Source: a virus
Length of the DNA stretch: 56,018 bases
IMG/VR virus record: IMGVR_UViG_3300049445_000092
Location: 1-56,018 of that record
Strand: one strand, 5' to 3'
This document shows, in pieces, positions 1 to 56,018 of the stretch. Under the pieces are notes generated by a model, which was not told where the DNA came from, did no database searches, and saw only the letters and a program-made list of their open reading frames with translations. Both the position numbers and the translations under genes were made by a program. Numbering within the stretch: position 1 is the stretch's first letter; the number at the start of each line of letters is the position of its first letter.

Positions 1-6
1 TTCATC

Positions 7-177
7 TCACTCCCCCAGTGCATGAGCCCCGGCGTGCAGCAGTTCGGCGTAGTGGCGTCGGATGTCGGGTGGTCTCGGTCGGTCGATCAGCAGACGACTG
101 AGCTTGTGGTCATCGACCAGATGGTCCCTCAGCTCGGCCCAGTCCCGGTCCATGGTGACGTGCTTGGAGAGCGTCAC
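7..177 (-). CDS. Small hypothetical protein at the left edge
   Basis: A 56-residue protein read from GTG. Its start overlaps the stop of the terminase-small-subunit-like gene in a GTGA, which suggests translational coupling; an internal ATG at position 153 would give 48 residues. It is rich in Arg, His and Asp, with no recognisable domain or membrane segment. The stop falls in GAGTGAGATG, and almost the same string occurs at the right edge of the window. If the sequence is circular, this gene leads into the small genes upstream of the large terminase. Function unknown. Confidence 0.6.
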   Translation of the reverse strand: MTLSKHVTMDRDWAELRDHLVDDHKLSRLLIDRPRPPDIRRHYAELLHAGAHALGE

Positions 178-722
178 TCTTCGATCACCTCTGCTTCGAT
201 GACGTTCGCTTTCTGCGCTTCCCGGCGGCTAATCGTGGCTTCCATCTCGGCCGTTTCGGATTCCAGTTTGAGCGTGGCTTCGTAGAGCGTGGTCTCGTCC
301 ACCACCCAGACGATCTTCCGCATCGGGGCTTCGGTGCCGCCGACGCGGTCGATGCGTTCCATCACTCGGGTGAGCTGTTCCATGGCTCTGATCTGGCCCG
401 GTGCTCTCGGCGTCGTGGCCTGCTCCCATAGGGACTCCACCATCCCCTCGTAGCGCTGGAGCTGGAGGCTGCGGAGCTTGTCGGCATGGGCCAGCACCTG
501 TTCGTGGAGCCGTTCCATGGCGGCGCCCGTGCGCTCGTAGGCCGTGGAGAGGGCGATGTGCAGCTCCTTGGCGATCTTCATGTAGCTCAGGCCCTTGATC
601 CGAAGCTCCAGGCATTGCAGCTCGCGGGCCAGTGTCTGCGCGTCGCGTCCGGGGCGCGTCACGCCCTTGGTGTTGCCGCCCTTCGGATTCCGTTTGGTCG
701 GTTCGGGGACCGTCGTCGTCAC
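174..722 (-). CDS. Terminase small subunit-like helix-turn-helix protein
   Basis: A 182-residue protein that probably recognises packaging sites and loads the large terminase. After a basic N-terminal tail there is a helix-turn-helix (core residues IKGLSYMKIAKELHIALSTA), then a long helical region and a stretch resembling RAMEQLTRVMERIDRVGG. This resembles the C-terminal part of actinophage small terminase or homeodomain-like proteins. The GTG start is chosen because it overlaps the previous stop as GTGA; an upstream reading would overlap that gene by over 90 bases. On a circular map it lies a few kilobases upstream of the large terminase, the usual place. It could instead be another HTH regulator. 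Confidence 0.6.
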   Translation of the reverse strand: MTTTVPEPTKRNPKGGNTKGVTRPGRDAQTLARELQCLELRIKGLSYMKIAKELHIALSTAYERTGAAMERLHEQVLAHADKLRSLQLQRYEGMVESLWEQATTPRAPGQIRAMEQLTRVMERIDRVGGTEAPMRKIVWVVDETTLYEATLKLESETAEMEATISRREAQKANVIEAEVIEE

Positions 723-1036
723 GGGTTTGAGCGTACCGAATGGTCTGGGCCATTTTCGGCCTGGATTCGGGCTGTCGCGCCGGTCACCGGGTCGGTGAAG
801 ACCACCCAGCACTCGTCACCGGGATGGACGATCCGCACCGCGTCGTGGGCGATAAGCAGGCGTCGCAGCTCGGTCAGGGCGCCTCTCGCCTCGTCCCGCT
901 CGACCCGCAGCCGGGCCACCGTGATCTGGGCGTCCTCGATCTCCCGGTGCAGCCCTTGGGTGACCTCGGCCAGCTCCCGCCACTTCTGGCGCCAGAGGTC
1001 GCCGACTTCTTCGATCCGGTCGACCGAGTCCCTCAT
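719..1036 (-). CDS. Hypothetical coiled-coil protein
   Basis: A 105-residue protein with no family I recognise. Residues from about 5 to 65 are strongly helical and charged, with heptad-like hydrophobics, so a coiled coil is likely. The C-terminal part (around HPGDECWVVFTDPVTG) looks like a short beta unit. It starts at an ATG overlapping the previous stop as ATGA, and its own stop overlaps the terminase-small-like gene as GTGA. It may be a cofactor of the neighbouring DNA-binding protein, but this is inference from position only. Confidence 0.6.
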   Translation of the reverse strand: MRDSVDRIEEVGDLWRQKWRELAEVTQGLHREIEDAQITVARLRVERDEARGALTELRRLLIAHDAVRIVHPGDECWVVFTDPVTGATARIQAENGPDHSVRSNP

Positions 1037-1251
1037 TCGGCCCACTCTACGGATTCCAGCATCAGCCGTTCGATGCCCGCGGCGATCTGGAGGCAGAAGC
1101 AGTGGGGCTGGCAGCCGTTCTCGTAGCAGGGCGGCGCCTTGGCGTCCGAGTAGGCCATCGCCCTGGTGCCGGGCCAGTGCTCGCTGGCGTACTTGCCGCA
1201 CCAGCACGCCTTTGTCCGACTATTGCGCTTGAAGGGGTGTCCCTCGTCCAT
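1033..1251 (-). CDS. Small Cys-rich protein, probably zinc-binding
   Basis: A 72-residue protein with Cys and His clusters (CWC, CYENGC, HCFC), suggesting one or two metal sites; no known family. The ATG has a good ribosome-binding site (AGGAGA, 7 bases away). Just upstream of that lies the CACCCCG leader motif found before many genes here, so this is probably the first gene of a transcript that runs over the left edge. No clear promoter hexamers were found. Confidence 0.65.
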   Translation of the reverse strand: MDEGHPFKRNSRTKACWCGKYASEHWPGTRAMAYSDAKAPPCYENGCQPHCFCLQIAAGIERLMLESVEWAE

Positions 1252-1275
1252 TGGGTTCTCCTGTCTCGGGGTGAT

Positions 1276-1452
1276 TCACTCGGCGCCTGTCCGGTAGCGC
1301 AGCTCGCCCGCCTTGGCTTGCACGGCAAGGCCCCAGGTCTCGATCTGGCCCGCCCGGTGGTGTACTGCCCATCCCAGGCGGTAGAGGGCCTCAGAGAGCC
1401 GTATAGCGGCCTCTCCGGTGATCCTGAGCACATCGCGCTTCACCGGGGTCAC
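1276..1452 (-). CDS. Small hypothetical protein
   Basis: A 58-residue, mostly helical protein (VLRITGEAAIRLSEALYRLG and onward). It starts at GTG overlapping the previous stop as GTGA. It is the last gene of the cluster that begins near position 5360. A 24-base gap with the CACCCCG leader motif separates it from the next gene. No domain recognised. Confidence 0.55.
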   Translation of the reverse strand: MTPVKRDVLRITGEAAIRLSEALYRLGWAVHHRAGQIETWGLAVQAKAGELRYRTGAE

Positions 1453-1724
1453 GGGTAGCGGGTCGGGCCGCGCGGAGCCAGCAGCGGGCACTCGGCCTGG
1501 TGGATGACGTTCAGGATCCGGTAGATGCGGTCGCCCTCCTCCATGAAGCCGTGGCCGAAGACGATCTCGGCGCAGGTGCAGCCCTTGGCCCGGTCGTGCC
1601 GCGCCAGGTGCTCGGCCACCTCCATGGACACCTCCTCGTCCTTGAAGATGACCAGACCCAGATCCTCCAGATGATGGGGTTCACGGCCGGGGAGCAGATC
1701 CCAGATGCGGCGGTCCTCGGTCAC
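1449..1724 (-). CDS. Hypothetical protein
   Basis: A 91-residue protein, predominantly alpha/beta, containing EEVSMEVAEHLARHD and a CTCAEIVFGHGF segment. A GTG overlapping the methyltransferase stop as GTGA is preferred; an ATG 12 bases further upstream is equally possible. The longer upstream reading overlaps the methyltransferase gene and is not credible. Function unknown; its place directly after two methyltransferases may mean a shared role in DNA modification, but this is not shown. Confidence 0.55.
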   Translation of the reverse strand: MTEDRRIWDLLPGREPHHLEDLGLVIFKDEEVSMEVAEHLARHDRAKGCTCAEIVFGHGFMEEGDRIYRILNVIHQAECPLLAPRGPTRYP

Positions 1725-2272
1725 ACACACGCCCATATCTGCCAGCGGTAGGCGTGGGGCCTGTCGTCGTGGATCTCGAAGTGCCGGGCGCTCCACCCGG
1801 ACTTGTCGATCAGCCAGGCGATGTCGATGGGGTCCCACTGCCAGATGTGCTCCCGGTTGCCGCTGTCGTCGTACTCGACGTTGCACCAGGGGGTTGACAG
1901 CAGGAGGCTGTCGAAGCGGTCTCGGATGGCGCAGAGGGCCTCTGAAGGGTCGTTGAGGTGCTCCAGTGTCTCGCTGAAGACGAAGAGCCCGCCGGGTTCG
2001 ACCTGGGTGATGGTCTCGGCCAGCGGGCCGGTGAACTCGTAGCCCGGCGCCAGGTCGCCCAGTTGGAGCCGGTCGGCTTCCAGGCCCCGTGGAATCTGGG
2101 CGCCGTCACCACAGCTCAGGTCGGTCACCTGCTCCTGGCGCCCAAACCAACGGCGTCCGAGGTCGATGGTGATCTGAATCCGCTTCTGGTGGGCGGCGCA
2201 GGAGCCGTCGTGGGGCCGGGCGTACATCCGGGCCAGCTCTTCGGGGTCGGGGAATTCCCGCAGGCGCCTCAC
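1721..2272 (-). CDS. Class I SAM-dependent methyltransferase-like protein
   Basis: A 183-residue protein with a glycine-rich S-adenosylmethionine motif (DLSCGDGAQI, residues 51-60), an acidic residue after the following strand, and a FSETLEHL segment typical of small-molecule class I methyltransferases. It is short for the fold but seems to hold the core strands. The GTG start overlaps the stop of the DNA methyltransferase by four bases. No target-recognition domain is visible, so the substrate cannot be given. It may work with the adjacent DNA methyltransferase, for instance in a hypermodification step. Confidence 0.7.
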   Translation of the reverse strand: MRRLREFPDPEELARMYARPHDGSCAAHQKRIQITIDLGRRWFGRQEQVTDLSCGDGAQIPRGLEADRLQLGDLAPGYEFTGPLAETITQVEPGGLFVFSETLEHLNDPSEALCAIRDRFDSLLLSTPWCNVEYDDSGNREHIWQWDPIDIAWLIDKSGWSARHFEIHDDRPHAYRWQIWACV

Positions 2273-3387
2273 GGCAGCTCCTCGAAGCGTTCGACGGTCA
2301 GGAACATGGGACCAACCTTTCGCAGGGCCAATTCCGCATTGCGCTCATCGAGTTCGATCCCGAGAGCGTCGCGCCCGTGGCCCGTGGCGACGGCCAGCAC
2401 TGTCCCAGTGCCGCAGAACGGATCAACTACCAGCCCACGCCGATACGCGTTGTGCTGACAATCGGTCCAGCCGGTGGTGGCGACCGTCTTCGTGGCCCGG
2501 CCCAGCCGCATGGCCTGGGCACTGCCGTGGACATCCCCGGATGCCACGAACGCCTTGACCCGCGCCTCGCTCTTCTGGACCACCGGGTCACGCTGGGCTT
2601 CGTACTCCACGTCGATGATCCGCTCGCTGGGCCTGCCACACGCGGTGCAGACGCGCTCGGGACACATCGTCGCGATCGGAATCACGCACAGCTCGTCAGG
2701 AAAGGTGGCGAAGTGGCCGCTGGCTTGGGCTTGTGTCGGGATCCGCCAGGTGTCCTGCTGGGGGGAGCCGTTCCCGTTCAGGGCTGCTTGGGCGTCGAAG
2801 TAGCGGGTGGTGTGCTTGCAAGCGATCGCCATGTCGCTCGTAGCGGGCCTGTACTTGTCGCTGAGGATCGACGGCATGGGGTTGGGACGCCACCACCGGA
2901 CGACGTTGCGGACCCGCCAGCGGGGCGTCTGGCGCCCTGTGAGGGGGTTCTGACCGTAGGCCAGGGTGACCCGGAACAGCTCGGGGATCATGGTGACGCT
3001 CTTCGGCAGGGGCCACGCTTCGCGGTTGGCGCGGGCACGCTTGGCGCTGCCGTGCTCAGGATCGGGCTGGCCGTCCCGCCAGCCACCGGGCTGGTAGTCG
3101 CCGCCGCTGCCCCCGGATCCGCTGTAGGTGTCGCCCAGCTCGACGCAGAGGCTGCCGTGCGGCGCCAGGACGCGCCCGCATTCCTCGATGACCTCCATCA
3201 GGGCGTCGATGTACTCGCCCGGCGTCGCCTCCTGACCGATCTCCATCGGCTTCAGCGGATGATCGTCGTCCAGGTAGCTACGCAGCGCGATGAACGGCGG
3301 GCTGAAAAGGAACATATCGGCCGAGTCGTCGGGCAGGGACGCCAGGACGCTCAGGGCATCGCCGATCAGATAGGTGGCGTGGCTCAC
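2269..3387 (-). CDS. DNA methyltransferase (N4-cytosine/N6-adenine type)
   Basis: A 372-residue enzyme expected to methylate DNA at an exocyclic amino group with S-adenosylmethionine. The catalytic motif SPPF (29-32) comes first and the SAM-binding motif DPFCGTG (322-328) last, the permuted order of N4/N6 methylases. The middle part contains VRNVVRWWRPNPMPS, common in phage and actinobacterial methylases, and a CTACGRP zinc-like element. A GTG start overlapping the previous stop is chosen. No restriction endonuclease gene is adjacent, so it is probably an orphan enzyme protecting phage DNA from host restriction. SPPF rather than DPPY slightly favours N4-cytosine. Confidence 0.85.
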   Translation of the reverse strand: MSHATYLIGDALSVLASLPDDSADMFLFSPPFIALRSYLDDDHPLKPMEIGQEATPGEYIDALMEVIEECGRVLAPHGSLCVELGDTYSGSGGSGGDYQPGGWRDGQPDPEHGSAKRARANREAWPLPKSVTMIPELFRVTLAYGQNPLTGRQTPRWRVRNVVRWWRPNPMPSILSDKYRPATSDMAIACKHTTRYFDAQAALNGNGSPQQDTWRIPTQAQASGHFATFPDELCVIPIATMCPERVCTACGRPSERIIDVEYEAQRDPVVQKSEARVKAFVASGDVHGSAQAMRLGRATKTVATTGWTDCQHNAYRRGLVVDPFCGTGTVLAVATGHGRDALGIELDERNAELALRKVGPMFLTVERFEELP

Positions 3388-3584
3388 TGGTCCCCTTCGT
3401 AGGTCAGTTCGACCACCTTGGTGGCGCATGGTGCTGAGCAGATATCGAAGGTGTCGGGCTTGTTCTCCCGGCCCTTCTGGCGCACATGCAGCCGCCGCCA
3501 GTTCTCGGGGATGGCCCGTGTGGATCCTTCGACCACGACGGTGGCGCCGCAGCCGTCACACCGGACTGAACGGCCCAACGTCAT
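3384..3584 (-). CDS. Small zinc-ribbon protein
   Basis: A 66-residue protein with two Cys pairs, CDGC near residue 9 and CSAPC near 50, spaced as in a zinc ribbon. The ATG has a strong ribosome-binding site (GAGGAGG) but lies 29 bases inside the preceding gene. It is one of a run of small Cys-pair proteins between 3.4 and 5.0 kb. No known partner; nucleic-acid binding is a guess. Confidence 0.7.
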   Translation of the reverse strand: MTLGRSVRCDGCGATVVVEGSTRAIPENWRRLHVRQKGRENKPDTFDICSAPCATKVVELTYEGDQ

Positions 3585-3702
3585 CCTCGTCCTCCTCGCA
3601 ATGATGTTCGTCCAGCCAGAGCTGGGCCGTGGCGCCGTCCTCGAACGGCTGGCTGACGGCGTCGCAGGCGAAGCACTCCACGAAGATGCGGATCTTGCTC
3701 AC
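3556..3702 (-). CDS. Small acidic Cys-containing protein
   Basis: A 48-residue protein starting at GTG within a GTGA overlap. It has a CFAC pair near residue 10, a second Cys in HHCEEDEDDVG, and a very acidic C-terminal half. The arrangement resembles a small zinc finger of the type that feeds on a partner protein. Its last 29 bases overlap the next gene. Function unknown. Confidence 0.55.
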   Translation of the reverse strand: MSKIRIFVECFACDAVSQPFEDGATAQLWLDEHHCEEDEDDVGPFSPV

Positions 3703-3917
3703 TTGGTCTCGACGTAGTTGTGGCGGGCGCGGATGACCAGCGCTCCCACGATCCACACGGCCAGAGCGATGAAGAACGGCCACGCGCTGCGAACCGATCC
3801 GCTCAGCAACAGCCAGGGCGTCATCCAGATTCCAAAGAGCAGGGCCTTGCCGTCCAGCGTGCCCCGGCGGTGCCGGGGTTGACGACGCAGCAGCAGCCAG
3901 AGGGCGATCAGGAACAT
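3699..3917 (-). CDS. Small membrane protein
   Basis: A 72-residue protein with an N-terminal hydrophobic stretch (FLIALWLLL), a basic loop, then two more hydrophobic segments (around ALLFGIWMTPWLLL and FFIALAVWIVGALVI), giving probably two to three membrane helices. The ATG overlaps the previous stop as TGATG. It is not near the endolysin, so a holin role is unlikely. A membrane role during early infection, such as exclusion, is possible but not shown. Confidence 0.6.
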   Translation of the reverse strand: MFLIALWLLLRRQPRHRRGTLDGKALLFGIWMTPWLLLSGSVRSAWPFFIALAVWIVGALVIRARHNYVETK

Positions 3918-4153
3918 CAGATCCGCCACTGGTTGGCGTCGGGGCAGCTGGCAAAATGCGATCGGTAGCGGGGGGGGTCGACACCTTGACGGGGGAAGTT
4001 CCACGCGACCTTGTCCATGACCCCAGTCTCGGTGTCCCAGTCGACCGCGATGTTGCCGCCAGGGACCGGATCAGCATCCAGCGGCATCTGCTTGCCGCCA
4101 GGCTTCATCGTGATCCAACGCACCGTGGCCCCGCACGAACGACACGCGGCCAT
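3917..4153 (-). CDS. Small putative zinc-binding protein
   Basis: A 78-residue protein that begins with a CRSCG pair and ends with a HFASCP segment, leaving about 60 residues between the halves of a possible metal site. The middle holds a DADPVPGGNIAVD beta stretch. It starts at an ATG in a TGATG overlap. The layout is common in small actinophage proteins of unknown role. Confidence 0.6.
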   Translation of the reverse strand: MAACRSCGATVRWITMKPGGKQMPLDADPVPGGNIAVDWDTETGVMDKVAWNFPRQGVDPPRYRSHFASCPDANQWRI

Positions 4154-4452
4154 CAGCTCAGCCCCTGCGCGCCCACGATGGCAACCGACGGCGGGATGGC
4201 GTGGCACTCATCGCACCAGTAGCTGGAGCTGACGCTGCCGTCCCGGTTGTTGGGCTTGGCCCAGACGTGGAGCCCACCGGCCTCGCAGGGCTCGTAGAGC
4301 AGCAGTGTGCGGCGGTTCAGGGCGACGGTCTTGGCGTGCTCCTCGTCGGACGCGATGAACGCCCAGAACTCACGGGGGTCGTAGTAGCAGATGAGGCTGT
4401 TGTTACGGGCGAACTCCATCGCCGGGGCCGGTAGATGAAAGAAGTGCTTCAT
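4153..4452 (-). CDS. Hypothetical protein with C-terminal Cys pair
   Basis: A 99-residue protein starting at an ATG in a TGATG overlap. The first 60 residues look alpha/beta (YYDPREFWAFIASDEEHAK); near the C-terminus there is a CDECH metal-type motif. I do not recognise a family. It sits between a membrane-anchored coiled-coil protein and a zinc protein in a tightly coupled gene string. Confidence 0.55.
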   Translation of the reverse strand: MKHFFHLPAPAMEFARNNSLICYYDPREFWAFIASDEEHAKTVALNRRTLLLYEPCEAGGLHVWAKPNNRDGSVSSSYWCDECHAIPPSVAIVGAQGLS

Positions 4453-4667
4453 CAGTGCGTCGCTTTCAGCAGGGCCACGTCTTGGCGCAGCTCTTGAATG
4501 TGAACGTCCATCATTTCAATGCGCCTGCCCATCCGTTCCTCGCTCTGGTCGATCCGTCTGCTCAGTTCGATGAGCTGCTGGCCGAAGAAGTACACGATGC
4601 CCAGCGTCGTTCCGAGGAACGCCACCGACACGGTGATGAAGACGGTCAGTGTCGCGGCGGTGCTCAT
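4452..4667 (-). CDS. Membrane-anchored coiled-coil protein
   Basis: A 71-residue protein with one hydrophobic helix (residues about 6-28, TLTVFITVSVAFLGTTLGIV) followed by a charged helical tail (QLIELSRRIDQSEERMGRR) likely to form a coiled coil in the cytoplasm. The topology resembles small phage membrane proteins and some antiholin or exclusion proteins. It starts at an ATG overlapping the preceding stop as ATGA. It lies far from the lysis genes, so the role stays open. Confidence 0.6.
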   Translation of the reverse strand: MSTAATLTVFITVSVAFLGTTLGIVYFFGQQLIELSRRIDQSEERMGRRIEMMDVHIQELRQDVALLKATH

Positions 4668-5014
4668 CGTGCGGCCTTTCGTGCGTGGTCGCGCTCGGCG
4701 CACTGCCGGGCGCTCGGTTCGTCGTCGTAGATGCCCTTGCACACCGGGCAGCGCCAGCCGCCCCCTGGTGTCTCGCTCGGGTTGGTGTAGAGCAGGATCC
4801 GCCCACCGCGGCGCACGGTCTCGCTCCCGGCGGGCCGTGTGAGCTTCATCCGCCTGCGGCAGCCTCCACAGGTCGCCCACGCCCCCGCGGGCTGCTCCTC
4901 GCCGACGGTGAAGGTCTTCAGCCGCTTGCCGCAGAGCGTCCGCTTGGGGGCGTCCTGGGCCACCAGATGGATGGTGCCGGTGTCCGCGTTCTCGATGTGG
5001 TCGTAGGCGGTCAT
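4664..5014 (-). CDS. Small protein with two Cys clusters
   Basis: A 116-residue protein with a CGKR...CGGCRRR cluster in the first half and WRCPVCKGIY...C...H near the C-terminus, the latter a classic zinc-finger layout. A basic middle region (MKLTRPAGSETVRRGGR) could bind nucleic acid. It starts at ATG in an ATGA overlap. A role as a small transcription or host-takeover factor is possible; no family assigned. Confidence 0.6.
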   Translation of the reverse strand: MTAYDHIENADTGTIHLVAQDAPKRTLCGKRLKTFTVGEEQPAGAWATCGGCRRRMKLTRPAGSETVRRGGRILLYTNPSETPGGGWRCPVCKGIYDDEPSARQCAERDHARKAAR

Positions 5015-5226
5015 CGGCGTGCCCGATTGCGGGGGTACTTCCAGTCCTGACCGAAGCGGTCAGGGAAGGCGTAGGCGTCGGGGTCGACGGGCTCCTCGTA
5101 GTCGTCGTCAGGAACGACGATCTCGATCTGGCGCATGAGCCGGGCACGCCCGGCGACATCGTCGGGCATCAGCTCGACCAGGCGTTGGCACTCGGCCTGG
5201 TACTCGGCGGGCGTCATCTGGGTCAT
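5011..5226 (-). CDS. Small hypothetical protein
   Basis: A 71-residue acidic protein (MTPAEYQAECQRLVELMP..., then DDDYEEPVDPDAY) with an N-terminal helical half and an extended C-terminal half. It starts at ATG in an ATGA overlap. No domain recognised. Confidence 0.6.
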   Translation of the reverse strand: MTQMTPAEYQAECQRLVELMPDDVAGRARLMRQIEIVVPDDDYEEPVDPDAYAFPDRFGQDWKYPRNRARR

Positions 5227-5360
5227 CGCTCGTCCTCGGGATCGAACGCCTCGGTGTGCTCACAGGCACCCAGCTGGAACGCCGCGCAGCAGACATCGGG
5301 ATCGGCGTCCCACAGGGCGGGGCCTTGACCGAAGCGCTCTTCGGCTTCGTGCAGGTTCAT
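5223..5360 (-). CDS. Small hypothetical protein, first gene of the promoter P1 transcript
   Basis: A 45-residue protein with a CC pair and a further Cys (DVCCAAF, GACEHTE), possibly metal-binding. The ATG has a ribosome-binding site (GAGAGG). It is the first gene behind the strong promoter just upstream, and its leader has the shared CACCCCG motif near the predicted 5' end. It leads a tightly coupled string of genes running down to about 1.3 kb. Function unknown. Confidence 0.65.
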   Translation of the reverse strand: MNLHEAEERFGQGPALWDADPDVCCAAFQLGACEHTEAFDPEDER

Positions 5361-5375
5361 GGCTTCCTCTCGTAT

Positions 5376-5419
5376 CGGGGTGACAGCTCGATCATAGGGT
5401 CCGCGGACCCCAGGATCAA
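5376..5419 (-). promoter_or_regulatory. Promoter P1 with spacer palindrome
   Basis: On the minus strand: -35 TTGATC (5414-5419), 17-base spacer, -10 TATGAT (5391-5396). The spacer contains a perfect 14-base palindrome GGGTCCGCGGACCC (5397-5410), a probable operator. The CACCCCG leader motif (5376-5382) follows at about the start of the transcript. Confidence 0.75.
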
Positions 5420-5667
5420 GCCAGCTCGGTGATGGCCCGGTAGGCGGCTTCGGCGTAGTCGCCCAGGCTGACGCCCTGGTCGGCGATGTTGTCCATCGCC
5501 TGCTCGGCCTTCTTCAGGTAGTAGTCGGGCATGGTCTCGGGGATGCCCACGACTTGAAGGGCGATGACGGCCAGCTGCTTGAACTCCAGCGGCCCCCTGG
5601 ACGCCTCCAGGGCGTCCACGAAGCGGGCCGTGATGACATCCACGAAGGTGAAGCTCTCGGCGGTCAC
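5416..5667 (-). CDS. Hypothetical protein
   Basis: An 83-residue, mostly helical protein (SFTFVDVITARFVDALEASRG ... YYLKKAEQAMDNIADQG). The GTG start overlaps the stop of the previous gene as GTGA. Its last codons overlap the -35 box of P1. It is the second and last gene of the P2 transcript. No known family. Confidence 0.6.
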   Translation of the reverse strand: MTAESFTFVDVITARFVDALEASRGPLEFKQLAVIALQVVGIPETMPDYYLKKAEQAMDNIADQGVSLGDYAEAAYRAITELA

Positions 5668-6563
5668 TGGGCCACCTCCACAAGCTCGATCTTCGGGGCG
5701 GGCTGGACGGTGACCTTCGTCGGGCGCTTGCCGAAGGCGAAGGCGGGATCCCGGTCGCTGACCGTGAGGTTGGCGGTCAGGGTGACCGTGTCGCCCCGCT
5801 CCACGTCCACGTTGGTGGGGACGGTGACCCAGCACAGCCAGATTCCCTCCGGCGTGGTGACCTTGACGGTCATCTTGAGCTGGCTCCCGTAGTAGCCCTC
5901 GTGGAGCTTCCGGCCCACCACCGTGCCGGTGAAGGTCTGGCGCCCGGCGGGGGCGTCGACCTTGACCTCTTCGGGGGCGTCGGCCTGGTTGACCTTCTCG
6001 GCTTCCCGGTCGATCACCTTCACGATGGCTGCGAGCTGGCGCTCGCTCAGGGTGCCGTAGAGGCGCCCCTTACGCAGCACGTCCTTCACGAAGTCGTTCG
6101 TGCTGGCGTCCAGGGCCTCCCAGTCGGCCGCGTGCTCGGCCCGGTAGGTGTTCCACCCCTGAAGGATCTTCTGAGCCTCACGGTCCAGCTGAGCCTGCTT
6201 GCGGAGGCGGTCGAAGGTCGCCTTGTCATAGGTGAACCGGCCCTCGGCGCAGGTCTCGCCCACCGCGATGTGGTCGCCCGTGGGGCCGTGGCGGAAGACG
6301 CCGACGTAGCGGATCCGGGCGCCACAGTGATCGCACTGCCAGCAGGTGCCGTAGGCGGCGGTCTTGCTGACCTCGACCAGGCCCCGCAGCCAGCGGTACT
6401 CGGCGTTCAGCCAGTTCGTGCCGATCTGCTCGGTGCCGTCGTCCATGGTGTAGGTCTGGGGGTCGCCCATGAACGATCCGGGGGCGGGGCTGTTGTCGAA
6501 GCCTCCCACCCAGGTGTACTGCTCCGGGTCGAACTCGGCGGGGCGGTGGATGTCGGTTCGCAT
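5664..6563 (-). CDS. Hypothetical protein with Cys cluster and OB-like C-terminus
   Basis: A 299-residue protein. Residues about 70-115 carry CWQCDHCGARIRY and a later GETCAEGR, probably a zinc site. The middle is helical. The C-terminal 90 residues (from TFTGTVVGRKLHEGYYGSQLKMTVKV) alternate beta strands as in an OB fold, as seen in proteins that bind single-stranded nucleic acid. The ATG is chosen for its AAGGAGC ribosome-binding site; the longer reading runs into the promoter. It heads the P2 transcript. A DNA-replication accessory role is a reasonable guess, not a finding. Confidence 0.65.
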   Translation of the reverse strand: MRTDIHRPAEFDPEQYTWVGGFDNSPAPGSFMGDPQTYTMDDGTEQIGTNWLNAEYRWLRGLVEVSKTAAYGTCWQCDHCGARIRYVGVFRHGPTGDHIAVGETCAEGRFTYDKATFDRLRKQAQLDREAQKILQGWNTYRAEHAADWEALDASTNDFVKDVLRKGRLYGTLSERQLAAIVKVIDREAEKVNQADAPEEVKVDAPAGRQTFTGTVVGRKLHEGYYGSQLKMTVKVTTPEGIWLCWVTVPTNVDVERGDTVTLTANLTVSDRDPAFAFGKRPTKVTVQPAPKIELVEVAQ

Positions 6564-6578
6564 TGCTGCTCCTTGTGT

Positions 6579-6623
6579 CGGGGTGACGCCGTCATCATAG
6601 GGGTCCGGGGACCCCTCGGTCAA
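6579..6623 (-). promoter_or_regulatory. Promoter P2 with spacer palindrome
   Basis: On the minus strand: -35 TTGACC (6618-6623), 18-base spacer, -10 TATGAT (6594-6599). The spacer holds GGGGTC-CGGG-GACCCC (6600-6615), the same dyad type as in P1. The CACCCCG motif (6579-6585) follows the -10 box and precedes the ribosome-binding site. Confidence 0.75.
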
Positions 6624-6847
6624 GTCGTCGGCTCCCCCGCTTCGATCTGGCGGACGTTACGGGCGAAGTGGCGCCAGGCCCGCACGTCGCTGGATGTCGC
6701 CGCCGTGAACACCGACCGCCCACTGGGGTGGGTGACGCGGACGTGATTCCCTCCGGTCATGCTGACCGTCCAGCCGCGTCTAACCAGTTGGCGGATCAGC
6801 TTGCGGTGCTCGCCCTTGATCCCGCTGATGAGACTGTCGGTGCTCAT
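6620..6847 (-). CDS. HicA-like small protein
   Basis: A 75-residue protein with the layout of the HicA/YcfA fold: an N-terminal helix (HRKLIRQLVRRGWTV), a strand with a conserved GGNH (His35), a second strand and a C-terminal helix with basic residues. HicA toxins are mRNA interferases using that His. No HicB-like antitoxin gene is next to it, so it may be a domesticated RNA-binding protein. The ATG overlaps the lipoprotein stop as ATGA. Last gene of the P3 transcript. Confidence 0.6.
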   Translation of the reverse strand: MSTDSLISGIKGEHRKLIRQLVRRGWTVSMTGGNHVRVTHPSGRSVFTAATSSDVRAWRHFARNVRQIEAGEPTT

Positions 6848-7173
6848 AGCGTGGCGTTGGGATCGGGACAGTTGGCGGCAATGAAGCGACCGACCCGCTG
6901 GACACGCCCGGTGGTGGTGGTAAGAGCGCCGGTCGCGCTGAGATCATCGGCTGCCGCCCGAAGATCGGCCCGAATCCTGCCATCGGGAACTTCAGCAGCC
7001 AGCTCTCTGAGTCGACTCGCTTCTTCGGTAGCCGAAAGCGTGGGGCCAGAGTGGTGCGCCACCAGATCGTTGCAGAACGCCGCTGTGCTCGCCTCGGTGC
7101 CGCTAGAGCAGCTCGCCAGCGTTGTTGCTCCCAGCAGCAGCGCTCCAGACAGCACCCATTTCGCTGCTCTCAT
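6844..7173 (-). CDS. Putative lipoprotein
   Basis: A 109-residue protein with an N-terminal signal peptide (basic start, hydrophobic core LLLGATT) and a lipobox LASC with Cys22, so it should be lipid-anchored on the outer face of the host membrane. The mature part is helical, with two further Cys residues that could form a disulfide. Lipoproteins in phage early operons are often superinfection-exclusion factors; that function is inferred here. It starts at ATG in an ATGA overlap, between a HicA-like gene and a small basic protein. Confidence 0.7.
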   Translation of the reverse strand: MRAAKWVLSGALLLGATTLASCSSGTEASTAAFCNDLVAHHSGPTLSATEEASRLRELAAEVPDGRIRADLRAAADDLSATGALTTTTGRVQRVGRFIAANCPDPNATL

Positions 7174-7388
7174 CGGATCCGCTCCGCGTTGCCCATCACG
7201 TCGGCGGCGTAGACATCGCCCAGCTCACCGTTGGGACAGATTGGCGTAACCACGTCGCAGAACCAGCGGGCGTAGGGCTTGGTGTCATCGGCGGCGTACT
7301 TCTTCAGGACGAACCACGTCCAGTCACCGGCCTGCCAGACCTCGTAGGCATCGGCGCGCTTCACCGTCTTGGCACAGAGATTCTTCAT
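7170..7388 (-). CDS. Small hypothetical protein
   Basis: A 72-residue protein with four Cys residues (one near the start, then FCDVV and ICPNG) and several aromatic residues (WQAGDWTWFVLKKY), suggesting a small beta-rich fold. It starts at ATG in an ATGA overlap. No signal peptide seen. Function unknown. Confidence 0.6.
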   Translation of the reverse strand: MKNLCAKTVKRADAYEVWQAGDWTWFVLKKYAADDTKPYARWFCDVVTPICPNGELGDVYAADVMGNAERIR

Positions 7389-7867
7389 GCGTCCCTCAGT
7401 CCTGACTGGATGATGTCGTCCGACGCGACACTCTCGTCGGCTTGCGCCTGGTGCATCGCCGTCAGATCCAGGTTCGCCACGCCTTCGCTGCCAAGACCAG
7501 CCGAGATCTGCATCTCGGAGAATCCCTCCGAGAGAAACGTCTTCGGCTGACCGGCCTCCAGATCGTTGAGATCAGCCAACAGCTGCGTGGACTCCGTACC
7601 GATCTGATCGAAGTCCGTCTTCTCCGTCGCCAGGTCAGTGCTGGTTTGCATGGCGGTCGCCGTGTCGATCATGGCTTGCAGATCCACGGTGTGGACCAGC
7701 TTCCACTGGCTCAACGTGAACACGGGGGCCTTCTGGTGATACGGCGGCTTGGGCTTGTGGTGATGGTGGCGCTTCGGTGCTGACGCACCGGCAGCGGATG
7801 CGGTGAGACCCACCGCGGCAATGCACAGCACGCTGACAGCGCGCGTGACGGTCTTGGGGTTCTTCAT
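7385..7867 (-). CDS. Secreted His-rich protein, first gene of the P3 transcript
   Basis: A 160-residue protein with a Sec-type signal peptide (MKNPK basic start, hydrophobic core, AGASA cleavage-like site), then a HHHHKPKPP stretch and a helical acidic body. It should be exported. The His cluster could bind metal. The ATG is chosen because the ribosome-binding site (AAAGGAG) and leader motif lie just ahead; the longer reading crosses the promoter. With the downstream lipoprotein it makes a small cell-envelope operon, perhaps altering the host surface early in infection. Confidence 0.65.
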   Translation of the reverse strand: MKNPKTVTRAVSVLCIAAVGLTASAAGASAPKRHHHHKPKPPYHQKAPVFTLSQWKLVHTVDLQAMIDTATAMQTSTDLATEKTDFDQIGTESTQLLADLNDLEAGQPKTFLSEGFSEMQISAGLGSEGVANLDLTAMHQAQADESVASDDIIQSGLRDA

Positions 7868-7883
7868 TGGTTCTCCTTTGTAG

Positions 7884-7927
7884 CGGGGTGATGGGTAAAC
7901 CGTAGGGGTCTCAGGACCCAGAGTCAA
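7884..7927 (-). promoter_or_regulatory. Promoter P3 with spacer dyad
   Basis: On the minus strand: -35 TTGACT (7922-7927), 17-base spacer, -10 TACGGT (7899-7904). The spacer holds GGGTC-TCAG-GACCC (7906-7919). The CACCCCG motif (7884-7890) lies downstream, before the ribosome-binding site. Confidence 0.7.
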
Positions 7928-7928
7928 G

Positions 7929-8237
7929 TCAGGGATCATCCCCGGACGCTGTCACCCAGCCCCACCACTTCCGCTCGATGAACGTGGCGAAGCACCCCCA
8001 CTCCGTGCCCACCTGTCCCACCTCGCATCGGACCACAACGTCGGGAGCGACCGTCCGCAGACGTTTGCGGATCTGCTGATTCCGGTTCATCGCCTTCGAC
8101 CGCGTCGGGAAGGTGAAGAGCCGGAACGTCAGGCCCGGATTGCGCTCCAACCGCGGAAGCAGCAGCTCTTCCCAGCGAACCGGCTGCGGACCACGACGAT
8201 TCCCCGGCGACTCTCCCTGCACCCATTCGATCTGCAT
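7929..8237 (-). CDS. Hypothetical protein
   Basis: A 102-residue basic protein, beta-rich at the C-terminus (VVVRCEVGQVGTEWGCFATF). It starts at ATG in a TGATG overlap and its stop lies just upstream of the P3 -35 box, so it ends the P4 transcript. No known family. Confidence 0.55.
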   Translation of the reverse strand: MQIEWVQGESPGNRRGPQPVRWEELLLPRLERNPGLTFRLFTFPTRSKAMNRNQQIRKRLRTVAPDVVVRCEVGQVGTEWGCFATFIERKWWGWVTASGDDP

Positions 8238-8479
8238 CAGCTTCCCCCCTCTTCAACCACGCGCAGTTCGGCCCGACGCCAGTCTTCGACCATCGAACGG
8301 TGCAGCGCCTCCCACGCTTCTTCCTGAGCGGCCTCAGTGTCGGCCATGCACCGTTCGATGGCTGGGGTGCTACGCCCGGCCCGGAGGGCCTCATGGAAGA
8401 CGTGAGTGGCCGCTCGTTCGACCACGGCGGCGTCGGCCCACTTGATCCGCAGCGCCTTCGTCCGCTCGCTGTCAGTCAC
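8237..8479 (-). CDS. Small helical hypothetical protein
   Basis: An 80-residue, almost entirely helical protein (KWADAAVVERAATHVFHEALRAG...). It starts at GTG, eight bases inside the preceding gene; the longer reading is mostly the shadow of that gene. No domain recognised. Confidence 0.55.
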   Translation of the reverse strand: MTDSERTKALRIKWADAAVVERAATHVFHEALRAGRSTPAIERCMADTEAAQEEAWEALHRSMVEDWRRAELRVVEEGGS

Positions 8480-8693
8480 CGGCCTCCTTCGCCAACAGGT
8501 TGTCGATGGCCTTCCTGACCTGCTGCTTGTCGGTCCCGCCCTCACGGGCGATCCGCAGCTTGGGGACACCGGCCTCGAACATCGCCAGGTAGTCGCGGTG
8601 CTGCTCCTCGAACAGATCGGCCAGCCGGGTCTTGGCGGCTTCGATCTTCACGCGCCGCGAACGGACGCGGCGGGTCAGCTGGTCGGTGGTCAT
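8472..8693 (-). CDS. Small putative DNA-binding protein
   Basis: A 73-residue protein with an N-terminal basic helix (RRVRSRRVKIEAAKTR) and a C-terminal segment (GVPKLRIAREGGTDKQQVRKAIDNLL) that looks like a helix-turn-helix. The ATG has a GGAGG site and the CACCCCG leader motif. An alternative ATG at 8729 overlapping the previous stop as ATGA would add 12 residues. It could be a small regulator or a resolvase-like HTH fragment. Confidence 0.6.
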   Translation of the reverse strand: MTTDQLTRRVRSRRVKIEAAKTRLADLFEEQHRDYLAMFEAGVPKLRIAREGGTDKQQVRKAIDNLLAKEAGD

Positions 8694-8725
8694 GGTGTTC
8701 CTCCGTAGTTGCGGGGTGGTCACTG

Positions 8726-9112
8726 TCATCCTTCATCCTCAGGCGGCTCATTCGCCAGTCGCGGCGATCCCGCGTCCAGCACGTCGATCATGTCGGCCGT
8801 TGCCTCGAAGAGCTTGTGCAGATCATCCCAGCCGTCCCCGTCGCGGAACACAAAGCCGCCCGTGACGCGCATGTTGTGGCCGCGCTTCAGCTTGTCCTCG
8901 GCGTCGCGCAGGGACTTGTGGCTAACGCCCACGCAGTCGAGTCGGACGATGGCGTAGATGGCGCTGTCGCCGACGCTGAACGCCTGGGGGAAGACGGTGA
9001 GGGGACGGTCGAAGCCGCCGCCCACGTTCGTGAACGACACGCCCGCGGCCACAACCTCCTGGCCCTCGTAGGCGGGGAGCTTCCCCGGTGCTGGCCTCTT
9101 CGCTGGTGTCAT
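8726..9112 (-). CDS. Hypothetical protein
   Basis: A 128-residue protein, beta-rich in the first 85 residues (QEVVAAGVSFTNVG, DSAIYAIVRLDCVGV, HNMRVTGGFVFRD) and helical at the end. It starts at ATG in an ATGA overlap with the endonuclease-like gene. No family recognised. Next to a nuclease-like gene and HTH proteins, a DNA-metabolism role is possible. Confidence 0.55.
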   Translation of the reverse strand: MTPAKRPAPGKLPAYEGQEVVAAGVSFTNVGGGFDRPLTVFPQAFSVGDSAIYAIVRLDCVGVSHKSLRDAEDKLKRGHNMRVTGGFVFRDGDGWDDLHKLFEATADMIDVLDAGSPRLANEPPEDEG

Positions 9113-9687
9113 CGCTCTGCCTCCCTGCGGCCCGTGAGCCGCGCTAGGTCCCGCTCCACTTGCGCCGCCATGGCATCGCCCGCCGCTTGGGCTTCGGGCA
9201 GCTCGACGCCGTGACGCATCGACAGCAGCCAGCGGAAGTCATCCCACCGCATCACCACCAGCTGGGGCTTGGGCGCCAGGTGCGGCGCGTCGGACCACGA
9301 TGCCACGAAGGCGGGCGGCGCGGTCTTGAGCTTCATGATCGCCGCCACCTTGGCCTGGGTGCCCTTGCCGTACCACCACCGCCTCAGCCCGGCCAGGACG
9401 GCCTTGTTGGCGGTCTCTTCGATGTTCACGACGCCACTCACGTCGGCCCGGCCACCCGCGCCCGATCCCCACTCCCGCTTGCCTTCGATCATCCGGGCCA
9501 CCTTGCGCTCCCGCACGCTCGCCTGCTGCTTGTACCGGCGCCCGGCACAGCGGCGACAGGGGCACGTCTTGACATGGGGGCCGAGACCGTCGCGCCACGG
9601 CTGGCGGCGGACGGTGCCGTAGGACCCGCATCCGCAGACGCAGTCTTCACGGTGATGCTGCTCCAGGCCGGGGAGGGGGCGCTCCAT
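9109..9687 (-). CDS. Possible PD-(D/E)XK-type endonuclease or resolvase
   Basis: A 192-residue protein with an N-terminal Cys-rich part (CVCGCG, then CPCRRCAGRRYKQQ) and a C-terminal part arranged like phage restriction-fold nucleases: ERKVARMIEGKREWGSGAGGRADVSG, a strand carrying an acid (NIEETANK), then strands near PQLVVMRWDDFRWLL. In phages this group includes Holliday junction resolvases and site-specific endonucleases. The usual E-x-K is not exact here (the acid is followed by ETANK), so activity is uncertain. The ATG is chosen since longer readings overlap the previous gene. Confidence 0.45.
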   Translation of the reverse strand: MERPLPGLEQHHREDCVCGCGSYGTVRRQPWRDGLGPHVKTCPCRRCAGRRYKQQASVRERKVARMIEGKREWGSGAGGRADVSGVVNIEETANKAVLAGLRRWWYGKGTQAKVAAIMKLKTAPPAFVASWSDAPHLAPKPQLVVMRWDDFRWLLSMRHGVELPEAQAAGDAMAAQVERDLARLTGRREAER

Positions 9688-9698
9688 GGAATCCCATA

Positions 9699-9890
9699 CT
9701 ACTCGGGACCCTTGACGATCACCGTCACCCCTTCGTCCAGCATGGCCTGGGCGAACTCGGCCGTATAAGACCACGGCTTCTCCACGCAGCGGGCGATCTC
9801 GCTGGGCGTCCAGCCGTTGTCGGCCATCCAGCGGGTCAGGATCACCAGATTGTCGTGGACGGTCCACCACTCGGCTTCGGTCTCAGCCAT
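9699..9890 (-). CDS. Small hypothetical protein
   Basis: A 63-residue protein with a helix-turn-helix-like middle (LTRWMADNGWTPSEIARCVEKPWSY). The ATG has a strong AAAGGAGG site. It lies between a conserved hypothetical and the nuclease-like gene on the P4 transcript. It could bind DNA. Confidence 0.6.
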   Translation of the reverse strand: MAETEAEWWTVHDNLVILTRWMADNGWTPSEIARCVEKPWSYTAEFAQAMLDEGVTVIVKGPE

Positions 9891-9913
9891 CAGCTTCCTC
9901 CTTTGGGTTGTCA

Positions 9914-10867
9914 CTACCTGATCCACGCGCGAACCTTCTCGCCCGTCAGCAGTGGCGCGTTCTCTGGGCCTGACAAGTAGGGATTGATGTAGATCGGACG
10001 GTGCAGGGACCACTTCGGCCCATACGCCTGGTTGCGCCAGTGCCCGCTGGTGACCCACCGATGGTGATGAGTGCGCCCTGTGTGCTCCGTAGGGGGCCGC
10101 GGCGGCTGGTGGCGTAGGTAGACCACCCGCACCGCTTCGGGGCGCTCTGCGGTGCCGCTGGCGATGCGCCGGGCTTTCTTGCGGTTGCGAACCTCAGGGA
10201 CGTGGCGCACACTCCGACTGAGATCGGGCTGGGCCGAGATCGTCCAGAGCGCGCGCAGTCGACGCCGGTCCTCGGCCATCGACGCGTCGACCACCGGGTG
10301 ATCGGCCAGCTGCACGTCGGCGGGTTGGCCGAAAGGCCAGACAAGACCGCCCAGCGGGTGCAGGTAAGGCGGCGACAGCGGGGTCTCGGGGAAGATGTTC
10401 GGCCCGTAGACGGTGATGCCCAGCGTCGGATTCCCGCGCCAGCTCGCCGGTCCCCACAGGTAGCCGCCGACGGTGACCGGGACGCCGCTCGCCTCGGCGT
10501 CGATGCCCGTCAGGGCCGACGCGAACAGGACGAGACCGGCCCCTTGGTCGGGCAGTTCGCCGACGTGCAGTGGAGCGTCGGGCATCGACGGCGCCACCGC
10601 CGCCAGCAGGTCGCACATATCGGAGCCGACGAACCACAGCTCGGCTCGGCCCAGCGTCAGGGTTTCCCATTCGGGCGTGAAGTCCTGACCGCCCTCGAAC
10701 TCCCGCAGGACATCGGCCAGCCGCCAGAAGCTCCCACCCGGTCTCCATGCCGAAAGCAGCGTGCGCCGCCAGGTCGGGATGTCCCGCGGCCGCGGGCGCC
10801 AGGAGCTGAAGTCGCGGGTGGAGTACCGCAGCGCCTCTTCCGGGGGATAGATCGGCTTGGGCCTCAC
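9914..10867 (-). CDS. Conserved hypothetical protein of actinobacterial phages and plasmids
   Basis: A 317-residue protein. The last 60 residues (TGRTHHHRWVTSGHWRNQAYG, then HRPIYINPYLSGPENAPL) match a C-terminal signature I associate with uncharacterised actinobacterial mobile-element proteins. The N-terminal two thirds are alpha/beta, with no catalytic motif I can name. The GTG start overlaps the regulator stop as GTGA. The signature is well conserved but its function is not known, and none is assigned here. Confidence 0.65.
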   Translation of the reverse strand: MRPKPIYPPEEALRYSTRDFSSWRPRPRDIPTWRRTLLSAWRPGGSFWRLADVLREFEGGQDFTPEWETLTLGRAELWFVGSDMCDLLAAVAPSMPDAPLHVGELPDQGAGLVLFASALTGIDAEASGVPVTVGGYLWGPASWRGNPTLGITVYGPNIFPETPLSPPYLHPLGGLVWPFGQPADVQLADHPVVDASMAEDRRRLRALWTISAQPDLSRSVRHVPEVRNRKKARRIASGTAERPEAVRVVYLRHQPPRPPTEHTGRTHHHRWVTSGHWRNQAYGPKWSLHRPIYINPYLSGPENAPLLTGEKVRAWIR

Positions 10868-11259
10868 AGCTTGCTCGCGATCCACAACGCCTTGTGCTCG
10901 TCGCGCAAGATGATCCGACCGTCACCGACATCGGCTAACGCCTCAAAGATCGTGGCCGTCGCGACGGGTTCGACGTGGTTCATCGACGGCGCTCGCTTCG
11001 GTGCCACGTCGTTGGCGTTCGGTCGGCCTTCGGGGATGTCGTAGACGTACATCCCGGTCTGGATCCGCCGCAGTCGGCCCCGCAGCCACAGCTCGCGGGT
11101 CGCCGTCGAGACCGTGCCGGGGTAGAGCCCCAGCGCCGCCCTCACTTCGGTGTTCCGCATGGCCTGGCCGGGGTTGTTCTTGAAGTGCGCCTCGACCATC
11201 GCCTGGCCTTCGCCGTAGTGCAACTTCTTGCTCTGGGGCAGTCGCTTCTTCGTCTGCAT
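10864..11259 (-). CDS. Winged-helix regulator candidate
   Basis: A 131-residue protein. Residues about 12-75 (MVEAHFKNNPGQAMRNTEVR, then LGLYPGTVSTATRELWLRGR) form a winged helix-turn-helix, the wing being RRIQTGMYVYDIP. It is the first gene behind promoter P4, divergent from the Rpf-like gene, a typical position for an autoregulator. It is the best visible candidate for the protein that binds the GGGTC-N4-GACCC dyads, but nothing in the sequence proves it. The ATG has a GGAGAAG site. Confidence 0.65.
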   Translation of the reverse strand: MQTKKRLPQSKKLHYGEGQAMVEAHFKNNPGQAMRNTEVRAALGLYPGTVSTATRELWLRGRLRRIQTGMYVYDIPEGRPNANDVAPKRAPSMNHVEPVATATIFEALADVGDGRIILRDEHKALWIASKL

Positions 11260-11273
11260 GTCTTCTCCATGTG

Positions 11274-11325
11274 CGGGGTGTCGGGGTGACGGCGGAATCC
11301 TAGACTACCCGAGACCCCACGTCAA
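11274..11325 (-). promoter_or_regulatory. Promoter P4 (minus strand)
   Basis: On the minus strand: -35 TTGACG (11320-11325), 17-base spacer, -10 TAGGAT (11297-11302). Only one half of the spacer dyad (GACCC on the plus strand, 11313-11317) is kept. Two copies of the CACCCCG motif follow in tandem (11274-11280 and 11282-11288). Confidence 0.65.
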
Positions 11326-11332
11326 TCCGCGC

Positions 11333-11361
11333 TGGACCGGGCCGGGGCGACTGCCTAGGGT
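11333..11361 (+). promoter_or_regulatory. Divergent leaderless promoter for the Rpf-like gene
   Basis: On the plus strand: TGGACC (11333-11338), 17-base spacer, TAGGGT (11356-11361), then six bases and the ATG. Transcription would start at or within a base of the ATG, so the message is probably leaderless, common in Actinobacteria. No ribosome-binding site is present, consistent with that. Confidence 0.6.
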
Positions 11362-11367
11362 CTCCGA

Positions 11368-11931
11368 ATGGTCAAACGGCTTCCGCTCGGCCTGGCCGGG
11401 TTCGTCGTTGTCGGCACCGCTCTCGGAGCGACGCTCGCCGTCGGTGGCTCTGAGCCCCGGCCCCCGCCTCATGTAGCGGCGGCGGCGAGACCGCCACCCG
11501 TCACGACGACAGCCCCGCCGCCAACCACCACGATGCCGCCTCCTACGACGACAACCAGCAGTGTGCCACCCCCGCCACCGCCTCCGACCACCGTCCCGGC
11601 CCCGCCACCGACGGTCCCGCCCACCACAAGCCCTCCAGCGCCCCCTGTGACGGCTCCTAAGCCCCCGCCGCCGCCTCCAGCGCCCCCTGCCCCGGCTCCG
11701 GTGCAGCAGGTCTCCAGCGGGGGCTGGCAGCGGGTGGCGACGTGCGAAGAGGGCGGGCGGAACGATCCCACGTTCGGGTACTTCGGGATCATGCCGTCGA
11801 GCTGGCTGGCCTACGGCGGCGGGGCGTACAGCTCCACGGCTGGCGGGGCCTCCTGGGACGCGCAAGTGTCGGTCGGGACGCGGATCACGGGCGGCTGGAT
11901 CCCAGACCAAGGGGCCTGCGCCAGCTGGTAG
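11368..11931 (+). CDS. Rpf-like secreted transglycosylase with Pro/Thr-rich linker
   Basis: A 187-residue exported protein, one of only two convincing genes on the plus strand. Residues 1-27 form a signal peptide or membrane anchor, 28-112 a Pro/Thr-rich linker, and 118-187 a resuscitation-promoting-factor-like domain. GGWQRVATCEEGG includes the catalytic-type Glu127 right after Cys126; Cys184 can pair with it; GYFGIMPSSWLAYGG and the final GACASW match the lysozyme-like fold. Such enzymes cleave the glycan backbone of peptidoglycan. It may help entry or alter cell-wall growth, or wake dormant cells. Its own promoter and terminator isolate it, as for a horizontally gained moron gene. Confidence 0.85.
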   Translation: MVKRLPLGLAGFVVVGTALGATLAVGGSEPRPPPHVAAAARPPPVTTTAPPPTTTMPPPTTTTSSVPPPPPPPTTVPAPPPTVPPTTSPPAPPVTAPKPPPPPPAPPAPAPVQQVSSGGWQRVATCEEGGRNDPTFGYFGIMPSSWLAYGGGAYSSTAGGASWDAQVSVGTRITGGWIPDQGACASW

Positions 11932-11939
11932 ACGCGCGC

Positions 11940-11971
11940 AGCGGCCCCCGGTGTCGGATCCGGGGGCCGCT
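11940..11971. terminator. Bidirectional hairpin terminator
   Basis: A perfect 12-bp stem (11940-11951 with 11960-11971) and 8-base loop between the convergent Rpf-like gene and the P5 transcript. It is very GC-rich with no clear T-tract on either side. Confidence 0.75.
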
Positions 11972-11994
11972 GTCTTCAGTATCCGCCTACTGAG

Positions 11995-12396
11995 CTAGGG
12001 CAGCATCGACTCCAGCTGGCCCGCGCTGTAAAGCAGCGCTTGTAGGGCGATCTGTGCCGTGGCCGCGGCCCGTGGGTTCAGGGTCTCGATCCGGGTCAGC
12101 GTCGGCTCCACGAAGTCTTGGATGCGGCAGCGGAGATCGCTGGCCGTCTGCTTCCCCAGGTTCTTCACGTCGGCCACCCGAGTGCCGACATGCCACACCG
12201 CGGCCCGTGTGCGTCCGGTGCGCGTGAGCACCACGGGCGAGATCGCCCACGGGCTCGTCTGGTGCGCGAGGTGGCACTGGATCAAGCGAGTGATGCGGAA
12301 CGTCGGCTGGCCGACGAGTGTCCCGAGACCTTCCGCCGTGAAGGCGGTGAGGCTGTGCCGGGCGATGAGATCGTCCAGTTCTTCCCAGTACGTCAT
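11995..12396 (-). CDS. Hypothetical protein with winged-helix-like N-terminus
   Basis: A 133-residue protein. The first half (LDDLIARHSLTAFTAEGLGT, then FRITRLIQCHLA) looks like a helical DNA-binding domain; the second half is helical. It starts at ATG in an ATGA overlap, third and last gene of the P5 transcript, before the terminator. No specific family. Confidence 0.6.
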   Translation of the reverse strand: MTYWEELDDLIARHSLTAFTAEGLGTLVGQPTFRITRLIQCHLAHQTSPWAISPVVLTRTGRTRAAVWHVGTRVADVKNLGKQTASDLRCRIQDFVEPTLTRIETLNPRAAATAQIALQALLYSAGQLESMLP

Positions 12397-13022
12397 GACA
12401 CGAACACCTTTCCGGCCTGCACAGTGTTCAGCAGTCGCTGCGCCGCCTCTTCAATGGATTCCAACAGCTGGGACGACATCATGTTCTTGGCAATGGCACC
12501 CTCCACTTCTTCGGCGATCTCTTCGAGCTGAGCCGGGATGATCTGGAGCAACGACTGGTTGATCGGCGCCACCGCCGCGTCGGCGACGGCAGCACTCTTC
12601 GCCCTCTTACCCTTGGCATCCGCTTTGTTCGTCCGCTTCGACGGTCCATGACCGGCCCGGCGCTGCTTCAGATCGTGGAACACCTGATCGACCGCGGTCG
12701 GTCCGGCCAGTTCGATGGCGTCGACCAGTGCCGACGGGCTCTTCTTCGCCATGTTCTTGGCGACGTTCGCGTGCGAGGCTGTTGTGCGGGCCTGACGTTC
12801 GTCCACCGAGTCGGTGGACGAAGCCCGCTTCACCCAGGTGCGGAAGGTGTTCTCAGCGATGCCGTTGTGCTCGGCGAAAGATCGGACGGTGACCTTGATG
12901 GTCCGCCCACCATCACTCGTTTCGTCGGTCGGCATCCCCTCGTACTTGCGGAACGTCGCTACAAACGCCGCCTTGTAGCCGCCGCACTCGGCAACGATGG
13001 TCTTCCAGTTGATGATGTTCAT
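12393..13022 (-). CDS. Putative DNA-binding protein
   Basis: A 209-residue protein. Around residues 45-70, TVRSFAEHNGIAENTFRTWV resembles a helix-turn-helix. A basic linker (RRAGHGPSKRTNKADAKGKR) follows, then a long acidic helical C-terminus. The layout fits a ParB-like or regulatory protein, though no partition motif is visible. ATG in an ATGA overlap. Confidence 0.6.
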   Translation of the reverse strand: MNIINWKTIVAECGGYKAAFVATFRKYEGMPTDETSDGGRTIKVTVRSFAEHNGIAENTFRTWVKRASSTDSVDERQARTTASHANVAKNMAKKSPSALVDAIELAGPTAVDQVFHDLKQRRAGHGPSKRTNKADAKGKRAKSAAVADAAVAPINQSLLQIIPAQLEEIAEEVEGAIAKNMMSSQLLESIEEAAQRLLNTVQAGKVFVS

Positions 13023-13480
13023 GTCTTCTCCTCGTTGTCGTCGTCTTTGCCTTGGGCCTGTTCCCAGGACTCGGGGGATTCGAGGCCGCGAACATCCACG
13101 TCGGTCCAGTCCAGGTGCTCGGCGTAGAACTCATAGGCCGCGTCGCTGTTGGGGAACGGCCCGAGGATGTCAAGTCCCTCGTCTTCAGGGACCAAGTACA
13201 CATCGGGCTCGCGCAACAGCAGTCCCTCCATCGTGGCGTTCGACTTGCCCGTCCGCGCCTCCAGCCTCCCCACTAGCTGCTCCAGCATCACCTGAGCTTG
13301 GGCCACGCAGGTCCAGTCGTCGGTGACGATCCCCGCCTGGACCGCCACCATCGCCGTCCGCAGCGCCATGGCGTGACCGGTCTCGTCCGGAGTGGCGAAC
13401 CCATGGTCGATCTCGATGCGGTCCATCCGGGCGTTGAAGCGACGGGCTTCCGCCATCATCTCTTCATAATCCGCCATCAT
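13019..13480 (-). CDS. Hypothetical protein, first gene of the P5 transcript
   Basis: A 153-residue acidic protein, helical at both ends with a hydrophobic middle (EPDVYLVPEDEGLDILGPFP). Two ATGs stand in a row behind AAGGAGG; the first touches the site, so the second may be used. CACCCCG lies just upstream. No domain recognised. Confidence 0.6.
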   Translation of the reverse strand: MMADYEEMMAEARRFNARMDRIEIDHGFATPDETGHAMALRTAMVAVQAGIVTDDWTCVAQAQVMLEQLVGRLEARTGKSNATMEGLLLREPDVYLVPEDEGLDILGPFPNSDAAYEFYAEHLDWTDVDVRGLESPESWEQAQGKDDDNEEKT

Positions 13481-13492
13481 CCTCCTTGCCTT

Positions 13493-13537
13493 CGGGGTGG
13501 AATCCGATATTGAAGCGCCTCAGGACCCCCCTGTCAA
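13493..13537 (-). promoter_or_regulatory. Promoter P5
   Basis: On the minus strand: -35 TTGACA (13532-13537), a spacer with one GGGTC half-site (GACCC on the plus strand, 13524-13528), and a weaker -10 (TTCAAT at 17 bases or CAATAT at 19). The leader motif CACCCCG is at 13493-13499. The promoter lies over the 3' end of the next gene. Confidence 0.55.
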
Positions 13538-13885
13538 GCGCAGTCGCTGGGCGTAGTCCACGCCGTCACGTTCGACCAGCCCATCGACCTCGGCATCCCG
13601 AATGATCCGGCCCAGCCGTTGCGTGAGTGATCGGCCCCGGCTGCCAGAGGTGTTGCCGGGATGGATGGCGAACGTGCGGGCGCCGCCCTTGCGGTGCGGA
13701 TGGGCGGAGCGACCCTTGATGAGGATCACCGACGATCGGATCTGCCGCTTCGTATCGGCGCCCGCTTGCTCCGCCGCCGCGGTGAGCACCCGCATCACGT
13801 CCTGGCGTCGATGCCATTCGCCGTCCTTGAGCGCTTCCAGCAGAACGCTCCGGGGATCGAACCCCCAGTCGGGGTCAGCGCTCAT
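13520..13885 (-). CDS. Winged-helix-type hypothetical protein
   Basis: A 121-residue protein with a helical region (SVLLEALKDGEWHRRQDVMR), a GARTFAIHPG strand, and a second helix-wing (LTQRLGRIIRDAEVDGLVER), like a tandem winged-helix DNA-binding protein. It starts at ATG in a TGATG overlap behind the loader-like gene, last gene of the replication transcript. A replication or transcription accessory role is plausible. Confidence 0.6.
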   Translation of the reverse strand: MSADPDWGFDPRSVLLEALKDGEWHRRQDVMRVLTAAAEQAGADTKRQIRSSVILIKGRSAHPHRKGGARTFAIHPGNTSGSRGRSLTQRLGRIIRDAEVDGLVERDGVDYAQRLRLTGGS

Positions 13886-14538
13886 CAGAACTCGACGCAG
13901 TCGTTGCAGATCGTGAGTGGCGACGCTTCGATCATCGTGCGCCCGCACTCAGGACACCGCTTACGCCGTGGCTTGGGTGGATCGTCCAGACGGTTCAGCG
14001 ACTTCGCCAGCGGGCCGGGCTTCGCCATCGTCTTGAGCCACTCAAGCTTCTGCTTCAGCACGTCGCCCTTCAGGATCGGCCCACCCCGCCGCTCGTACTC
14101 CTCGTCGCTCAGAACCGCGCCGCCGACGTTGGGCGACTCGCCCTCGATGTAGACGGCGTCGATGTACTCACAGTCGATGAGCTGGCGTCGGCACTTGGTC
14201 GTTCCGGGGAACGGACGCTCCACGCCGCACGCGGTGCAGCGGTCGGCGGGCAGCAGCATCGAGTACCCGTCGTGCCGGATGATGCGCCAGTAATCGGGGG
14301 TCCTCTGCCTGGTCGTGTCCGGTCGGTCCTTACGGACCTCGGCCATGATGTGGCGGATCGTCGGGCGGCGGGTGTTGGCGTCCTCGCGCACCAGACGGCC
14401 CAGCGCGTTGAGAGCCTCCTTGAAGTCGACCGCCATCAGCTCGTCGTGCCAGACCTCCATCTCGGCTTCGGTGATACGGGGCGTCGGCCAGTAACCGGCG
14501 ACTCGACGCATCACGACATCGGCTTCGCCTGGGTTCAT
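13885..14538 (-). CDS. Helicase loader-like protein with zinc sites
   Basis: A 217-residue protein. The first 70 residues (YWPTPRITEAEMEVWHDELM, ... LGRLVREDANTRRPTIRHIM) resemble the helical domain of phage helicase loaders of the G40P type. Then come CTAC...C and a C-terminal CPEC...CNDC zinc ribbon. Gene order (initiator, then this) matches initiator-loader pairs in other phages, so it probably brings the host DnaB helicase to the origin. No helicase or primase gene is visible, consistent with use of the host's. ATG with GGGAGG; it also overlaps the initiator stop as ATGA. Confidence 0.6.
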   Translation of the reverse strand: MNPGEADVVMRRVAGYWPTPRITEAEMEVWHDELMAVDFKEALNALGRLVREDANTRRPTIRHIMAEVRKDRPDTTRQRTPDYWRIIRHDGYSMLLPADRCTACGVERPFPGTTKCRRQLIDCEYIDAVYIEGESPNVGGAVLSDEEYERRGGPILKGDVLKQKLEWLKTMAKPGPLAKSLNRLDDPPKPRRKRCPECGRTMIEASPLTICNDCVEF

Positions 14539-15443
14539 GGGTGCCTCCCGTTCGTTGGGGTGATCGCGGTGGACGGTAGCCCGATCATCGGGCCAATGCC
14601 GGTTCGCTGGTTGCTCTCGTAGGCGTGGAAGCTGCTGATCTTGTCGGGATCGACGTGCTGGGTCGCCATGTGGATATCGGAATCTGGGCCGAGACTGGGC
14701 CAGTACTTGACCAGATACGACGGCGTGACCGGCTTCCCCCAGCGGCCCTTCAGCCGTTCGGCCCGGATCGGCACCTCATCGGGATCGGCCCCGATGTCCC
14801 GCAGCTGCTTGGTCGCCGCGTTCAGCTGGCCGCGGGCGGACTTGGTCAGCTCATGGATGTTCATTCCGCAGGCTTCAGCGATCGCCTCGAAGAGGCGGTC
14901 CGGCGCGCGTCGAGGAGCGATGACCGTGGTGGTCGCGAAAAGTGCTGGCGCGGTAGTTATTGGTTTCTCTTTACTTCTGGTCTTCCTGGTCTTGTGGTCA
15001 GCTGAGGTGACGCTTTGGGTGACGCTTTGGGTGACGCTTTGCCCAGGTAGAGCGCTCGCGTGCGGATCCGGCAGATCGTCGGCTAAAGCGTCAGCTGAAG
15101 TGACGCTTTGATCCGGCAGAGCGTCAGCTGAAGTGACGCTTTCCACAGATGGGAACAACCTGTGGACAGTCGAGTCCCCCTTCCACCTTCCCTGGTGGAC
15201 AACCTCGATCACCCCTTTGTCTGCCAGGCTCCGCAGTACCTGGCTGACGTATGACCGAGACCCCGGATCGACCCCGATCTCCTCGGCGATCGTCTTCTGG
15301 CTCGGGAAGCAGATCCCCTTGTCGCCAGCGTGTTGCCAGAGGGTGAAGAGGACGGCTCGCTCGGCGTGGGTGATCTTCGGGTCAGCCCAGACCTCTCGCA
15401 GCTGGGCCAGCAAACGAAGGCTGGGATGGGGTCGGCCGCTCAC
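14535..15443 (-). CDS. Replication initiator with winged helix
   Basis: A 302-residue protein. Residues about 20-95 form a winged helix (THAERAVLFTLWQHAGDKG, PSQKTIAEEIGVDPGSRSYV, VLRSLADKGVIEVV) of the type found in phage initiators. Residues about 100-150 are a low-complexity linker repeating QSVTSADA, and the C-terminal part is helical with a basic stretch. The linker DNA is made of iteron repeats, and the protein should bind them, as lambda O does in its own gene. It starts at GTG overlapping a 17-residue leader ORF. The helicase loader-like gene follows. Confidence 0.7.
   Translation of the reverse strand: MSGRPHPSLRLLAQLREVWADPKITHAERAVLFTLWQHAGDKGICFPSQKTIAEEIGVDPGSRSYVSQVLRSLADKGVIEVVHQGRWKGDSTVHRLFPSVESVTSADALPDQSVTSADALADDLPDPHASALPGQSVTQSVTQSVTSADHKTRKTRSKEKPITTAPALFATTTVIAPRRAPDRLFEAIAEACGMNIHELTKSARGQLNAATKQLRDIGADPDEVPIRAERLKGRWGKPVTPSYLVKYWPSLGPDSDIHMATQHVDPDKISSFHAYESNQRTGIGPMIGLPSTAITPTNGRHP
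14952..15166. other. Candidate replication origin inside the initiator gene
   Basis: On the plus strand five copies of GTGACGCTTTG (the last ends TTTC) begin at 15007, 15019, 15031, 15100 and 15133. Two more inverted half-copies (AAAGCGTCA, 15085-15093; one mismatch near 15118) make dyads with the fourth and fifth. On one side is a T-rich stretch (14952-14985) that could unwind. On the other, a 7-bp inverted repeat TCCACAG/CTGTGGA (15142-15148, 15160-15166) makes two DnaA-box-like sites, each 7 of 9 to TTATCCACA. This is the layout of lambda-type origins. Confidence 0.65.
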
Positions 15444-15493
15444 GGCGCACCCAGGTTCTGGATTCCGGTTGGCGCTTGTGCTTGACTGCCCAT
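15440..15493 (-). CDS. 17-residue leader peptide of the initiator gene
   Basis: A short reading frame of 17 residues (MGSQAQAPTGIQNLGAP) with a TGAGG ribosome-binding site 7-8 bases before the ATG. Its stop overlaps the initiator GTG as GTGA, as nearly all real genes here do. It probably couples initiator translation to reading of the leader. No sign that the peptide itself has a function. Confidence 0.5.
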   Translation of the reverse strand: MGSQAQAPTGIQNLGAP

Positions 15494-15531
15494 TGGCACA
15501 CCTCAGATGTGCTCACGTTCACCCTTGTGGC

Positions 15532-15656
15532 GCCGGGGTCGAACTAGACGGGGGCCAGTGTGTTCAGACACTGGCCTTCGTCGCGTTCAGGCGACAGGTC
15601 ACGCAGGTCGGTCCCCAGCACGGTGCTGGCGGGCCGGTTGTCTAAGGAGCCCCGAC
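15532..15656 (-). ncRNA. Structured intergenic RNA upstream of the initiator
   Basis: A 168-base gene-free gap holds a possible multi-branched RNA on the minus strand. A 7-bp closing helix (15650-15656 with 15532-15538) needs a G-U pair that only the minus strand allows. Inside are three hairpins: a long one at about 15609-15636 (7-bp core, extended by 5-6 more pairs past one bulge and one mismatch), a 5-bp one (15580-15595) and a 9-bp one (15553-15576). The last two have the same six-base loop, CUGAAC. It could be a regulatory leader, a stable RNA or protein-binding operators. No tRNA fold fits. Confidence 0.45.
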
Positions 15657-15661
15657 TCTAC

Positions 15662-15871
15662 TCACGCCGCGGGCGGCGCGAGTGGGTCCCAGTTGAGATG
15701 GCGCGGACACAGCACCAGTCCCTCGTTGCTGATCGCCCACCCAAGGGCCATCAGCGCCCGTCTGGCGGTCACAATCGTGCGGTCGCCTCCGGTCACCGAG
15801 GTGTAGCTGGGACAGCCCACAGGAGCGATCTGAGCGTCGCAGTTGGCGATCCAGACGCGAGTCAGACTCAT
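15662..15871 (-). CDS. Small hypothetical protein
   Basis: A 69-residue protein ([20 protein letters not shown], then a helical ALMALGWAISNEGLV), with three Cys. ATG in an ATGA overlap. It lies between a membrane protein and the structured gap. No family recognised. Confidence 0.6.
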   Translation of the reverse strand: MSLTRVWIANCDAQIAPVGCPSYTSVTGGDRTIVTARRALMALGWAISNEGLVLCPRHLNWDPLAPPAA

Positions 15872-16095
15872 CGGCCGGTCCAGTCGCCACCTGCACGGTG
15901 GTACTCACGCTCGCGCAACTCGCGCTCACGCTTACTCCTGTCCAGCTTTCGGTCCCATGCGTGCGCGCAGATCACCAACGCGACCAACACGCCCGCCGTG
16001 ACCGCCATCGCGGTGACGTTACGCCAGTCGATCAGCTCGATCAGTCCGAAGACCAGCGCCAGGATGATGGCCGCGTTCAGCCGGTAGCGGTTCAA
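15868..16095 (-). CDS. Small membrane protein
   Basis: A 75-residue protein starting at TTG in a TTGA overlap with the annealing protein. Two hydrophobic helices ([15 protein letters not shown] and [17 protein letters not shown]) are followed by a very basic/acidic helical tail ([19 protein letters not shown]). It sits oddly in the recombination transcript; a role in attaching replication to the membrane is a guess. Confidence 0.6.
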
Positions 16096-17366
16096 AACGG
16101 ACAGTGGTGGTCAGGGGTGGCCGGGTTGCCGCAGTTCGGGCACTCGCCGTCCATCGCCTTCGCCGTCACTTCGATGAGCCGCATCTGCAACGTGCGCGTC
16201 TGCGCCCGCTCGTTGTACTCCACCTCGAAGGTGTCCAACGCCTTCAGCACTGCTGGGCGGTCCATGCCCATGATGTCGGCGACGATGTCGGGCGGCGGGA
16301 CCGGAACGTCGAGCGTCGCCACCACCACGGGCGGTTCCGCTTCAGGAATCACGTCGATCACGGGACCAGCTTCCTCGGCGGGAGGTTCCGGGGGCGCGAT
16401 GGCTGCGGCTTCGGCGCGCGCCTTGGCTGCCGACAGGGCCTGGGTGTAGTCCCACTCGCGGCCCAGCGCCCGCTGGATCTCGGCGTTGAGCAGGGACTGG
16501 ATCTTGCCCAGCTGCTGGCCGGTCCAGTCGCCCCAGTTCTGCCGTGCGAGCGATGGGTACTTGAGCCGGGCGATCTGCGATGCCAGCGCGGCCTTGCCCT
16601 GCTCGTCCAGGGCGCTGATGCCGACGAAGAGACCCTTCATCCCCTGAATCGACGCCGTCTTCTTGCCCTGAGCGGGGGCGATCCGGTACGTCTGCATGGG
16701 TTCGGTCGCCTCTTCGTGCGTCGGGGGCTCCTCGTAGTCCACGTCTTCGCCCCGGAATTCGCGCACCACCTGCGGCCCGGCTTGGGCCATCTCGTCAGTC
16801 GTGTAGAGCCCGCTCAGCTCCTGGGGGAATGCCCGCCGCAGGGCGAGCGCTTCGGCGACCTTTCCGATCATGAGATCGGGCATCTGCGCCCACATGCGCG
16901 CCACGCCCTTGGATGTCGTCTGGACATAGCTCGACCACCGGGCCGTCGCCACCAGCGGGATCTTGAAGTCCTTACGGAGCGCGCCAACCTTCGCCGCGAA
17001 GGGGTACTCGTTGGGGTCTTCGGGGCGCCACAGATCGGACCAGTCGCCCGTGGCGCCGATCCAGTAGGGGCCGTCCTGACCGGCGTACATCCCCGTTCGC
17101 TCCGCGATGAGGCGCAGCCCGTCGATGGATGTCTGGACGCTCATCACTTGGCGGTTCAGGCGGCTGTCGAAGCGCATGATGGCGTAGACCTGGCGGGCGA
17201 ACGGATCCAGCCCGGTGCGGTTGCAGATCCCCACAAACAGCTCCAGCTCGTCGTCGCTGGCGCCCTTGGCGATGGTCCGCTTCAGCAGGTCGATCTGGTC
17301 ATCAGAGAGCCGGTTCGTCGCCAGCTGGGCGCGGGGCTCGAATGGAATTGGGGCGTTGTCAGTCAT
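16092..17366 (-). CDS. bet: Bet/RecT-type single-strand annealing protein
   Basis: A 424-residue protein of the phage recombination protein Bet family. The family core spans about residues 20-200: [80 protein letters not shown]. Such proteins anneal complementary single strands in recombination. The rest is unlike the family: a helical part, a Pro/Glu-rich linker, and a final CPNCG...HHC zinc-like knuckle. No partner exonuclease of the RecE or Exo type is recognisable nearby. The ATG has GGAGG at good distance; longer readings cross promoter P6. Confidence 0.85.
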
Positions 17367-17381
17367 CTGGCCTCCTGGTAT

Positions 17382-17420
17382 CGGGTGTCCGAAGTCTACC
17401 CCAGACCCCTGACGCGGCAA
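17382..17420 (-). promoter_or_regulatory. Promoter P6 for the recombination/replication transcript
   Basis: On the minus strand: -35 TTGCCG (17415-17420), 16-base spacer with one GGGTC half-site (GACCC on plus, 17404-17408), -10 TAGACT (17393-17398), followed by a shorter leader motif CACCCG (17382-17387). The -35 box lies in the late-operon terminator stem. Confidence 0.5.
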
Positions 17421-17451
17421 GGCCCCCACCGAAGCGGGGACCCCTTGCCGC
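17414..17451 (-). terminator. Late-operon terminator hairpin
   Basis: A 9-bp outer stem (17414-17422 with 17443-17451) and an inner CCCC/GGGG stem, just after the last late gene in the minus direction. No T-tract follows. The stem also overlaps the -35 box of P6. Confidence 0.7.
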
Positions 17452-17504
17452 ATGTATCACCCCGATACATGGAGGTCGCGATGGCAAGCCAAGGGAAGGC
17501 GTGA
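17451..17504 (+). other. Hairpin leader copy with a 7-codon frame on the plus strand
   Basis: CATGTATC-ACCCC-GATACATG (17451-17471) is a perfect 8-bp hairpin holding the CACCCCG leader motif, followed by GGAGG and an ATG that opens a 7-codon frame (MASQGKA). Its TGA overlaps a GTG opening a further 30-codon frame that runs into the opposite late gene. It looks like a leader of the early kind, pointing the other way, perhaps a relic or a tiny antisense transcript. No promoter could be assigned. The rest of this 159-base gap holds P6 and the terminator. Confidence 0.35.
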
Positions 17505-17525
17505 CCGATCTAACCGAGAGCCACC

Positions 17526-19292
17526 CTACAACGGAACGGTGGCCGTCTGCACACCGACCAGGGGGGCCTTGGTCGGACCAGGAGCGGGCTTAGGGACCGT
17601 CACACTTGCGTGAGGTCGCTGGGCCACGGTCACGACGTGGAGCTGGGTGGGCAGGGCGATCGAGATCAGGATCGGCGGCACCCTGGCCGGGCCTTGCCCG
17701 GCGAAGCCCTGCCCGGCGAAGACGATGGCCCCAGTCCCGCTCGCTGCCACGCTGACCTTGGCCGTGGCTGCGCCGCCGAACGTGATCGCCCCGGATCCGC
17801 TGGCCGGGAAGACGATCTGACCCGTCCCAGCGCCGCCGAAGAGGATCGCTCCGGTGCCCGTGGCGGACAGCGTGACCTTGGCCGTGCCGCTCCCGCCCAT
17901 GACAATGGCGCCAGATCCGCTTGAGAGCACCGTCAGCGTCGCTGTGGCGGCTCCAGCGAAGGTGATGGCCCCACTCCCACTGGCGACCGTCAGGCCGCTG
18001 GCAGAGGCGAGCCCAGAGCCTGCGAAGACGATGGCCCCGGTCCCAACCCCCGTGAGGGTGACGACGGCCGTACCGGATCCCCCGAAGACGATGGCCCCCG
18101 TGCCTGTCCCCGTGAGGGTGACCGTCCCGGTGCCCGACCCAGCGAAGACGACGGCGCCTGTCCCGGTGGGGAACACAGTGACCGTCCCCGTGCCCGAGCC
18201 GCCGAAGGTGATCGCCCCGGTGCCGGTGGCCGAGGTCGTAACGACTCCGGTGCCCGTGCCGTTGAAGGTGATGGCACCCGTGCCGGTCGCAGCGAGGAAC
18301 GTCGTGGCCGTCCCTGACCCGGCGAAGGTGATGGCCCCGGTGCCGGTCGCCGTCGTTGTGACGATGGCCGTCGCGGTCCCAGCGCCGAAGAGGATCGCCC
18401 CCGTGCCCGTCGGGGTGACGGTGATCGTCGCCGTCGCGGCGGGACCACCGAAGAGGATCGCCCCCGTGCCCGTCGGGGTGACGGTGACAAGCGAGCCCAC
18501 TGGGGCGAAGGCCACGGCGAGCATGCCGCCGCCCTGCTGGCCGACAGTGGCTGAGATGCTGCTTGACCCAGCTGCTCCGAGGAAGACATCGCCCGTGCTT
18601 TCGGAGCCCGCTGTCTGGCGCAGTGTCGCCGGGGCGGTGTAGCCGAGGATCCCGGCGTTGTCGACGGCCCAAGCGAAGAGCAGGTCGTTGGGGATCGTCG
18701 TCGTCACCGTGTTGGTGAACGGATTGATCGGGGCGGTGATGAGCTGGGACTGCGACCCGTCGGTGGCGCTAAGGAATCCGGCGTACTCGTGGATGCAGAT
18801 GCGAGCGAAGGTGACCGACGACGGCCAGGTGACGGTGATGCTGTTGGCGCCGTTGGCCCCGGCGATCACCCACCAGAGCTGGATGTAGTAGCTGATGTTC
18901 GAGAGGTTGAACGGCCCGGCCGACGGGAACGACTGGCCCGTCGTGAAGCTATCGCCCAGCGTGTCGGTAATGCCGGTCAGGGCAGTCGCGCCGCCGGTCG
19001 GCCAGCCGACAGCGACGATGAGCAGATCACCGGCCTGTACCGACTGCGGGAAGGCGACGGCCTGACTGGTGACGCTACTGCCACCGCTGGCGAAGTTGTT
19101 GCCCTGGATGTAACGGCGGTCGGGAACGAAGATGCCGCCGGGGTAGAGAACAGTCGAGGCGTCCAGCGGCAGATCGACAACGCGGACGGTCCCGAGAAAG
19201 TCACTCGACGTGGGCTGCTTGTCCAGCGCGTTCGACGTATCCAGCCCGATGGGGCTGGTGTTGTCGTACCCGTCAAGCTGGTAGCCGGGCAT
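17526..19292 (-). CDS. Repeat-rich tail protein (fibre or receptor-binding candidate)
   Basis: A 588-residue protein. Residues about 60-260 form a beta-sandwich domain of a type seen in secreted and phage proteins (AGDLLIVAVGWPTGGATALT, then YYIQLWWVIAGANGANSITV). Residues about 265-535 are 13 repeats of 18-20 residues built on GAI-x-F-G/A-G-x-G-T/A, rich in Gly, Thr and Ala, likely a regular beta fibre. The C-terminus is Pro-rich. As the last gene of the late operon it probably projects from the tail tip and touches the host. The start is the ATG at 19292; the previous gene ends 11 bases upstream. Confidence 0.7.
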   Translation of the reverse strand: MPGYQLDGYDNTSPIGLDTSNALDKQPTSSDFLGTVRVVDLPLDASTVLYPGGIFVPDRRYIQGNNFASGGSSVTSQAVAFPQSVQAGDLLIVAVGWPTGGATALTGITDTLGDSFTTGQSFPSAGPFNLSNISYYIQLWWVIAGANGANSITVTWPSSVTFARICIHEYAGFLSATDGSQSQLITAPINPFTNTVTTTIPNDLLFAWAVDNAGILGYTAPATLRQTAGSESTGDVFLGAAGSSSISATVGQQGGGMLAVAFAPVGSLVTVTPTGTGAILFGGPAATATITVTPTGTGAILFGAGTATAIVTTTATGTGAITFAGSGTATTFLAATGTGAITFNGTGTGVVTTSATGTGAITFGGSGTGTVTVFPTGTGAVVFAGSGTGTVTLTGTGTGAIVFGGSGTAVVTLTGVGTGAIVFAGSGLASASGLTVASGSGAITFAGAATATLTVLSSGSGAIVMGGSGTAKVTLSATGTGAILFGGAGTGQIVFPASGSGAITFGGAATAKVSVAASGTGAIVFAGQGFAGQGPARVPPILISIALPTQLHVVTVAQRPHASVTVPKPAPGPTKAPLVGVQTATVPL

Positions 19293-19303
19293 TCAGCCCC
19301 GCT

Positions 19304-19738
19304 CTATTCGTCGTAGATGAGATAGCCGCTGAAGTTCGACGTAGCGGCGCCGATGTTCCAGACCACCAGCTCGGCCGGGCCAGTCGGAACAATCAAACCT
19401 TGAGGGTACGTCCAGATGACACCCGCGCCGATGGTGGCCGGAATCCCGAAGCGTCGGAGGAAGAGCGTGGGCGATGTCGGCTTGGTCGACGCCGCCACCT
19501 GACCCGTGCAGCTCGCCGCACCTGAGGACGTGTCTTCCGCCTGAGGCACCACAGTCGTCGGCGTGAGGGAGATCGCCGCGGGACGGCCGACACCGATGTC
19601 AGTGGCGGCAGCAGTGCCCGAGGACTGGTACACCGCGATCTCCCAGATCCGTATGTCCTTCGCCGTGGTGGAACGCAGCCACGCCAGCGCTTGGTTGGAC
19701 ACACCAGCAATGGTCCATGCGTAGGAGTAACGGGCCAT
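19304..19738 (-). CDS. Virion-associated hypothetical protein
   Basis: A 144-residue beta-rich protein (YSYAWTIAGVSNQALAWLRS, ... FLRRFGIPATIGAGVIWTYP) similar in layout to small tail or decoration proteins at the end of actinophage structural operons. The ATG overlaps the previous stop as TAATG. Likely part of the tail tip or fibre complex. Confidence 0.55.
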   Translation of the reverse strand: MARYSYAWTIAGVSNQALAWLRSTTAKDIRIWEIAVYQSSGTAAATDIGVGRPAAISLTPTTVVPQAEDTSSGAASCTGQVAASTKPTSPTLFLRRFGIPATIGAGVIWTYPQGLIVPTGPAELVVWNIGAATSNFSGYLIYDE

Positions 19739-19938
19739 TACGGCGCCACCTCTAGCTCCTGAAAGTCAAAACGATAGAACAGTGAGTTGCCCGGTGACGG
19801 CCACGCAGATGAGTCCACGGCCTCAACCACATCACAGCCGGAGAGATTCATGTTGGCGTGGTAGAAGGCCACGGCGTCGTCTGACGTGGTGAATGGTCCG
19901 ATCGCCAGTGAGCCGTCGTGCGGGCGAAGATAGAACAT
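19738..19938 (-). CDS. Small hypothetical protein of the tail module
   Basis: A 66-residue alpha/beta protein (MFYLRPHDGSLAIGPFTTSD, then a helix and a strand). The ATG is in a TGATG overlap; the longer upstream reading is a shadow of the neighbouring gene. Function unknown. Confidence 0.6.
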   Translation of the reverse strand: MFYLRPHDGSLAIGPFTTSDDAVAFYHANMNLSGCDVVEAVDSSAWPSPGNSLFYRFDFQELEVAP

Positions 19939-20291
19939 CAGGAAGCCGTGAAGGTGATGGCACCCGTGGCGACGCTGATCGTGGCGCCGACGGGCGGCGT
20001 GATGCTGGTGAGCGTGCCCCCACGCAAGTAGGTACCCGCCGTGACGAGCGTCCAGACCCCGAAGAAGGTGTACGTCTGACCACCTACGGCCGACGGCCAT
20101 GACTGGGCGCTGGTCGATGCCTGCGAACCACCGGACGACGAACCAAACGTGATCGCCTTGCGGCCGTCGGTCCCTTCCGATGCCCCGGTCGTGCCGGGAT
20201 CCGCCGTGTGCAACGACAAGAAGTAGCCGGTGCTGGGGACGATGGCAGCGTTCTGAGCCGCATCGGCCTGGGCGGTGGTGATACGGGCCAT
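19938..20291 (-). CDS. Tail-associated protein
   Basis: A 117-residue beta-rich protein with YFLSLHTADPGTTG and a later GQTYTFFGVWTLV, a pattern common in small phage tail-end proteins. The ATG has an AAAGG site, and a shortened CACCCG leader motif lies before it, unusual inside the late operon. Probably structural. Confidence 0.6.
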   Translation of the reverse strand: MARITTAQADAAQNAAIVPSTGYFLSLHTADPGTTGASEGTDGRKAITFGSSSGGSQASTSAQSWPSAVGGQTYTFFGVWTLVTAGTYLRGGTLTSITPPVGATISVATGAITFTAS

Positions 20292-20305
20292 GAGATTCCT
20301 TTCTC

Positions 20306-20650
20306 TTAGCGGGTGATTTCAGCGGTCACCGTGACGGTGCCTGCTGCGATGGTGGAAATGTTGCCCGATGCGTCGGTGAGCTGGCAGTCCCAGACGGCGG
20401 GCTGCACGGGGAGGGTGGCGGCGTCGGTGTGGACGAGGTGCAGGTGGATGGTCGACGCCGAGATCGTCGTCAGCAGTTCGGCCAGCACCGTCGTGGACGG
20501 CGGCGTTGAGCGGATCTGGGACTTGGCCGTGAAGCCCGTGAGATCGGCGGGTGCGCCCTTCGACGTGACCGCCAGGTCAAGGTACAGATCGTCGCCCTGG
20601 TAGACGAGAAGATTCACTGCCGCCGGGAGCCCGGTCACGGTGGATGCCAT
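20306..20650 (-). CDS. Tail or fibre accessory protein
   Basis: A 114-residue protein of alternating strands (VNLLVYQGDDLYLDLAVTSK, ... ADLTGFTAKSQIR), resembling the N-terminal immunoglobulin-like parts of baseplate upper or fibre-attachment proteins. No ribosome-binding site is clear before the ATG; TAGTTT lies 8 bases upstream, so a leaderless start after the nearby hairpin is possible. Confidence 0.6.
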   Translation of the reverse strand: MASTVTGLPAAVNLLVYQGDDLYLDLAVTSKGAPADLTGFTAKSQIRSTPPSTTVLAELLTTISASTIHLHLVHTDAATLPVQPAVWDCQLTDASGNISTIAAGTVTVTAEITR

Positions 20651-20702
20651 CGCTGGTCAAACTAGGTGCTGCCTGTCGCGGCGTCGCTGATCCCCGGAGA
20701 CC

Positions 20703-20735
20703 AGGCGACCCCGGCAGTGTCACACCGGGGCGCCT
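20703..20735 (-). terminator. Hairpin after the lysis genes
   Basis: Stem of 11 pairs with one bulged A (20703-20714 with 20725-20735) and a 10-base loop in the 112-base gap after the holin candidate. It may end or attenuate transcription between lysis and distal tail genes, or end an mRNA after processing. The rest of the gap shows nothing else. Confidence 0.5.
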
Positions 20736-20762
20736 GTGTGGTCGTACCCAACCTGCTACACA

Positions 20763-21098
20763 TCAAGGCCCAGAGGCACTCCTCTCCTTGTTGTCGCCGT
20801 TGATGATCTCGACTCGGGTCGTAGGGGGGCCGGGCACAGGTCGGACGTAGCGCCGCCCGAGGGACTCCAGCAGCTGGTCGACCGGGATGATGCCGATGAG
20901 GAAGGCGCCGATGATGAGCTGGGCGATGTGCTCACCCGATCCGACGAGCCCATCGAGGATCGTGGCGATGCCCAGCACGAAGACCAAGATGCGCCGCAGC
21001 GGTCCCCAGTTCGCCCGGATGTCGTCAGGCATCTCTGCCTCCAAGAGCCCAAGCAGGGGTTCCCAGAGCTGCGCCCGTGACGGCTGCCAGGGGATCAC
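20763..21098 (-). CDS. Holin candidate
   Basis: A 111-residue protein right after the endolysin. A central part has two hydrophobic helices (RRILVFVLGIATILDGLVGS and IAQLIIGAFLIGIIPVDQLL) between a charged N-terminus and a basic Pro-containing C-terminus, as in two-helix holins. Holins form the holes that release endolysin. It starts at GTG in a GTGA overlap with the endolysin stop. The start residues (IPWQPSRAQLW) do not look like a signal peptide. Confidence 0.7.
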   Translation of the reverse strand: MIPWQPSRAQLWEPLLGLLEAEMPDDIRANWGPLRRILVFVLGIATILDGLVGSGEHIAQLIIGAFLIGIIPVDQLLESLGRRYVRPVPGPPTTRVEIINGDNKERSASGP

Positions 21099-22057
21099 TT
21101 GGCCTTGGCATACCGCCCATCGGGCTCCATCGCGTAGTCAGCCGGATCCTTCCCGGCCCGTGCGGCTCCGAGGGCGTAGGCCGACTGGCCGTGAAGCTGG
21201 CAGGCGGCGATCCCGATGACCGGGTTGTCGGCCGTGCCGATGCCCCAGTCGGCCCGCCACGACGGGTCCGGGCCGAGGTACTGGGCGTCGCCAAACGCAT
21301 AGACCTCGCCCAGCGTGTCGACCAGCCAGTAGCCGTTGCCGGTCGGTGTCGAAGCACCGCCGATGATGGGGCTGTTCGGCTTGGCACCGACGCCGGGCAG
21401 GCTCCCGCAGAACGGCGCGCCGCCCTTGGCGAAGACGCCGCCGTCCGGGCCGAGCATCCAGTAGCCGGGTCCGTTGTCCTGGGTGACGAGCATGTTGCCT
21501 CTCTGCTGCGTGGTTGGTGCCGGTGACGGGCCTTGGCCCTGAGCCATGGCGATGACTTGATCCATGGGGAAGCCAGGACCGCAATCGACATGGCCCCCTC
21601 CCCATCGGCCCAGATCCGAATGCTGACAGACGCCCCGTCCGTTGCCCTGCGCCTGCTGCGGTGTGAGCCGGGTGATCGGAATTCCGAAGGCTGCCGCCTC
21701 CTCAGCCACCCACGCCGCGGCGTTCTGGAGCATGTTCTGGTGCTGGCTCTGCCAAGTGGCCGTCGTCCAGTTCGCCGTGGCCCCGCGAGGCGTGCAAAGT
21801 TCGGCCTGTACTGCCACCGGATTCGCTTCGGCCGCGGTCCACGCCTTGCGGTCCCGACGAACGTATTCCCCGATCGTCCCGAGCGTGTCGTCTATGCCCG
21901 TATGTGAGCTGACCTCGCTCGAAGACCGGGCGAAGAACGCACCCAAGCTCTCGATCGTCTGCGCCCCTTCACTCAGGTGCAGGACCACCAGTCTGACCTG
22001 CGCGCCGCCGCGCGAGCTGTAGTTCGGGGAAGCCAACCAGATTCTGTTAAGCGCCAT
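21095..22057 (-). CDS. Endolysin: N-acetylmuramoyl-L-alanine amidase
   Basis: A 320-residue lysis enzyme. Residues about 20-175 form an amidase_2-type domain (VVLHLSEG with His27, HTGID, and GHVDCGP with His156 and Cys159 as zinc ligands), which cuts between the glycan and the peptide stem. Residues about 195-270 hold YWMLGPDGGVFAKG and YWLVDTLGEVYAFG, a repeat typical of actinobacterial secreted proteins and probably wall-binding. The ATG is chosen by domain boundary; an in-frame ATG 75 bases upstream would add a basic tail. The holin candidate follows. Confidence 0.85.
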   Translation of the reverse strand: MALNRIWLASPNYSSRGGAQVRLVVLHLSEGAQTIESLGAFFARSSSEVSSHTGIDDTLGTIGEYVRRDRKAWTAAEANPVAVQAELCTPRGATANWTTATWQSQHQNMLQNAAAWVAEEAAAFGIPITRLTPQQAQGNGRGVCQHSDLGRWGGGHVDCGPGFPMDQVIAMAQGQGPSPAPTTQQRGNMLVTQDNGPGYWMLGPDGGVFAKGGAPFCGSLPGVGAKPNSPIIGGASTPTGNGYWLVDTLGEVYAFGDAQYLGPDPSWRADWGIGTADNPVIGIAACQLHGQSAYALGAARAGKDPADYAMEPDGRYAKAK

Positions 22058-22154
22058 CGTCTTCGGGAGTCTCGGGCGCGTGGGACGGCTCTTCTTCGGG
22101 TTCGGGCGTCGGTTCTGGTTCGTCGTCGTCACGACGGGCGTGCTTGGGGACCAT
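22047..22154 (-). CDS. Small acidic protein before the endolysin
   Basis: A possible 35-residue protein (basic start, then EPTPEPEEEPSHAPETPED), overlapping the endolysin start by 11 bases. Acidic, disordered, no known family. Its reading frame continues cleanly between tail and lysis genes, and similar small acidic genes occur elsewhere in the operon. The ribosome-binding site is weak. Confidence 0.35.
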   Translation of the reverse strand: MVPKHARRDDDEPEPTPEPEEEPSHAPETPEDDGA

Positions 22155-22197
22155 GATCTCGAAGCTACCGAGGGCCGCGCCGTGGGGCGGTGATGGG

Positions 22198-22956
22198 CTA
22201 CTGCGTGGCGACCAGGAAGAGGGACATGGCCGTGGTGCCGCCGTTCCCCCCGGCGAACGTCGTCCCAGCGTTGGCCCCGCTCTCCTGCTGGGCGATCATC
22301 TGGACGTAGTCGTTGGCGTTGAGCGTGACGATGTCGGATCCGGCCGCGCCGTGGTAGTCGATGATGGCTGCCGGGTGGTCATCGGTCCATGCCCGGCGGT
22401 TGGCCCCGTTGACGTACAGCCAGAGGGTGTAGATGCCGCCAGGGACCGGGGCGTTGGACGACTGCCAGTAGACCGACCCGGTCCAGTAGTACCGGCCCGT
22501 CGTCGGGACCTGGAGCGCCGAGCCGCCGAAGCCGATCATCCCACCCGCCACGAAGTCAATGGAGAGTCCCGCGATGCCACTCGGCGTGGCCGTCGCCAGG
22601 ACGGTCTGGGATGTCGAGTACAGACGGCCTGAGGGCGTCGGCCCGATGCCCGTGATGCCGATGACCCGCATCCCGTTGTTCGACACCAGGATGTCGACGG
22701 TGTCGCCCACCTGGACCGCCGTGGCGAAGACGTGGCGATAGCACGGGATCGTCACCGACGTGGCCCCGCCGTTCATGATGACGGTGAGCGTGCCGTTGCC
22801 CGCGGGCGCGGCCGAGACCGTGCCCCGTTGGAGCGTGACAGATTCCTGCTGGCGGATCGCCTGCGCCAGCTGTACGCGGCGGCGGGTGCCGACGTTGGCT
22901 TGCCTAGAGGGGTCGTAGGAAACCTTGATTACCTCCTCTCGACGGGCGGCAGACAA
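22198..22956 (-). CDS. Minor tail protein
   Basis: A protein of up to 252 residues: an N-terminal basic helical part (RRRVQLAQAIRQQESVTLQR), an OB-like barrel (GDTVDILVSNNGMRVIGITG) and a C-terminal beta-sandwich (GRYYWTGSVYWQSSNAPVPG, C1q or collar-like). It probably attaches to the tail hub. The start is unclear: the frame opens with TTG upstream of a perfect AGGAGG that is followed by no ATG or GTG in frame, so TTG at 22956 or a non-standard codon after the site is used. It overlaps the previous gene. Confidence 0.6.
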   Translation of the reverse strand: MSAARREEVIKVSYDPSRQANVGTRRRVQLAQAIRQQESVTLQRGTVSAAPAGNGTLTVIMNGGATSVTIPCYRHVFATAVQVGDTVDILVSNNGMRVIGITGIGPTPSGRLYSTSQTVLATATPSGIAGLSIDFVAGGMIGFGGSALQVPTTGRYYWTGSVYWQSSNAPVPGGIYTLWLYVNGANRRAWTDDHPAAIIDYHGAAGSDIVTLNANDYVQMIAQQESGANAGTTFAGGNGGTTAMSLFLVATQ

Positions 22957-24145
22957 CGGTCTGCGCCGTGGCCGGATCCATCGGCATCGTGGTGGCGCTG
23001 ACGGCGTAGAGGTTCGCCACGCCGAGGCGATCGTCCAGCACTTCGATGATGTCGCCCGCTTCGAGCGCCGGGTTCGTGATGGCGACGAAGCTCACCTCGT
23101 CTAGGGCCAGCCCAAACTGGTTCAGGATCCCCTGAGCCATCGACTGCGCCTGGCCCACGGTGGTGACCGCCGGGCTGCTCACGATCTTGGTGACGATACC
23201 GAAGGGGCCGAGGTAGTACGTCGAGCTGTTGACGTTGGTGTCGTTGGCGGTGCCCTGGACCACGGGGGAGCCGGGATTGTTGCCGATGACGATCACCCGG
23301 CTGAAGGCGCCGGTCTCGTCAATCGTGTGCGTCAACCCCTGCCCGCCCTGCCCACCGAGGATGAGGCACTGCGCTCCCTCCAGGTACAGGAATTCCGGGT
23401 TGCCGTGGTTGTTGGGCCAGTCCCTGGCGTAGATGTCGGGCGTGGGGACTTGGCGCGAGGTGACAATGCCGTTGGCGTCGAAGAACAGCTCCTGGCCGAT
23501 CGACGCCGCCAAGCCCTGGAAGTCCTTCCACGGGTCGTTCGAGCTGTCGAGCTGGGCTCCGAAGACGACGCCGCCCGAGATCGGGACAGTGCTCGCTGCC
23601 AGGTTGGCGTGGTTGTGGTAGTTCCCGGTCGGGAAGACGTGCGCGATGCCCTGCTTGATGACTTGGTCGATGGTCGTTCCCGGTGCGGGCGACCATGAGT
23701 CCTGCCATCCGGCCTGGGTGATCGTGATGGAGCGGTCGTTCCCGATCAGCGGGATCGTGATCTGCCCACCTACATCCTGGGGTGCGGGCTTGGAGATTCT
23801 GAAGATGCCCTTGGGGCACCACTCGATGGAGCCGTCGGGGTACTCAAGGCCCGCGAAGGCCCGGATCTCATGGCCGCTCACCGGGTGGATCAGATCGCCG
23901 GGACTGACCGGCACGATGCTCGTCGGATCCCCGATCGGCGCACTGTGCAGCGTGGCCGTCAGCGTGCGGCGCACCTGCCGGGTCTCATCCTCGGTGACCG
24001 ACGCCTGGGAGAACTCATCCAGCGTCGCCAGGTAAGTCGCCCCCGGCGCGCCGCTCCCCACGCCGTCGGTCCAGACCTCCAGCTTCGACACGAACTTGTG
24101 GCTGATGGGAAGGAGGGCTGAGAAGGGCGACGAGACATCAATCAT
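22904..24145 (-). CDS. Tail hub protein, DUF5047-like
   Basis: A 413-residue minor tail protein. The N-terminal part (SKLEVWTDG, ETRQVRRTLTATLHSA, GDLIHPVSGHEIRAFAGLEY) and what follows are like the DUF5047 family of actinophage tail proteins. The middle and C-terminus resemble baseplate hub domains (EAGDIIEVLDDRLGVANLY). It probably sits at the tail tip next to the fibronectin-type protein before it. ATG in an ATGA overlap. Confidence 0.7.
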   Translation of the reverse strand: MIDVSSPFSALLPISHKFVSKLEVWTDGVGSGAPGATYLATLDEFSQASVTEDETRQVRRTLTATLHSAPIGDPTSIVPVSPGDLIHPVSGHEIRAFAGLEYPDGSIEWCPKGIFRISKPAPQDVGGQITIPLIGNDRSITITQAGWQDSWSPAPGTTIDQVIKQGIAHVFPTGNYHNHANLAASTVPISGGVVFGAQLDSSNDPWKDFQGLAASIGQELFFDANGIVTSRQVPTPDIYARDWPNNHGNPEFLYLEGAQCLILGGQGGQGLTHTIDETGAFSRVIVIGNNPGSPVVQGTANDTNVNSSTYYLGPFGIVTKIVSSPAVTTVGQAQSMAQGILNQFGLALDEVSFVAITNPALEAGDIIEVLDDRLGVANLYAVSATTMPMDPATAQTVVCRPSRGGNQGFLRPL

Positions 24146-26265
24146 CCGGCGCCGATCCCGTAGGTGCCCTCGCCGTAGATTCCCTTCCCGTAGGCGGGCG
24201 ACGATCCCCCGGACGTGGTGGCTGTGCCCGATCCACCGAAGAGGAGAGCGCCCGTGCCCGATCCGCCGATCCCTGGCGGGGCCGGGGGCGACGGGACTGG
24301 CTGGTTCGGATTGACCGGATCGGTCGGCATCAGCACCGGATAGCAGTGGAAGCTGACCGCCCGCATCGGGCTTTGGCGGCGGTTCTGGGCGTGCAGGGTG
24401 GTGACCGGGATCGTCGCGCCCAGCTTGATGTAGGTGGTCTCGCCCGTGAACAGATCCGACTTGAGCAGCAGCGGCACCTGGCGCGCCCGGAGGGCGGTGA
24501 ACGTCTTGAAGTCGGCGTCGTTCATGAACAGGGCGGCGATGTCGAACTCGGTGTCATAGAGATCGCCCGAGACCACCACCACGTCGGTGCGTCCGAGGCC
24601 GTAGAAGACGCCCTGAGCCTCTACCTGGAGCTGGGACAGGGACGCCTTGCCAACGGACGTAGCGGCGCTCTGGGGCTGTATGCGGCGCAACTGACAGACC
24701 CCTAGTGATCCGTTGGCGTCAGGACCGGACGTGATGGGGTCCACGAGGTAGTAGTTGTTCGACAGGATGTTTATGGGGACGCTGGGCGATGTCCAGAGCG
24801 ATGGGATGTTCTGGGTGAACTCGACCGCCCACACCCTGGCCCGATAGAGCAGCGGGATGTTGAACGGCGACTCGTAGTCGATGATGGTCGTGCTGACCGG
24901 CTGGAATCCGGGGATGAAGAGCGTGGGGCTGCCCGGCGTCAGATCCTGCGTCCGTAGCTGCTCCCACGTCGCCCCGCCGTCTTCGCTCACGTTGATCTCA
25001 GCGGCGAAGGCCGACACTCCGGTCGGCCCCGGCAGCACCTGGCCCGCGGCGACCCACATGGGTGAGCCGTAGGGATCGGGCACGGTGTTCCAGACGAACG
25101 TGGGCGTCGCTGGCGCCGTGAAGGTGACGGTGAACGCGCTGCCCGTCCAGGCCGAAACCGGACCCCCGCCGTTGATCTGGACATAGACGCTGTAGCTCTG
25201 AGCGTTGTTGAGCAGTCCGAAGGGGACAGTGAAGCTGGTGGCCGTCGTGCTGGCGACCACTCCGGTGTCGTAGATGTCGGGCGCCTGGCCGGGGACGAAG
25301 CCGGGGGCGATGACAGCGGCGTGACTGTAGATGTAGCCGCGGTACGAAGTCATGGATGTCCCGGCGTGGAAGGTGGGTGTCCACTGCACGGTCGGCGTGG
25401 GCGTGTTGATGGTGCCGCTGGGGGCCGTGATGACCAGCGTCGGCAACGCACGGGCGTGGAGCGTCCACGGGGCGCTGTACGGGCTCTTCTTGCTGGTGTA
25501 GCTCTCGGTCACCGAGACTGACCAGGAGTAGTCGTCCCCATTGACCCAGTCGGCGGCGGCGAAGAGGTACTGCGAAGCGGTCAGGGCGAAGTACAGCTCA
25601 GTCGTGCCCCAGGTGTGCGTGGCCGGGTTGAACCACTGGAAGGCGCCGCTGGTGGTGGTGTCCTGGCGGCGGATGGCGACCTGGGTCTGCGTGCCGCTGT
25701 CGCCCTGCGGGTTGTCGGTCCAGTCGAGGGTGAAGCCTGCGGCGGCGTCAAGGAATGCGGTGTTGGGCGGGGCCGTATTCGTCGGGGCCAGCTGGGGATC
25801 CGACGTGAACCAGATGAGGACAACCTGCTGCGTCGGGACCACGAACGAGGCGTTGCCGATGTGGTTCCCGACGACCTGGACACCGTTCGTCGTTCCCGGA
25901 TCCGCGAAGTTGGCCCCGCCGCCGCTTCCGCTCTGACCACCACCGAAGTCCCCGCCCTGACCGCCTTGGGCCTCCATCCTCTGGGTGCCGCCGATGGAGA
26001 CCCCGCAGCCGACGCCCGGTGTCCCGGCACCGCCGCCGATCGTCACCGGAAAGTCGGAGGCGGCGGCTTGGATGGTGACCGCCGTGCCCGGCGGAACTCC
26101 CAGGATGTTGCCCGACACCTGAAAGCCCGTCCAGCCGTACTCGGTCCCGGCGAACGTGGAGCCCTGCTGGGCCTGGCAGATCGGGTGGATGTAGGCGTAG
26201 ACGAGATCCGACGGCGCCGTCCACGTCGTGTGGACTCCGGTGAATGTGGCGCTGCGCTGGGTCAT
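24142..26265 (-). CDS. Minor tail protein with fibronectin-III-like domains
   Basis: A 707-residue protein just after the tape measure. The N-terminus is a Gly-rich pseudo-collagen-like stretch (about 75-130, GGQGGDFGGGQSGSGGG). The middle (about 165-480) holds several fibronectin type III or Ig-like beta units (PTLVITAPSGTINTPTPTVQ, SMTSYRGYIY). The C-terminus (about 520-660) resembles a distal tail protein. The last 40 residues carry one unit GTGALLFGGSGTATT, the repeat found 13 times in the gene at 17.5-19.3 kb. ATG in an ATGA overlap. Confidence 0.7.
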   Translation of the reverse strand: MTQRSATFTGVHTTWTAPSDLVYAYIHPICQAQQGSTFAGTEYGWTGFQVSGNILGVPPGTAVTIQAAASDFPVTIGGGAGTPGVGCGVSIGGTQRMEAQGGQGGDFGGGQSGSGGGANFADPGTTNGVQVVGNHIGNASFVVPTQQVVLIWFTSDPQLAPTNTAPPNTAFLDAAAGFTLDWTDNPQGDSGTQTQVAIRRQDTTTSGAFQWFNPATHTWGTTELYFALTASQYLFAAADWVNGDDYSWSVSVTESYTSKKSPYSAPWTLHARALPTLVITAPSGTINTPTPTVQWTPTFHAGTSMTSYRGYIYSHAAVIAPGFVPGQAPDIYDTGVVASTTATSFTVPFGLLNNAQSYSVYVQINGGGPVSAWTGSAFTVTFTAPATPTFVWNTVPDPYGSPMWVAAGQVLPGPTGVSAFAAEINVSEDGGATWEQLRTQDLTPGSPTLFIPGFQPVSTTIIDYESPFNIPLLYRARVWAVEFTQNIPSLWTSPSVPINILSNNYYLVDPITSGPDANGSLGVCQLRRIQPQSAATSVGKASLSQLQVEAQGVFYGLGRTDVVVVSGDLYDTEFDIAALFMNDADFKTFTALRARQVPLLLKSDLFTGETTYIKLGATIPVTTLHAQNRRQSPMRAVSFHCYPVLMPTDPVNPNQPVPSPPAPPGIGGSGTGALLFGGSGTATTSGGSSPAYGKGIYGEGTYGIGAG

Positions 26266-29200
26266 GCCCGCGCGCCCACTGCCGTCAGCTCGTTGAGCAG
26301 CTGCTGATCGTGCTCTGCGAGCATCTGCTGGAACTGAGCCGCCGCCACGTCGTGCGGGCTCTGGCCCGGTCCCGGTATAGCGGTGATCGTGACGTTGTAG
26401 ACGGGCGAGAAGTTGACGCCCGCCGCTGCTTCGGTGCCGGGCACGTCAGTCCGCTGGGCACCGCCGTAGGGGCGCAACGGTGTGCCGAGAGGGATCGGGG
26501 CCACGGGCAGCGCCTGCTGGCGCAACTGCGTGGCCTGTGCTTCGGCGAGAACGATGTTGCGCTGCAAGCCCCGGATCTCAGCCGTGATCCCGCCCGCCTG
26601 TTCCGCCGTGGTGGTCGACGCCGCGAGCTGGGCCGTCAGGGCCGTAATGATCCGCTGGTCGTTGTAGATGTAGGACTCGATCTGGAGCGCCCGTGTCGCC
26701 GCGCTCGCCATCGCTGTTGCCGCCGCCGCCGCCGCTGGGATCGACCCGGTGATGCCAATCGTGAACCCTTGACCGAAGAACTGACCTAGCCCCATCGTGA
26801 CCTTGGACGGCGAGGCGATCTTCGGGACCGCCGCCAGCTGGGCGATAGCCGCCTGGGCCACCGATGCCGCTGCCGCGGCCGCTGCGCCTGCCTGCGACTG
26901 GACGCCTCGCACGAAGCCCCCAGCCGTGTTGGAGCCATAGGTCGCGGCGAGATCCTGGTGGGCGTTCATCGGCCCGATAGCGGTCCTAACCCAGCCGTCG
27001 ATCCCCCCGCTGCCTGTGCTGGTGATGCCACGAACCCAGGCGTTGGCGGTGTTGGTGCCGTAGATGCCAGCGAGATTCTGGTGGGCGTTGAAGGGAGCGA
27101 TAGCGGACTTGGTGAACGCATCGACCGCTGCCGTGGCCGAGCCCTGCTGCGCCGTGATGCCAGCGACGAAGCCCGCCGTGACTTCGTTGCCTCCGTAGGT
27201 CCGGGCGAGATTCTGGTGGGCGTTGAACTGGCCGAGGGCCGTGACGGTCAGGACGCTCACTGCGCTTGTCGCCGCCCCCTGCTGACTGCTGATCCCCTGG
27301 ACGAAGGCGGTCGATGTGGCCGATCCGAAGCCTCTGGCCCGGTCCTGGTGCGCGTTGAACTCGTTCGTAGAAGCGGTGACGACGGCGTTCGCCGCGGTGG
27401 TGGCGGCTCCCGTCTGGCTGGTGATGCCCGCGGCCCACGCCGCTCCGGTGTTCGTTCCTGCCGTCTTTGCTTGGGGTCCCTTCTCAAACTTCGCCACTGC
27501 GCCACTGGCGTGAAGATCCACAACTGCCGCGGCCGTCTGCGTGGTCTCCCCGATACCAGAGGCGAACTGCCCACCCGTGTTCAAGCCCTTGGCGAACGCG
27601 TCGGGAGGGGACTTGGCAAGCGACTTCGCGGTGATCCCGGCGATCTCGTCAGCCGAGTTGATTATCCCGGGCTTCGATCCGTCCAGCCCAGCCTTAGCCG
27701 CGTTCCCCTGCGCCAGCGCCGCCAGGTACGCCGCCACCTGCTGTTCTTGCAGCTTCGTCGGGAGCGTGATGCCGAATTCCCCGGAGATCCTCTGCACTTC
27801 AGGAAGCCCGAGACCCAGAGCCTTGGCGACGGCACCGGCTGAAGCGCTCGCTCCTTCCACCGCCTTCTCCTGGTCGATTGCCATGGCCGTCGACAGGTCC
27901 GAGACCATCTGATCCGAGTTCTTCGTCGTCGCGAGGGCAACCAGGCGCGACTGTTCGACCGCCGCCGTCTGGAGCTGGGACAGCGCCGACACGCCGCTGT
28001 TGACCTCGGTCTTGAACGACTCGCTGTAGTTGTCAATCAAGGACTGGAGGGTCGCACCCGCCTGCGCCGGTCCCGCTTGAAGAATCTGGTTGATGAGGAT
28101 CGGGTTGTAACCGTCCTTGATCGCCTGTGTGAGGTTGGCCCCGAACTTGTTGGCTTCATCGACGTGGGTGCTGAAGAAGGTCGTGATGGCGTCACCGCTG
28201 ACAGCCAGATACCCGCTGAAGTTCTGCACCACCGACGAGAACGAGCTGAAGGACGACGCCGTGGCCGACATGGCGCCCGTCACCAGGGACACGATGGCGG
28301 CGCCTGTCTGGCCGCTCTGGATCTCCAGATCGGCGAACGCCTGAGTCGTTAGACCGACCGCCGCCGCCTGTTGTGGAAGCTGCTTGGCGATAGTCGCCGT
28401 GGTCTGGCCGGTTTGGGTGGCGAGCTTCAGCATCGAGTCACTGCTGATGCCGGTCTTCTGCGCCATGAGATCCAGGCGCTTGCTCATGTCCTCGATCTGC
28501 GTCGAGCTGAGAGCCTTCGTCAGGTTGATGCCCATGGACTGGGCGAGCTGATCGGCCGCGTCCTTGCTGATGTGGAACTTCGACGCCAGCGTGTCGGTGC
28601 CCTTGGCGTAGTTGTCCATCGCCGTTTTGGCGCGGGCCTGTTCTGCCTCAAGGTCTCGTTGTGCGATCAGCAGCGGGTTGAACTGCTCCACCAGCTGCCT
28701 CGCCCGGTCGCTGGTGTTCGACAGACTGTCAGTCACGGCATCGGCCGCTGGCTTGATCTTCTGAAGCTGGGCCGTGGTGTCGGCGAAAGCGCGCTGTGCT
28801 CCCACCAGAGAGTTGGTGGCGAGCTTCTCGAAACCTCCGGTCAGCTTCTCGACGGCCCCGGTCTGTTCGTCGGCCAGGAACTTGAACAAGGCGAACGCCC
28901 CACCGAGGATGGCGAGCCCGCCACCGACCACCAGGAGGGCAGGACCGAGACCACCCAGCGCCGTCACCATCCTGGCGATGAAGCCCGCCGCTCCCTCCGC
29001 TTCGCCACCCGCCGCGAGGGTCGCCATCGCCAGACCGAACTTCTGCATCGCCACCGACGCGCCTTCGAGCACTGGCGCCAGTTTCTGTATCGCCACCGTG
29101 ACACCGACGATGCCGAGGGCAACCGCGGCCACGCCGGGACCGCCGAACTTCAGCGCCAGATTCACGAACTCCAGCATTGGATTCAGCACCGTGAGCAGAC

Positions 29201-30254
29201 CGACTCCGAGGTCGTTCGCACCCTTCGTCAGCGACACGAAGATTCCAGCGAGGCTCTTCAGCGTGCTCTCGACCAGTGGCCCTTCGGACTGCATGGTAGA
29301 GATGAAGCTCTGGAAGCCGCCCGTCGCGGCGCCCGCGCCCCAGTTGGAGAAGTCGTTCCCGAGTTTGGTGAGAGCCCCGTCGACCGACGTGATGAGCGGC
29401 TGCGCCACGATCAGCGCATCGGTGATGGCGGTGCCCAAACCACCGAAGAGGTGACCGAAGGCCAGGATCGCCGGGCCAGCGTTGCTCTGGATGAAGCTGA
29501 TGAAGCTGGTGAACGTCGTCCCACCCAGCGAGGTACGGGCGCTCGCTTCGAGATCCAGCAGCGCCCCGGACACTTCATGCACCACCGGGGCCAGCGCGTG
29601 GAGCGCTGGAGTCAGCAGACTCACCGCGCCCTGAAGGACCGGCATCACGTCGGGCGCGGTGAGCTTGCCGAAGGCATTCACGGCATCGTTGACCGCCGAG
29701 GTCACCTGGGGCAGGTCGTTCTTCGCGGCCAGGGCGAACGCCCCCAGGCCGACGGTGGCTGCTGTGAAGGCCCCAGCCAGCCCTACAGCGGCTGCTGTGG
29801 CGACGCCAGCGATGGGGAAGAGGGCAGGCCCCAACGTGAGGATGCCGGTCACCAGGGCGCCGAAACCGCCGGGACCGCCTGCCTCGCCCGCCGACTCCTT
29901 CAGCTTCTTGAACGACTCACCGGCCCCGTCTGCCGCCTTCTTATCCTCCTCCAGCTTCTCCTTGACCCCGTGGTCGTCAACGTCGGCCGTCGCCGTCTTG
30001 TGCTCCAGCCCGAAGGCGTCCAGCTCGGCCTGGATCTCCTTGAGCTTGGCGTCATCGACCTTGACCCCGACCCCGATGACGGCGTTGTAGGCCGAGACCT
30101 GGGCCTTGAACTCGTCCAGCTTCTCCTCGTCCACGTTCAGGCCGACATCGACCTTGCCCGCATCGGTCGCGGCCAGACCAGCACGCAGGTCGGTGGCGAA
30201 CTTCGCCAGATCCGGCGTGATCGTGACCGATGCGGAGCCGAGATCGTCAGCCAT
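26262..30254 (-). CDS. Tape measure protein
   Basis: A 1330-residue protein, the longest of the tail module and therefore the likely tail-length ruler (about 0.2 micrometre by the usual relation). The N-terminus is helical and charged; hydrophobic segments occur near residues 130-175 (GALVTGILTLGPALFPIAGV and on) and 380-460. The middle is amphipathic helix. Toward the C-terminus, four to five units of about 45 residues repeat FNAHQ-N/D-LA-x-x-YG and FV-x-GI. No lytic domain is seen. ATG in a TGATG overlap with the frameshifted chaperone. Confidence 0.9.
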   Translation of the reverse strand: MADDLGSASVTITPDLAKFATDLRAGLAATDAGKVDVGLNVDEEKLDEFKAQVSAYNAVIGVGVKVDDAKLKEIQAELDAFGLEHKTATADVDDHGVKEKLEEDKKAADGAGESFKKLKESAGEAGGPGGFGALVTGILTLGPALFPIAGVATAAAVGLAGAFTAATVGLGAFALAAKNDLPQVTSAVNDAVNAFGKLTAPDVMPVLQGAVSLLTPALHALAPVVHEVSGALLDLEASARTSLGGTTFTSFISFIQSNAGPAILAFGHLFGGLGTAITDALIVAQPLITSVDGALTKLGNDFSNWGAGAATGGFQSFISTMQSEGPLVESTLKSLAGIFVSLTKGANDLGVGLLTVLNPMLEFVNLALKFGGPGVAAVALGIVGVTVAIQKLAPVLEGASVAMQKFGLAMATLAAGGEAEGAAGFIARMVTALGGLGPALLVVGGGLAILGGAFALFKFLADEQTGAVEKLTGGFEKLATNSLVGAQRAFADTTAQLQKIKPAADAVTDSLSNTSDRARQLVEQFNPLLIAQRDLEAEQARAKTAMDNYAKGTDTLASKFHISKDAADQLAQSMGINLTKALSSTQIEDMSKRLDLMAQKTGISSDSMLKLATQTGQTTATIAKQLPQQAAAVGLTTQAFADLEIQSGQTGAAIVSLVTGAMSATASSFSSFSSVVQNFSGYLAVSGDAITTFFSTHVDEANKFGANLTQAIKDGYNPILINQILQAGPAQAGATLQSLIDNYSESFKTEVNSGVSALSQLQTAAVEQSRLVALATTKNSDQMVSDLSTAMAIDQEKAVEGASASAGAVAKALGLGLPEVQRISGEFGITLPTKLQEQQVAAYLAALAQGNAAKAGLDGSKPGIINSADEIAGITAKSLAKSPPDAFAKGLNTGGQFASGIGETTQTAAAVVDLHASGAVAKFEKGPQAKTAGTNTGAAWAAGITSQTGAATTAANAVVTASTNEFNAHQDRARGFGSATSTAFVQGISSQQGAATSAVSVLTVTALGQFNAHQNLARTYGGNEVTAGFVAGITAQQGSATAAVDAFTKSAIAPFNAHQNLAGIYGTNTANAWVRGITSTGSGGIDGWVRTAIGPMNAHQDLAATYGSNTAGGFVRGVQSQAGAAAAAAASVAQAAIAQLAAVPKIASPSKVTMGLGQFFGQGFTIGITGSIPAAAAAATAMASAATRALQIESYIYNDQRIITALTAQLAASTTTAEQAGGITAEIRGLQRNIVLAEAQATQLRQQALPVAPIPLGTPLRPYGGAQRTDVPGTEAAAGVNFSPVYNVTITAIPGPGQSPHDVAAAQFQQMLAEHDQQLLNELTAVGARA

Positions 30255-30586
30255 CAGGTCATCATCCGGTTCACCATCTCCATGTGAGCGATCATGTCGA
30301 TGATGTCAGCATCGGGCGCACCGTCGTCGTCTTCTTCATCCAGCCACTCGGATTCCGGTGGGAGCGCGCCGATCAGGCTGTTGAACGACTCGACGTAGAT
30401 GCGAGCGTTCTCCGATAGCTCGCTGTCCATAACCACCGCCTCCTCGTAGACGAGGCAGCTGACCACTTCGATGTAGGTTCGGGCGTCTAGCTGGCGCGGG
30501 GCTGCGATGCCGTTGAGCGCGAGCTTGCCGTTGATCTGGTGCCGGTGGCTTGCCGCCCAGCGGACGAAGTGCTGGACGGCGTCGTA
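30254..30586 (-). CDS. Tail assembly chaperone, frameshifted C-terminal part
   Basis: A 110-codon frame read by -1 slippage from the upstream chaperone frame (like lambda gpT). It begins YDAVQHFVRWAASHRHQING, continues helical, and ends acidic (ESEWLDEEDDDGAPDAD). The overlap of the two frames and the position before the tape measure are diagnostic. The likely slip is at CTCCCT, where the Pro codon CCT can re-pair as CCC (around 30586-30589). The fusion would be about 233 residues. Confidence 0.75.
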   Translation of the reverse strand, partial: YDAVQHFVRWAASHRHQINGKLALNGIAAPRQLDARTYIEVVSCLVYEEAVVMDSELSENARIYVESFNSLIGALPPESEWLDEEDDDGAPDADIIDMIAHMEMVNRMMT

Positions 30587-30954
30587 GGGAGGTCGAACAG
30601 CACCTCCTGCACCTTGGTAGACAGCGCCCGGATGGTGCGAACGGTGGGCGCCGTCTTGGGCTGGTCCAGCACCTTGCCGAATGCCTCCTGCTCGCTATCC
30701 ACCAGGACAGCGGTGAAGAAGTCACGGGCCGTCAGCGCCGACTGGGTGCCGTCGCCCCCGATCTGGGCCAGCGTCCCCTTGACCCAGTTGTCAAGGGTGG
30801 CCCATGGCAGATCGTCCACGTTCTTCACATGCCAGACCCGGCCGTCGAGCTTGAACGTCATGGCGGGTTCCGCGTAGCCCTCGCTGGCGACCTCGTCCAG
30901 ATCCAGGTCGACGTGCTCAGGGACGGCTGCGGTCGCCCTCTTGGCGGGCGTCAT
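30487..30954 (-). CDS. Tail assembly chaperone, zero-frame product
   Basis: A 155-residue protein between the major tail protein and the tape measure (like lambda gpG). It has an alpha/beta core (EPAMTFKLDGRVWHVKNVDD ... LPWATLDNWVKGTL) and ends in a low-complexity Ser/Thr/Arg tail (SSTSSAGRQATGTRSTASSR) that is a shadow of the frameshifted frame. It chaperones tail assembly around the tape measure. Starts 2 bases after the previous stop. Confidence 0.8.
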   Translation of the reverse strand: MTPAKRATAAVPEHVDLDLDEVASEGYAEPAMTFKLDGRVWHVKNVDDLPWATLDNWVKGTLAQIGGDGTQSALTARDFFTAVLVDSEQEAFGKVLDQPKTAPTVRTIRALSTKVQEVLFDLPTTPSSTSSAGRQATGTRSTASSRSTASQPRAS

Positions 30955-30956
30955 GA

Positions 30957-31601
30957 CTAGCTGACAACCGTTCCCACCATCTGCGTGTCGAAGAAGAACG
31001 CGTACGGGTTGGCCGTCGGCGGCTTCTCCACGTTGAACTCGCAGAGCCACATCGCCTTGTTGTTGCCCCGCCTCATGATGCGCTTCACCTGGCCGATCTG
31101 GAACGCCTGCCGGATGATGATGCGGCTGAACGGGTCGCCACCAGTGGCGCCCGTCGTGGCCTTGGGCAGCGCGTCCCAGCCGATCATGACCCGGTTCTCG
31201 GTACCCGGTGTCGGCGGTTCGATCTTGACGCCGCCCGTGATGGCCGTCTGCATGGCCGTGGCCGTCGCGTTCAGGGGACCGGGCACGCCACCGTTCAGGG
31301 CGACGATGAGGTTAAAGGCGGTCGACTCGGCCAGGGTGAACGTGATCTTGGCGGTGTAGGTGTCGATGGCCGTGAAGACGGGGTACACCTCTTCCTCCAC
31401 CGTGATGTTGGAGGTGGTCGGGCCGAAGTCCATCTCGGACCCGCTGTCGGTGTAGCCGAGTGGGATCCAGCCTGGGGCCGGTGTGACCGGCCACGCCCCG
31501 GACACGCCGCTGGGCTCGGTGGTGCCAAGTGGCGCGACGTACAGCGTGCCGACGGCGACCTTGACTTGGTTGGACAGGAACGCAGCTTGTGCGGTGGGCA
31601 T
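30957..31601 (-). CDS. Major tail (tube) protein
   Basis: A 214-residue protein with the beta-rich layout of siphovirus tail tube proteins (VKVAVGTLYVAPLGTTEPSG, ... YPVFTAIDTYTAKITFTLAE). It lies directly upstream of the frameshifted chaperone, as expected for a tube protein, and should form the hexameric rings of the tube. The ATG has an AAAGGGG site. Confidence 0.75.
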   Translation of the reverse strand: MPTAQAAFLSNQVKVAVGTLYVAPLGTTEPSGVSGAWPVTPAPGWIPLGYTDSGSEMDFGPTTSNITVEEEVYPVFTAIDTYTAKITFTLAESTAFNLIVALNGGVPGPLNATATAMQTAITGGVKIEPPTPGTENRVMIGWDALPKATTGATGGDPFSRIIIRQAFQIGQVKRIMRRGNNKAMWLCEFNVEKPPTANPYAFFFDTQMVGTVVS

Positions 31602-31629
31602 TCAGTTCCCCTTTGTCTGCCGGGATCAG

Positions 31630-32082
31630 CTACTGGACGCCGACGGCCTCAAGGGACGCATTGCCGATGATCCGCGGGAAGCCGGTCTCCGGGTCCACGT
31701 CATCGAGCCAATGAGAGATCGACGCATCGAGGGTCACGGTAGATCCGACCGGGTTGATCCGGGTTGATCCCTGGACGCCGAGATCCTGAAGCGCTTGGGT
31801 GACGAGCGTCTTCAGATTCCGCAGCATCGGCCAGTCCGACGCCCGCTGGCCCCACATCTCGATGGACACGGTTTCGGTCAGCCACTGGAAGTCGCTCTGG
31901 GAGCTGGGCTGTTCGAGGATCGAGTAGATGCGGAGGAACGGGTAGCCGCTCACGGCGATCTTGCCGTTGGCGATGGGGACCCGGAAGAAGACGCGGCCAC
32001 CGATGACGGGCGCCAGCAGCGGATGGGCCTTGAGCCACTGCTTGAAGTCGGCCATGACATCGGGGTAGACGCTGACGGGCAT
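31630..32082 (-). CDS. Tail terminator-like protein
   Basis: A 150-residue protein (MADFKQWLKAHPLLAPVIGG, ... LRIYSILEQPSSQSDFQWLT, ... RNLKTLVTQALQDLG) with the alpha/beta size and layout of tail terminators or tail-completion proteins of siphoviruses. These cap the tube and join it to the head. The ATG overlaps the beta-helix gene stop as TGATG. A second ATG nine codons in (MADFKQW) is possible. Confidence 0.6.
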   Translation of the reverse strand: MPVSVYPDVMADFKQWLKAHPLLAPVIGGRVFFRVPIANGKIAVSGYPFLRIYSILEQPSSQSDFQWLTETVSIEMWGQRASDWPMLRNLKTLVTQALQDLGVQGSTRINPVGSTVTLDASISHWLDDVDPETGFPRIIGNASLEAVGVQ

Positions 32083-33539
32083 CAGATCAGCGTCCAGACC
32101 CAGGTAGGCGCGGCCGAGTAGGTGAGCGTGATGAAGGCCCCTGAGGGCAGTGGGACGAGGCACGGGGTGGCTGTGAAGAGCGTGCGTGCGCCGATACCCC
32201 CAGTGTTGACGGCGACGGCGGTGACGGTGCCCCCGGTGATGGCGATGAGGGCGTCCTTCCAGAGCGGATTCTGGAAAGCGACCGTCGTGGCGGGCACGGC
32301 GATAGCGGGGACATCGGTCGGGTTGACCGTAGCCGCCTTACGTCCGATGTTGTTGATCTTGAGGGCCTGGCAGCCGCTGACGACGGGCTCGGTGCCTTCG
32401 CCCTCGCCGCCGCCGCTGACCTCGAAGCCGACGTAGCCGCGACCGTTGCCGCCGTCGATGATGTCGAACCCGCCGTCGAACACACTGCCGTGATTGTGTT
32501 CAACGTCCATGTCGAGCACGATGCAATGGGTGTAGGTGTCCCATTGCAGATAGGTGCCGCAGGACTCGATGCAGGCGTAGATGATGATGTTGCCGTGGGC
32601 GTACCCTTGGGCCGATATGGCGACGCCCCGGTTACAGTAGACCGTTGCCGTCCTGGTCACAACGCAATGCTCGGTGATGATGAGCCCGGTGTAGTAGCCC
32701 TCACAGGACCAGCTGTAGATGTTGCACAACGCGTTATTGCCCTGGCTCGGCGGGCGCAGACCGATGGCCCAGTTGTGCGTCGGGAAGATGGTGCCGACAC
32801 CGCCCGTGCCGAGAGTCCGGGCGTCGCAGAACGCACCGGCTGACCGGACGGTCAGCTGGGCCAGGCCCTGGAAGTCGAACGCCGTCATCGTCGGATTCGT
32901 GGTGGAGCTGCACACTGAGATGCCATCCAGAATCAGATGCATGTTCGAGAACAGGAACGTCGAGTCGTTGGAGTTGCCGTAGCCCTGTTCGGACGTGGGA
33001 CCACCGAGCACCGATGGCGTGCCGTAGGTGCCGCTGTAGGCCCCGGTGATCGTGCTGTAAAGGCAGGCCCCCGACGCCGTCTGGCCGACGGTCTGAGTCC
33101 AGAGCGGCAGCGAGTCACCACCGCCCAGACCGCAGCGCATGACCAACGTGAACTTCTCACCCGTCGGGCTGATGACGGGCAGCGGAACCTGGGCGTTGCC
33201 CTTGTACAGCGTCCCTCCTTGCGTCAGGGCGCCCGACAAGACGTACTTTCCGGCCGGGAAATACAATTCCGCGTAGTTGCTCCCGTTGGCGATGGCCCCA
33301 CTAACGGCGTTGGCGATGCACGTCTTCAGCGCCGCCGTGCAGTCGCTGACTCCGTCGGTCGGAACGCCCTGGCGGGTCACGTCGATGGCTGCGGTGGCGC
33401 CCGCCGCCGCTTCAACTTGGGCGATGGCCGCAGTCGACAGCGTGCCGTTCGCCCCGACCAGGCTCACTTCCAAGAAGTTGTTCAGGGCGTTGCCCCAGAT
33501 GTCACCGGAGCCGGGAGGGGATGGGATGGCTGGGCTCAT
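32082..33539 (-). CDS. Pectate-lyase-like beta-helix protein
   Basis: A 485-residue protein. After a short helical N-terminus (residues 1-50) comes IDVTRQGVPTDGVSDCTAAL, the start of pectate_lyase_3-type right-handed beta-helices, then parallel-beta rungs (AELYFPAGKYVLSGALTQGG, CIVLDMDVEHNHGSVFDGGF) and a final beta domain. Such proteins are usually tailspikes or depolymerases. Here it lies among neck genes, between the gp10-like and terminator-like genes, an unusual place; it may decorate the neck or head. ATG in an ATGA overlap. Confidence 0.75.
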   Translation of the reverse strand: MSPAIPSPPGSGDIWGNALNNFLEVSLVGANGTLSTAAIAQVEAAAGATAAIDVTRQGVPTDGVSDCTAALKTCIANAVSGAIANGSNYAELYFPAGKYVLSGALTQGGTLYKGNAQVPLPVISPTGEKFTLVMRCGLGGGDSLPLWTQTVGQTASGACLYSTITGAYSGTYGTPSVLGGPTSEQGYGNSNDSTFLFSNMHLILDGISVCSSTTNPTMTAFDFQGLAQLTVRSAGAFCDARTLGTGGVGTIFPTHNWAIGLRPPSQGNNALCNIYSWSCEGYYTGLIITEHCVVTRTATVYCNRGVAISAQGYAHGNIIIYACIESCGTYLQWDTYTHCIVLDMDVEHNHGSVFDGGFDIIDGGNGRGYVGFEVSGGGEGEGTEPVVSGCQALKINNIGRKAATVNPTDVPAIAVPATTVAFQNPLWKDALIAITGGTVTAVAVNTGGIGARTLFTATPCLVPLPSGAFITLTYSAAPTWVWTLI

Positions 33540-33955
33540 GCTGCGACTCCGATCGCCAGAGCCCGGCGCATGACCGGGCGCGGCTCCATCTTCGACGTGC
33601 CCTTTTCGAGGTAGCTGCTGTAGTTGGCCCCGGCGGTGACCCGCTTGGAGACCCCCGACGGGCTGATGTAGGTGGAGTGGTGGAGCTGGGCCATCCAGTT
33701 GCCGGTGTCGCTGTGCGGCGGCGCTCCAGGGGCTGAGGCTTCGTGCGGGGGCCGGTGGCCGTAGGGGTGGACGCGGCCGAGGTGGTCGGTGAAGAACCAC
33801 GTCGTATAGACGCGCCCGCCGCCCGACGTGATGACCAGGGCCTTGGCTGCGCTCTCGACCGCGATGGCCTTGGACTCCATGATCCGGTCGATGGTGCCGC
33901 CGATCTCGCTGAAGAACTCGTGGATCGCCGTTGTGTCGATCTCGACGTTGTCCAC
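33536..33955 (-). CDS. HK97 gp10-like neck protein
   Basis: A 139-residue protein. Its N-terminal helix, AAKALVITSGGGRVYTTWFF, the THIS-like WMAQLHHSTYISPSG, and the ending YLEKGTSKMEPRPVMRRALA match the HK97 gp10 or neck-completion group. The GTG start overlaps the previous stop as TAGTG. It should sit at the head-tail joint. Confidence 0.75.
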   Translation of the reverse strand: MDNVEIDTTAIHEFFSEIGGTIDRIMESKAIAVESAAKALVITSGGGRVYTTWFFTDHLGRVHPYGHRPPHEASAPGAPPHSDTGNWMAQLHHSTYISPSGVSKRVTAGANYSSYLEKGTSKMEPRPVMRRALAIGVAA

Positions 33956-34287
33956 TAGGTCACCGCCGTCTTCAGCCGCAGCGCCCCCTGGACGTGCGGG
34001 ATGAGGGCGTAGACCGTCGTCGTGTTGAGCAGCATCCAGACATCGCCCGTCATCTCATCGGTGATCTGGTCCTCGGCCACGATGTCGGTGCCGGGGTCGA
34101 CGTAGAGGCTGGCGTTGCTGGTGGTGTTCAGGCTGGCGATGAGGGAGGTCTGGTCACCGGGCACGGTGATGACGGCCCGCACGCCGCTGGCGACCGTTGA
34201 GAGCGCTCTGGGCGTGTCGCTGGGGTCCACGTCGACCGCGCTCGCCAGGCGTCCGATGGTGACCGTCGTCGTGGAGAAGGGGAGCAT
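33955..34287 (-). CDS. Head-tail stopper-like protein
   Basis: A 110-residue beta-rich protein (PFSTTTVTIGRLASAVDVDP, ... DQITDEMTGDVWMLLNTTTV) in the position and size of head-closure or stopper proteins. The ATG overlaps the previous stop as TGATG; a longer upstream reading is a shadow of the adaptor gene. Confidence 0.6.
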   Translation of the reverse strand: MLPFSTTTVTIGRLASAVDVDPSDTPRALSTVASGVRAVITVPGDQTSLIASLNTTSNASLYVDPGTDIVAEDQITDEMTGDVWMLLNTTTVYALIPHVQGALRLKTAVT

Positions 34288-34973
34288 CAGATCTGCCAGC
34301 CCCCGACGTTCGCCCGTCGGAGCGAAGCGACTTCCTCGGCCATGCCCGCGTCGTAGAGCATCATGGCGTTCAGCCCGGCGCCGCTGATGGAGATTCCTCC
34401 GATGCTCATCGACGTGACGCCGCCGATGCCGCCCGTGGTAGCGAACTGGGGCTGGGAGCCGTACCGCACCATCTTCGCCAGGCAGCGCTTGAACGTCCAC
34501 ACATCGCCGCGGCTGTTCTGGCTCTGATCGTCCCAGCCGCCCCAGTAGGTGATCTGGATCTGGGCGGGCACGACAGCGCCGAAGAGGAACTGCTGATCCC
34601 AGAAGCCCCACGGCCCGACCATGACACCGATGCCCTGGATGGCACAGCCCGCCTGGAGCACGTCCTTGCCGCCCGCGGCGACTGGGTTCCACAGGCTGGA
34701 GCCGCTGGAGCCGTTGATCTGCTTGGTGGCGTCGATGGGCGTGGCCGACGGGTAGACGAAGCCGTTGTTGTAGAGCTTCAGGATCTCGGTGTACTGGCCG
34801 TAGCGCCAGGTCGCCTCGCACTCGATCGCCAGGATCAGCTCAACCTGGGGGAGCAGGAAGTCGAGCTGCGCCTGGTCCAGCGTCTGGTCGCCCGTCAGCA
34901 TCTGGTACTCGGACAGGGACAGGAATGCGTCGGTGAAGCCGGTGCCGTCGGCGGGCTGGCTGGGGAAACTCAC
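34287..34973 (-). CDS. Head-tail adaptor-like protein
   Basis: A 228-residue protein. Helical N-terminus (LSLSEYQMLTGDQTLDQAQL) as in gp6-type adaptors, then a long beta-rich middle (YWGGWDDQSQNSRGDVWTFK) and a C-terminal helix. Its place after the capsid gene fits an adaptor that joins portal and stopper. GTG in a GTGA overlap. Confidence 0.6.
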   Translation of the reverse strand: MSFPSQPADGTGFTDAFLSLSEYQMLTGDQTLDQAQLDFLLPQVELILAIECEATWRYGQYTEILKLYNNGFVYPSATPIDATKQINGSSGSSLWNPVAAGGKDVLQAGCAIQGIGVMVGPWGFWDQQFLFGAVVPAQIQITYWGGWDDQSQNSRGDVWTFKRCLAKMVRYGSQPQFATTGGIGGVTSMSIGGISISGAGLNAMMLYDAGMAEEVASLRRANVGGWQI

Positions 34974-35308
34974 CGCTTCCGCCGCTTCGGCTTGTCCGGT
35001 TCGGGGTGCATCCGCCGGTCGTACTCTTCGGCGTCGATCAGCTGCGTCAGCTTCTCCACCGGGACCATCGAGCCCGCCGGGTAGGCGAGCTGGAGGCTGT
35101 CGGGCCAGTAGAGGTGGGAGGCGGCGGGAGCCTTGGTCCGGGTGTCCCTTGAGCCGGGCGCAGGATGCGGCCAGGAGGCGAGAGAGATCACATTGCGGTC
35201 ATCCCACCCGACCGGGCGCCCAACGTCGTCAGGGGCCATTCCGGGGCCTCTCAGGGGATCGGGAGGGGGGGGGCCAGTGAAGTGCAGGATGATCGCGTCG
35301 TCGGCCAT
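34970..35308 (-). CDS. Hypothetical protein after the capsid gene
   Basis: A 112-residue, Pro- and charged-rich protein (HFTGPPPPDPLRG, then a helical LTQLIDAEEYDRRMHPEPD and a basic KPKRRKR end). The basic tail is like that of small capsid or scaffold-associated proteins. A run of nine G near 35265-35273 codes for the Pro stretch, so a small indel would change the frame. Confidence 0.55.
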   Translation of the reverse strand: MADDAIILHFTGPPPPDPLRGPGMAPDDVGRPVGWDDRNVISLASWPHPAPGSRDTRTKAPAASHLYWPDSLQLAYPAGSMVPVEKLTQLIDAEEYDRRMHPEPDKPKRRKR

Positions 35309-35329
35309 CGCTGGTCACCCTACGCGGAG

Positions 35330-35355
35330 GGACCCCCACCCGAAGGTGAGGGTCC
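35330..35355 (-). terminator. Hairpin after the major capsid gene
   Basis: A 6-bp and a 4-bp stem separated by one mismatch, with a CGAA tetraloop, in the 93-base gap after the capsid gene. No T-tract follows. It may weaken read-through, so that capsid protein is made in excess over connectors. Confidence 0.6.
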
Positions 35356-35401
35356 GACCGCGCGGTTTGTGCTGGAGGCGGGAGCGTCCAGCCCCCGAAG
35401 A

Positions 35402-36676
35402 TTACTGGGTGACCGTGTTGCAGAAGAGGTCGGGGCGGAACCACATGATGCCCACCCGCTCCTCACACACGATGAGGGTCTGGTTCGCCTCTGCGTACCG
35501 CTCCTGGTACACCTGCGTCGAGACCATCATCCGGTCAAGGATCATCCCGCCGTTCTGGAAGTCGCCCACCAGGCAGTGACCCGCGGCGTAGACGCGCGAG
35601 CGGTAGGTGGGAAGGCCCCAGACGGTGAGCGGGATGGCGTTGAACGGCGTCCCAGCGTCGAATCCACCGGTGGTCGGTGCCCGCTTGGAGAACATCCGCC
35701 AGGCGTCGGCCGGGTTGAAGATGACGGCGTTGGGCGCCCCGTCCTGGCCTTCGATCTGAGCGATGGCCTGCGCGATGGTCTGGGCCGTGTCCGTTCCAAC
35801 CGCCGCTTGGCTCAACAGACCGGGGACGTTCAGGATTCCCTGGAGGTCGGGCCACGTTCCGGTGCCAGAGAGGAACTGCTGGTCCTCCTTCAGGCGGATC
35901 AGATACGGGAGCCTTTGGTTCACATACGCCATGACGGCGGGACCGTCTTGGAACATCTGCTTGGAGACCACCAGCGTGGCCGCGATCACCGTCGGCTGTG
36001 CGTTCTGCGGGCTGAAGGAGAGCGGGGACACCGGCTTGTTGGCCGCTTCCGCCACGGTCCCGGCGCCACCCGTTGTCTCCAGCGAGACCGGGTTCAGCTC
36101 ACGCACATAGGGGACCGACGCCAGCGTGGTGTTCATGGTCGGGAGCAGGTCCCGCATGAACAGGCGCGCCTGGCGCGGCGTGGGCGGAATTGGCTGGCCG
36201 ACGGGGTTCAATCCGACGGTGCCGCTGCCCTGGTCAGTCATCGGGCCGCTCGGACCCCAGACGTTGATGGACGACACCCGCTGTCCGGGCATCGGGAGCA
36301 GCTCGGCGATGGTGCGGCCTTGGGGGAAGTCGAAGGATCGGGCACCGTGGTCCTTCGACCCGATCCCGGCCAAACCGCCATCGAACCAGCCCTTCATGTC
36401 CTCGTCGCGGAACAGCAGCTCACCGAAGCCCTCGCGCTGGTGCTCGTCCCCGGCCATGTCCGCCGTGGCGGCGACGCGGGCGTTACGGGCCGTGCGCTCT
36501 TCGTCCCAGCCGTGGATGGAGATCAGGCTGTCGAGCAGTTCGACCTCGTTGGACAGCGACCGCAGGCGGTCAGGGTCAGTCTGCTCCGCTTCGGAGAGGT
36601 CGTTCAGCTCACCGCGCAGCTCTTCGCCGCGGCCGTACAGCTCCTCCAGGTTCAGATTCCGGGTCTTGGTGGACAT
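35402..36676 (-). CDS. Major capsid protein, HK97 fold
   Basis: A 424-residue protein of the phage major capsid family. Residues 1-100 are helical and charged, like the delta-domain scaffold cut by the prohead protease. The rest contains the family landmarks: GFGELLFRDEDMKGWFDGGL as a linker, MRDLLPTMNTTLASVPYVRE, PLSFSPQNAQPTVIAATLVV, KEDQQFLSGTGTWPDLQGIL, and the C-terminal strand IVCEERVGIMWFRPDLF. The ATG has a GAGGTG site. A gap of 87 bases upstream has no clear promoter. Confidence 0.9.
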   Translation of the reverse strand: MSTKTRNLNLEELYGRGEELRGELNDLSEAEQTDPDRLRSLSNEVELLDSLISIHGWDEERTARNARVAATADMAGDEHQREGFGELLFRDEDMKGWFDGGLAGIGSKDHGARSFDFPQGRTIAELLPMPGQRVSSINVWGPSGPMTDQGSGTVGLNPVGQPIPPTPRQARLFMRDLLPTMNTTLASVPYVRELNPVSLETTGGAGTVAEAANKPVSPLSFSPQNAQPTVIAATLVVSKQMFQDGPAVMAYVNQRLPYLIRLKEDQQFLSGTGTWPDLQGILNVPGLLSQAAVGTDTAQTIAQAIAQIEGQDGAPNAVIFNPADAWRMFSKRAPTTGGFDAGTPFNAIPLTVWGLPTYRSRVYAAGHCLVGDFQNGGMILDRMMVSTQVYQERYAEANQTLIVCEERVGIMWFRPDLFCNTVTQ

Positions 36677-36763
36677 GCATCACCTCGCGATTGTCGTGTG
36701 GGTTCATGTGCGACCCATCGAGCAATCGGCCCGGTGCTGTCTTCGGTGATGGTAGATCGGCGC

Positions 36764-37702
36764 TCAGAGCGCGCGCTTGATCCCCTCGGCCAGGGTGATG
36801 AACCGCCAGGCGTCGGCGGGGTAGTAGCTGGAGATAGCGACGCCTCCAGCGCCCCAGCTGGTGACGGGCAGGCTCATGAGGCGGCGCCCCAGGTCCGACC
36901 CGTTGACCCGGAAGGCCACGCCGTCGGGCTTCGAGACCACGCAGGCGATCTGCGGCTCGTAGTCGGCAGCCGCGGCCACCATCCGGGCCAGCTGGATCAT
37001 CGTGGTGGGCACGCCCGTCCCGATGTTGATCGGGCCGTCCAGGTTCTTGCCGACAGCGGCCAGGGCGAGAGTCACGATGTCATCGACGTGGACGAAGTCG
37101 CGAACCTGGCGACCCGATCCCCACACCAAGAGCGGATCCTGGTGAGCCGTGGCCCGGTCCACGATGGCCGGGAACGGATAGTCGGCCGACTGGTCGGTGC
37201 CGTAGCCCGTGAACGGGCGCACAACCGTGACCGGCACGCCGTGCGTCCTGGCGGTCTCTGCGTGCATCTCGCCCAGCACCTTCGTCCATCCATACAGCCC
37301 GTCGGCGTTGCGGGCCGTAGCGGGCCACAGATCGGCCTCTGAGAGCTTCCTGGGCTCGGTCTGGAGGTCAACCGGGTAGGCGGCGGACGAACTCAGGTAC
37401 AGGACCCGCTCCTGGTGGGTAACGATGGCCCACTCGAACATCTGGCGGTCGATGTCCAGGTTCTCGGCCACCAGCATCGGGTTGGCCTCCCGCCGGGCGC
37501 GGTCGGGGATCACGGCGGCGCAGTGGACGACGAGATCGTAACTCGTCTGCATCTCGTGGAAGTAATCCCGGCAGTCGATGGCGTACTCGCCCGCTTCGGG
37601 ATGGCGCACGTCGATCCCGATCACGTCCCAGTCCCGCTCCTTCAGGGCCGCGGTGAAGTGCGACCCGAGGAATCCAGCAGATCCGGTGACGAGGGCCTTC
37701 AC
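36764..37702 (-). CDS. NAD-dependent sugar epimerase/dehydratase
   Basis: A 312-residue enzyme of the extended short-chain dehydrogenase family. The Rossmann motif VTGSAGFLGSHF has Gly7, Gly10 and Gly13; SSS (104-106) and Tyr137-x3-Lys141 form the catalytic set. It should convert one nucleotide sugar into another, acting with the two glycosyltransferase genes next to it. GTG start in a GTGA overlap. Last gene of a three-gene sugar cassette between the prohead protease and the major capsid gene. Confidence 0.85.
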   Translation of the reverse strand: MKALVTGSAGFLGSHFTAALKERDWDVIGIDVRHPEAGEYAIDCRDYFHEMQTSYDLVVHCAAVIPDRARREANPMLVAENLDIDRQMFEWAIVTHQERVLYLSSSAAYPVDLQTEPRKLSEADLWPATARNADGLYGWTKVLGEMHAETARTHGVPVTVVRPFTGYGTDQSADYPFPAIVDRATAHQDPLLVWGSGRQVRDFVHVDDIVTLALAAVGKNLDGPINIGTGVPTTMIQLARMVAAAADYEPQIACVVSKPDGVAFRVNGSDLGRRLMSLPVTSWGAGGVAISSYYPADAWRFITLAEGIKRAL

Positions 37703-38883
37703 GGGACCGGCTGGGCAGGCATTGGGTAGGGGAGCTTGTCGTAGAGCACGACATAGCCCTGGGGCGTCGTGACCCGCACGACGGGGGTGTAGTCGCCGTG
37801 GGCGACGATCTCCGCTTTGGCGTAGCCCCGCACGATGAGCACCCGCGCCCCGGTGTGCGAGTAAATCTCCCAGTCCGGGGAAGTGACGGGATCGAGGATG
37901 GCGACGCACGCCGGGCCGTGGATCACCGGGCCACCCAATGTGCAGGCAACGGGGACCTGGGCCGAGATCGCTCTCAGCGTGCGCGAGTTATGCCCGGAGC
38001 AGGTAAAGGGGATGCCGGGATCGCTGGTGGCCCGGAAGAGGGCGGTGACGGTATGGGCGTCCTGGTCGATGCAGGCCACGGCCTGGCAGCCCCGGTTCGC
38101 CAGCGCCACGTTCATCAGCCAGCGCTTCGCCTCGAAAGCCGATCCCATCTGCGACTCGAAGGGCTCGGCGGTCTCGGACTCCTCATCGGGATAGAGCCGC
38201 ATGTCATGACCGCGCTCTTCGATGGCCGGGATGGCGTCGGGGTAGTGCTGGCCGATGCAGTCCTTGCGGACCAGGGTCTGGTAGCCCAAGTGCTCGGCGT
38301 CGTATTGCAGGCAGGGATCGTCGCTCATGCCCAGCTCGGTGTCGTAGCGCCAGTGCAGCCGCTTCAGGAGATCCCGGTTGAGCATCACGAAGGCGGCGGT
38401 CGCCATGTGGGACTGGACGGGGAAGTCGAAGGCCAGCTTGGACGCCGGGTGGTGGGTGACCCACGGGCCGCTCAGGCAGTAGGTGGTGACCTCGCCGCCG
38501 ACGATGGGCCAGTCCACCTCCAGCAGCTTCACGATGGCGTCACCCGGTGGCTCGCAGTCCGCCGCCATGAAGAGCATGTGGGTGGCCCCGCTGTCGACGG
38601 CGTAGTCGGAGCAGAGGTTCTGGCCCATGGTGATGCGGCGCAGGCGGTTCGAGGTCTTGATCTCGGTGACCCCATCATCGAAGCGAAACTTCCAGAACTC
38701 GTCCAGTTTCGGAAGGATCGGGTCGAAGATCCCCGGACCGCGGCCGTCGTACTCCAGGGCGGCGAAGTAGCGAACCTCGGTGGGCGTCTGCTGGCGGATC
38801 TCGTCCTGGGTCCGCAGCCAGGCTTCGTAGCTGTCGGGCTGATCCATCACATATGCGGGCAGGGTGCTACAGACGCAGATCAA
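37699..38883 (-). CDS. Glycosyltransferase-like protein (GT-A type)
   Basis: A 394-residue protein. Its N-terminal part (LICVCSTLPAYVMDQPDSYE, then TSNRLRRITMGQNLCSDYAV, THMLFMAADCEPPGDAIVKL) looks like a GT-A nucleotide-sugar fold, with ADC-E near the usual DxD position. The C-terminal part (from about 265) is beta-rich and may bind the target. TTG in a TTGA overlap is chosen; an ATG twelve codons in (MDQPDSYEAW) is the other option. Likely adds sugar to virion or cell-wall glycans. Confidence 0.7.
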   Translation of the reverse strand: MICVCSTLPAYVMDQPDSYEAWLRTQDEIRQQTPTEVRYFAALEYDGRGPGIFDPILPKLDEFWKFRFDDGVTEIKTSNRLRRITMGQNLCSDYAVDSGATHMLFMAADCEPPGDAIVKLLEVDWPIVGGEVTTYCLSGPWVTHHPASKLAFDFPVQSHMATAAFVMLNRDLLKRLHWRYDTELGMSDDPCLQYDAEHLGYQTLVRKDCIGQHYPDAIPAIEERGHDMRLYPDEESETAEPFESQMGSAFEAKRWLMNVALANRGCQAVACIDQDAHTVTALFRATSDPGIPFTCSGHNSRTLRAISAQVPVACTLGGPVIHGPACVAILDPVTSPDWEIYSHTGARVLIVRGYAKAEIVAHGDYTPVVRVTTPQGYVVLYDKLPYPMPAQPVP

Positions 38884-39953
38884 GACCGCGCTCCCTTCAG
38901 CCAGGCGTTCAGCCAGCGCTCGGCGTGCTGCTCGTAAGTCAGAGATTCCATGATGGCACGGCCCTGCTCGGACATCTCGTTCCGCCGTGCTTCGTCGCTC
39001 ATCAGACCGTCCAGCTCCTTCAGCCAGCGCGCCGGGTCCTTCGCCAGGCGCCCGATCCCCATGGCGTGCAGCCGCTTGTTGTCGGGGATCGGGGACATCA
39101 CCACCGGGATCCCGAGTGATGCGAATTCCATCGCCTTCAGGCAGGACTTGGACTCGTTGAACTCGTTGAGCTGGAGTGGGACGATGCCCAGCGCGAACCG
39201 GGCCATCTTGTAGGCGTACTGGACGAACGGGATCCAGCCCCCCGTGGTCGACGGCGCGGTGGGCAGCTTCAGTGCTTCCTTCACGCCCTGGCCGTCGCCG
39301 ATCACGCTGAAGCGCCAGTCCGGGTGGCGTTCGAGCGCCCACGACACCGCGCCGCCCGTAGCCTGGAGGTCTTCGGGGTGGGTGCGCAGCGTGCCCGTCC
39401 AGCCCATCGTGGTCGGCTCTCGGCGGCTGGCGATCTTGAGGTAGTGCTCAGGCACCAGATTCGGCAGCAGAACGCCGTGGCCGAAGCCGTAGGCGTCGTA
39501 GAGGGCGGGCGTGCTGGTGGTCACCAGATCGGCCCGCTTGCACGCCTCGGTGATCCACCGGTAGTTGTTGACCCCGCTCTTGCGGTAGTAGTCGTGGGCC
39601 ACGTTCTTCATCTGGATGCGGTCGAAGCGGTCGTCCACGTCGACCACCGTGCGGATCCCCTGGCGCTGATAAAAGGGGATGACCTGGGCGATCATCTTCT
39701 GGGACGGGCGCTGGAAGACCACGACATCGGTCTCCAGGGCCGTCGAGAGCAGCCCCAGCAGGCGGACGTAGTCGGGGGCGAACGGCCGCTGTTCGGTCGG
39801 CTCCCATCTCTGGGACCAGAAACACTTCGGGCCGTCGTTGTCGATGACGACATCGGCGCCCTGATCGATCAGGCAGCCGCCCGGAATCCGCAGCCGGTAC
39901 TGACTGACGCCATCGTTGTCACCGCCCGCCGGGAAGAGGGTGACTCGGGCCAT
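38880..39953 (-). CDS. Glycosyltransferase (GT-B, family 1/4-like)
   Basis: A 357-residue protein with a GT-B-like layout: VTLFPAGGDNDGVSQYRLRI, then TVVDVDDRFDRIQMKN, a MGWTGTLRTHPEDLQATGG strand, a middle IPFVQYAYKMARFALGIVPL, and the C-terminal NESKSCLKAMEFASLGIPVV, where the E of the family's E-x7-E sits. It uses a nucleotide sugar and a still unknown acceptor. It follows the protease gene after 9 bases. Confidence 0.8.
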   Translation of the reverse strand: MARVTLFPAGGDNDGVSQYRLRIPGGCLIDQGADVVIDNDGPKCFWSQRWEPTEQRPFAPDYVRLLGLLSTALETDVVVFQRPSQKMIAQVIPFYQRQGIRTVVDVDDRFDRIQMKNVAHDYYRKSGVNNYRWITEACKRADLVTTSTPALYDAYGFGHGVLLPNLVPEHYLKIASRREPTTMGWTGTLRTHPEDLQATGGAVSWALERHPDWRFSVIGDGQGVKEALKLPTAPSTTGGWIPFVQYAYKMARFALGIVPLQLNEFNESKSCLKAMEFASLGIPVVMSPIPDNKRLHAMGIGRLAKDPARWLKELDGLMSDEARRNEMSEQGRAIMESLTYEQHAERWLNAWLKGARS

Positions 39954-39962
39954 CGCCCGACG

Positions 39963-41237
39963 TTAGGACCGGCGACCCCGCCTTGCCAGCATCCGTTCGG
40001 TGCGCTCTTGCAGCTCGCTGACGGTGGGATCGTCGCGTCGGGCCAGGTCCAGCACGCTCGGTGTCGGTTTCAATCCGACTTTCCCCGCTGCGCTCATCAG
40101 CGTCTTGGCCGCTGACCGCAGATCGTCGTCGGAGGACCCCTTGACGTGGCCGATCATCTTCATGGCGCTGTCGACGCCGTCCTTGTTGATGCTGCCATCG
40201 GGATTCTTGTACGGCAGCTTCTCGTCGCCCGGCAGGGCACAGGCGGCGGCGTAGTCCTTGTAGTCACCCTTGACCGGATTCCACCGCAGCTGGAGCGCCT
40301 GCTCGGCTGTCGGGATGTCGAGCCCGATCGCTTCGGCGGCGACGGTGGACGCCTCCGCCCCGGCCCGGTAGAGCGCCAGGGCCTGGACAACCTCGTCGGG
40401 CAGCCCGTCCACGGTGACCCCGTCCAGGTAGATCTCGGCAGCGCGACAGGCCAGGGCGGCGTTCTCGACGGCGCTGGAGATCCCCTTCTCCTCGCGCTGG
40501 AGGTACGCCTGCATCTCGTCGTCGTCGGTCGCTAGCACGATGGACATAGCCGACACCCGCTCGGCCAGCTCGGGATCGTTCTCCAGCAGGGACGTGCGGA
40601 TCTCGTCGGCCGTCGGCGGCGTGAAGACGCGGCCACCATCGGATGTGGCCGTGATGTGACCGGCCGCGGCACGGGACTGGAGCATGGCGTTGCCCACTTC
40701 CCGGTCGATCGTGCCATCCCGCATCGCTTCCACGATCTCGGCGTCGTCCAGCTCCATGACAGCTTCCTCTCTGATGCTCACGGCCCCGGCGTCGGGGATG
40801 GATCCGAACGTCACGGGCGAGACCTCGCGCATCCGGGCCTTCACGAAGCGCTTGGCCCCCCGGACGTTCGGGTGGGGGATCGACTTCTCGTTGTCGAAAC
40901 CGAAGCTGGCTGCCTTCAAGGTGCCGTCGGTGTACTGGCTCCAGGCCCGCCGGGCGTTCGGGACATCGTCCAGGTTGGCGAAGCGCGTCACGACCTCGTT
41001 CACCTTCGGCAGGACTTGGGCGCGGATTCCGACTCCGATCGGATCCTGCACGTTGTGCATCCACACCATGACCGGGAGCTGTTCAGCGAAGGAGCGCTCG
41101 AAGCAAGTGCGGGCGAAGTCGGTCTTGTGGGTGTCGATCCGTTCGTGCGGGAAGTGGAAGACGACTTCGTGGTTGCCGCTGTCGGCGTCCGATCCCGCTA
41201 CATCGTGGATCTCACCGATGGAGTCCCTGGTCTGCAT
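39963..41237 (-). CDS. Prohead protease, HK97 family
   Basis: A 424-residue protease that matures the capsid. VMVWMHNVQDPIGVG contains catalytic-type His61; LKAASFGFDNE contains Ser111; the usual barrel strands lie between and behind. The C-terminal third is an extension with YKNPDGSINKDGVDSAMKMI, seen in other phage proteases, perhaps a scaffold part. It is separated from the capsid gene by three sugar genes, which is unusual. Confidence 0.85.
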   Translation of the reverse strand: MQTRDSIGEIHDVAGSDADSGNHEVVFHFPHERIDTHKTDFARTCFERSFAEQLPVMVWMHNVQDPIGVGIRAQVLPKVNEVVTRFANLDDVPNARRAWSQYTDGTLKAASFGFDNEKSIPHPNVRGAKRFVKARMREVSPVTFGSIPDAGAVSIREEAVMELDDAEIVEAMRDGTIDREVGNAMLQSRAAAGHITATSDGGRVFTPPTADEIRTSLLENDPELAERVSAMSIVLATDDDEMQAYLQREEKGISSAVENAALACRAAEIYLDGVTVDGLPDEVVQALALYRAGAEASTVAAEAIGLDIPTAEQALQLRWNPVKGDYKDYAAACALPGDEKLPYKNPDGSINKDGVDSAMKMIGHVKGSSDDDLRSAAKTLMSAAGKVGLKPTPSVLDLARRDDPTVSELQERTERMLARRGRRS

Positions 41238-41259
41238 TACGCGCCAGTCTGCCTGGGGG

Positions 41260-41427
41260 TCAGTCGCCTTTGGCTGATACCGGCGGCTCCATCCCGTGGG
41301 GTGGCAGCTCAGAGCCGGGATCGAAGTCGTCGGGGAACCACCAGGGCAGCCCGTTGGGCTTCACACCCCGGTCGCTCGGCGCAGGCATCCCCTCTTCGTC
41401 ATTCGGCTCATCGGGCGGATCGGGCAT
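41260..41427 (-). CDS. Small acidic/Pro-rich hypothetical protein
   Basis: A 55-residue, Pro- and Asp-rich protein (PDPPDEPNDEEGMPAPSD). The ATG has a strong AGGAGG at 7 bases and overlaps the end of the giant gene by 20 bases. Probably disordered. Function unknown. Confidence 0.55.
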   Translation of the reverse strand: MPDPPDEPNDEEGMPAPSDRGVKPNGLPWWFPDDFDPGSELPPHGMEPPVSAKGD

Positions 41428-44400
41428 AGAAGCCTCCTGCATCCTGCTTGACGTAGACGTGGGTCATCCCGCCCACCTTCTCGATCTTCTGGATCACGAA
41501 CCGGCCTCCGGTGACGGTCTCGATCTCATGGGGAGAATTGCTGAAGTTCCCGATGTCCAGCGTAACGGTGCCCGATGGGGCGTGGAATACGGTATCGCCA
41601 CCCCAGCCGAGATCGGGGTTGGTCGTCCAGCTGTCGACCGGCATGTCGATGGTGTCGCCCGGTCCCTTCGGGGTGCCGTCAGGCCGGAAGAACATGTGCT
41701 GGTACCAGTCCTGGCCTGGCTTGCTCTGGATGAAACGGTGGACAGAACTCTTGTTCGGAATCGCCTTGGTCGATACGGCGTTGATGAACGCCCGTGCCTG
41801 CACGGCGCCGCTGCTCATGTTCGTGCCCTTCGACTGTTGCCGCCAGATCCGGCTCAGCTCGTTGACGAAGTCGTTACTGGACTTGTGGCGGTAGTAGGTC
41901 GTGAACTGCTTGATCCCGGCCAGCTCTTCGGCGTTGAACTTGTGCTTGACCTGGAGCGCGTTGGTGTTGGCGACGAACCCCGCGGCGCCCGGCTTGATCC
42001 CGGTGGTCGGCGTGTGCTTCTCCAGCGAACTCGGGCTGACCTTGACCGTGGAAATGATGCTCTTGGAACTGGACTTGGCGAAGTTGTTCTGGTCGTTGAA
42101 GTCCACCGCCGCGCGCTTGGCGCCCTGCGCCAGACCAGCGTGAGCGGCATTCCCCATGATGTCGGTGGTCTCCAGCGTCTGCGCCTTGGAGATATGGGCT
42201 TCGGCCATCGCCTGCACGTCGGGCGCTGATGCCTGATTCGTGAGCATCAGATGCATGGCCTCGTCGTAGCCCTGGCCGATGTGCTCGTTATACGCCTGCT
42301 TGGACTCCTCGGTCGCCCCGGCTGGCGTCTTGCCGTGCGGGTTCGATTCGATGCCGCCGATTACCTTGACCGTCCCGGCGTCCCCGAGGTGCGGGATCGA
42401 CTCGTTGTACTTGCCGTTGGCGAACTCGGTGAGGAACGCCGCCTTGGTCTGCATGAACGCCTGGTCGGCGGCGCTCAGGTTCTGGACCTTCGCCTGGTCC
42501 TCGTATGCCTGCTCGAACCCGTTCTTGAGACCCAGCTCATGAGATTCCCCGGTCGTGTCGACCGGCGACGCCATGTACGCCTCATGCTGGGTGCTGATCT
42601 TCGTCGCCAGCTCGTCCAAGGTCATCTTCGCCCCGGTGGCCTTGCCGTTCTGGTAGGCCGTGATGTAGGCGGTCTGGTCGTGGCTCGGCAACTCGAAGGC
42701 CGGATCCTGCTTCAGCGCTTCCCAGCCCTTCGGCAGGTTCTTGTCGATCTTGACCTCGGCGTAGGTCGGCTGGGACTTGGACGCCTGCGGATCCCACGCC
42801 CCCGCCACGGGCTTCACAATGCCCGGTAGGCCCTGGACGTAGGGATCGGAGGATGTCACCCCGCTGTAGTCGTAGGCGGGCACCATGGGGATCGGGACAC
42901 CCACTGCTTCGGCCGCCGCGACGGTCTCGGGCTTGGGCGTCACCATCTTCGGCTCAGTGGGGAGCACCTTTGCCGCCGCTGCGTACCCGTGGGCCGTGCC
43001 GTAATACTGCGCCTTCATGGCCGGGGTCTCAGCCGTCTTCGCCTTCTTGTAGCCCTGGTTCGACGCCGCCGCCTTGATGTTCTGCTTCGTCTTGCCCGCC
43101 GCGTGCATCTCCTGGCCCTGCTTGAACGCCGCTTCGTGGGCAATGAGGTAGGCGCCGCTGTTCTCAGCGAACTCCGCGGGCACCTTGGGCGCTTCGTAGT
43201 GGAACGTGGGCGTTGACGGGATCGGCGTCATAGTGACGACGTTGGACGCGGACGGTGTCACTCCCAGCTGCTTCTGCATGGTCTGGACGCCCTCGGCCCA
43301 GCCGTGGCTCTTTCCGAGAGCGAACGCCGCGGCGTAGGGCTTGACCTCGGTCGCGGCGTGTTCCTCGAACTGATGGTGGTGATGTTCGACCAGATCCTGC
43401 AAGTCGGCCAGGGTCGCCGCGTCGGCTGTCAACGAGGACACGGTCTCCAGGGCCTGCGCTTTGCCCTTGTCGTAGTTCTGTTGGATCTCGGTCAGGGAGA
43501 ATCCGGGGCCTTCGGCAGCCGCCTTGAGGTCGGACAGCTCGCGCCCACCCGTCGATGGCCCACTGGGCGTCGCCTTGCCGGATGCTTTGTCGGCGACGAG
43601 GTGCATCTGATCGGCGGTGCCCATCAGCTCCGCCGCCTTGGCGTGATTCCCGGCGGCAAACTCGGACTCGGCCGACTTCATGATCGTGTTGGCGAGGTTG
43701 TGGACGTTCTCGGAGTTGATCTCCATGGTGGGCGGGGCGACGTTGGACTTGCCCTGCGCGTAGTCCTCGGGGAACTGGTTTGGCAGTTCGACCATCGACG
43801 GGCTCGTAAAGCTGGAAGAACCGCTCGGCGCTGGTCCCATCCCTTCGGCCACCTTCTTGAACAGCGCCGTGTTCGCCGCGTCGGCTGATCCCATGGAGAA
43901 CGCCGCGCCCTGGTAGTCGCCGTCCTCGTAGTGGCCTTGGGCGGTCTCCAGGGATGCTTCCTTGGCGTTCGCCAGCTGCTGCTGGGTCTCGGTCCCGTCG
44001 ATGATGCTGTTGATGTTGTACTGACCGTGCTTGAACTGGTCCTGGTAGGCCGGGTGCGTCGACAGGATCTGCTTGGCCTCGGCGTTGAACGCTCCGGGCA
44101 TGGCGGGCTCGCCCGACAGCGCCGCGGGAGCGCCCTTCTTCTGTGCCGCCGCCGCCTTGTACCCCTCGGACTTGCCCAATGACCGCATAGCCATCCCCCA
44201 GTCGCCCTTCTGGTGGGCGCCCTGGGCTGTCTTGTACCACTGCTGACCGACTGATTCGGCCTCCTGCGAGCTGATCGTCGCCGCGTCCGCTTGGGCCGCA
44301 TCGAATCCCCCGGCGAATACGGCGCTCTGGCCGGGGTAGTGCTCGCCCATGTTCTGAACGGTCAGCTCGGACTTCGGCCCGGACGGCGCTGACACCGAGA

Positions 44401-47400
44401 CTTGCGCCGCTTCGTCGGCCTTCTGGAGGGCCATGAGATCGGCGACCTCGTGCAGCGCGGCGGCGTGGCCGTGCGCCTGCGCGGCCTGCTTGAACGACGA
44501 CTCAGTACCGAGTGCCGCGTGCTGCTCGGCTTTCGCGGTCAGATCGTCGGCGACCATGTGCGTCCCTTCGGCGGTGTATGTGGCATTGACCATGCTCTCT
44601 GCCGCTAGTGATGGGTGGTCGATCTGAGCGACGTTGTGGTAGCCCGCCAGGTAGTCCTCGGGATACGCCTTGGCGAGGTACTCAGGTCCGGGCGGGCGAC
44701 CGGGCATGGCGGGCGCTTCATGGGACGCCTTCTGCGCCGCCGCTTCGTCGGCCTGCTTCACTTCGACCTTCTGGGCCAGCTTGTGCAGAGCGTCGGCCTC
44801 ACCGATCTTCACCGCCGCGTGAGCGTGCTGACCCGCCACGAATGCGTTGTGTGCGTTCTGCTCGGCATTCGTCGCCTGTTCGTGGATGAACTGAGGGGTG
44901 ATCGCTGATCCTGGCAGCAGCTCGGTGTTCACCCCACCGAAACCCGTGGCGTACTCCTCGGGGAAGTGCTCCTTGATGTTGGTCATGGTGACCTCGGCCG
45001 CGGGCGGCGACACGCTGACCTTCTGGGCCTCACCGGAGGGGACGCCCGTCTTCCCGATCTCGTTGGCGACGGTGTAGTGCGCCTTCGCCTGACCGAAAAG
45101 CTTGGCGTGCTCGGCCAGATCACCGGATTCCTTGGCCTTCTTGGCGTTGGCGTAGAGCTTGGATCCGCGCGCCTTCACCTTCACCTTGATCTGGCCCGGT
45201 GTCAGACCGTTGGCGGCGTGGACCTCAGCCATCTTCTTCGCCGCGACCTGGCCCTCCAGGTGGCCCACTTTGAACTTCGTGTAGAGCCCACCACCTGCCT
45301 TGATGTAGGCCGACAGATCGGCGAGACCGACGGCGGCCGTACTGGGAACGGCGGCGGCGGGCGCAGGGACAGCCACAGTGGCCTCTGCGACGACGTGCGG
45401 GGGTTGCTTGGTCTCGACCTTCGGCGCTTCGACCTTGGGCGGGGTCGGCTCGCCCTTCAGCTTCGCCACGATGGCCGGGATCTGGGCCTGGCGCTCCTTC
45501 AGCACCGTCAGCCACGGGGCCGACACGCTCTCGGGGATGCCCGCTGCCTTCCAGCGCTCGGCCACCTTGTTGAGATCGAGCTTCGCCGCGGTCTCCAGGG
45601 ACGCTGCCGCTGTCGGGTCGTTCATGGAGCCGTAGAACTTCTGGCCCTGCCCGCCGTTGCGGATGGACTCGACATCGGTCCACGCCTTGCCCGGAGCGAA
45701 GGACGGCTTGGCGACGCCCGATCCTCGGAACGCCATCGCCCCGCCCTGGTCGATGCGGATGACCTTGCTGCCGTCGTCGGAGAGGGTGAGGTTCGATCCG
45801 CTGGGCCAGTCCCCGGCGAAGTCGTAGTTGCTCGTCAGGGCGTCGATCCCGAATCCCTCACGCATGATCTGCTTGTGCATGTTGCTGTCGGGATTGACCG
45901 GGTTGATGTTGCCGACGGCGTGGCTGGCGACACCGTGGATGCCGCCTGCGTTGTCAGCCTTGACGATGGTGACGTTGGGCGCCAGCGTGTGCGGCAGCAG
46001 TCCGCTGTCCGACGCCTCGTGATACACCTCGTTCGCCGCCACTTCGCTGTAGGCGTGCTCGGCTGACTTGGATTCCTTGATGAGGTAGCGGTCGCCGCTG
46101 CCCTTGTGGGTGTACCAGTTGCCGGGGTTCGATCCCGGCGACTTGGCGCCCTTCTCGTACTCGGCGCTGCTGGCCGACGGGAGATGGGTCGGCGTGTGTT
46201 CGGTGACCGGTGTGACCTCATGGGCCTTGGTGCCGTAGTTCCCGGCCTTGCTGGCGAACTCATGGAGCTTCGCCTGTTCGGCCGCGTGGGTAGTCGCCTC
46301 GGCTTCCTTCTTGGCGTCGGCGTGGATGCTGGCCCCGTGCGCCTGGGCGGCGTACTGCATGGCCTTGTGCAGGTCCCCCGCCTTCTGGGCCTCCTGCGCT
46401 AGCTCGGCGAAATGGTGGGCCGCTTCGGCTGCCTGGTGATGGGTGGCGTCAGCCTTCTCCAGGTCTTTCTCGGCCTTGTCCGCTAGTTCCTGGTACGCCT
46501 TCGGCGAGATCGGGATCCATCCGTGTTTGAAGTCAAACCGCAGCTGGAGCATGTCCTCCAACCAGGCCCGCTTGCCCTGCTGCTTCTTCTTTTTGGCGAG
46601 CAGTTGCTCCCAGTTGAGGTTGGCGTCGGGGTTCGTGTCGGCCTTGTGCGATCCGGTCCACGTCGGCTTCGGCTTCGTCGGCTTGGATGTCGTGGCCTTC
46701 GGTGGCTTGGGCGGCTTCGGATGGCCCTGCTCGGGGCTCGGCGTGGCGACGGGGTTGTGGACGACAGGCTTGACTTCGGGCGCGCTCGGGAAGTTGTGCG
46801 GCTGCGGTGGGGTCGGCGTGCCGCCCTTGTTCAGCCGGTCCATCTCGGCCACGGCGGCGTCGAGCACGTTCAGATCCCGCTGCACGCCGCCGGGGATCGT
46901 CCCCTGCTGGATCCGGTCGCGCGCCTCCTTCGGCGTGAACCACCCGACGGCGTTGGTCTCGCCGTTGGCGATCACCTTGGTGTAGTCGGGCTTCGCCCCG
47001 GCGTCCTGGCTCAGGTAGAAGTAGTTCGCACTCGATGACCCGTAGCCCGGATGGTGCCCGCCTTCGTGGGCGACGCCCTTCTTGTCTGTCCACGGTGCCT
47101 CGTCGTAGGACCCGTCGGCGTGGTGCTGGTTGCCGTGCTTGTCGACGTAAGGCTCTTGGATGTGCGGCGTCTTGAAGGCGCCCTTGAGGTGGCTGACGAT
47201 GCGGGGAACGCGCCCGGTCTCCTCCAGGGCCTCGCGCTGGGCCACGGCGACGTGGGACTCACCGGGATCGGGTCCGCCCTTGGCGAAGGTCCAGTGGTAG
47301 CCGAGGTAGTGGTTCTTCGGCTCGCGCAACAGAACGTGGGTGCCCTCCTTGTTGAAGATCACCGCTCCGTAGCGGGGGTTGTGGCCGATGGGCCATTCCC

Positions 47401-48949
47401 CTTCGGCGTGGAGATCCCGCCCGGCGTAGTGCTTGGAGCGGTCGGGATGGAGTCGCCCCTTCTTCTGGTACGGATGGAGCAGATTCCACTTGGCCCAATC
47501 GCGTTTCTCGAGAAACTCGGCCCGCTGGTTGGCGTGATGCTGGTAGGCGGCGTCGGCGATCTGGTTGAACTCGTCAGGCGTGAGCATCCCGGTGTTGCGG
47601 GCCTGCTCCACTTCGCCCCAGGTGCCGGGCTGGTAGTGCTCCACGGCTTCGATGTCGTTGTAGTCGGCGTCGGCCTGATCGAAGTAGTCGGGCTTGTCGT
47701 AGGTCCGGCTGCCCAGCGACTGGGCCAGCTCGTCCAGGCTGGTCTTGCCCGCCCGGTAGGCGTTGATCTGGTCGGTGATGTCGCTCTGCGGTGGAGTGCC
47801 GTCGTCGGCTCGGTGGGCCAGCTTCCTCGCGCTCCCGGTCTCGTTGATGAGCTTCCCGGCGTAGTTCTCGTTGTCGATGGTCAGCGTCTGGTCGAACCGG
47901 GGCTTCAACTCCTCGAACGCCGCCCGGTTCTTGGTCCGGTACTGCCCCGTCGGATCATTGCCCCCTGTGATGAGCCCTGAGGGCACGAACCGCCCGCCCA
48001 GCCCCTCTCCCTTCGCCAGGCGATTCTGACCGCCCCGGTGGCGCTGGGCCGCGTTCTTGGCGCTCTGGGCCGTCGAGACATCCACGAACGCCCCGGCGAC
48101 GTGGTAGCCGCCCATCTGGGTCGCCGCGTGCAGCGGGTTGATCCGCTTGTCCCCCGACTTCACGCTGTTGAGGGTCACGTCCCAGATGACGTTCTTGCCT
48201 TGGGCCTGGGCGCGCTGGGCCAGATCCTCGGCCAGCTTCGACGCCTCTTCGTGGACGAACGGATTCGCCTCTAAGGGGCTGAGGGCGTCGATCTTCGGGA
48301 TCATCCCCCGCTTCGCCATCTCGCCCTTGATGTCGTCGGGGTTGAGGATGAGGAAGTTCGACGGTTCGCCGACGCCGTGGCCCTTCTCGTCATAGCTGGC
48401 GTACTTGATGCCCAGCTTGTGGGCGACGCTGCCCCGGTGCTTGGCGTTCGTCCGCAGGATCGTGCTCTTCCCGGCGCCGCCGATTCCACCCATGACGATG
48501 GCCCGGCGGTCGTTCGGGACGTTCTTGGCCCGATCCTCCAGCTGCTTCAGGATCTCCTCTTGCTGGGCGCGCCGCGACGGGGTGTAGAGCCCCTCGACGC
48601 CGTTCACCTTGTCTTCGGAGATGTGGGTGCTGAACGGGGAGCGCAGGAGATCCTCGGTGCCGTGGCGGGTCAGCTCGAAGTCGACGTGCTTGCGGTGCTG
48701 GGCGTACTCGGCGTCGGTCATGTCCCGCTTGGCCGTGAAGACCTTGCCGTGGTCCATGGCGTCGGCCTTGGCGTGGAACCCGGCGATCAGATCCTTGTCC
48801 CCGAAGGATCCGGCCTTGTCCCCGAAGCTGGGCCTGGTCGGCTTGCTGACGCTGACGCTGGCGCCTTTGCCCGGCCGACGGCCCTTCTTCTGATAGGGGT
48901 GCTCCAGATTCCACTTGGCCCAGTCCCTGGACGACAGGGTGACCGTCAC
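41408..48949 (-). CDS. Giant polyvalent protein: zeta-like kinase, Nudix, kinase-like, repeats, ART-like
   Basis: 2513 residues, between portal and protease genes. Domains in order: P-loop kinase like zeta toxins (about 95-370, GGIGGAGKST at 154-163, Walker-B-like VIWDVTL near 255); full Nudix box (GGPDPGE...REALEETG, about 558-580); Pro/Lys linker; a HipA/PI-kinase-like fold (about 940-1170, YLIKES, SNYDFAGDWP, IRIDQGG); five 95-110-residue helical units (1323-1790) with FPE-D/E-Y; further helical parts; an ADP-ribosyltransferase-like end (R2405, SWTT at 2440-2443, E2475/E2477). RDWAKWNL-HPYQKKGR occurs twice, before the first and second domains. GTG start after GGGGAG, one base past the portal stop. 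Probably packaged and injected to modify host targets. Confidence 0.8.
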   Translation of the reverse strand: MTVTLSSRDWAKWNLEHPYQKKGRRPGKGASVSVSKPTRPSFGDKAGSFGDKDLIAGFHAKADAMDHGKVFTAKRDMTDAEYAQHRKHVDFELTRHGTEDLLRSPFSTHISEDKVNGVEGLYTPSRRAQQEEILKQLEDRAKNVPNDRRAIVMGGIGGAGKSTILRTNAKHRGSVAHKLGIKYASYDEKGHGVGEPSNFLILNPDDIKGEMAKRGMIPKIDALSPLEANPFVHEEASKLAEDLAQRAQAQGKNVIWDVTLNSVKSGDKRINPLHAATQMGGYHVAGAFVDVSTAQSAKNAAQRHRGGQNRLAKGEGLGGRFVPSGLITGGNDPTGQYRTKNRAAFEELKPRFDQTLTIDNENYAGKLINETGSARKLAHRADDGTPPQSDITDQINAYRAGKTSLDELAQSLGSRTYDKPDYFDQADADYNDIEAVEHYQPGTWGEVEQARNTGMLTPDEFNQIADAAYQHHANQRAEFLEKRDWAKWNLLHPYQKKGRLHPDRSKHYAGRDLHAEGEWPIGHNPRYGAVIFNKEGTHVLLREPKNHYLGYHWTFAKGGPDPGESHVAVAQREALEETGRVPRIVSHLKGAFKTPHIQEPYVDKHGNQHHADGSYDEAPWTDKKGVAHEGGHHPGYGSSSANYFYLSQDAGAKPDYTKVIANGETNAVGWFTPKEARDRIQQGTIPGGVQRDLNVLDAAVAEMDRLNKGGTPTPPQPHNFPSAPEVKPVVHNPVATPSPEQGHPKPPKPPKATTSKPTKPKPTWTGSHKADTNPDANLNWEQLLAKKKKQQGKRAWLEDMLQLRFDFKHGWIPISPKAYQELADKAEKDLEKADATHHQAAEAAHHFAELAQEAQKAGDLHKAMQYAAQAHGASIHADAKKEAEATTHAAEQAKLHEFASKAGNYGTKAHEVTPVTEHTPTHLPSASSAEYEKGAKSPGSNPGNWYTHKGSGDRYLIKESKSAEHAYSEVAANEVYHEASDSGLLPHTLAPNVTIVKADNAGGIHGVASHAVGNINPVNPDSNMHKQIMREGFGIDALTSNYDFAGDWPSGSNLTLSDDGSKVIRIDQGGAMAFRGSGVAKPSFAPGKAWTDVESIRNGGQGQKFYGSMNDPTAAASLETAAKLDLNKVAERWKAAGIPESVSAPWLTVLKERQAQIPAIVAKLKGEPTPPKVEAPKVETKQPPHVVAEATVAVPAPAAAVPSTAAVGLADLSAYIKAGGGLYTKFKVGHLEGQVAAKKMAEVHAANGLTPGQIKVKVKARGSKLYANAKKAKESGDLAEHAKLFGQAKAHYTVANEIGKTGVPSGEAQKVSVSPPAAEVTMTNIKEHFPEEYATGFGGVNTELLPGSAITPQFIHEQATNAEQNAHNAFVAGQHAHAAVKIGEADALHKLAQKVEVKQADEAAAQKASHEAPAMPGRPPGPEYLAKAYPEDYLAGYHNVAQIDHPSLAAESMVNATYTAEGTHMVADDLTAKAEQHAALGTESSFKQAAQAHGHAAALHEVADLMALQKADEAAQVSVSAPSGPKSELTVQNMGEHYPGQSAVFAGGFDAAQADAATISSQEAESVGQQWYKTAQGAHQKGDWGMAMRSLGKSEGYKAAAAQKKGAPAALSGEPAMPGAFNAEAKQILSTHPAYQDQFKHGQYNINSIIDGTETQQQLANAKEASLETAQGHYEDGDYQGAAFSMGSADAANTALFKKVAEGMGPAPSGSSSFTSPSMVELPNQFPEDYAQGKSNVAPPTMEINSENVHNLANTIMKSAESEFAAGNHAKAAELMGTADQMHLVADKASGKATPSGPSTGGRELSDLKAAAEGPGFSLTEIQQNYDKGKAQALETVSSLTADAATLADLQDLVEHHHHQFEEHAATEVKPYAAAFALGKSHGWAEGVQTMQKQLGVTPSASNVVTMTPIPSTPTFHYEAPKVPAEFAENSGAYLIAHEAAFKQGQEMHAAGKTKQNIKAAASNQGYKKAKTAETPAMKAQYYGTAHGYAAAAKVLPTEPKMVTPKPETVAAAEAVGVPIPMVPAYDYSGVTSSDPYVQGLPGIVKPVAGAWDPQASKSQPTYAEVKIDKNLPKGWEALKQDPAFELPSHDQTAYITAYQNGKATGAKMTLDELATKISTQHEAYMASPVDTTGESHELGLKNGFEQAYEDQAKVQNLSAADQAFMQTKAAFLTEFANGKYNESIPHLGDAGTVKVIGGIESNPHGKTPAGATEESKQAYNEHIGQGYDEAMHLMLTNQASAPDVQAMAEAHISKAQTLETTDIMGNAAHAGLAQGAKRAAVDFNDQNNFAKSSSKSIISTVKVSPSSLEKHTPTTGIKPGAAGFVANTNALQVKHKFNAEELAGIKQFTTYYRHKSSNDFVNELSRIWRQQSKGTNMSSGAVQARAFINAVSTKAIPNKSSVHRFIQSKPGQDWYQHMFFRPDGTPKGPGDTIDMPVDSWTTNPDLGWGGDTVFHAPSGTVTLDIGNFSNSPHEIETVTGGRFVIQKIEKVGGMTHVYVKQDAGGFYARSAR

Positions 48950-48950
48950 G

Positions 48951-51848
48951 TCACTCCCCGCCAGCAACTACCGCGTCACCGACCGCCTGCGCCGCTTCGT
49001 AGGTGGCGCCCGCCTTCAGCGCGGCGAGATGAGCCGCGTTCGCCTGGGTCGCCATCTCGATGATCTTCGTGCTGACGCCCGGCGGCATGTAGGCAACCCC
49101 GCACCTACAGCCAATCGTCAAGTTCGCCGGGGCGCTGGGTTCGCCGGGGTGCATCATCGGGACCGGCGGGTCGGTCGGTGGTCCGACGGTGAACGGCATG
49201 TTGACGGCGCGCTCCTGGCGGTCGACTTCGACATGGCTCGGACGGGTCCGCTGGTCGTGGTGGGACAACCACACCTTCGAGCCGACAACGTCGGGAGGCA
49301 ACGTGCTGGCGTAGGCGTAGGCGGCACCGTTGAGCCCGCTGATCGCCTCGGTCTGGGCGATGGTGCGGGCCCGCGTCCGGGCCATGCCGAAGACGTTCTG
49401 GATCGCCGTCGCTAGCTTCTCCCGGCTGTCGCCCGCCACGACGCCCTTCGCTAGCGCCTGCTGGATCTGGTCGTAGATGGTGGCGGTGATCTGGGGACTG
49501 GTCTGGTTGGCCCGGCTGGTGATGTAGTCCTTCGCCGCCGCGATGGAGTTGTTCACCTCGATGGTCGGGTGGCCCAGCTGGCCGTGGACCGTGGTCGCCG
49601 CCAACCCGGCTGCGGCGCTGTAGCTCGGCGTGAGGGCCACGGCGGTCTGTCCGGTCCAGTGCCCCTGGTCGTAGATCGCAGCGGCTGAGGGAGGGATCTG
49701 GGCGGCTCCTGAAGCATCCGGGGGTGGTGGAGCAGCCCGGCGTCGCATCTGGGCGCCCCGCTTGCCGTTGAAGCGGGCCAAGGTCTCGCGCTCCTGGCGG
49801 GTGAACAGATCGGTGAGGGTCTGCTCCATCGGCCCGGCGACAGCGTCCACGTTCGCCAGGTGTGCCGTGCTGGCGCCCAGCAGGTGCTTGACGCTGGTGA
49901 ACTTGCTGGCGCGGAGCTTCGTGTCCGGGTTCGTGTGGAATCCGCTCTTGGCCTGGAGCGCCGCCCGGTGGATCTCGGCTGTGATCGGCTGGCCGCAGGC
50001 GTCGCAGTGATCGAGGTCGCTGCCCTGGAACAGATGCGGCTTCTTGGGCTTCGACAACGAACCGGGCTCGCCGATCTTCGGCAGCAGGGCCTGGATGCCG
50101 GGATCGGACTCGGTGACGCCCATGTCCTGGCGCTTCGACCCGTGGGACGCCTTGGCCTTGGCCTCGAACTCCGCGACGGCCGCGGCATATTTGGCTGCGG
50201 TGTCGGCGTGGACGCGCCCGCCGCCCGGATTGCGCCCGCTGGCGAAGATCTTGGCGATGGCGACGGCGTTGGCGATGGCGCTGGACTCGTCGTGGCCCTT
50301 CCTGACCATGGCGTGGGCCACGTCGCGGATGGGGAGCGGCAGACCGCCCGCCTTGGTGACCCAGTTCTTGCCCTTCCCGAAGGAGCTGTAGTCGTGGCGC
50401 TCCTCGGAACGCACGTCGATGGCCTGGCTGCGTCGGATCAGCTCACGCGCCAGCTGGACGCCCGGCAGCTCGGAGCGCGCCCCGCCCGCGGCAGCCGGGG
50501 TGGACGCCCCGATGTGGCTGGACTCGATGCCGACGCCCACGGTGCTGGTATCGGCGGGGCTCGTTCCCTTGCCCACGGTGGCGGTGTCGATGGCCGCGGC
50601 TCCGGGTTGCAGGCCCAGCAGGGCACCGATCTCCTGGGGGTTCTCGATCCCGTACTCGATGAGGTCGGCCACCGTCGGCGGCGTGATCGGGTTGGCCGGG
50701 CGCAGGGCGGCGACCTCGGACAGGTCGAACCAGCCGACTTCCCGGCCCAGCGTCGGGGCCAGGATCGTGTTGATCTGGCTCTCCAGCTCACGAATGAGAG
50801 GGAGCAGGGTGATGGTCCAGAAATTCCTGAACTCGCTGTCGGCGTTGGCGTAGGTGCGCTGGCTGGCGTTGCCGATCAGAGACATCGGGACACCGAGGGC
50901 GATGGTGATGTCGATCTTGGCCTGCTGGTTGATCTCGACCGTCTTGCCGTCGACCGCGTTCACGGCGAGCGGGGTGACCTGGATGGCGTCGCTGATCTTC
51001 GCCCCGGCGGGCACGTCGGCCTCGGTGAAGATCGTCCGGCCTGCGTTGTTGACGCCCGTGAAGAGCTGGAGGAACTGCTCCTCCCAGGCCCGCTTCTGGT
51101 CGGCGTCGGCGAATCTGGGATGGGTGACCATCGTCGCCCCGACCATGCCCCGCTTGATGAGGTTGGCCTGGTAGCGGTCCAGGCTGACTTGCACGTCCAC
51201 GATGTCCATGGCCGCTTGCAGGACGCTGATCGGCTGGCGCCAGTCCTCGGGTGAGGGGCGCCAGAAATAGGCGATCTGGTCGTTGCGGTAGCTCAGGTCG
51301 CCCTGCGGCGTGCGGTAGATGAAGCCGTCGAACCACTCCTGGGATCCGGCCCCGGTCGGCTTGGGCAGCAGGGCCTTGGACACCAGCGGCCACAGGCTGA
51401 CGATCTCGCTCGTCCGGTTGCCCGTCCGCTGGGTCTCCATCGCCATGCGCCCGTTCACGACGTACTGGATGATCTGCCAGCGCCAGAACGTGGCCGAGTC
51501 GGTGGTCGGGTTGGGGCCGCCCGGCGCCTGCGGTGTCGTCGGCCCCAGCAGCGTCGCCAGTTTGCAGAGCGGATCGGTCTGGCCCGGCATGGTGGGATCC
51601 ATCCCGGCTCGGAACGGCAGCCCGGCGATGACGCTGGCGATGGTGTCGACGCAGCGCATGACGTAGATCGACCGCTTGTACGCCTGCATGGTCTCGCCGT
51701 TGAGACCGAGATCGAAGTAGAGCGGCTGACCAGGCGCTGTAAAGGCGAGGGGTTGGGTCGACGCCAGGGCCTTGGATCCGCCGCTCCCCGCTGGCTTCAG
51801 ATTCCCGATAGCCGCCTTGATGGCTCGGGTCTGGAGATCGCTCGCCAC
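48951..51848 (-). CDS. Portal protein fused to a MuF-type domain
   Basis: A 965-residue protein. Residues 1-410 are an HK97-type portal (IYVMRCVDTIASVIAGLPFR, DQIAYFWRPSPEDWRQPISV, QLFTGVNNAGRTIFTEADVP, KIDITIALGVPMSLIGNASQ). Residues 494-575 hold KNWVTKAGGLPLPIRDVAHA, a small helical module found in several phages. A CDACG pair follows near 615. Residues 690-925 are a Mu F-like head morphogenesis domain (RTIAQTEAISGLNGAAYAYA, HDQRTRPSHVEVDRQER, GCRCG). Portal and MuF are usually separate genes. GTG start, 2 bases after the previous stop. Confidence 0.85.
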   Translation of the reverse strand: MASDLQTRAIKAAIGNLKPAGSGGSKALASTQPLAFTAPGQPLYFDLGLNGETMQAYKRSIYVMRCVDTIASVIAGLPFRAGMDPTMPGQTDPLCKLATLLGPTTPQAPGGPNPTTDSATFWRWQIIQYVVNGRMAMETQRTGNRTSEIVSLWPLVSKALLPKPTGAGSQEWFDGFIYRTPQGDLSYRNDQIAYFWRPSPEDWRQPISVLQAAMDIVDVQVSLDRYQANLIKRGMVGATMVTHPRFADADQKRAWEEQFLQLFTGVNNAGRTIFTEADVPAGAKISDAIQVTPLAVNAVDGKTVEINQQAKIDITIALGVPMSLIGNASQRTYANADSEFRNFWTITLLPLIRELESQINTILAPTLGREVGWFDLSEVAALRPANPITPPTVADLIEYGIENPQEIGALLGLQPGAAAIDTATVGKGTSPADTSTVGVGIESSHIGASTPAAAGGARSELPGVQLARELIRRSQAIDVRSEERHDYSSFGKGKNWVTKAGGLPLPIRDVAHAMVRKGHDESSAIANAVAIAKIFASGRNPGGGRVHADTAAKYAAAVAEFEAKAKASHGSKRQDMGVTESDPGIQALLPKIGEPGSLSKPKKPHLFQGSDLDHCDACGQPITAEIHRAALQAKSGFHTNPDTKLRASKFTSVKHLLGASTAHLANVDAVAGPMEQTLTDLFTRQERETLARFNGKRGAQMRRRAAPPPPDASGAAQIPPSAAAIYDQGHWTGQTAVALTPSYSAAAGLAATTVHGQLGHPTIEVNNSIAAAKDYITSRANQTSPQITATIYDQIQQALAKGVVAGDSREKLATAIQNVFGMARTRARTIAQTEAISGLNGAAYAYASTLPPDVVGSKVWLSHHDQRTRPSHVEVDRQERAVNMPFTVGPPTDPPVPMMHPGEPSAPANLTIGCRCGVAYMPPGVSTKIIEMATQANAAHLAALKAGATYEAAQAVGDAVVAGGE

Positions 51849-51850
51849 CG

Positions 51851-52060
51851 CTACTCGGAGCGCAGCTCGGCCACCTTGGTACCGAGAGTGGCGATCTCGT
51901 CCTCGGTCATGGCAGCCATGGTGGTCGGCAGGTCACGCATGGCCTCAAGGTAACCCTCATCATGGGCCTTCTTGCTTGATCCCCGACTGGACCAGAGGGC
52001 CAGCCCGCCGCCCGCCAATGCGGTCAGCACGCAGGACAGGACCCATGCCGCCGCGGTCAT
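51851..52060 (-). CDS. Small membrane-anchored protein
   Basis: A 69-residue protein with one hydrophobic helix (AWVLSCVLTALAGGGLALW) and a charged helical tail (EDEIATLGTKVAELRSE). It starts in an ATGA overlap between small terminase-side genes and the portal. Role unknown. Confidence 0.6.
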   Translation of the reverse strand: MTAAAWVLSCVLTALAGGGLALWSSRGSSKKAHDEGYLEAMRDLPTTMAAMTEDEIATLGTKVAELRSE

Positions 52061-52335
52061 CCGTACTTCTCCCCGAAGACGCCCGATCTCGACGCCAGTC
52101 GGCCGGGCACGACGCGATCGGCCTTCGGCGGGTGCTTGGGCCGGGCGGATTCCCTCAGCTCACCGCAGATGAAGTCGTAGCGCTCACGGTCGAAGGCCAG
52201 TTGCACGTCCAGTTCGTGCTTCGCCATCCGCAGTGCGTCATCCAGGGGCTGGCGGGTCAGGTAGCGGAAGAACTCCTCCATGACGCCATAGTGGCGCATT
52301 AGCTTCTTGCGCTCAGTCGGGCTGTGGAGGGCCAC
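52057..52335 (-). CDS. Hypothetical helical protein
   Basis: A 92-residue protein: helical first two thirds (KKLMRHYGVMEEFFRYLTRQ) and a basic tail (RPKHPPKADRVVPGRLASRS). GTG behind GAGGT is preferred; an ATG 12 codons in is an option. It may be a small head-assembly factor. Confidence 0.55.
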   Translation of the reverse strand: MALHSPTERKKLMRHYGVMEEFFRYLTRQPLDDALRMAKHELDVQLAFDRERYDFICGELRESARPKHPPKADRVVPGRLASRSGVFGEKYG

Positions 52336-52453
52336 CGAGTACCTCTTCGATGAAGGCGTCCCACTTCTGGTCGTAGATGGCGTTCAGGCGCCGGGCGATG
52401 TAGTCGACTAACGACTGATCGCCCAGCCCCGCGGGGGCGGGCCGGGGTCCCAC
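52313..52453 (-). CDS. Very small hypothetical protein overlapping the terminase
   Basis: A 46-residue reading (GDQSLVDYIARRLNAIYDQK, then AFIEEVLGGP) that starts inside the terminase gene and links it to the next gene. The helical, charged look and its clean frame between two genes support it, but start and existence are not certain. Confidence 0.4.
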   Translation of the reverse strand: MGPRPAPAGLGDQSLVDYIARRLNAIYDQKWDAFIEEVLGGPPQPD

Positions 52454-53955
52454 ATCACCATCATCACGGCATCGCCTTCGTCGGGGCTTCGGCCCAGCCG
52501 CCTCACTAGCTCGTCCTTGCTCTCCACCACGATCTGGCCCTTGCTGTTGACCGACCATGTGGGCTCCGTGAGATCGCCTGTCAGCTGATCGCTGGGCGGC
52601 AAGGCTAGCTGTGGGTCGTACTGGGGATCCAGAAGCTCACGCAGGTGCCACCACGCCGCGCTGCGGACGTTGACGAACCCCAGCTCCCCGGAGCGGTCCC
52701 GCTTCTCGGACTTGGCCCCGGCGTGGAAGGCGATCACCCGGTAGTCGCCCATGTCTTCGGCCACGTTGTCGTAGACGCCCGCACCCAGCCCGTCGGTGTC
52801 GATCATGGCGTGGGAGCCGATGTTCGACTCCAGCAGGCCCACGACGATCCCTGAGGTGAACGTCAGCGCCTTGTGCTCGTAGCTACGGATCTCGGTGATG
52901 ACGTGGTCGTAGCGCAGCGCCAGCGCCGTCTTGTCGTCGCCCTGGCGGGCCACGTCCACGCCGATGAGGGTGAGCGGGCGCATCTCGTCCATCCGGCCTG
53001 AGTCCTGGTGATCCAGCCAGCGCTCGTTGGACGCTTCGACCCAGGACAGCGGGATGACGCCGTTCGTCTTCTCCTCGGCGAACTCGCCCAGCACCCGGTT
53101 CTTGTAGACAGCTGATTCCTCGCCCCACTGGCGCTTGCGCCGGTCGGCCCACTCCTGGGTCATCTGCCCCGCCGCGATCGCTTCGTCGCGAGTGACGTGG
53201 ATCGGATGCCAGTCCTCGAAGCCCGCCGCCCGGCGGTCGATGGCGAACATGCGACCGACCGGAGCACCGGGCGTGGACTTCAGCAGGGCGAACGCCTTGG
53301 TGGCTCCGATGATGTGGGTGACGCTGGCGTTGGAGAATGCGCCTTCGGCGGCGTCGAAGGTGGCGTCGGCGATGGCCTTGCCCTCATCGAAGCAGTACAT
53401 GATCTCCTGGCCGTGGGCGCCCTCGATCATGGCTGGGTCATCGCTGGCGACCGGGAACATGCTGCCGTACTCCAGATTCAGGCCCATCTTCAGATGCTCC
53501 TGGCGGGTGTACGGCTCGCGGCCCAGGCGGTCCCAGCGCAGGCGACGGATCCAGATCCCGATCTCGGGCCACAGGTAGTGCTGGAGCTGGCGCCACCCGC
53601 CCGCCGTGGTAATGCACTTCCAGTCGATCTCCAGGGCGTCACGGGTGTTGGCGAACCAGAGCGCGGCCAGGGCGAAGCCGGTGGTCTTGCCGATGCCGTG
53701 CGGGCCGCGGGTCTCCACGCGGTGGAACTGGTTAAGCATCTCCAGCTCTTCGGCCTGGTACGGCTTCAGCCCGCCGCCCTCGTCCCAGTCGATGCAGTCC
53801 TCGGCGAAGGCGACGGGGTCGGCGTAGTAGAGCTTCATGCAGCGCTTGAAGACGCCGCGCTTGGCGTGGAAAGCCCGCTGGTACCGGGTCCGGGCAAAGT
53901 CGCCCGCTTCGACGGTGACACTGGCCCCCTCAGGGGCCTGGCTGACCTGGCTCAC
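52408..53955 (-). CDS. Terminase large subunit
   Basis: A 515-residue packaging motor. The ATPase part has Walker A GPHGIGKTT (84-92) and Walker B MYCFDEGK (186-193); the nuclease part has the RNase H-like acids in IGVDVARQGDD (331 on) and IDTDGLGAG (385 on). It pumps DNA into the prohead and cuts it. GTG start, overlapping the previous gene by 26 bases. The likely small subunit is at the other edge of the window. Confidence 0.9.
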   Translation of the reverse strand: MSQVSQAPEGASVTVEAGDFARTRYQRAFHAKRGVFKRCMKLYYADPVAFAEDCIDWDEGGGLKPYQAEELEMLNQFHRVETRGPHGIGKTTGFALAALWFANTRDALEIDWKCITTAGGWRQLQHYLWPEIGIWIRRLRWDRLGREPYTRQEHLKMGLNLEYGSMFPVASDDPAMIEGAHGQEIMYCFDEGKAIADATFDAAEGAFSNASVTHIIGATKAFALLKSTPGAPVGRMFAIDRRAAGFEDWHPIHVTRDEAIAAGQMTQEWADRRKRQWGEESAVYKNRVLGEFAEEKTNGVIPLSWVEASNERWLDHQDSGRMDEMRPLTLIGVDVARQGDDKTALALRYDHVITEIRSYEHKALTFTSGIVVGLLESNIGSHAMIDTDGLGAGVYDNVAEDMGDYRVIAFHAGAKSEKRDRSGELGFVNVRSAAWWHLRELLDPQYDPQLALPPSDQLTGDLTEPTWSVNSKGQIVVESKDELVRRLGRSPDEGDAVMMVMWDPGPPPRGWAISR

Positions 53956-54121
53956 TCGCTGCGACGTAGGTGCGCTGGCCTGCCACCACCCGATTGGCGG
54001 TGACGGCGTCGGCGATGCGCTGGGCGGGCTCGTCCCAGAGCTGGCTGAGATCGCCCAACGTCAGGGTGTGATCGTTGACGTCGGCGCACATCTCCATCAG
54101 CTTCTCGAAGGGGGTCCTCAC
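53930..54121 (-). CDS. Small hypothetical protein before the terminase
   Basis: A 63-residue protein, helical with a KLMEMCADVNDHTLTLGDLS segment and a possible HTH-like middle (LSQLWDEPAQRIADAVTANR). GTG in a GTGA overlap. It overlaps the terminase start. Confidence 0.55.
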   Translation of the reverse strand: MRTPFEKLMEMCADVNDHTLTLGDLSQLWDEPAQRIADAVTANRVVAGQRTYVAASEPGQPGP

Positions 54122-54315
54122 TCTTCGGGCGGGGCCGCTTCCTCGACCGGCGCGGCCTCGGCTTCGGGTGCCGCCTCTACGGATTCCACTTCGGGCTCGG
54201 GGTCACCTTCGAGGGTGGCCTGCTCGGTGTTCTGCTGGATCTCGTACTGCTCTTCGTGAGAGCCGGTCTCTTTCGGGGACTCGGCCTCTTCGGCTTCTGG
54301 TGCGGTGTCGGTCAT
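54118..54315 (-). CDS. Small acidic protein
   Basis: A 65-residue protein made largely of Glu, Pro and Ala (PEVESVEAAPEAEAAPVEEA), probably disordered. ATG in an ATGA overlap. No known family; a DNA-mimic role is possible but not shown. Confidence 0.55.
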   Translation of the reverse strand: MTDTAPEAEEAESPKETGSHEEQYEIQQNTEQATLEGDPEPEVESVEAAPEAEAAPVEEAAPPEE

Positions 54316-54461
54316 GGTTCTCCTTCGGGTGTGGGGATGATGATAAGGGTGTCGTCGTCGGGAATCTCGGGATCGGCGGGGACGGGGATGTGGTCGGTGC
54401 CATGGACCCAGGTGTCATGCCAGCGGAAGATGACTTCACCGCACGTCGCGCAGGTCTCCAT
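54312..54461 (-). CDS. Small Cys-pair protein
   Basis: A 49-residue protein with CATCGE near the start and two His (RWHDTWVHGTDH), a candidate zinc site; acidic, Pro-rich end. The ATG is chosen by domain; GTG two codons upstream is possible. Its start is 33 bases from the start of the opposite-strand membrane gene, so the two are divergent. Confidence 0.55.
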   Translation of the reverse strand: METCATCGEVIFRWHDTWVHGTDHIPVPADPEIPDDDTLIIIPTPEGEP

Positions 54462-54494
54462 CTCCTTCACTCTCCCAGGTGTCACGATTGGCTC

Positions 54495-54677
54495 ATGTCC
54501 ACCATCGTCACCCCCTCTCTCCAAACACTCCAGGTCTTCGCCCTGATCGCCACCATCGTCTTCGGTGTCACCGTCGTGGTCGCCGCCATGGGGTCACGGG
54601 TGAACCAGGCCATCGTCGTCGTGCTCACCCTGATCGGGCTGACCTGTCTGGCCTTGGCGCTCTTGTTCGGCGGCTAG
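54495..54677 (+). CDS. Small membrane protein on the plus strand
   Basis: A 60-residue protein in an otherwise minus-strand region. Two hydrophobic helices (LQVFALIATIVFGVTVVVAA and NQAIVVVLTLIGLTCLALAL) with a short GSRVNQ turn. Its codon third positions are GC-rich and it starts 33 bases from the divergent minus gene and ends against the next. A CACGAT six bases before the ATG could be a -10 of a leaderless promoter, as for the Rpf-like gene. Perhaps an exclusion or holin-like protein. Confidence 0.55.
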   Translation: MSTIVTPSLQTLQVFALIATIVFGVTVVVAAMGSRVNQAIVVVLTLIGLTCLALALLFGG

Positions 54678-54811
54678 TCCTCCGCTGACTTCAGCGCCAG
54701 CAGGGCATCGACGCGAGCCGTGATCTGATCGAGCTGCGCCTTCACTTCCGCCATGGCAATCCGCAGGTCATCAATCTCGACCCGCATCTGAAGTGGGGAT
54801 TCTCTGCTCAC
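54674..54811 (-). CDS. Small coiled-coil protein
   Basis: A 45-residue protein, one long amphipathic helix (LQMRVEIDDLRIAMAEVKAQ, then LDQITARVDALLALKSAED). GTG in a GTGA overlap. Longer upstream reading is a shadow. Role unknown. Confidence 0.55.
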   Translation of the reverse strand: MSRESPLQMRVEIDDLRIAMAEVKAQLDQITARVDALLALKSAED

Positions 54812-54963
54812 GGCAGCTCCAGGCGGATGGTGTAACGGAGGTCGCCTGAGACTTCGTGGCCGCACGGGTCGGCCGTGACGGGGATGTTCGGGTTGTTGCC
54901 GGGCTGGTCGATGATGTCGGTGACCCGACCGCCGCAGACCGGGCAGTAGCTGTCGACCTTCAT
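54808..54963 (-). CDS. Small zinc-ribbon protein (tandem copy 1)
   Basis: A 51-residue protein with CPVCGGRVTDI near the start and a DPCGHEVSG knuckle near residue 33, so a treble-clef or ribbon-type zinc site. It is the same length as, and aligned in its CPVCG-x-VT start with, the next gene upstream, so the two are probably a tandem duplication. ATG in an ATGA overlap. Confidence 0.65.
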   Translation of the reverse strand: MKVDSYCPVCGGRVTDIIDQPGNNPNIPVTADPCGHEVSGDLRYTIRLELP

Positions 54964-55115
54964 GGATTCTCCTCCGCTGACTCCAGCAGCATCTTCATCC
55001 GCATCATGTGCAGACAGGGGATGGCCGTAATCCTGTCATCGCCCTCGATGTCGCTCGTTCGGACCTCGGTCACGGATTCACCGCAGACCGGACAGGGCGG
55101 CATGGAAATGTTCAC
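54960..55115 (-). CDS. Small zinc-ribbon protein (tandem copy 2)
   Basis: A 51-residue protein with CPVCGESVTEV and a later IPCLHMMR. Similar to the neighbour in length and in the first motif, but the second knuckle has changed to C-L-H. GTG in a GTGA overlap; an ATG four codons in is possible. Role unknown. Confidence 0.6.
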   Translation of the reverse strand: MNISMPPCPVCGESVTEVRTSDIEGDDRITAIPCLHMMRMKMLLESAEENP

Positions 55116-55357
55116 AAGAACGATCCCTGACCGGGGTGCTTCAAACACTGGGGATGGCGCCAGATTCCGAAGTCCCGGCGCTTGGTGATGGCGTGGGCGC
55201 CGCCGTCGCGCCGGTTCTGCGCCCAGCCCGTAACGGCGCTGAAGACGGCGAGGGCGTCGGGGTTGATCGGGTCGCCGCACTCCTCGCAGATCGGCCGCTT
55301 GGTGACCGGGTCCAGACTCGGGGGGAGTTTGATGCCGTCGATGGCGGGGACGGTCAT
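55112..55357 (-). CDS. Small Cys/His protein
   Basis: An 81-residue protein with ICEECGDPINPD in the middle and HPQCLKH near the end, a possible zinc site (Cys-Cys...His-Cys-His). Lacks the catalytic residues of HNH nucleases that I would expect. ATG in an ATGA overlap. Confidence 0.6.
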   Translation of the reverse strand: MTVPAIDGIKLPPSLDPVTKRPICEECGDPINPDALAVFSAVTGWAQNRRDGGAHAITKRRDFGIWRHPQCLKHPGQGSFL

Positions 55358-55725
55358 GACTCCATCGCCCGGCGGTCGTTGGCGCACGCCATGCACAGAC
55401 CCAGATTGCCGTGGATGCAGCGGCCGTCGGTCACCGAGACCCTCGGCTTGGCCCGTCGGGGCTTCGCCGCGGCGGCGCGCTGGGCCGGGGTGGGCGTGAT
55501 GGTGCCGCCCCGCTTCTTCGTCACCTTGGGCGGCTTCTCAGGGGGCGCTGCGGGCTTGCTGACCGTCCGCAGCTTGCGACCTGTCGCCGTATCGCTCAGG
55601 TAGACATCCACCAGCCAGCGGGTGAGACCGGCGCGGGTCATGTCGTGGCGTTTGGCTTCTTCGGTGAATGCCTGATCCTCGGCGGTGTTCAGTCGGGCCT
55701 GGAGTGGGATCCGCTCATAGGCCAT
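55354..55725 (-). CDS. Ribbon-helix-helix-like DNA-binding protein
   Basis: A 123-residue protein. Residues 5-45 (RIPLQARLNTAEDQAFTEEA, then MTRAGLTRWLVDVYL) look like a ribbon-helix-helix domain; then a basic Pro/Lys linker and a C-terminal CIHGNLGLCMACAN Cys cluster. The ATG has GGGAGG at 5 bases. A late-gene regulator or packaging cofactor are both possible. Confidence 0.6.
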   Translation of the reverse strand: MAYERIPLQARLNTAEDQAFTEEAKRHDMTRAGLTRWLVDVYLSDTATGRKLRTVSKPAAPPEKPPKVTKKRGGTITPTPAQRAAAAKPRRAKPRVSVTDGRCIHGNLGLCMACANDRRAMES

Positions 55726-55915
55726 CGGTCCTCCCTTCGTCGCGTCGACGGTAACCGGAATCCTGACTCTCAGCCATGGTGGTCCCCGGACAACGGAGGT
55801 GGACAATCTGATCCGCCTGATCGAAACGGACTAAGTCGCCGCGCTCGAAGGACCGACGACACTTCAGACACCACCCAGGGCGGCGAGCACGAAACCCTCT
55901 TCGATGTCTGGTCAT
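55715..55915 (-). CDS. Small basic Cys-pair protein
   Basis: A 66-residue, Arg-rich protein with CLKC and a later LRCPGT, likely a zinc ribbon with a basic N-terminus (HRRGFRARRPGW) able to bind nucleic acid. Its last bases overlap the next gene. A GTG or ATG slightly upstream is possible. Confidence 0.55.
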   Translation of the reverse strand: MTRHRRGFRARRPGWCLKCRRSFERGDLVRFDQADQIVHLRCPGTTMAESQDSGYRRRDEGRTDGL

Positions 55916-56018
55916 GAGACACACAGCCCTGAAGTGTCGCGGGTCCTTGCCCTGAGCATTGGGGTCTTGCTAGGTTGAATCATCTACCCGTGAGTCCTCC
56001 GGGCCTTCCATCTCACTC
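55916..56018 (-). other. Right-edge region with a 13-codon frame
   Basis: No full gene. On the minus strand a 13-codon frame (MEGPEDSRVDDST) opens at position 56010, just after GAGTGA, the same junction string as at the left edge. Further in, GACCCC and GGACCC half-sites like those of the operators occur. If circular, this is the spacer between the left-edge gene and the gene at 55715-55915. Confidence 0.4.

Follow-up and report, generated by a model that had tools for sequence, protein, structure and literature searches.

An iteron array inside the replication initiator gene points to a lambda/SPP1-type origin in an unstudied phage lineage

Replication origins embedded in the gene of their own initiator have been described in several phages. 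In phage lambda, iterons and an AT-rich tract lie in the middle of gene O, and the minimal fragment capable of unwinding consists of two iterons together with this tract (PMC7466680). In Bacillus phage SPP1, gp38 binds repeats within gene 38, and gp39 loads the helicase (PMC6316719). A third precedent is Staphylococcus phage 80alpha, in which deletion of ORF20 cannot be complemented in trans (PMC5499656), and repeats inside the O-like gene of Pseudomonas phage MD8 were noted previously (PMC8508860). An earlier note on the DNA analysed here proposed an origin of the lambda type within a phage initiator gene. The window, that is, the whole stretch of 56,018 nucleotides corresponding to the IMG/VR virus record IMGVR_UViG_3300049445_000092, contains the following genes at this locus:

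13885–14538, minus strand: gene for a G39P-like helicase loader of 217 aa with a zinc-ribbon-like C-terminus, directly downstream of the initiator gene and overlapping it by 4 bp
14535–15443, minus strand: replication initiator gene, 302 aa, GTG start, with matches to HTH_36 and to replication-initiation families
16092–17453, minus strand: gene for a RecT-family single-strand annealing protein, upstream and in the same direction (Pfam RecT, 1e-25; phrog_2780, 1.7e-62)

The initiator is composed of an N-terminal winged helix (HTH_36), a disordered linker and a helical C-terminal domain. Its N-terminus matches Pfam HTH_36 with an E-value of 1.7e-10 and its best PHROG match is phrog_270 (replication initiation, 2.8e-12). 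O-like profiles cover only the N-terminal half and the linker (phrog_391, 4.1e-9, residues 19–164; phrog_678, 2.7e-8, residues 19–224), and the resemblance to the O-like families is confined to the profile level. The structure model, built from the single sequence, had a low mean confidence (50), with a visible N-terminal helical domain, pLDDT values below 50 for linker residues 79–180 and of about 85 for the C-terminal domain (residues 181–251); Foldseek searches with this model returned generic HTH matches only. The first 66 residues of the loader, likewise modelled from the single sequence, superposed on SPP1 G39P (1no1) with a Z-score of 8.4 and an rmsd of 2.0 over 64 of 67 residues, the next row scoring 4.7, and at the sequence level there is weak agreement from phrog_2289 (helicase loader, 1.3e-4). 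Its C-terminal tail, CPECGR...CNDC, resembles a zinc ribbon and lies beyond the crystallised 67-residue G39P fragment. The phage record contains no DnaB helicase gene, and host DnaB is therefore presumably used.

The locus thus shares with lambda a loader gene directly downstream of the initiator gene and, presumably, the use of host DnaB, although the loader has the G39P fold rather than that of lambda P, and the window genome is high-GC. With SPP1 oriL it has in common repeats and an AT-rich unwinding element in the initiator gene, followed by the gene of a G39P-fold loader (PMC6316719), whereas SPP1 possesses its own DnaB-type helicase (gp40) and a second origin, oriR. The likeness to 80alpha ORF20, drawn from its published description, consists in an origin within the replisome-organizer gene, with a different iteron word and host.

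The repeats lie within the linker-coding part of the initiator gene and are organized as a tandem run and two dyads:

15007–15041, plus strand: three tandem iterons, GTGACGCTTTG, with an exact 12-bp step
15085–15110, plus strand: dyad 1, AAAGCGTCA and TGACGCTTT separated by 7 bp, 9-bp arms, containing the fourth iteron
15120–15143, plus strand: dyad 2, AGCGTCA and TGACGCT separated by 7 bp, 7-bp arms, containing the fifth iteron (one mismatch)

Direct search located exact copies of GTGACGCTTTG at 15007, 15019, 15031 and 15100, and a fifth site, GTGACGCTTTC, with one mismatch at 15133, giving an array of five copies that spans 15007–15143. The earlier note had listed five iterons, three of them at 12-base spacing, and two inverted dyads; the positions and the spacing are correct, the fifth copy is inexact, and both dyads are present, at 15085 and 15120, with 7-bp spacers. 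At up to one mismatch, GTGACGCTTTG occurs five times in 56 kb against an expectation of 0.66, a count that was reached in none of 100 shuffles. The core TGACGCTTT, searched on both strands of the 56,018-base window, was found five times on the plus strand and once on the minus strand (chance expectation 0.13 per strand), all six occurrences falling inside 15008–15142; it is absent from the rest of the 56 kb, and there is no second iteron cluster in the window. The exact tandem-iteron pattern had no match in IMG/VR. The dyad pattern gave four matches in the same database, all in unrelated genes and attributable to chance.

The iterons encode part of the predicted disordered linker, with the translation QSVT / SVTSADA that had been given previously. 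All direct copies share a single reading frame in this gene, and the repeats could accordingly be read as a protein feature, namely a recent tandem duplication of a flexible linker in which the DNA itself has no role; such a duplication would also account for the identical codons. None of 2,000 synonymous-codon shuffles (protein fixed, codons shuffled within the gene) produced six exact 9-mers in the part coding for the linker; the dyads alone arose in 143 of 2,000, hence they are not rare. Since tandem duplication could mimic the former result, more weight is given to the stability minimum described below and to the occurrence of the word in both orientations: TGACGCTTT is read both ways in the gene, and the residues encoded differ (SVT and ADA), which is at odds with a duplication of protein sequence.

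Directly 3' of the iterons on the gene strand lies the least stable DNA of the window:

14953–14992, no strand assigned: candidate unwinding element, A/purine-rich when read on the gene strand; over 40 bp, duplex stability in the window is lowest here

This stretch corresponds to the T-rich side of the array that had been noticed before. The 60-bp and 100-bp stability minima of all 56,018 bases fall in the same place, also adjoining the iterons. The instability stems from synonymous codon choice, none of 3,000 codon shuffles being equally unstable, and the largest excess of instability over codon shuffles within the initiator gene is located exactly at this stretch, which speaks against a mere duplication of the linker at the protein level. 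In the lambda O gene, which served as a control, the 40 bp of lowest stability begin 3 bases past iteron 4. Mid-gene iterons that follow the HTH part and are bordered directly 3' by the least stable DNA of the gene are therefore common to the window and to the lambda origin, as well as to those of the Stx phages 933W and P27 (PMC7466680), although the iterons of lambda, four 18-bp near-palindromes, differ from those of the window.

Instead of forming an origin, the repeats might act as an operator through which the replication genes are autoregulated, or might shape the mRNA, given that the initiator is an HTH protein and that the dyads could make RNA hairpins. The sites, however, are situated about 300–440 nt within the gene with no promoter-like sequence nearby, a search for a sigma-70-type promoter near the iterons finding none, and a direct-repeat array with an unstable flank resembles the lambda and SPP1 origins; of all the explanations considered, we hold this one to be the least probable. 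Terminators were at chance level, and no Rfam families or tRNA were found. A strong inverted repeat (GGCCAGTGT and ACACTGGCC, 6 nt apart) occupies 15549–15582 in the non-coding DNA that precedes the initiator gene, and represents a possible operator or leader hairpin.

No close relatives of the initiator or of the loader were found in IMG/VR, GTDB genomes or GenBank phages. Distant initiators were collected from weak tblastn matches, by way of the neighbouring RecT gene and by way of one relative. Among the RecT relatives, L002 and L004 yielded no initiator in a tblastn search, and the initiator of L003 was found on inspection; the mixed alignment of ten sequences was too diverged to serve as a search query. 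About twelve distantly related phage initiator genes carry repeats in the same place, with differing repeat words and, in most cases, an A-rich stretch behind them. Clear repeats, the word differing from gene to gene, follow the HTH domain in L003, L009, L011, L014, L015 and L018, where they exceed what codon shuffling yields (reached in at most about 1 in 60–100 shuffles), and likewise in L022, L026/L027, L028, L030 and L034; those of L073 were recognized by eye. Related HTH genes without iterons also exist (L012 and L017), the signal was weak in L010 and L013, and L016 was too short to judge. Of 14 genes tested, counting that of the window, nine have a higher AT content in the 60 nt 3' of the repeats than codon shuffling produces (8 in 500 or rarer). 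The gene at the loader position in L009 has in common with the window loader a weak match to phrog_22143. The O-like genes of the Pseudomonas phages MD8 and phi2 encode an HTH initiator of the same profile families and contain in-gene repeats followed by an A-rich stretch, although the phi2 repeat word, ACCCCCGCAG, is unlike that of the window and the MD8 and phi2 loaders are annotated as P-like.

Together with lambda O, these distant relatives indicate that the layout is preserved even as repeat words and linker residues are replaced. As evidence against its proposal the earlier note had named relatives that keep the protein linker and lose the iteron DNA; in the distant relatives the reverse was seen, the layout being retained with differing residues. 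L003 uses two reading frames for its repeat (GDTDVT and VVTLTSP), and a protein-level explanation cannot yield such repeats. With the layout retained over unrelated residues, and in view of the two orientations and the codon-borne instability in the window, a linker duplication without a role for the DNA appears very unlikely.

Beside the array, two sites of the pattern YYNTCCACA are found 22 bp apart:

15139–15147, plus strand: DnaA-box-like site CTTTCCACA, YYNTCCACA pattern, of doubtful role
15161–15169, minus strand: DnaA-box-like site CTGTCCACA, one base off the actinobacterial box TTGTCCACA, of doubtful role

The box TTGTCCACA is bound with high affinity in Streptomyces coelicolor and Mycobacterium tuberculosis (PMC4285127), and the terminase of the phage is suggestive of an actinobacterial host (see below), so that a lambda-like origin which additionally requires host DnaA at these two sites was considered. 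Both sites that the earlier note had pointed out do exist, but the significance attached to them finds no support: the window contains five YYNTCCACA sites against 6.7 expected, that is, not above chance, and a one-mismatch site near the iterons occurs in only two of ten relatives. One of the sites, moreover, overlaps codons of the conserved wing region. Because of this chance frequency and near absence at the iterons of relatives, the DnaA-box-like sites are given no role, and a requirement for DnaA is judged improbable, if somewhat less so than the two explanations discussed above. Cumulative GC skew is lowest at 14,145 in the raw curve and at 18,218 after detrending (range p 0.003–0.012, block permutation). 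A turn of the skew near 15 kb had been anticipated; the minimum is indeed nearby, loosely in agreement, but it is not sharp. The skew is consistent with an origin around 15 kb.

The A-rich flank shows some regularities of its own. In the window (14953–14998), as in the iteron 3' flanks of L003, L011, L014, L015, L018, L031 and L034, the flank often contains short AGAACC-like words that recur at 11–12-nt steps and encode unrelated residues; a few 4-mers (AATA, TAGA and AAGT) are commoner in these flanks than under codon shuffling. It is conceivable, if rather unlikely, that this A-rich DNA does more than melt and that in many HTH_36-type genes it may act as a single-strand recognition element for the initiator or the loader, kept at the DNA level; the window would then have a weak version of it (AAGACCAGG, 9-nt step).

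As for the host and the rest of the genome, the terminase is 48% identical to those of Streptomyces phage TurkishDelight and Actinoplanes phage phiAsp2, and from this similarity the host of the phage is probably an actinobacterium. The closest RecT among GenBank phages (gene 16092–17453) is that of the Microcystis cyanobacterial phage Mae-JY09 (52%), and with the terminase nearest to actinobacterial phages the genome is seen to be mosaic. Other features of the window include a protein of 588 aa, encoded next to the tail genes (17526–19292), in which repeats of the type GTGAI(T/V)FGGSG are numerous, a 965-aa fusion of a portal protein with a head-morphogenesis domain (48951–51848), and a 2,519-aa open frame that comes after the portal fusion gene (41408–48967). 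Between the capsid and the upstream head genes (36764–39953), open reading frames resemble, by eye, a sugar-nucleotide epimerase and glycosyltransferases, which is unusual beside head genes.

In view of the evidence against the protein-repeat, operator and DnaA-dependent explanations, all three are ranked below an in-gene origin, and the region 14952–15166 is very probably the theta replication origin of this phage, situated in its own initiator gene. The lambda-like origin put forward by the earlier note is supported by the initiator families, the linker-coded iterons, the codon-carried stability minimum, the G39P-fold loader, the lack of a phage DnaB and the same layout in relatives and in lambda O. 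For binding, melting, loading and the start site itself we infer a course modelled on lambda (PMC7466680) and SPP1 (PMC6316719). The winged helix of the initiator would bind an array of TGACGCTTT half-sites made up of the tandem run and the two dyads, the bound initiators would assemble into a complex, and the adjoining low-stability 40 bp would melt; the G39P-like protein would then deliver host DnaB helicase to the opened site, where the host replisome would take over.

The features of in-gene iteron origins, namely repeats in the initiator gene, an adjoining AT-rich stretch, an HTH initiator and a downstream loader gene, are all found in the window, and the region is a well-supported further example of the known lambda/SPP1-type arrangement. 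A phage helicase is lacking, the loader of the G39P fold carries a zinc-ribbon-like tail, 12-bp tandem iterons are combined with dyads, and there is a single site; taken together, these traits set it apart only in detail. For this unstudied lineage of phages, the probable origin of replication is thereby narrowed to about 200 bp, and the comparison shows a DNA layout that persists as repeat words and linker residues change. Linker-coding repeats combined with a codon-carried stability minimum provide a simple, experiment-free recipe for locating origins in many phage initiator genes.

Follow-up and report, generated by a model that had tools for sequence, protein, structure and literature searches.

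The replication region of bacteriophage lambda contains the leftward pO promoter and the oop transcript (PMC3985674), and the lambda origin lies inside gene O. In plasmid pMV158 the initiator gene repB, which has hairpins before it, is reported to be under antisense control by RNAII (PMC4485353). Terminator function has been proposed, in mycobacteria and more widely, for hairpins lacking a U-tail (I-shaped) and for clusters of hairpins (PMC12288462, PMC8355165). Whether mycobacteria can terminate transcription without a U-tract is contested (Czyz et al. 2014, as listed in PMC12288462). Such hairpin terminators would be expected within 50 nt, or more loosely some 50-80 nt, after a stop codon.

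We compared these systems with the gap before the replication initiator gene of IMG/VR virus record IMGVR_UViG_3300049445_000092, analysed over its full 56,018 bases (the window; GC content 66%). Like lambda, the record has a short region, putatively a control region, before an O-like, iteron-carrying initiator gene; unlike lambda, it has recT and small ORFs instead of cII upstream, and neither an opposing promoter nor a U-tailed terminator could be recognised. The likeness to pMV158 lies in the hairpins before the initiator gene, for which transcription from either strand is conceivable, whereas the antisense transcript is hypothetical here and consensus scans gave no promoter for it. GC-rich hairpins without a U-tract in a gap at an operon boundary are common to this locus and the U-tail-less terminators, but the main hairpin here begins 73 nt past the preceding stop codon and termination is what we infer from it. 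Our preferred and still tentative reading, which we hold at somewhat below an even chance, is that the gap marks the boundary at which the recT gene set meets the initiator operon, with a U-tail-less terminator or attenuator hairpin and a translationally coupled leader ORF. If so, it would be an ordinary point of expression control in the lambda-type replication module of an uncultured phage, and one more case for the debate on whether hairpins without a U-tract halt transcription in high-GC hosts.

Gene order around the gap

According to a codon-usage gene call, practically all genes of the window lie on the minus strand, most of them overlapping their neighbours by 1-4 nt, and hardly any plus-strand units occur elsewhere in the genome. 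The host is likely actinobacterial, because the terminase is approximately 48% identical to its closest matches, the terminases of Streptomyces phage TurkishDelight and Actinoplanes phage phiAsp2. A search of the window for tRNA and tmRNA genes found none. The features around the gap follow one another on the minus strand in this order:

16092-17453, minus strand: recT
15868-16095, minus strand: 75-aa ORF, coupled to recT
15662-15871, minus strand: 69-aa ORF of unassigned function, coupled to the 75-aa ORF through ATGA and stopping at the gap
15444-15661, minus strand: the gap, between the TAG of the 69-aa ORF and the GTG of the initiator, as delimited by the codon-usage gene call and the ORF list
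14535-15443, minus strand: O-like replication initiator of 302 aa, matching phrog_270, phrog_391 and related families, with an N-terminal winged HTH (HTH_36)
13885-14538, minus strand: helicase-loader-like protein of 217 aa, a weak match to phrog_2289, overlapping the end of the initiator gene by 4 nt

Coding support for the 69-aa ORF was weak both in the gene call and by codon score. The gap is the longest unassigned gap of the genome and makes up 0.4% of it; the intervals 11260-11700 and 6848-7169, open in the automatic call, contain weaker ORFs. By codon score, none of the frames in the gap shows a clear coding signal, and alternative coding inside it was rejected on that basis. The initial annotation had described 168 gene-free bases (15494-15661) upstream of the initiator; they do precede an O-like initiator (phrog_270, phrog_391 and others), but they stop at a 17-codon ORF with its ATG at 15493.

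Iterons and a probable origin inside the initiator gene

The initiator gene contains a repeat array, which is a clearer find than the hairpin of the gap:

15007-15142, within the initiator gene: iteron array of three tandem copies of GTGACGCTTT followed by two palindromes AAAGCGTCAGCTGAAGTGACGCTTT, the second with one mismatch

Next to the array is a low-GC stretch (near 14950-14990), and the two together probably form a lambda-type origin. The module thus combines an O-like initiator, iterons within its gene and an adjacent helicase loader, the last recognised from a weak match. With TTGTCCACA, which we take to be the actinobacterial DnaA box consensus, only 8 one-mismatch matches were found in the window, and CTGTCCACA and TTGTCCACC at 15161-15202 are one-mismatch matches that lie beside the iterons. 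The iteron repeats also encode SVTSADAL/SVTQ peptide repeats in the initiator protein.

Helices in the gap and their strength

The following helices were located in the gap:

15541-15588, both strands: dominant imperfect inverted repeat of 48 nt, with 21-nt arms and a 6-nt loop; 19 of 21 pairs on the plus strand, 17 of 21 on the minus strand
15532-15538 with 15650-15656, minus strand: closing helix of the initial annotation, 7 bp on the minus and 6 bp on the plus strand
15610-15635, both strands: hairpin P2, core CCAGCAC/GTGCTGG with one bulge
15580-15595, minus strand: hairpin P3, 5 bp, loop CUGAAC
15553-15576, minus strand: hairpin P4, 9 bp, loop CUGAAC, inside the 15541-15588 repeat

All helices named in the initial annotation are present in the sequence, including the 9- and 5-bp inverted repeats that share the loop CUGAAC on the minus strand. 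Its multi-branch fold is also the minus-strand minimum free energy (MFE) structure in the natural context 15440-15680, with mean pair probabilities of 0.65 for the closing helix, 0.92 for the upper stem of P2, 0.38 for P3 and 0.99 for the core of P4. As a whole, however, the fold is only mildly better than shuffled sequence: the minus strand of the 168 nt had a z of -2.2, was equalled by 27 of 1000 shuffles and, with GC content corrected for, ranked 90 among 1330 equal windows of its own genome. The plus strand of the same 168 nt reached a z of -2.7 (6 of 1000 shuffles as good, rank 16 of 1330), and when the start region was added to the gap the minus-strand z fell to -1.1.

Nearly all of the fold signal is carried by the 15541-15588 repeat, for which z was -7.5 on the plus and -5.8 on the minus strand against its own shuffles, in a stretch chosen because it pairs. 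Its energy is -32.5 kcal/mol on the plus strand compared with -25.9 kcal/mol on the minus strand. It is the third strongest 50-nt hairpin of the plus strand of the genome; on the minus strand it falls outside the top 20 and ranks 17 of 60 among random stretches of the length of the gap. Since every shuffled whole genome holds at least one hairpin that matches its plus-strand strength, it is the position of this hairpin in the largest gap, rather than strength alone, that gives it weight. A second match, of 26 bp at 31263, falls within a coding gene and was rejected as a second copy of the hairpin.

Hairpins P3 and P4 are alternatives as much as partners, because P3 overlaps the lower stem of P4 at 15580-15588, so that only one of the two can form at a time, the P3 loop bases (GUUC on the plus strand) pair with GAAC at 15541-15544 in the long repeat, and P3 has a probability of approximately 0.4 on the minus strand and approximately 0 on the plus strand. 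The G-U pair that had been taken to point to the minus strand lost this meaning when all helices were counted, the score being tied at 3:3 (closing helix, base of P3 and inner helix, one each for the minus strand; two in P4 and one in P2 for the plus strand).

A candidate junction hairpin and a putative coupled leader ORF

The end of the gap holds two more features:

15496-15512, minus strand: hairpin with a Shine-Dalgarno-like GAGG at 15501-15504, 7 nt before the ATG at 15493
15440-15493, minus strand: 17-codon leader ORF MGSQAQAPTGIQNLGAP, starting with the ATG at 15493, read from the sequence, with a neutral codon score

The helix probability of the 15496-15512 hairpin is 0.98 on the minus strand, yet its z is only -1.0 against shuffles. 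The TGA of the leader ORF, which ends at 15440, overlaps the initiator start codon (GTG, 15443) as GTGA. Initiator translation could plausibly proceed by way of a coupled leader ORF, and the hairpins of the gap could plausibly affect initiator expression. According to the junction reading, the gap would divide the recT gene set from the operon of the replication initiator, in a phage that is unidirectional and probably actinobacterial. The 15541-15588 hairpin, together with the weaker P2, would act as a U-tail-less terminator or attenuator, possibly in both directions, and would lower read-through into the initiator operon. Translation would begin at the leader ORF, with its Shine-Dalgarno site in the small hairpin, and would be passed on to the initiator by GTGA stop-start coupling.

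This reading is favoured by the location of the largest gap at a functional boundary and by the concentration of hairpin strength mostly in one element. Comparable hairpins without U-tails soon after genes were found in the gaps 11911-11994 (13-bp stem), 35309-35401 and 20651-20762; the 13-bp perfect stem at 11939-11972 and the nested stem at 35316-35371, after the major head gene, are the strongest gap hairpins of the genome and also lack U-tails. The GC-rich stem-loop of a canonical intrinsic terminator is present in the gap, and the U-tract after the stem is absent (minus-strand tail ACCCCGGCGCCACA); a terminator scan of the gap gave no site. P2 begins approximately 27 nt past the stop of the 69-aa ORF on the minus strand. 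The distance of 73 nt between that stop and the main hairpin is long for a terminator, and the antisense strand pairs better, both of which speak against termination. A full terminator would moreover require a promoter downstream of the hairpin, in the approximately 50 nt left before the leader ORF. Consensus scans recognised no promoter on either strand of the gap region, with the limit that promoters of the host may differ from the consensus.

Relatives of the locus

A scan against Rfam with gathering and permissive thresholds assigned the gap to no family, with a single chance match from Pyrobaculum (E 4.3). Among viral contigs no relative was near enough by initiator, RecT, portal or terminase, peptide patterns of the initiator had no match in viral or genome contigs, and comparison of the initiator with 39 whole records related by terminase or RecT gave none near enough. 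Phage phiAsp2, near by its terminase, was dropped as a comparison for its different replication module. The single-sequence covariance model R1, run on 82 sources, returned the window itself and weak chance matches only. Used as DNA patterns, the P4 arms occurred in four other viral contigs, all enclosing unrelated loops; the P4 arms with their loop had no match in genomes, and the iteron gave no initiator relatives among its matches.

A recognisable distant initiator was present in 3 of 80 RecT relatives. Two of them (L092 and L115) have no gap before the initiator, and the third (L155) has a 72-nt gap before the homologous initiator, in which an unrelated 10-bp hairpin without a U-tail lies 10 nt past the recT stop; a U-tail-less hairpin in this place favours the junction reading. 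All three, like the window, have repeats or palindromes clustered midway through the initiator gene, as seen by inspection of their sequences. The annotated spacing before the O-like initiator genes of four cultured phages, which are too distant to align, ranges from an overlap to 202 nt. Judged by these comparisons, this initiator family does not conserve the structure of the gap.

Alternative explanations

The initial annotation had proposed a multi-branch 5' leader RNA, or a separate small RNA, in which the twin CUGAAC loops are bound by a protein or RNA partner and initiator synthesis is controlled. The multi-branch fold is indeed the minus-strand MFE structure in context, and the same loop on different but complementary stems resembles internal covariation. 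Identical-loop hairpin pairs (loop of at least 6 nt, within 200 nt) are expected 0.075 times per shuffled genome, and pairs whose combined stems reach at least 14 bp were absent from all 40 shuffles; besides this pair, the genome has just one other strong one, formed by the iteron palindromes within the initiator gene. We nevertheless consider such a leader RNA unlikely, given the modest energy on the minus strand, the competition of P3 with the lower P4 stem, the tied G-U polarity, the other loops carried by the P4 arms in four viral contigs, and searches that found neither relatives nor an Rfam family. A two-state, phage-specific switch in the leader RNA, in which one of the twin CUGAAC hairpins competes with the longer hairpin and so sets initiator synthesis, appears highly improbable. 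A GTTCA motif that recurs in the gap was dropped, its frequency being at chance level by our own estimate.

The greater strength of the main hairpin on the plus strand, and the rank of that strand of the 168 nt among the windows of the genome, would suit an antisense RNA that begins upstream of the initiator and owes its structure to the 15541-15588 hairpin, for which lambda oop from pO is the precedent (PMC3985674). We regard this as very doubtful: plus-strand units are few, the G-U polarity is tied, and consensus scans, from which host promoters may deviate, detected no plus-strand promoter and no oop-like arrangement of a promoter facing away from the initiator with a terminator. It is likewise quite unlikely that the repeats act as DNA, whether as operators, as a cruciform or as accessory origin sites close to the iterons. 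Such a role would suit palindromes that are nearly symmetric on either strand and an iteron array approximately 400 bp away in the initiator gene, but the arms of the palindromes differ while their centres agree, which is the reverse of dimer operators, and the gap has no iteron half-site. The operator cluster offered as an option by the initial annotation is weak, since the palindromes share centres rather than half-sites. A neutral high-GC spacer that happens to hold one long palindrome would agree with the equally strong hairpins of shuffled genomes and with the missing gap in two of the three distant relatives. We consider chance rather unlikely, in that a hairpin would seldom land in a gap of this small share of the genome, and in that gaps are so rare here that a retained one is probably useful.

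Other features of the genome

A 2519-aa protein (41408-48967), encoded between a portal-MuF fusion and a head protease-like gene, contains zeta-toxin-like kinase and NUDIX domains and resembles a polyvalent protein that may be injected with the DNA. The apparent fusion (48951-51848) is a 965-aa protein that matches portal as well as head-morphogenesis (MuF-like) families. Nucleotide-sugar epimerase-like and glycosyltransferase-like genes (36764-37909 and 38880-39953) lie within the head-gene cluster. A 588-aa protein (17526-19292) carries GTGAI(V/L)F-type repeats that derive from tandem units of approximately 60-63 bp.

What the first reader, a model, noticed from the sequence alone, without database searches (positions are those of the whole stretch)
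41408..48949. A 2513-residue polyvalent protein with at least four enzyme-like domains
Seen: a perfect Nudix box (G-x5-E-x7-REALEETG), a P-loop GGIGGAGKST in a zeta-toxin-like layout, a kinase-like core with Lys, Asn and Asp motifs, five 95-110-residue helical units and an ADP-ribosyltransferase-like C-terminus (R, SWTT, E-x-E). Known: Iyer, Aravind and colleagues described polyvalent proteins of phages and conjugative elements that join such effector domains and enter the cell with the DNA. Inference: this is a very long example, made in the head operon between portal and protease, so probably packaged and injected. The set of zeta-like, Nudix, HipA-like and ART in one chain may be new. The Nudix could remove ADP-ribose or the products of the kinases.
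Basis: partly seen in the sequence, partly recalled or inferred. Interest (0 to 1): 0.92.

Follow-up and report, generated by a model that had tools for sequence, protein, structure and literature searches.

The report
Giant phage protein with four enzymes
[quoted passage not shown] this matters because one of the four is a kinase family, unnamed in the libraries searched, that recurs in such proteins in hundreds of viral sequences.

Summary
On the minus strand, 41408-48949 is one intact 2513-residue frame that starts one base after the portal-MuF stop and precedes the prohead protease gene. Two domains pass Pfam cut-offs: a zeta-toxin-like P-loop kinase (122-352) and a Nudix hydrolase (524-596). 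Two that Pfam misses were tested by alignment and structure prediction: a CtkA/HipA-type kinase (920-1180, pLDDT 91) and a C-terminal ADP-ribosyltransferase (2310-2513, pLDDT 81), both with conserved catalytic residues. The helical repeats are real.

Best reading: a polyvalent effector, made with the head, packaged and injected, whose domains modify host targets early. Packaging is inferred: relatives of the kinase are fused to MuF (36 of 127 proteins), relatives of the zeta domain to portal or protease, and one related protein is annotated as particle-associated.

It is a new variant of a known kind. It is not unusually long (relatives reach 5183 aa), and Nudix+kinase+ART recurs in at least 14 other proteins; only the added zeta domain was unique here. 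The most interesting point is the kinase family: 457 IMG/VR contigs, no confident Pfam, PHROG or PDB sequence match. A specific Nudix-ADP-ribose role is not supported.

The parts
41408..48949 (-). polyvalent protein P, 2513 aa, GTG start; stop of portal gene is one base upstream (translational coupling likely)
48878..48928 (-). short motif DWAKWNLEHPYQKKGR, first copy (P 8-24)
   Evidence: similar W..WN..HPY motif twice in relative L010
47894..48586 (-). zeta-toxin-like P-loop kinase domain (P 122-352; Walker A 154-163)
   Evidence: Pfam Zeta_toxin 3.5e-11; 34% identity to Phrappuccino gp57; family alignment A7
47453..47503 (-). short motif DWAKWNLLHPYQKKGR, second copy, just before the Nudix domain (P 483-499)
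46847..47428 (-). Nudix hydrolase domain (P 508-701; Nudix box 558-579)
   Evidence: Pfam NUDIX 5.8e-12; 49% identity to L010
45410..46192 (-). CtkA/HipA-type kinase domain (P 920-1180; K958, E969, D1043, N1053, D1067)
   Evidence: alignments A1, A2; AF2 pLDDT 91.1, pTM 0.89; Foldseek CtkA TM 0.58/0.55
43532..44983 (-). five helical repeat units of about 95-110 aa (P 1323-1806), partial sixth before
   Evidence: leave-one-out HMM test
41411..42022 (-). ADP-ribosyltransferase domain, R-S-E type (P 2310-2513; R2405, S2440, E2475, E2477)
   Evidence: alignment A3, conservation, AF2 pLDDT 81.4, Foldseek 8za7 3.9e-9, Certhrax, C3 exoenzymes
48951..51848 (-). portal-MuF fusion protein, 965 aa (context)
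   Evidence: Pfam, PHROGs
39963..41237 (-). prohead protease, peptidase S78 family (context)
   Evidence: Pfam 6e-7
35402..36676 (-). major capsid protein, HK97 type (context)
   Evidence: Pfam Phage_capsid 1.5e-22
52408..53955 (-). terminase large subunit (context)
   Evidence: PHROG phrog_2 2.4e-21

Best explanation
P is a polyvalent effector of a tailed phage, probably of actinobacteria. It is translated from the head operon directly after the portal-MuF protein, is carried into the capsid at the portal vertex, leaves with the DNA at the next infection, and refolds in the host cytoplasm. There its enzymes act at once, before phage genes are expressed: the C-terminal ART attaches ADP-ribose to a host macromolecule (as T4 Alt does to RNA polymerase), the CtkA/HipA-type kinase phosphorylates a host protein, the zeta-like kinase phosphorylates a nucleotide-type substrate, and the Nudix domain cleaves an NDP-X or dinucleoside-polyphosphate compound. 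The helical repeats are spacers. Shown here: gene structure, the four folds, intact catalytic residues, gene position, recurrent fusion of related domains to head proteins. Inferred: packaging, injection, catalysis and targets.
For: Position between portal-MuF and S78 protease, one base after the portal stop. In L010, the nearest relative, the same Nudix-kinase-helical-ART protein lies downstream of portal and MuF genes and upstream of an S78 protease. Among 127 distinct kinase-bearing ORFs, 36 also carry MuF and 61 an ART. The zeta subfamily is fused to portal (L092), fused to S78 protease (L094), or a separate gene between portal and protease (L093). The best viral structure match of the kinase is a protein named phage portal (A0A6J5S481, 5.9e-14). 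The related kinase-ART protein of Yersinia phage fHe-Yen8-01 is annotated 'phage particle associated', as is its neighbour that Pfam identifies as a Nudix protein; a paper on another Yersinia enterocolitica phage uses that term for LC-MS/MS-detected proteins (PMC7316996). Catalytic residues conserved. Published precedent for the class: PMC5512222, PMC9503650.
Against: No virion proteomics for this phage. The source of the fHe-Yen8-01 'particle associated' note could not be read (no paper held). Neither the kinase nor the ART of P reaches a Pfam cut-off by itself. P itself has no MuF fusion. Moving a 2513-residue multidomain chain through a tail requires unfolding and refolding, which is not shown here.
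Confidence: 0.74

Rival explanations
1. P is packaged mainly as an anti-defence device: the Nudix and kinase domains remove or modify nucleotide signals of NAD- or nucleotide-based immunity (Thoeris-like and similar), and the ART and zeta parts are accessory. (A narrower version of the best explanation, so the two confidences overlap.)
For: Iyer and co-workers propose this role for phage Nudix and related domains (PMC9503650). Nudix lies 19-37 aa upstream of the kinase in 16 sampled loci, in several kinase lineages.
Against: The Nudix is nearest in sequence to Ap(n)A hydrolase and RppH, not to ADP-ribose enzymes. Half of the kinase proteins carry an ART, a macromolecule modifier, not a signal degrader.
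Confidence: 0.3
2. P is an internal head protein (scaffold, spacer or ejection protein) whose enzyme domains are relics.
For: Long helical repeats; position in the head operon.
Against: Catalytic residues of kinase and ART are conserved in nearly all relatives and the Nudix box is intact; domain sets change at least 14 to 17 times on the kinase tree, which suits effectors better than structural parts.
Confidence: 0.1
3. P acts late in the cell that makes it (lysis timing, superinfection exclusion, or modification of phage head proteins) and is not delivered.
For: Late-operon position alone cannot exclude it; zeta toxins act on the cell wall in their own cell.
Against: Repeated fusion of related kinase or zeta domains to MuF, portal and protease; particle-associated annotation of a relative.
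Confidence: 0.12
4. P is a toxin aimed at rival bacteria, carried by defective or full particles, like MuF polymorphic toxins.
For: MuF-linked toxins are described (PMC3482391); ART and zeta domains are common toxins.
Against: The window has tail, capsid, terminase and RecT genes of an ordinary phage; no immunity gene was identified next to P, although none was searched for systematically.
Confidence: 0.1

Closest known systems
Polyvalent proteins of phages and conjugative elements (Iyer et al. 2017, PMC5512222)
   Same: Several effector domains in one chain, encoded with head genes, with ART, zeta-like and kinase domains among the known modules; MuF- and portal-fused forms known
   Different: The kinases described there are protein-kinase-like, lack the C-terminal lobe, keep a His/Asp pair and come mostly from Verrucomicrobia-Chlamydia and Bacteroidetes phages; the kinase here is CtkA/HipA-like, with its own helical C-terminal part. 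The combination zeta + Nudix + kinase + ART is not mentioned in the passages read
IMG/VR relative L010 (2738 aa)
   Same: Nudix (49% over the domain), kinase (37%) and ART (28%), helical spacer, W..WN..HPY motif, portal and protease neighbours
   Different: No zeta domain; Nudix at the N-terminus; portal and MuF are separate genes
Kinase-ART proteins of Yersinia phage fHe-Yen8-01, Enterobacter phage phiT5282EW, Pseudomonas phage Jeremy and Morganella phage Mecenats66
   Same: Same kinase family plus C-terminal ART in one chain; a Nudix gene two genes downstream in all four
   Different: Nudix in a separate gene; no zeta domain; phages of gammaproteobacteria
Zeta toxin / PezT and polynucleotide kinase Pnkp
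   Same: P-loop kinase with related sequence (Pfam Zeta_toxin; PDB Pnkp1 4.9e-4, PezT 0.0044)
   Different: A distinct phage-head-associated subfamily; substrate unknown; no antitoxin identified
T4 Alt and VIP2-like MuF-ART fusions (PMC9503650; Microbacterium phages, PMC7302621)
   Same: R-S-E type ART, made with the head or fused to head proteins
   Different: P is not fused to MuF and carries three further enzymes
Helicobacter CtkA kinase
   Same: Fold of the kinase domain (TM 0.58/0.55)
   Different: 13% identity; CtkA is a bacterial proinflammatory kinase, not a phage protein

Membership tests
Polyvalent proteins (phage) | two or more distinct effector domains in one polypeptide | tested here: met
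   four enzyme domains
Polyvalent proteins (phage) | encoded among virion or DNA-packaging genes | tested here: met
   portal-MuF upstream, S78 protease downstream, capsid and terminase near
Polyvalent proteins (phage) | present in the particle and delivered to the host | not testable with these tools
   only indirect: fusions of related domains to head proteins, annotation of a relative
Zeta toxin / AAA_33 kinases | Pfam score above curated cut-off and intact Walker A | tested here: met
   43.4 bits against 22.3; GGIGGAGKST; lysine and several acidic and arginine residues invariant in 6 relatives
Zeta toxin (epsilon-zeta / PezAT system) | partner antitoxin, UDP-N-acetylglucosamine phosphorylation | not tested
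   no partner search and no assay; the name is by homology only
Nudix hydrolases | complete Nudix box GX5EX7REUXEEXGU | tested here: met
   G558-E564-REALEETG; the last hydrophobic position is Arg; Pfam 46.2 bits against 21.1
ADP-ribose pyrophosphatases | closest characterised relatives cleave ADP-ribose | tested here: inconclusive
   Ndx1 1.5e-6, RppH 0.0013, ADPRase 0.006; NudE model 0.0024, far below cut-off
HipA/CtkA-type kinases | kinase fold with Lys, Glu, catalytic Asp, Asn and metal Asp | tested here: met
   residues conserved 58-61 of 61; CtkA has the highest TM-score among the listed PDB matches
HipA/CtkA-type kinases | sequence-profile match to HipA or CtkA models | tested here: not met
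   no Pfam match for the window domain; one of 8 members HipA_2 at 0.0068; CtkA 0.18 in PDB sequence search. So: kinase of that fold type, not a proven HipA member
ADP-ribosyltransferases, R-S-E type | ART fold with Arg, Ser-x-Ser/Thr, Glu-x-Glu | tested here: met
ADP-ribosyltransferases, R-S-E type | Pfam ART model above cut-off for the window protein itself | tested here: not met
   no hit; relatives at the same place pass PF03496

The most novel reading that the evidence does not exclude
A previously unnamed family of CtkA/HipA-fold kinases is a mobile core module of virion-delivered multi-effector proteins in hundreds of tailed phages of many bacterial phyla, and in part of them it works together with the Nudix domain placed directly in front of it, so that phages inject a kinase-Nudix unit (often with an ART) that controls one nucleotide-linked host pathway.
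Probability: 0.3. Interest if true: 0.78.

Novelty: new variant of a known kind. Interest (0 to 1): 0.62.

Why it matters
Phages must act on the host before their own genes are expressed, and few injected enzymes are known in detail. This protein and its relatives give a defined list of catalytic domains to test, with catalytic residues named. A kinase family present in at least 457 viral contigs and 50 bacterial genome loci, unnamed in the Pfam and PHROG searches made here, would be a common way for phages to reprogramme hosts. The slot between portal and protease looks like a cargo site that could guide searches for other injected effectors.

Tried and rejected
Direct scans of IMG/VR with the whole protein and with the portal alone found no relative; the kinase alignment was needed. 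tblastn of helical repeats and of the ART alone against phages found nothing. A PHROG hit of residues 643-892 to a portal family (4e-4) lies on low-complexity helical sequence and was set aside as probably compositional. The idea that Nudix specifically accompanies ART was tested: 21 of 33 Nudix-linked kinases have an ART against 37 of 81 others, Fisher p = 0.10, and independent pairs on the tree are inconclusive; so it is not shown. A broad HP motif pattern was only weakly above shuffles (9 against 3.45); a strict form is specific. In one search the query was typed with wrong residues before the first motif; the result equals that and nothing rests on it. Some searches failed on input rules and were rerun in allowed form. 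Local HMM results were built from this sample itself; Pfam was run on a subset as a check.

Full report
What is there. The frame is on the minus strand, 48949 (GTG) to 41408, 2513 residues, with no internal stop. Its start lies one base after the stop of the portal-MuF gene. Third-position GC stays between 0.80 and 0.93 along its length, like the portal gene, so it is coding throughout. The window is an IMG/VR virus record of 56018 bases. Its other genes are those of an ordinary tailed phage: terminase, portal-MuF, S78 protease, HK97-type capsid, tape measure, RecT. Many of its nearest named relatives by portal are phages of actinobacteria, at about 25-40% identity over part of the protein, so the phage itself is far from anything cultured.

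Domains. Pfam finds a zeta-toxin-like P-loop kinase and a Nudix hydrolase, each well above its cut-off. Pfam finds nothing for the kinase-like and ART-like parts of this protein, so both were tested further. A tblastn search with the kinase-like part found 19 phage records. An alignment of eight relatives then found 457 related stretches in IMG/VR, of which 80 were fetched, and 50 in bacterial genomes. Over 61 relatives the residues expected of a kinase are nearly invariant: K958, E969, D1043, N1053 and D1067. AlphaFold2 gives a confident model (pLDDT 91.1, pTM 0.89). Foldseek returns kinases. The E-value list is headed by PknB at low TM-score, but the highest TM-score listed is to CtkA of Helicobacter (0.58/0.55), with Legionella LepB next. 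So the domain is a kinase of the CtkA/HipA kind by fold, with only marginal sequence matches to HipA_2 and CtkA.

The ART part was aligned with 40 relatives. The Arg (R2405) and the second Glu (E2477) are invariant, and the Ser of the S-x-T motif is kept in 40 of 41. The model (pLDDT 81.4) matches ADP-ribosyltransferases: Listeria 8za7 at 3.9e-9, Certhrax, C3 exoenzymes. Relatives at the same place in related proteins pass the Pfam ADPrib_exo_Tox cut-off.

The five helical units are real repeats. When each is left out in turn and searched with a model of the other four, units 5, 1 and 4 are found at 1.6e-12, 6e-9 and 5e-5, units 3 and 2 only at 0.016 and 0.059. A partial sixth unit lies before them. 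They look like a spacer; no function is claimed.

Relatives. The nearest is L010, a 2738-residue protein with the same Nudix, kinase, helical and ART parts, no zeta domain, and the same neighbours: portal and MuF genes before it, an S78 protease after it. The two kinases form a fully supported pair on a tree of 114 kinases (100/99; the tree row L090 is the same contig as L010). A second related phage, L091, has a similar portal, but its contig ends before the place of the giant gene.

Census. In 127 distinct kinase-bearing ORFs, 61 have an ART, 36 a MuF domain and 30 a Nudix domain in the same chain; 15 have Nudix and ART; ten or eleven further loci have a Nudix gene nearby on the same strand. 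The tree needs at least 14 changes for Nudix, 17 for ART and 15 for MuF, so modules are exchanged often. Nudix stands 19-37 residues before the kinase in 16 loci, some of them near-copies. Kinase ORFs in the sample have a median of 1300 residues and reach 5183, so 2513 is long but not extreme. Only the window joins zeta to the other three. Pfam, run on 17 other large kinase proteins, found no zeta domain in any of them.

Why packaging is likely. Related domains are built into head proteins again and again. MuF stands in the same chain as the kinase in 36 proteins. The zeta subfamily is fused to a portal (L092) and to an S78 protease (L094), and in L093 it is a gene of its own between portal and protease, the same slot as P. 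The best viral structural match to the kinase is a protein named as a portal. The Yersinia phage fHe-Yen8-01 record marks its kinase-ART protein and its Nudix neighbour as particle-associated. A paper on another Yersinia enterocolitica phage uses that term for proteins found by LC-MS/MS (PMC7316996), but no paper on fHe-Yen8-01 was held, so the source of that annotation is unverified.

How it probably works. Made with the head, carried inside it, injected with the DNA. Then ADP-ribosylation and phosphorylation of host macromolecules, with the zeta-like and Nudix domains acting on nucleotide-type compounds. The class and this logic are from PMC5512222 and PMC9503650. The targets are unknown. 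The Nudix domain shares its W-T-F-x-K-G segment with Ap(n)A hydrolases, and Ndx1 is its best solved relative, so ADP-ribose is one candidate among several. Nudix and ART do not occur together beyond chance, which speaks against a fixed ART-Nudix pair.

Comparison and novelty. The protein meets the testable features of polyvalent proteins. The kinases that Iyer et al. describe in such proteins are of another kind. In the held literature no description of this kinase family in phage effectors was found, but the library lacks most subscription papers and preprints. The finding is a new variant of a known kind. The kinase family is its most interesting part.

Limits. Local HMMs were trained on the same sample they count. 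The IMG/VR fetch kept the 80 loci closest to the window and is not a random sample. All functional statements are predictions from sequence and structure.

Noticed in passing
window P 8-24 and 483-499 (48878-48928, 47453-47503); L006, L009, L013, L047, L062, L076, L078: A short motif HPRx(1-3)DG[KRQ][FW] occurs 8 times in 1.24 million residues of ORFs, only in kinase-bearing giant proteins, after MuF, near the N-terminus or between modules; none in one shuffle. The window's DWAKWNxxHPYQKKGR looks like its counterpart. Possibly a packaging or cleavage signal.
   Followed up: partly
L091:9986-13774: The portal protein of a related phage contains an intein-like insertion in a conserved stretch (after YANADSEYR, ending EHN before TFWTL) and a ParB-like C-terminal part.
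   Followed up: no
L092:395-4189, L094:6771-8711, L093:4077-5039: A zeta-like kinase subfamily is fused to portal, fused to S78 protease, or a separate gene between the two: the portal-protease interval looks like a cargo slot.
   Followed up: partly
L130, L132, L143, L144 (Pseudomonas genomes): Proteins of about 560-773 aa combine the same kinase with a Nudix domain behind it, two of them with a weak ART match in front; whether they are prophage genes was not examined.
   Followed up: no
L003, L005, L007, L008: Four phages of gammaproteobacteria have a Nudix gene two genes after the kinase-ART gene, with a gene of about 160 aa between.
   Followed up: yes
L003, L005, L007, L008 (giant proteins): A repeated motif of about 22 residues, DGPKEGDxKxGxxGMLxFKNGxW, occurs one to several times between modules of the gammaproteobacterial phage proteins.
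   Followed up: no
window 36764-39953: A glycosyltransferase (PHROG match) and what looks like a nucleotide-sugar epimerase gene lie inside the head operon between protease and capsid.
   Followed up: no
L010:16194-18101: The S78 protease of the relative carries a DnaJ-type CXXCXGXG zinc domain.
   Followed up: no
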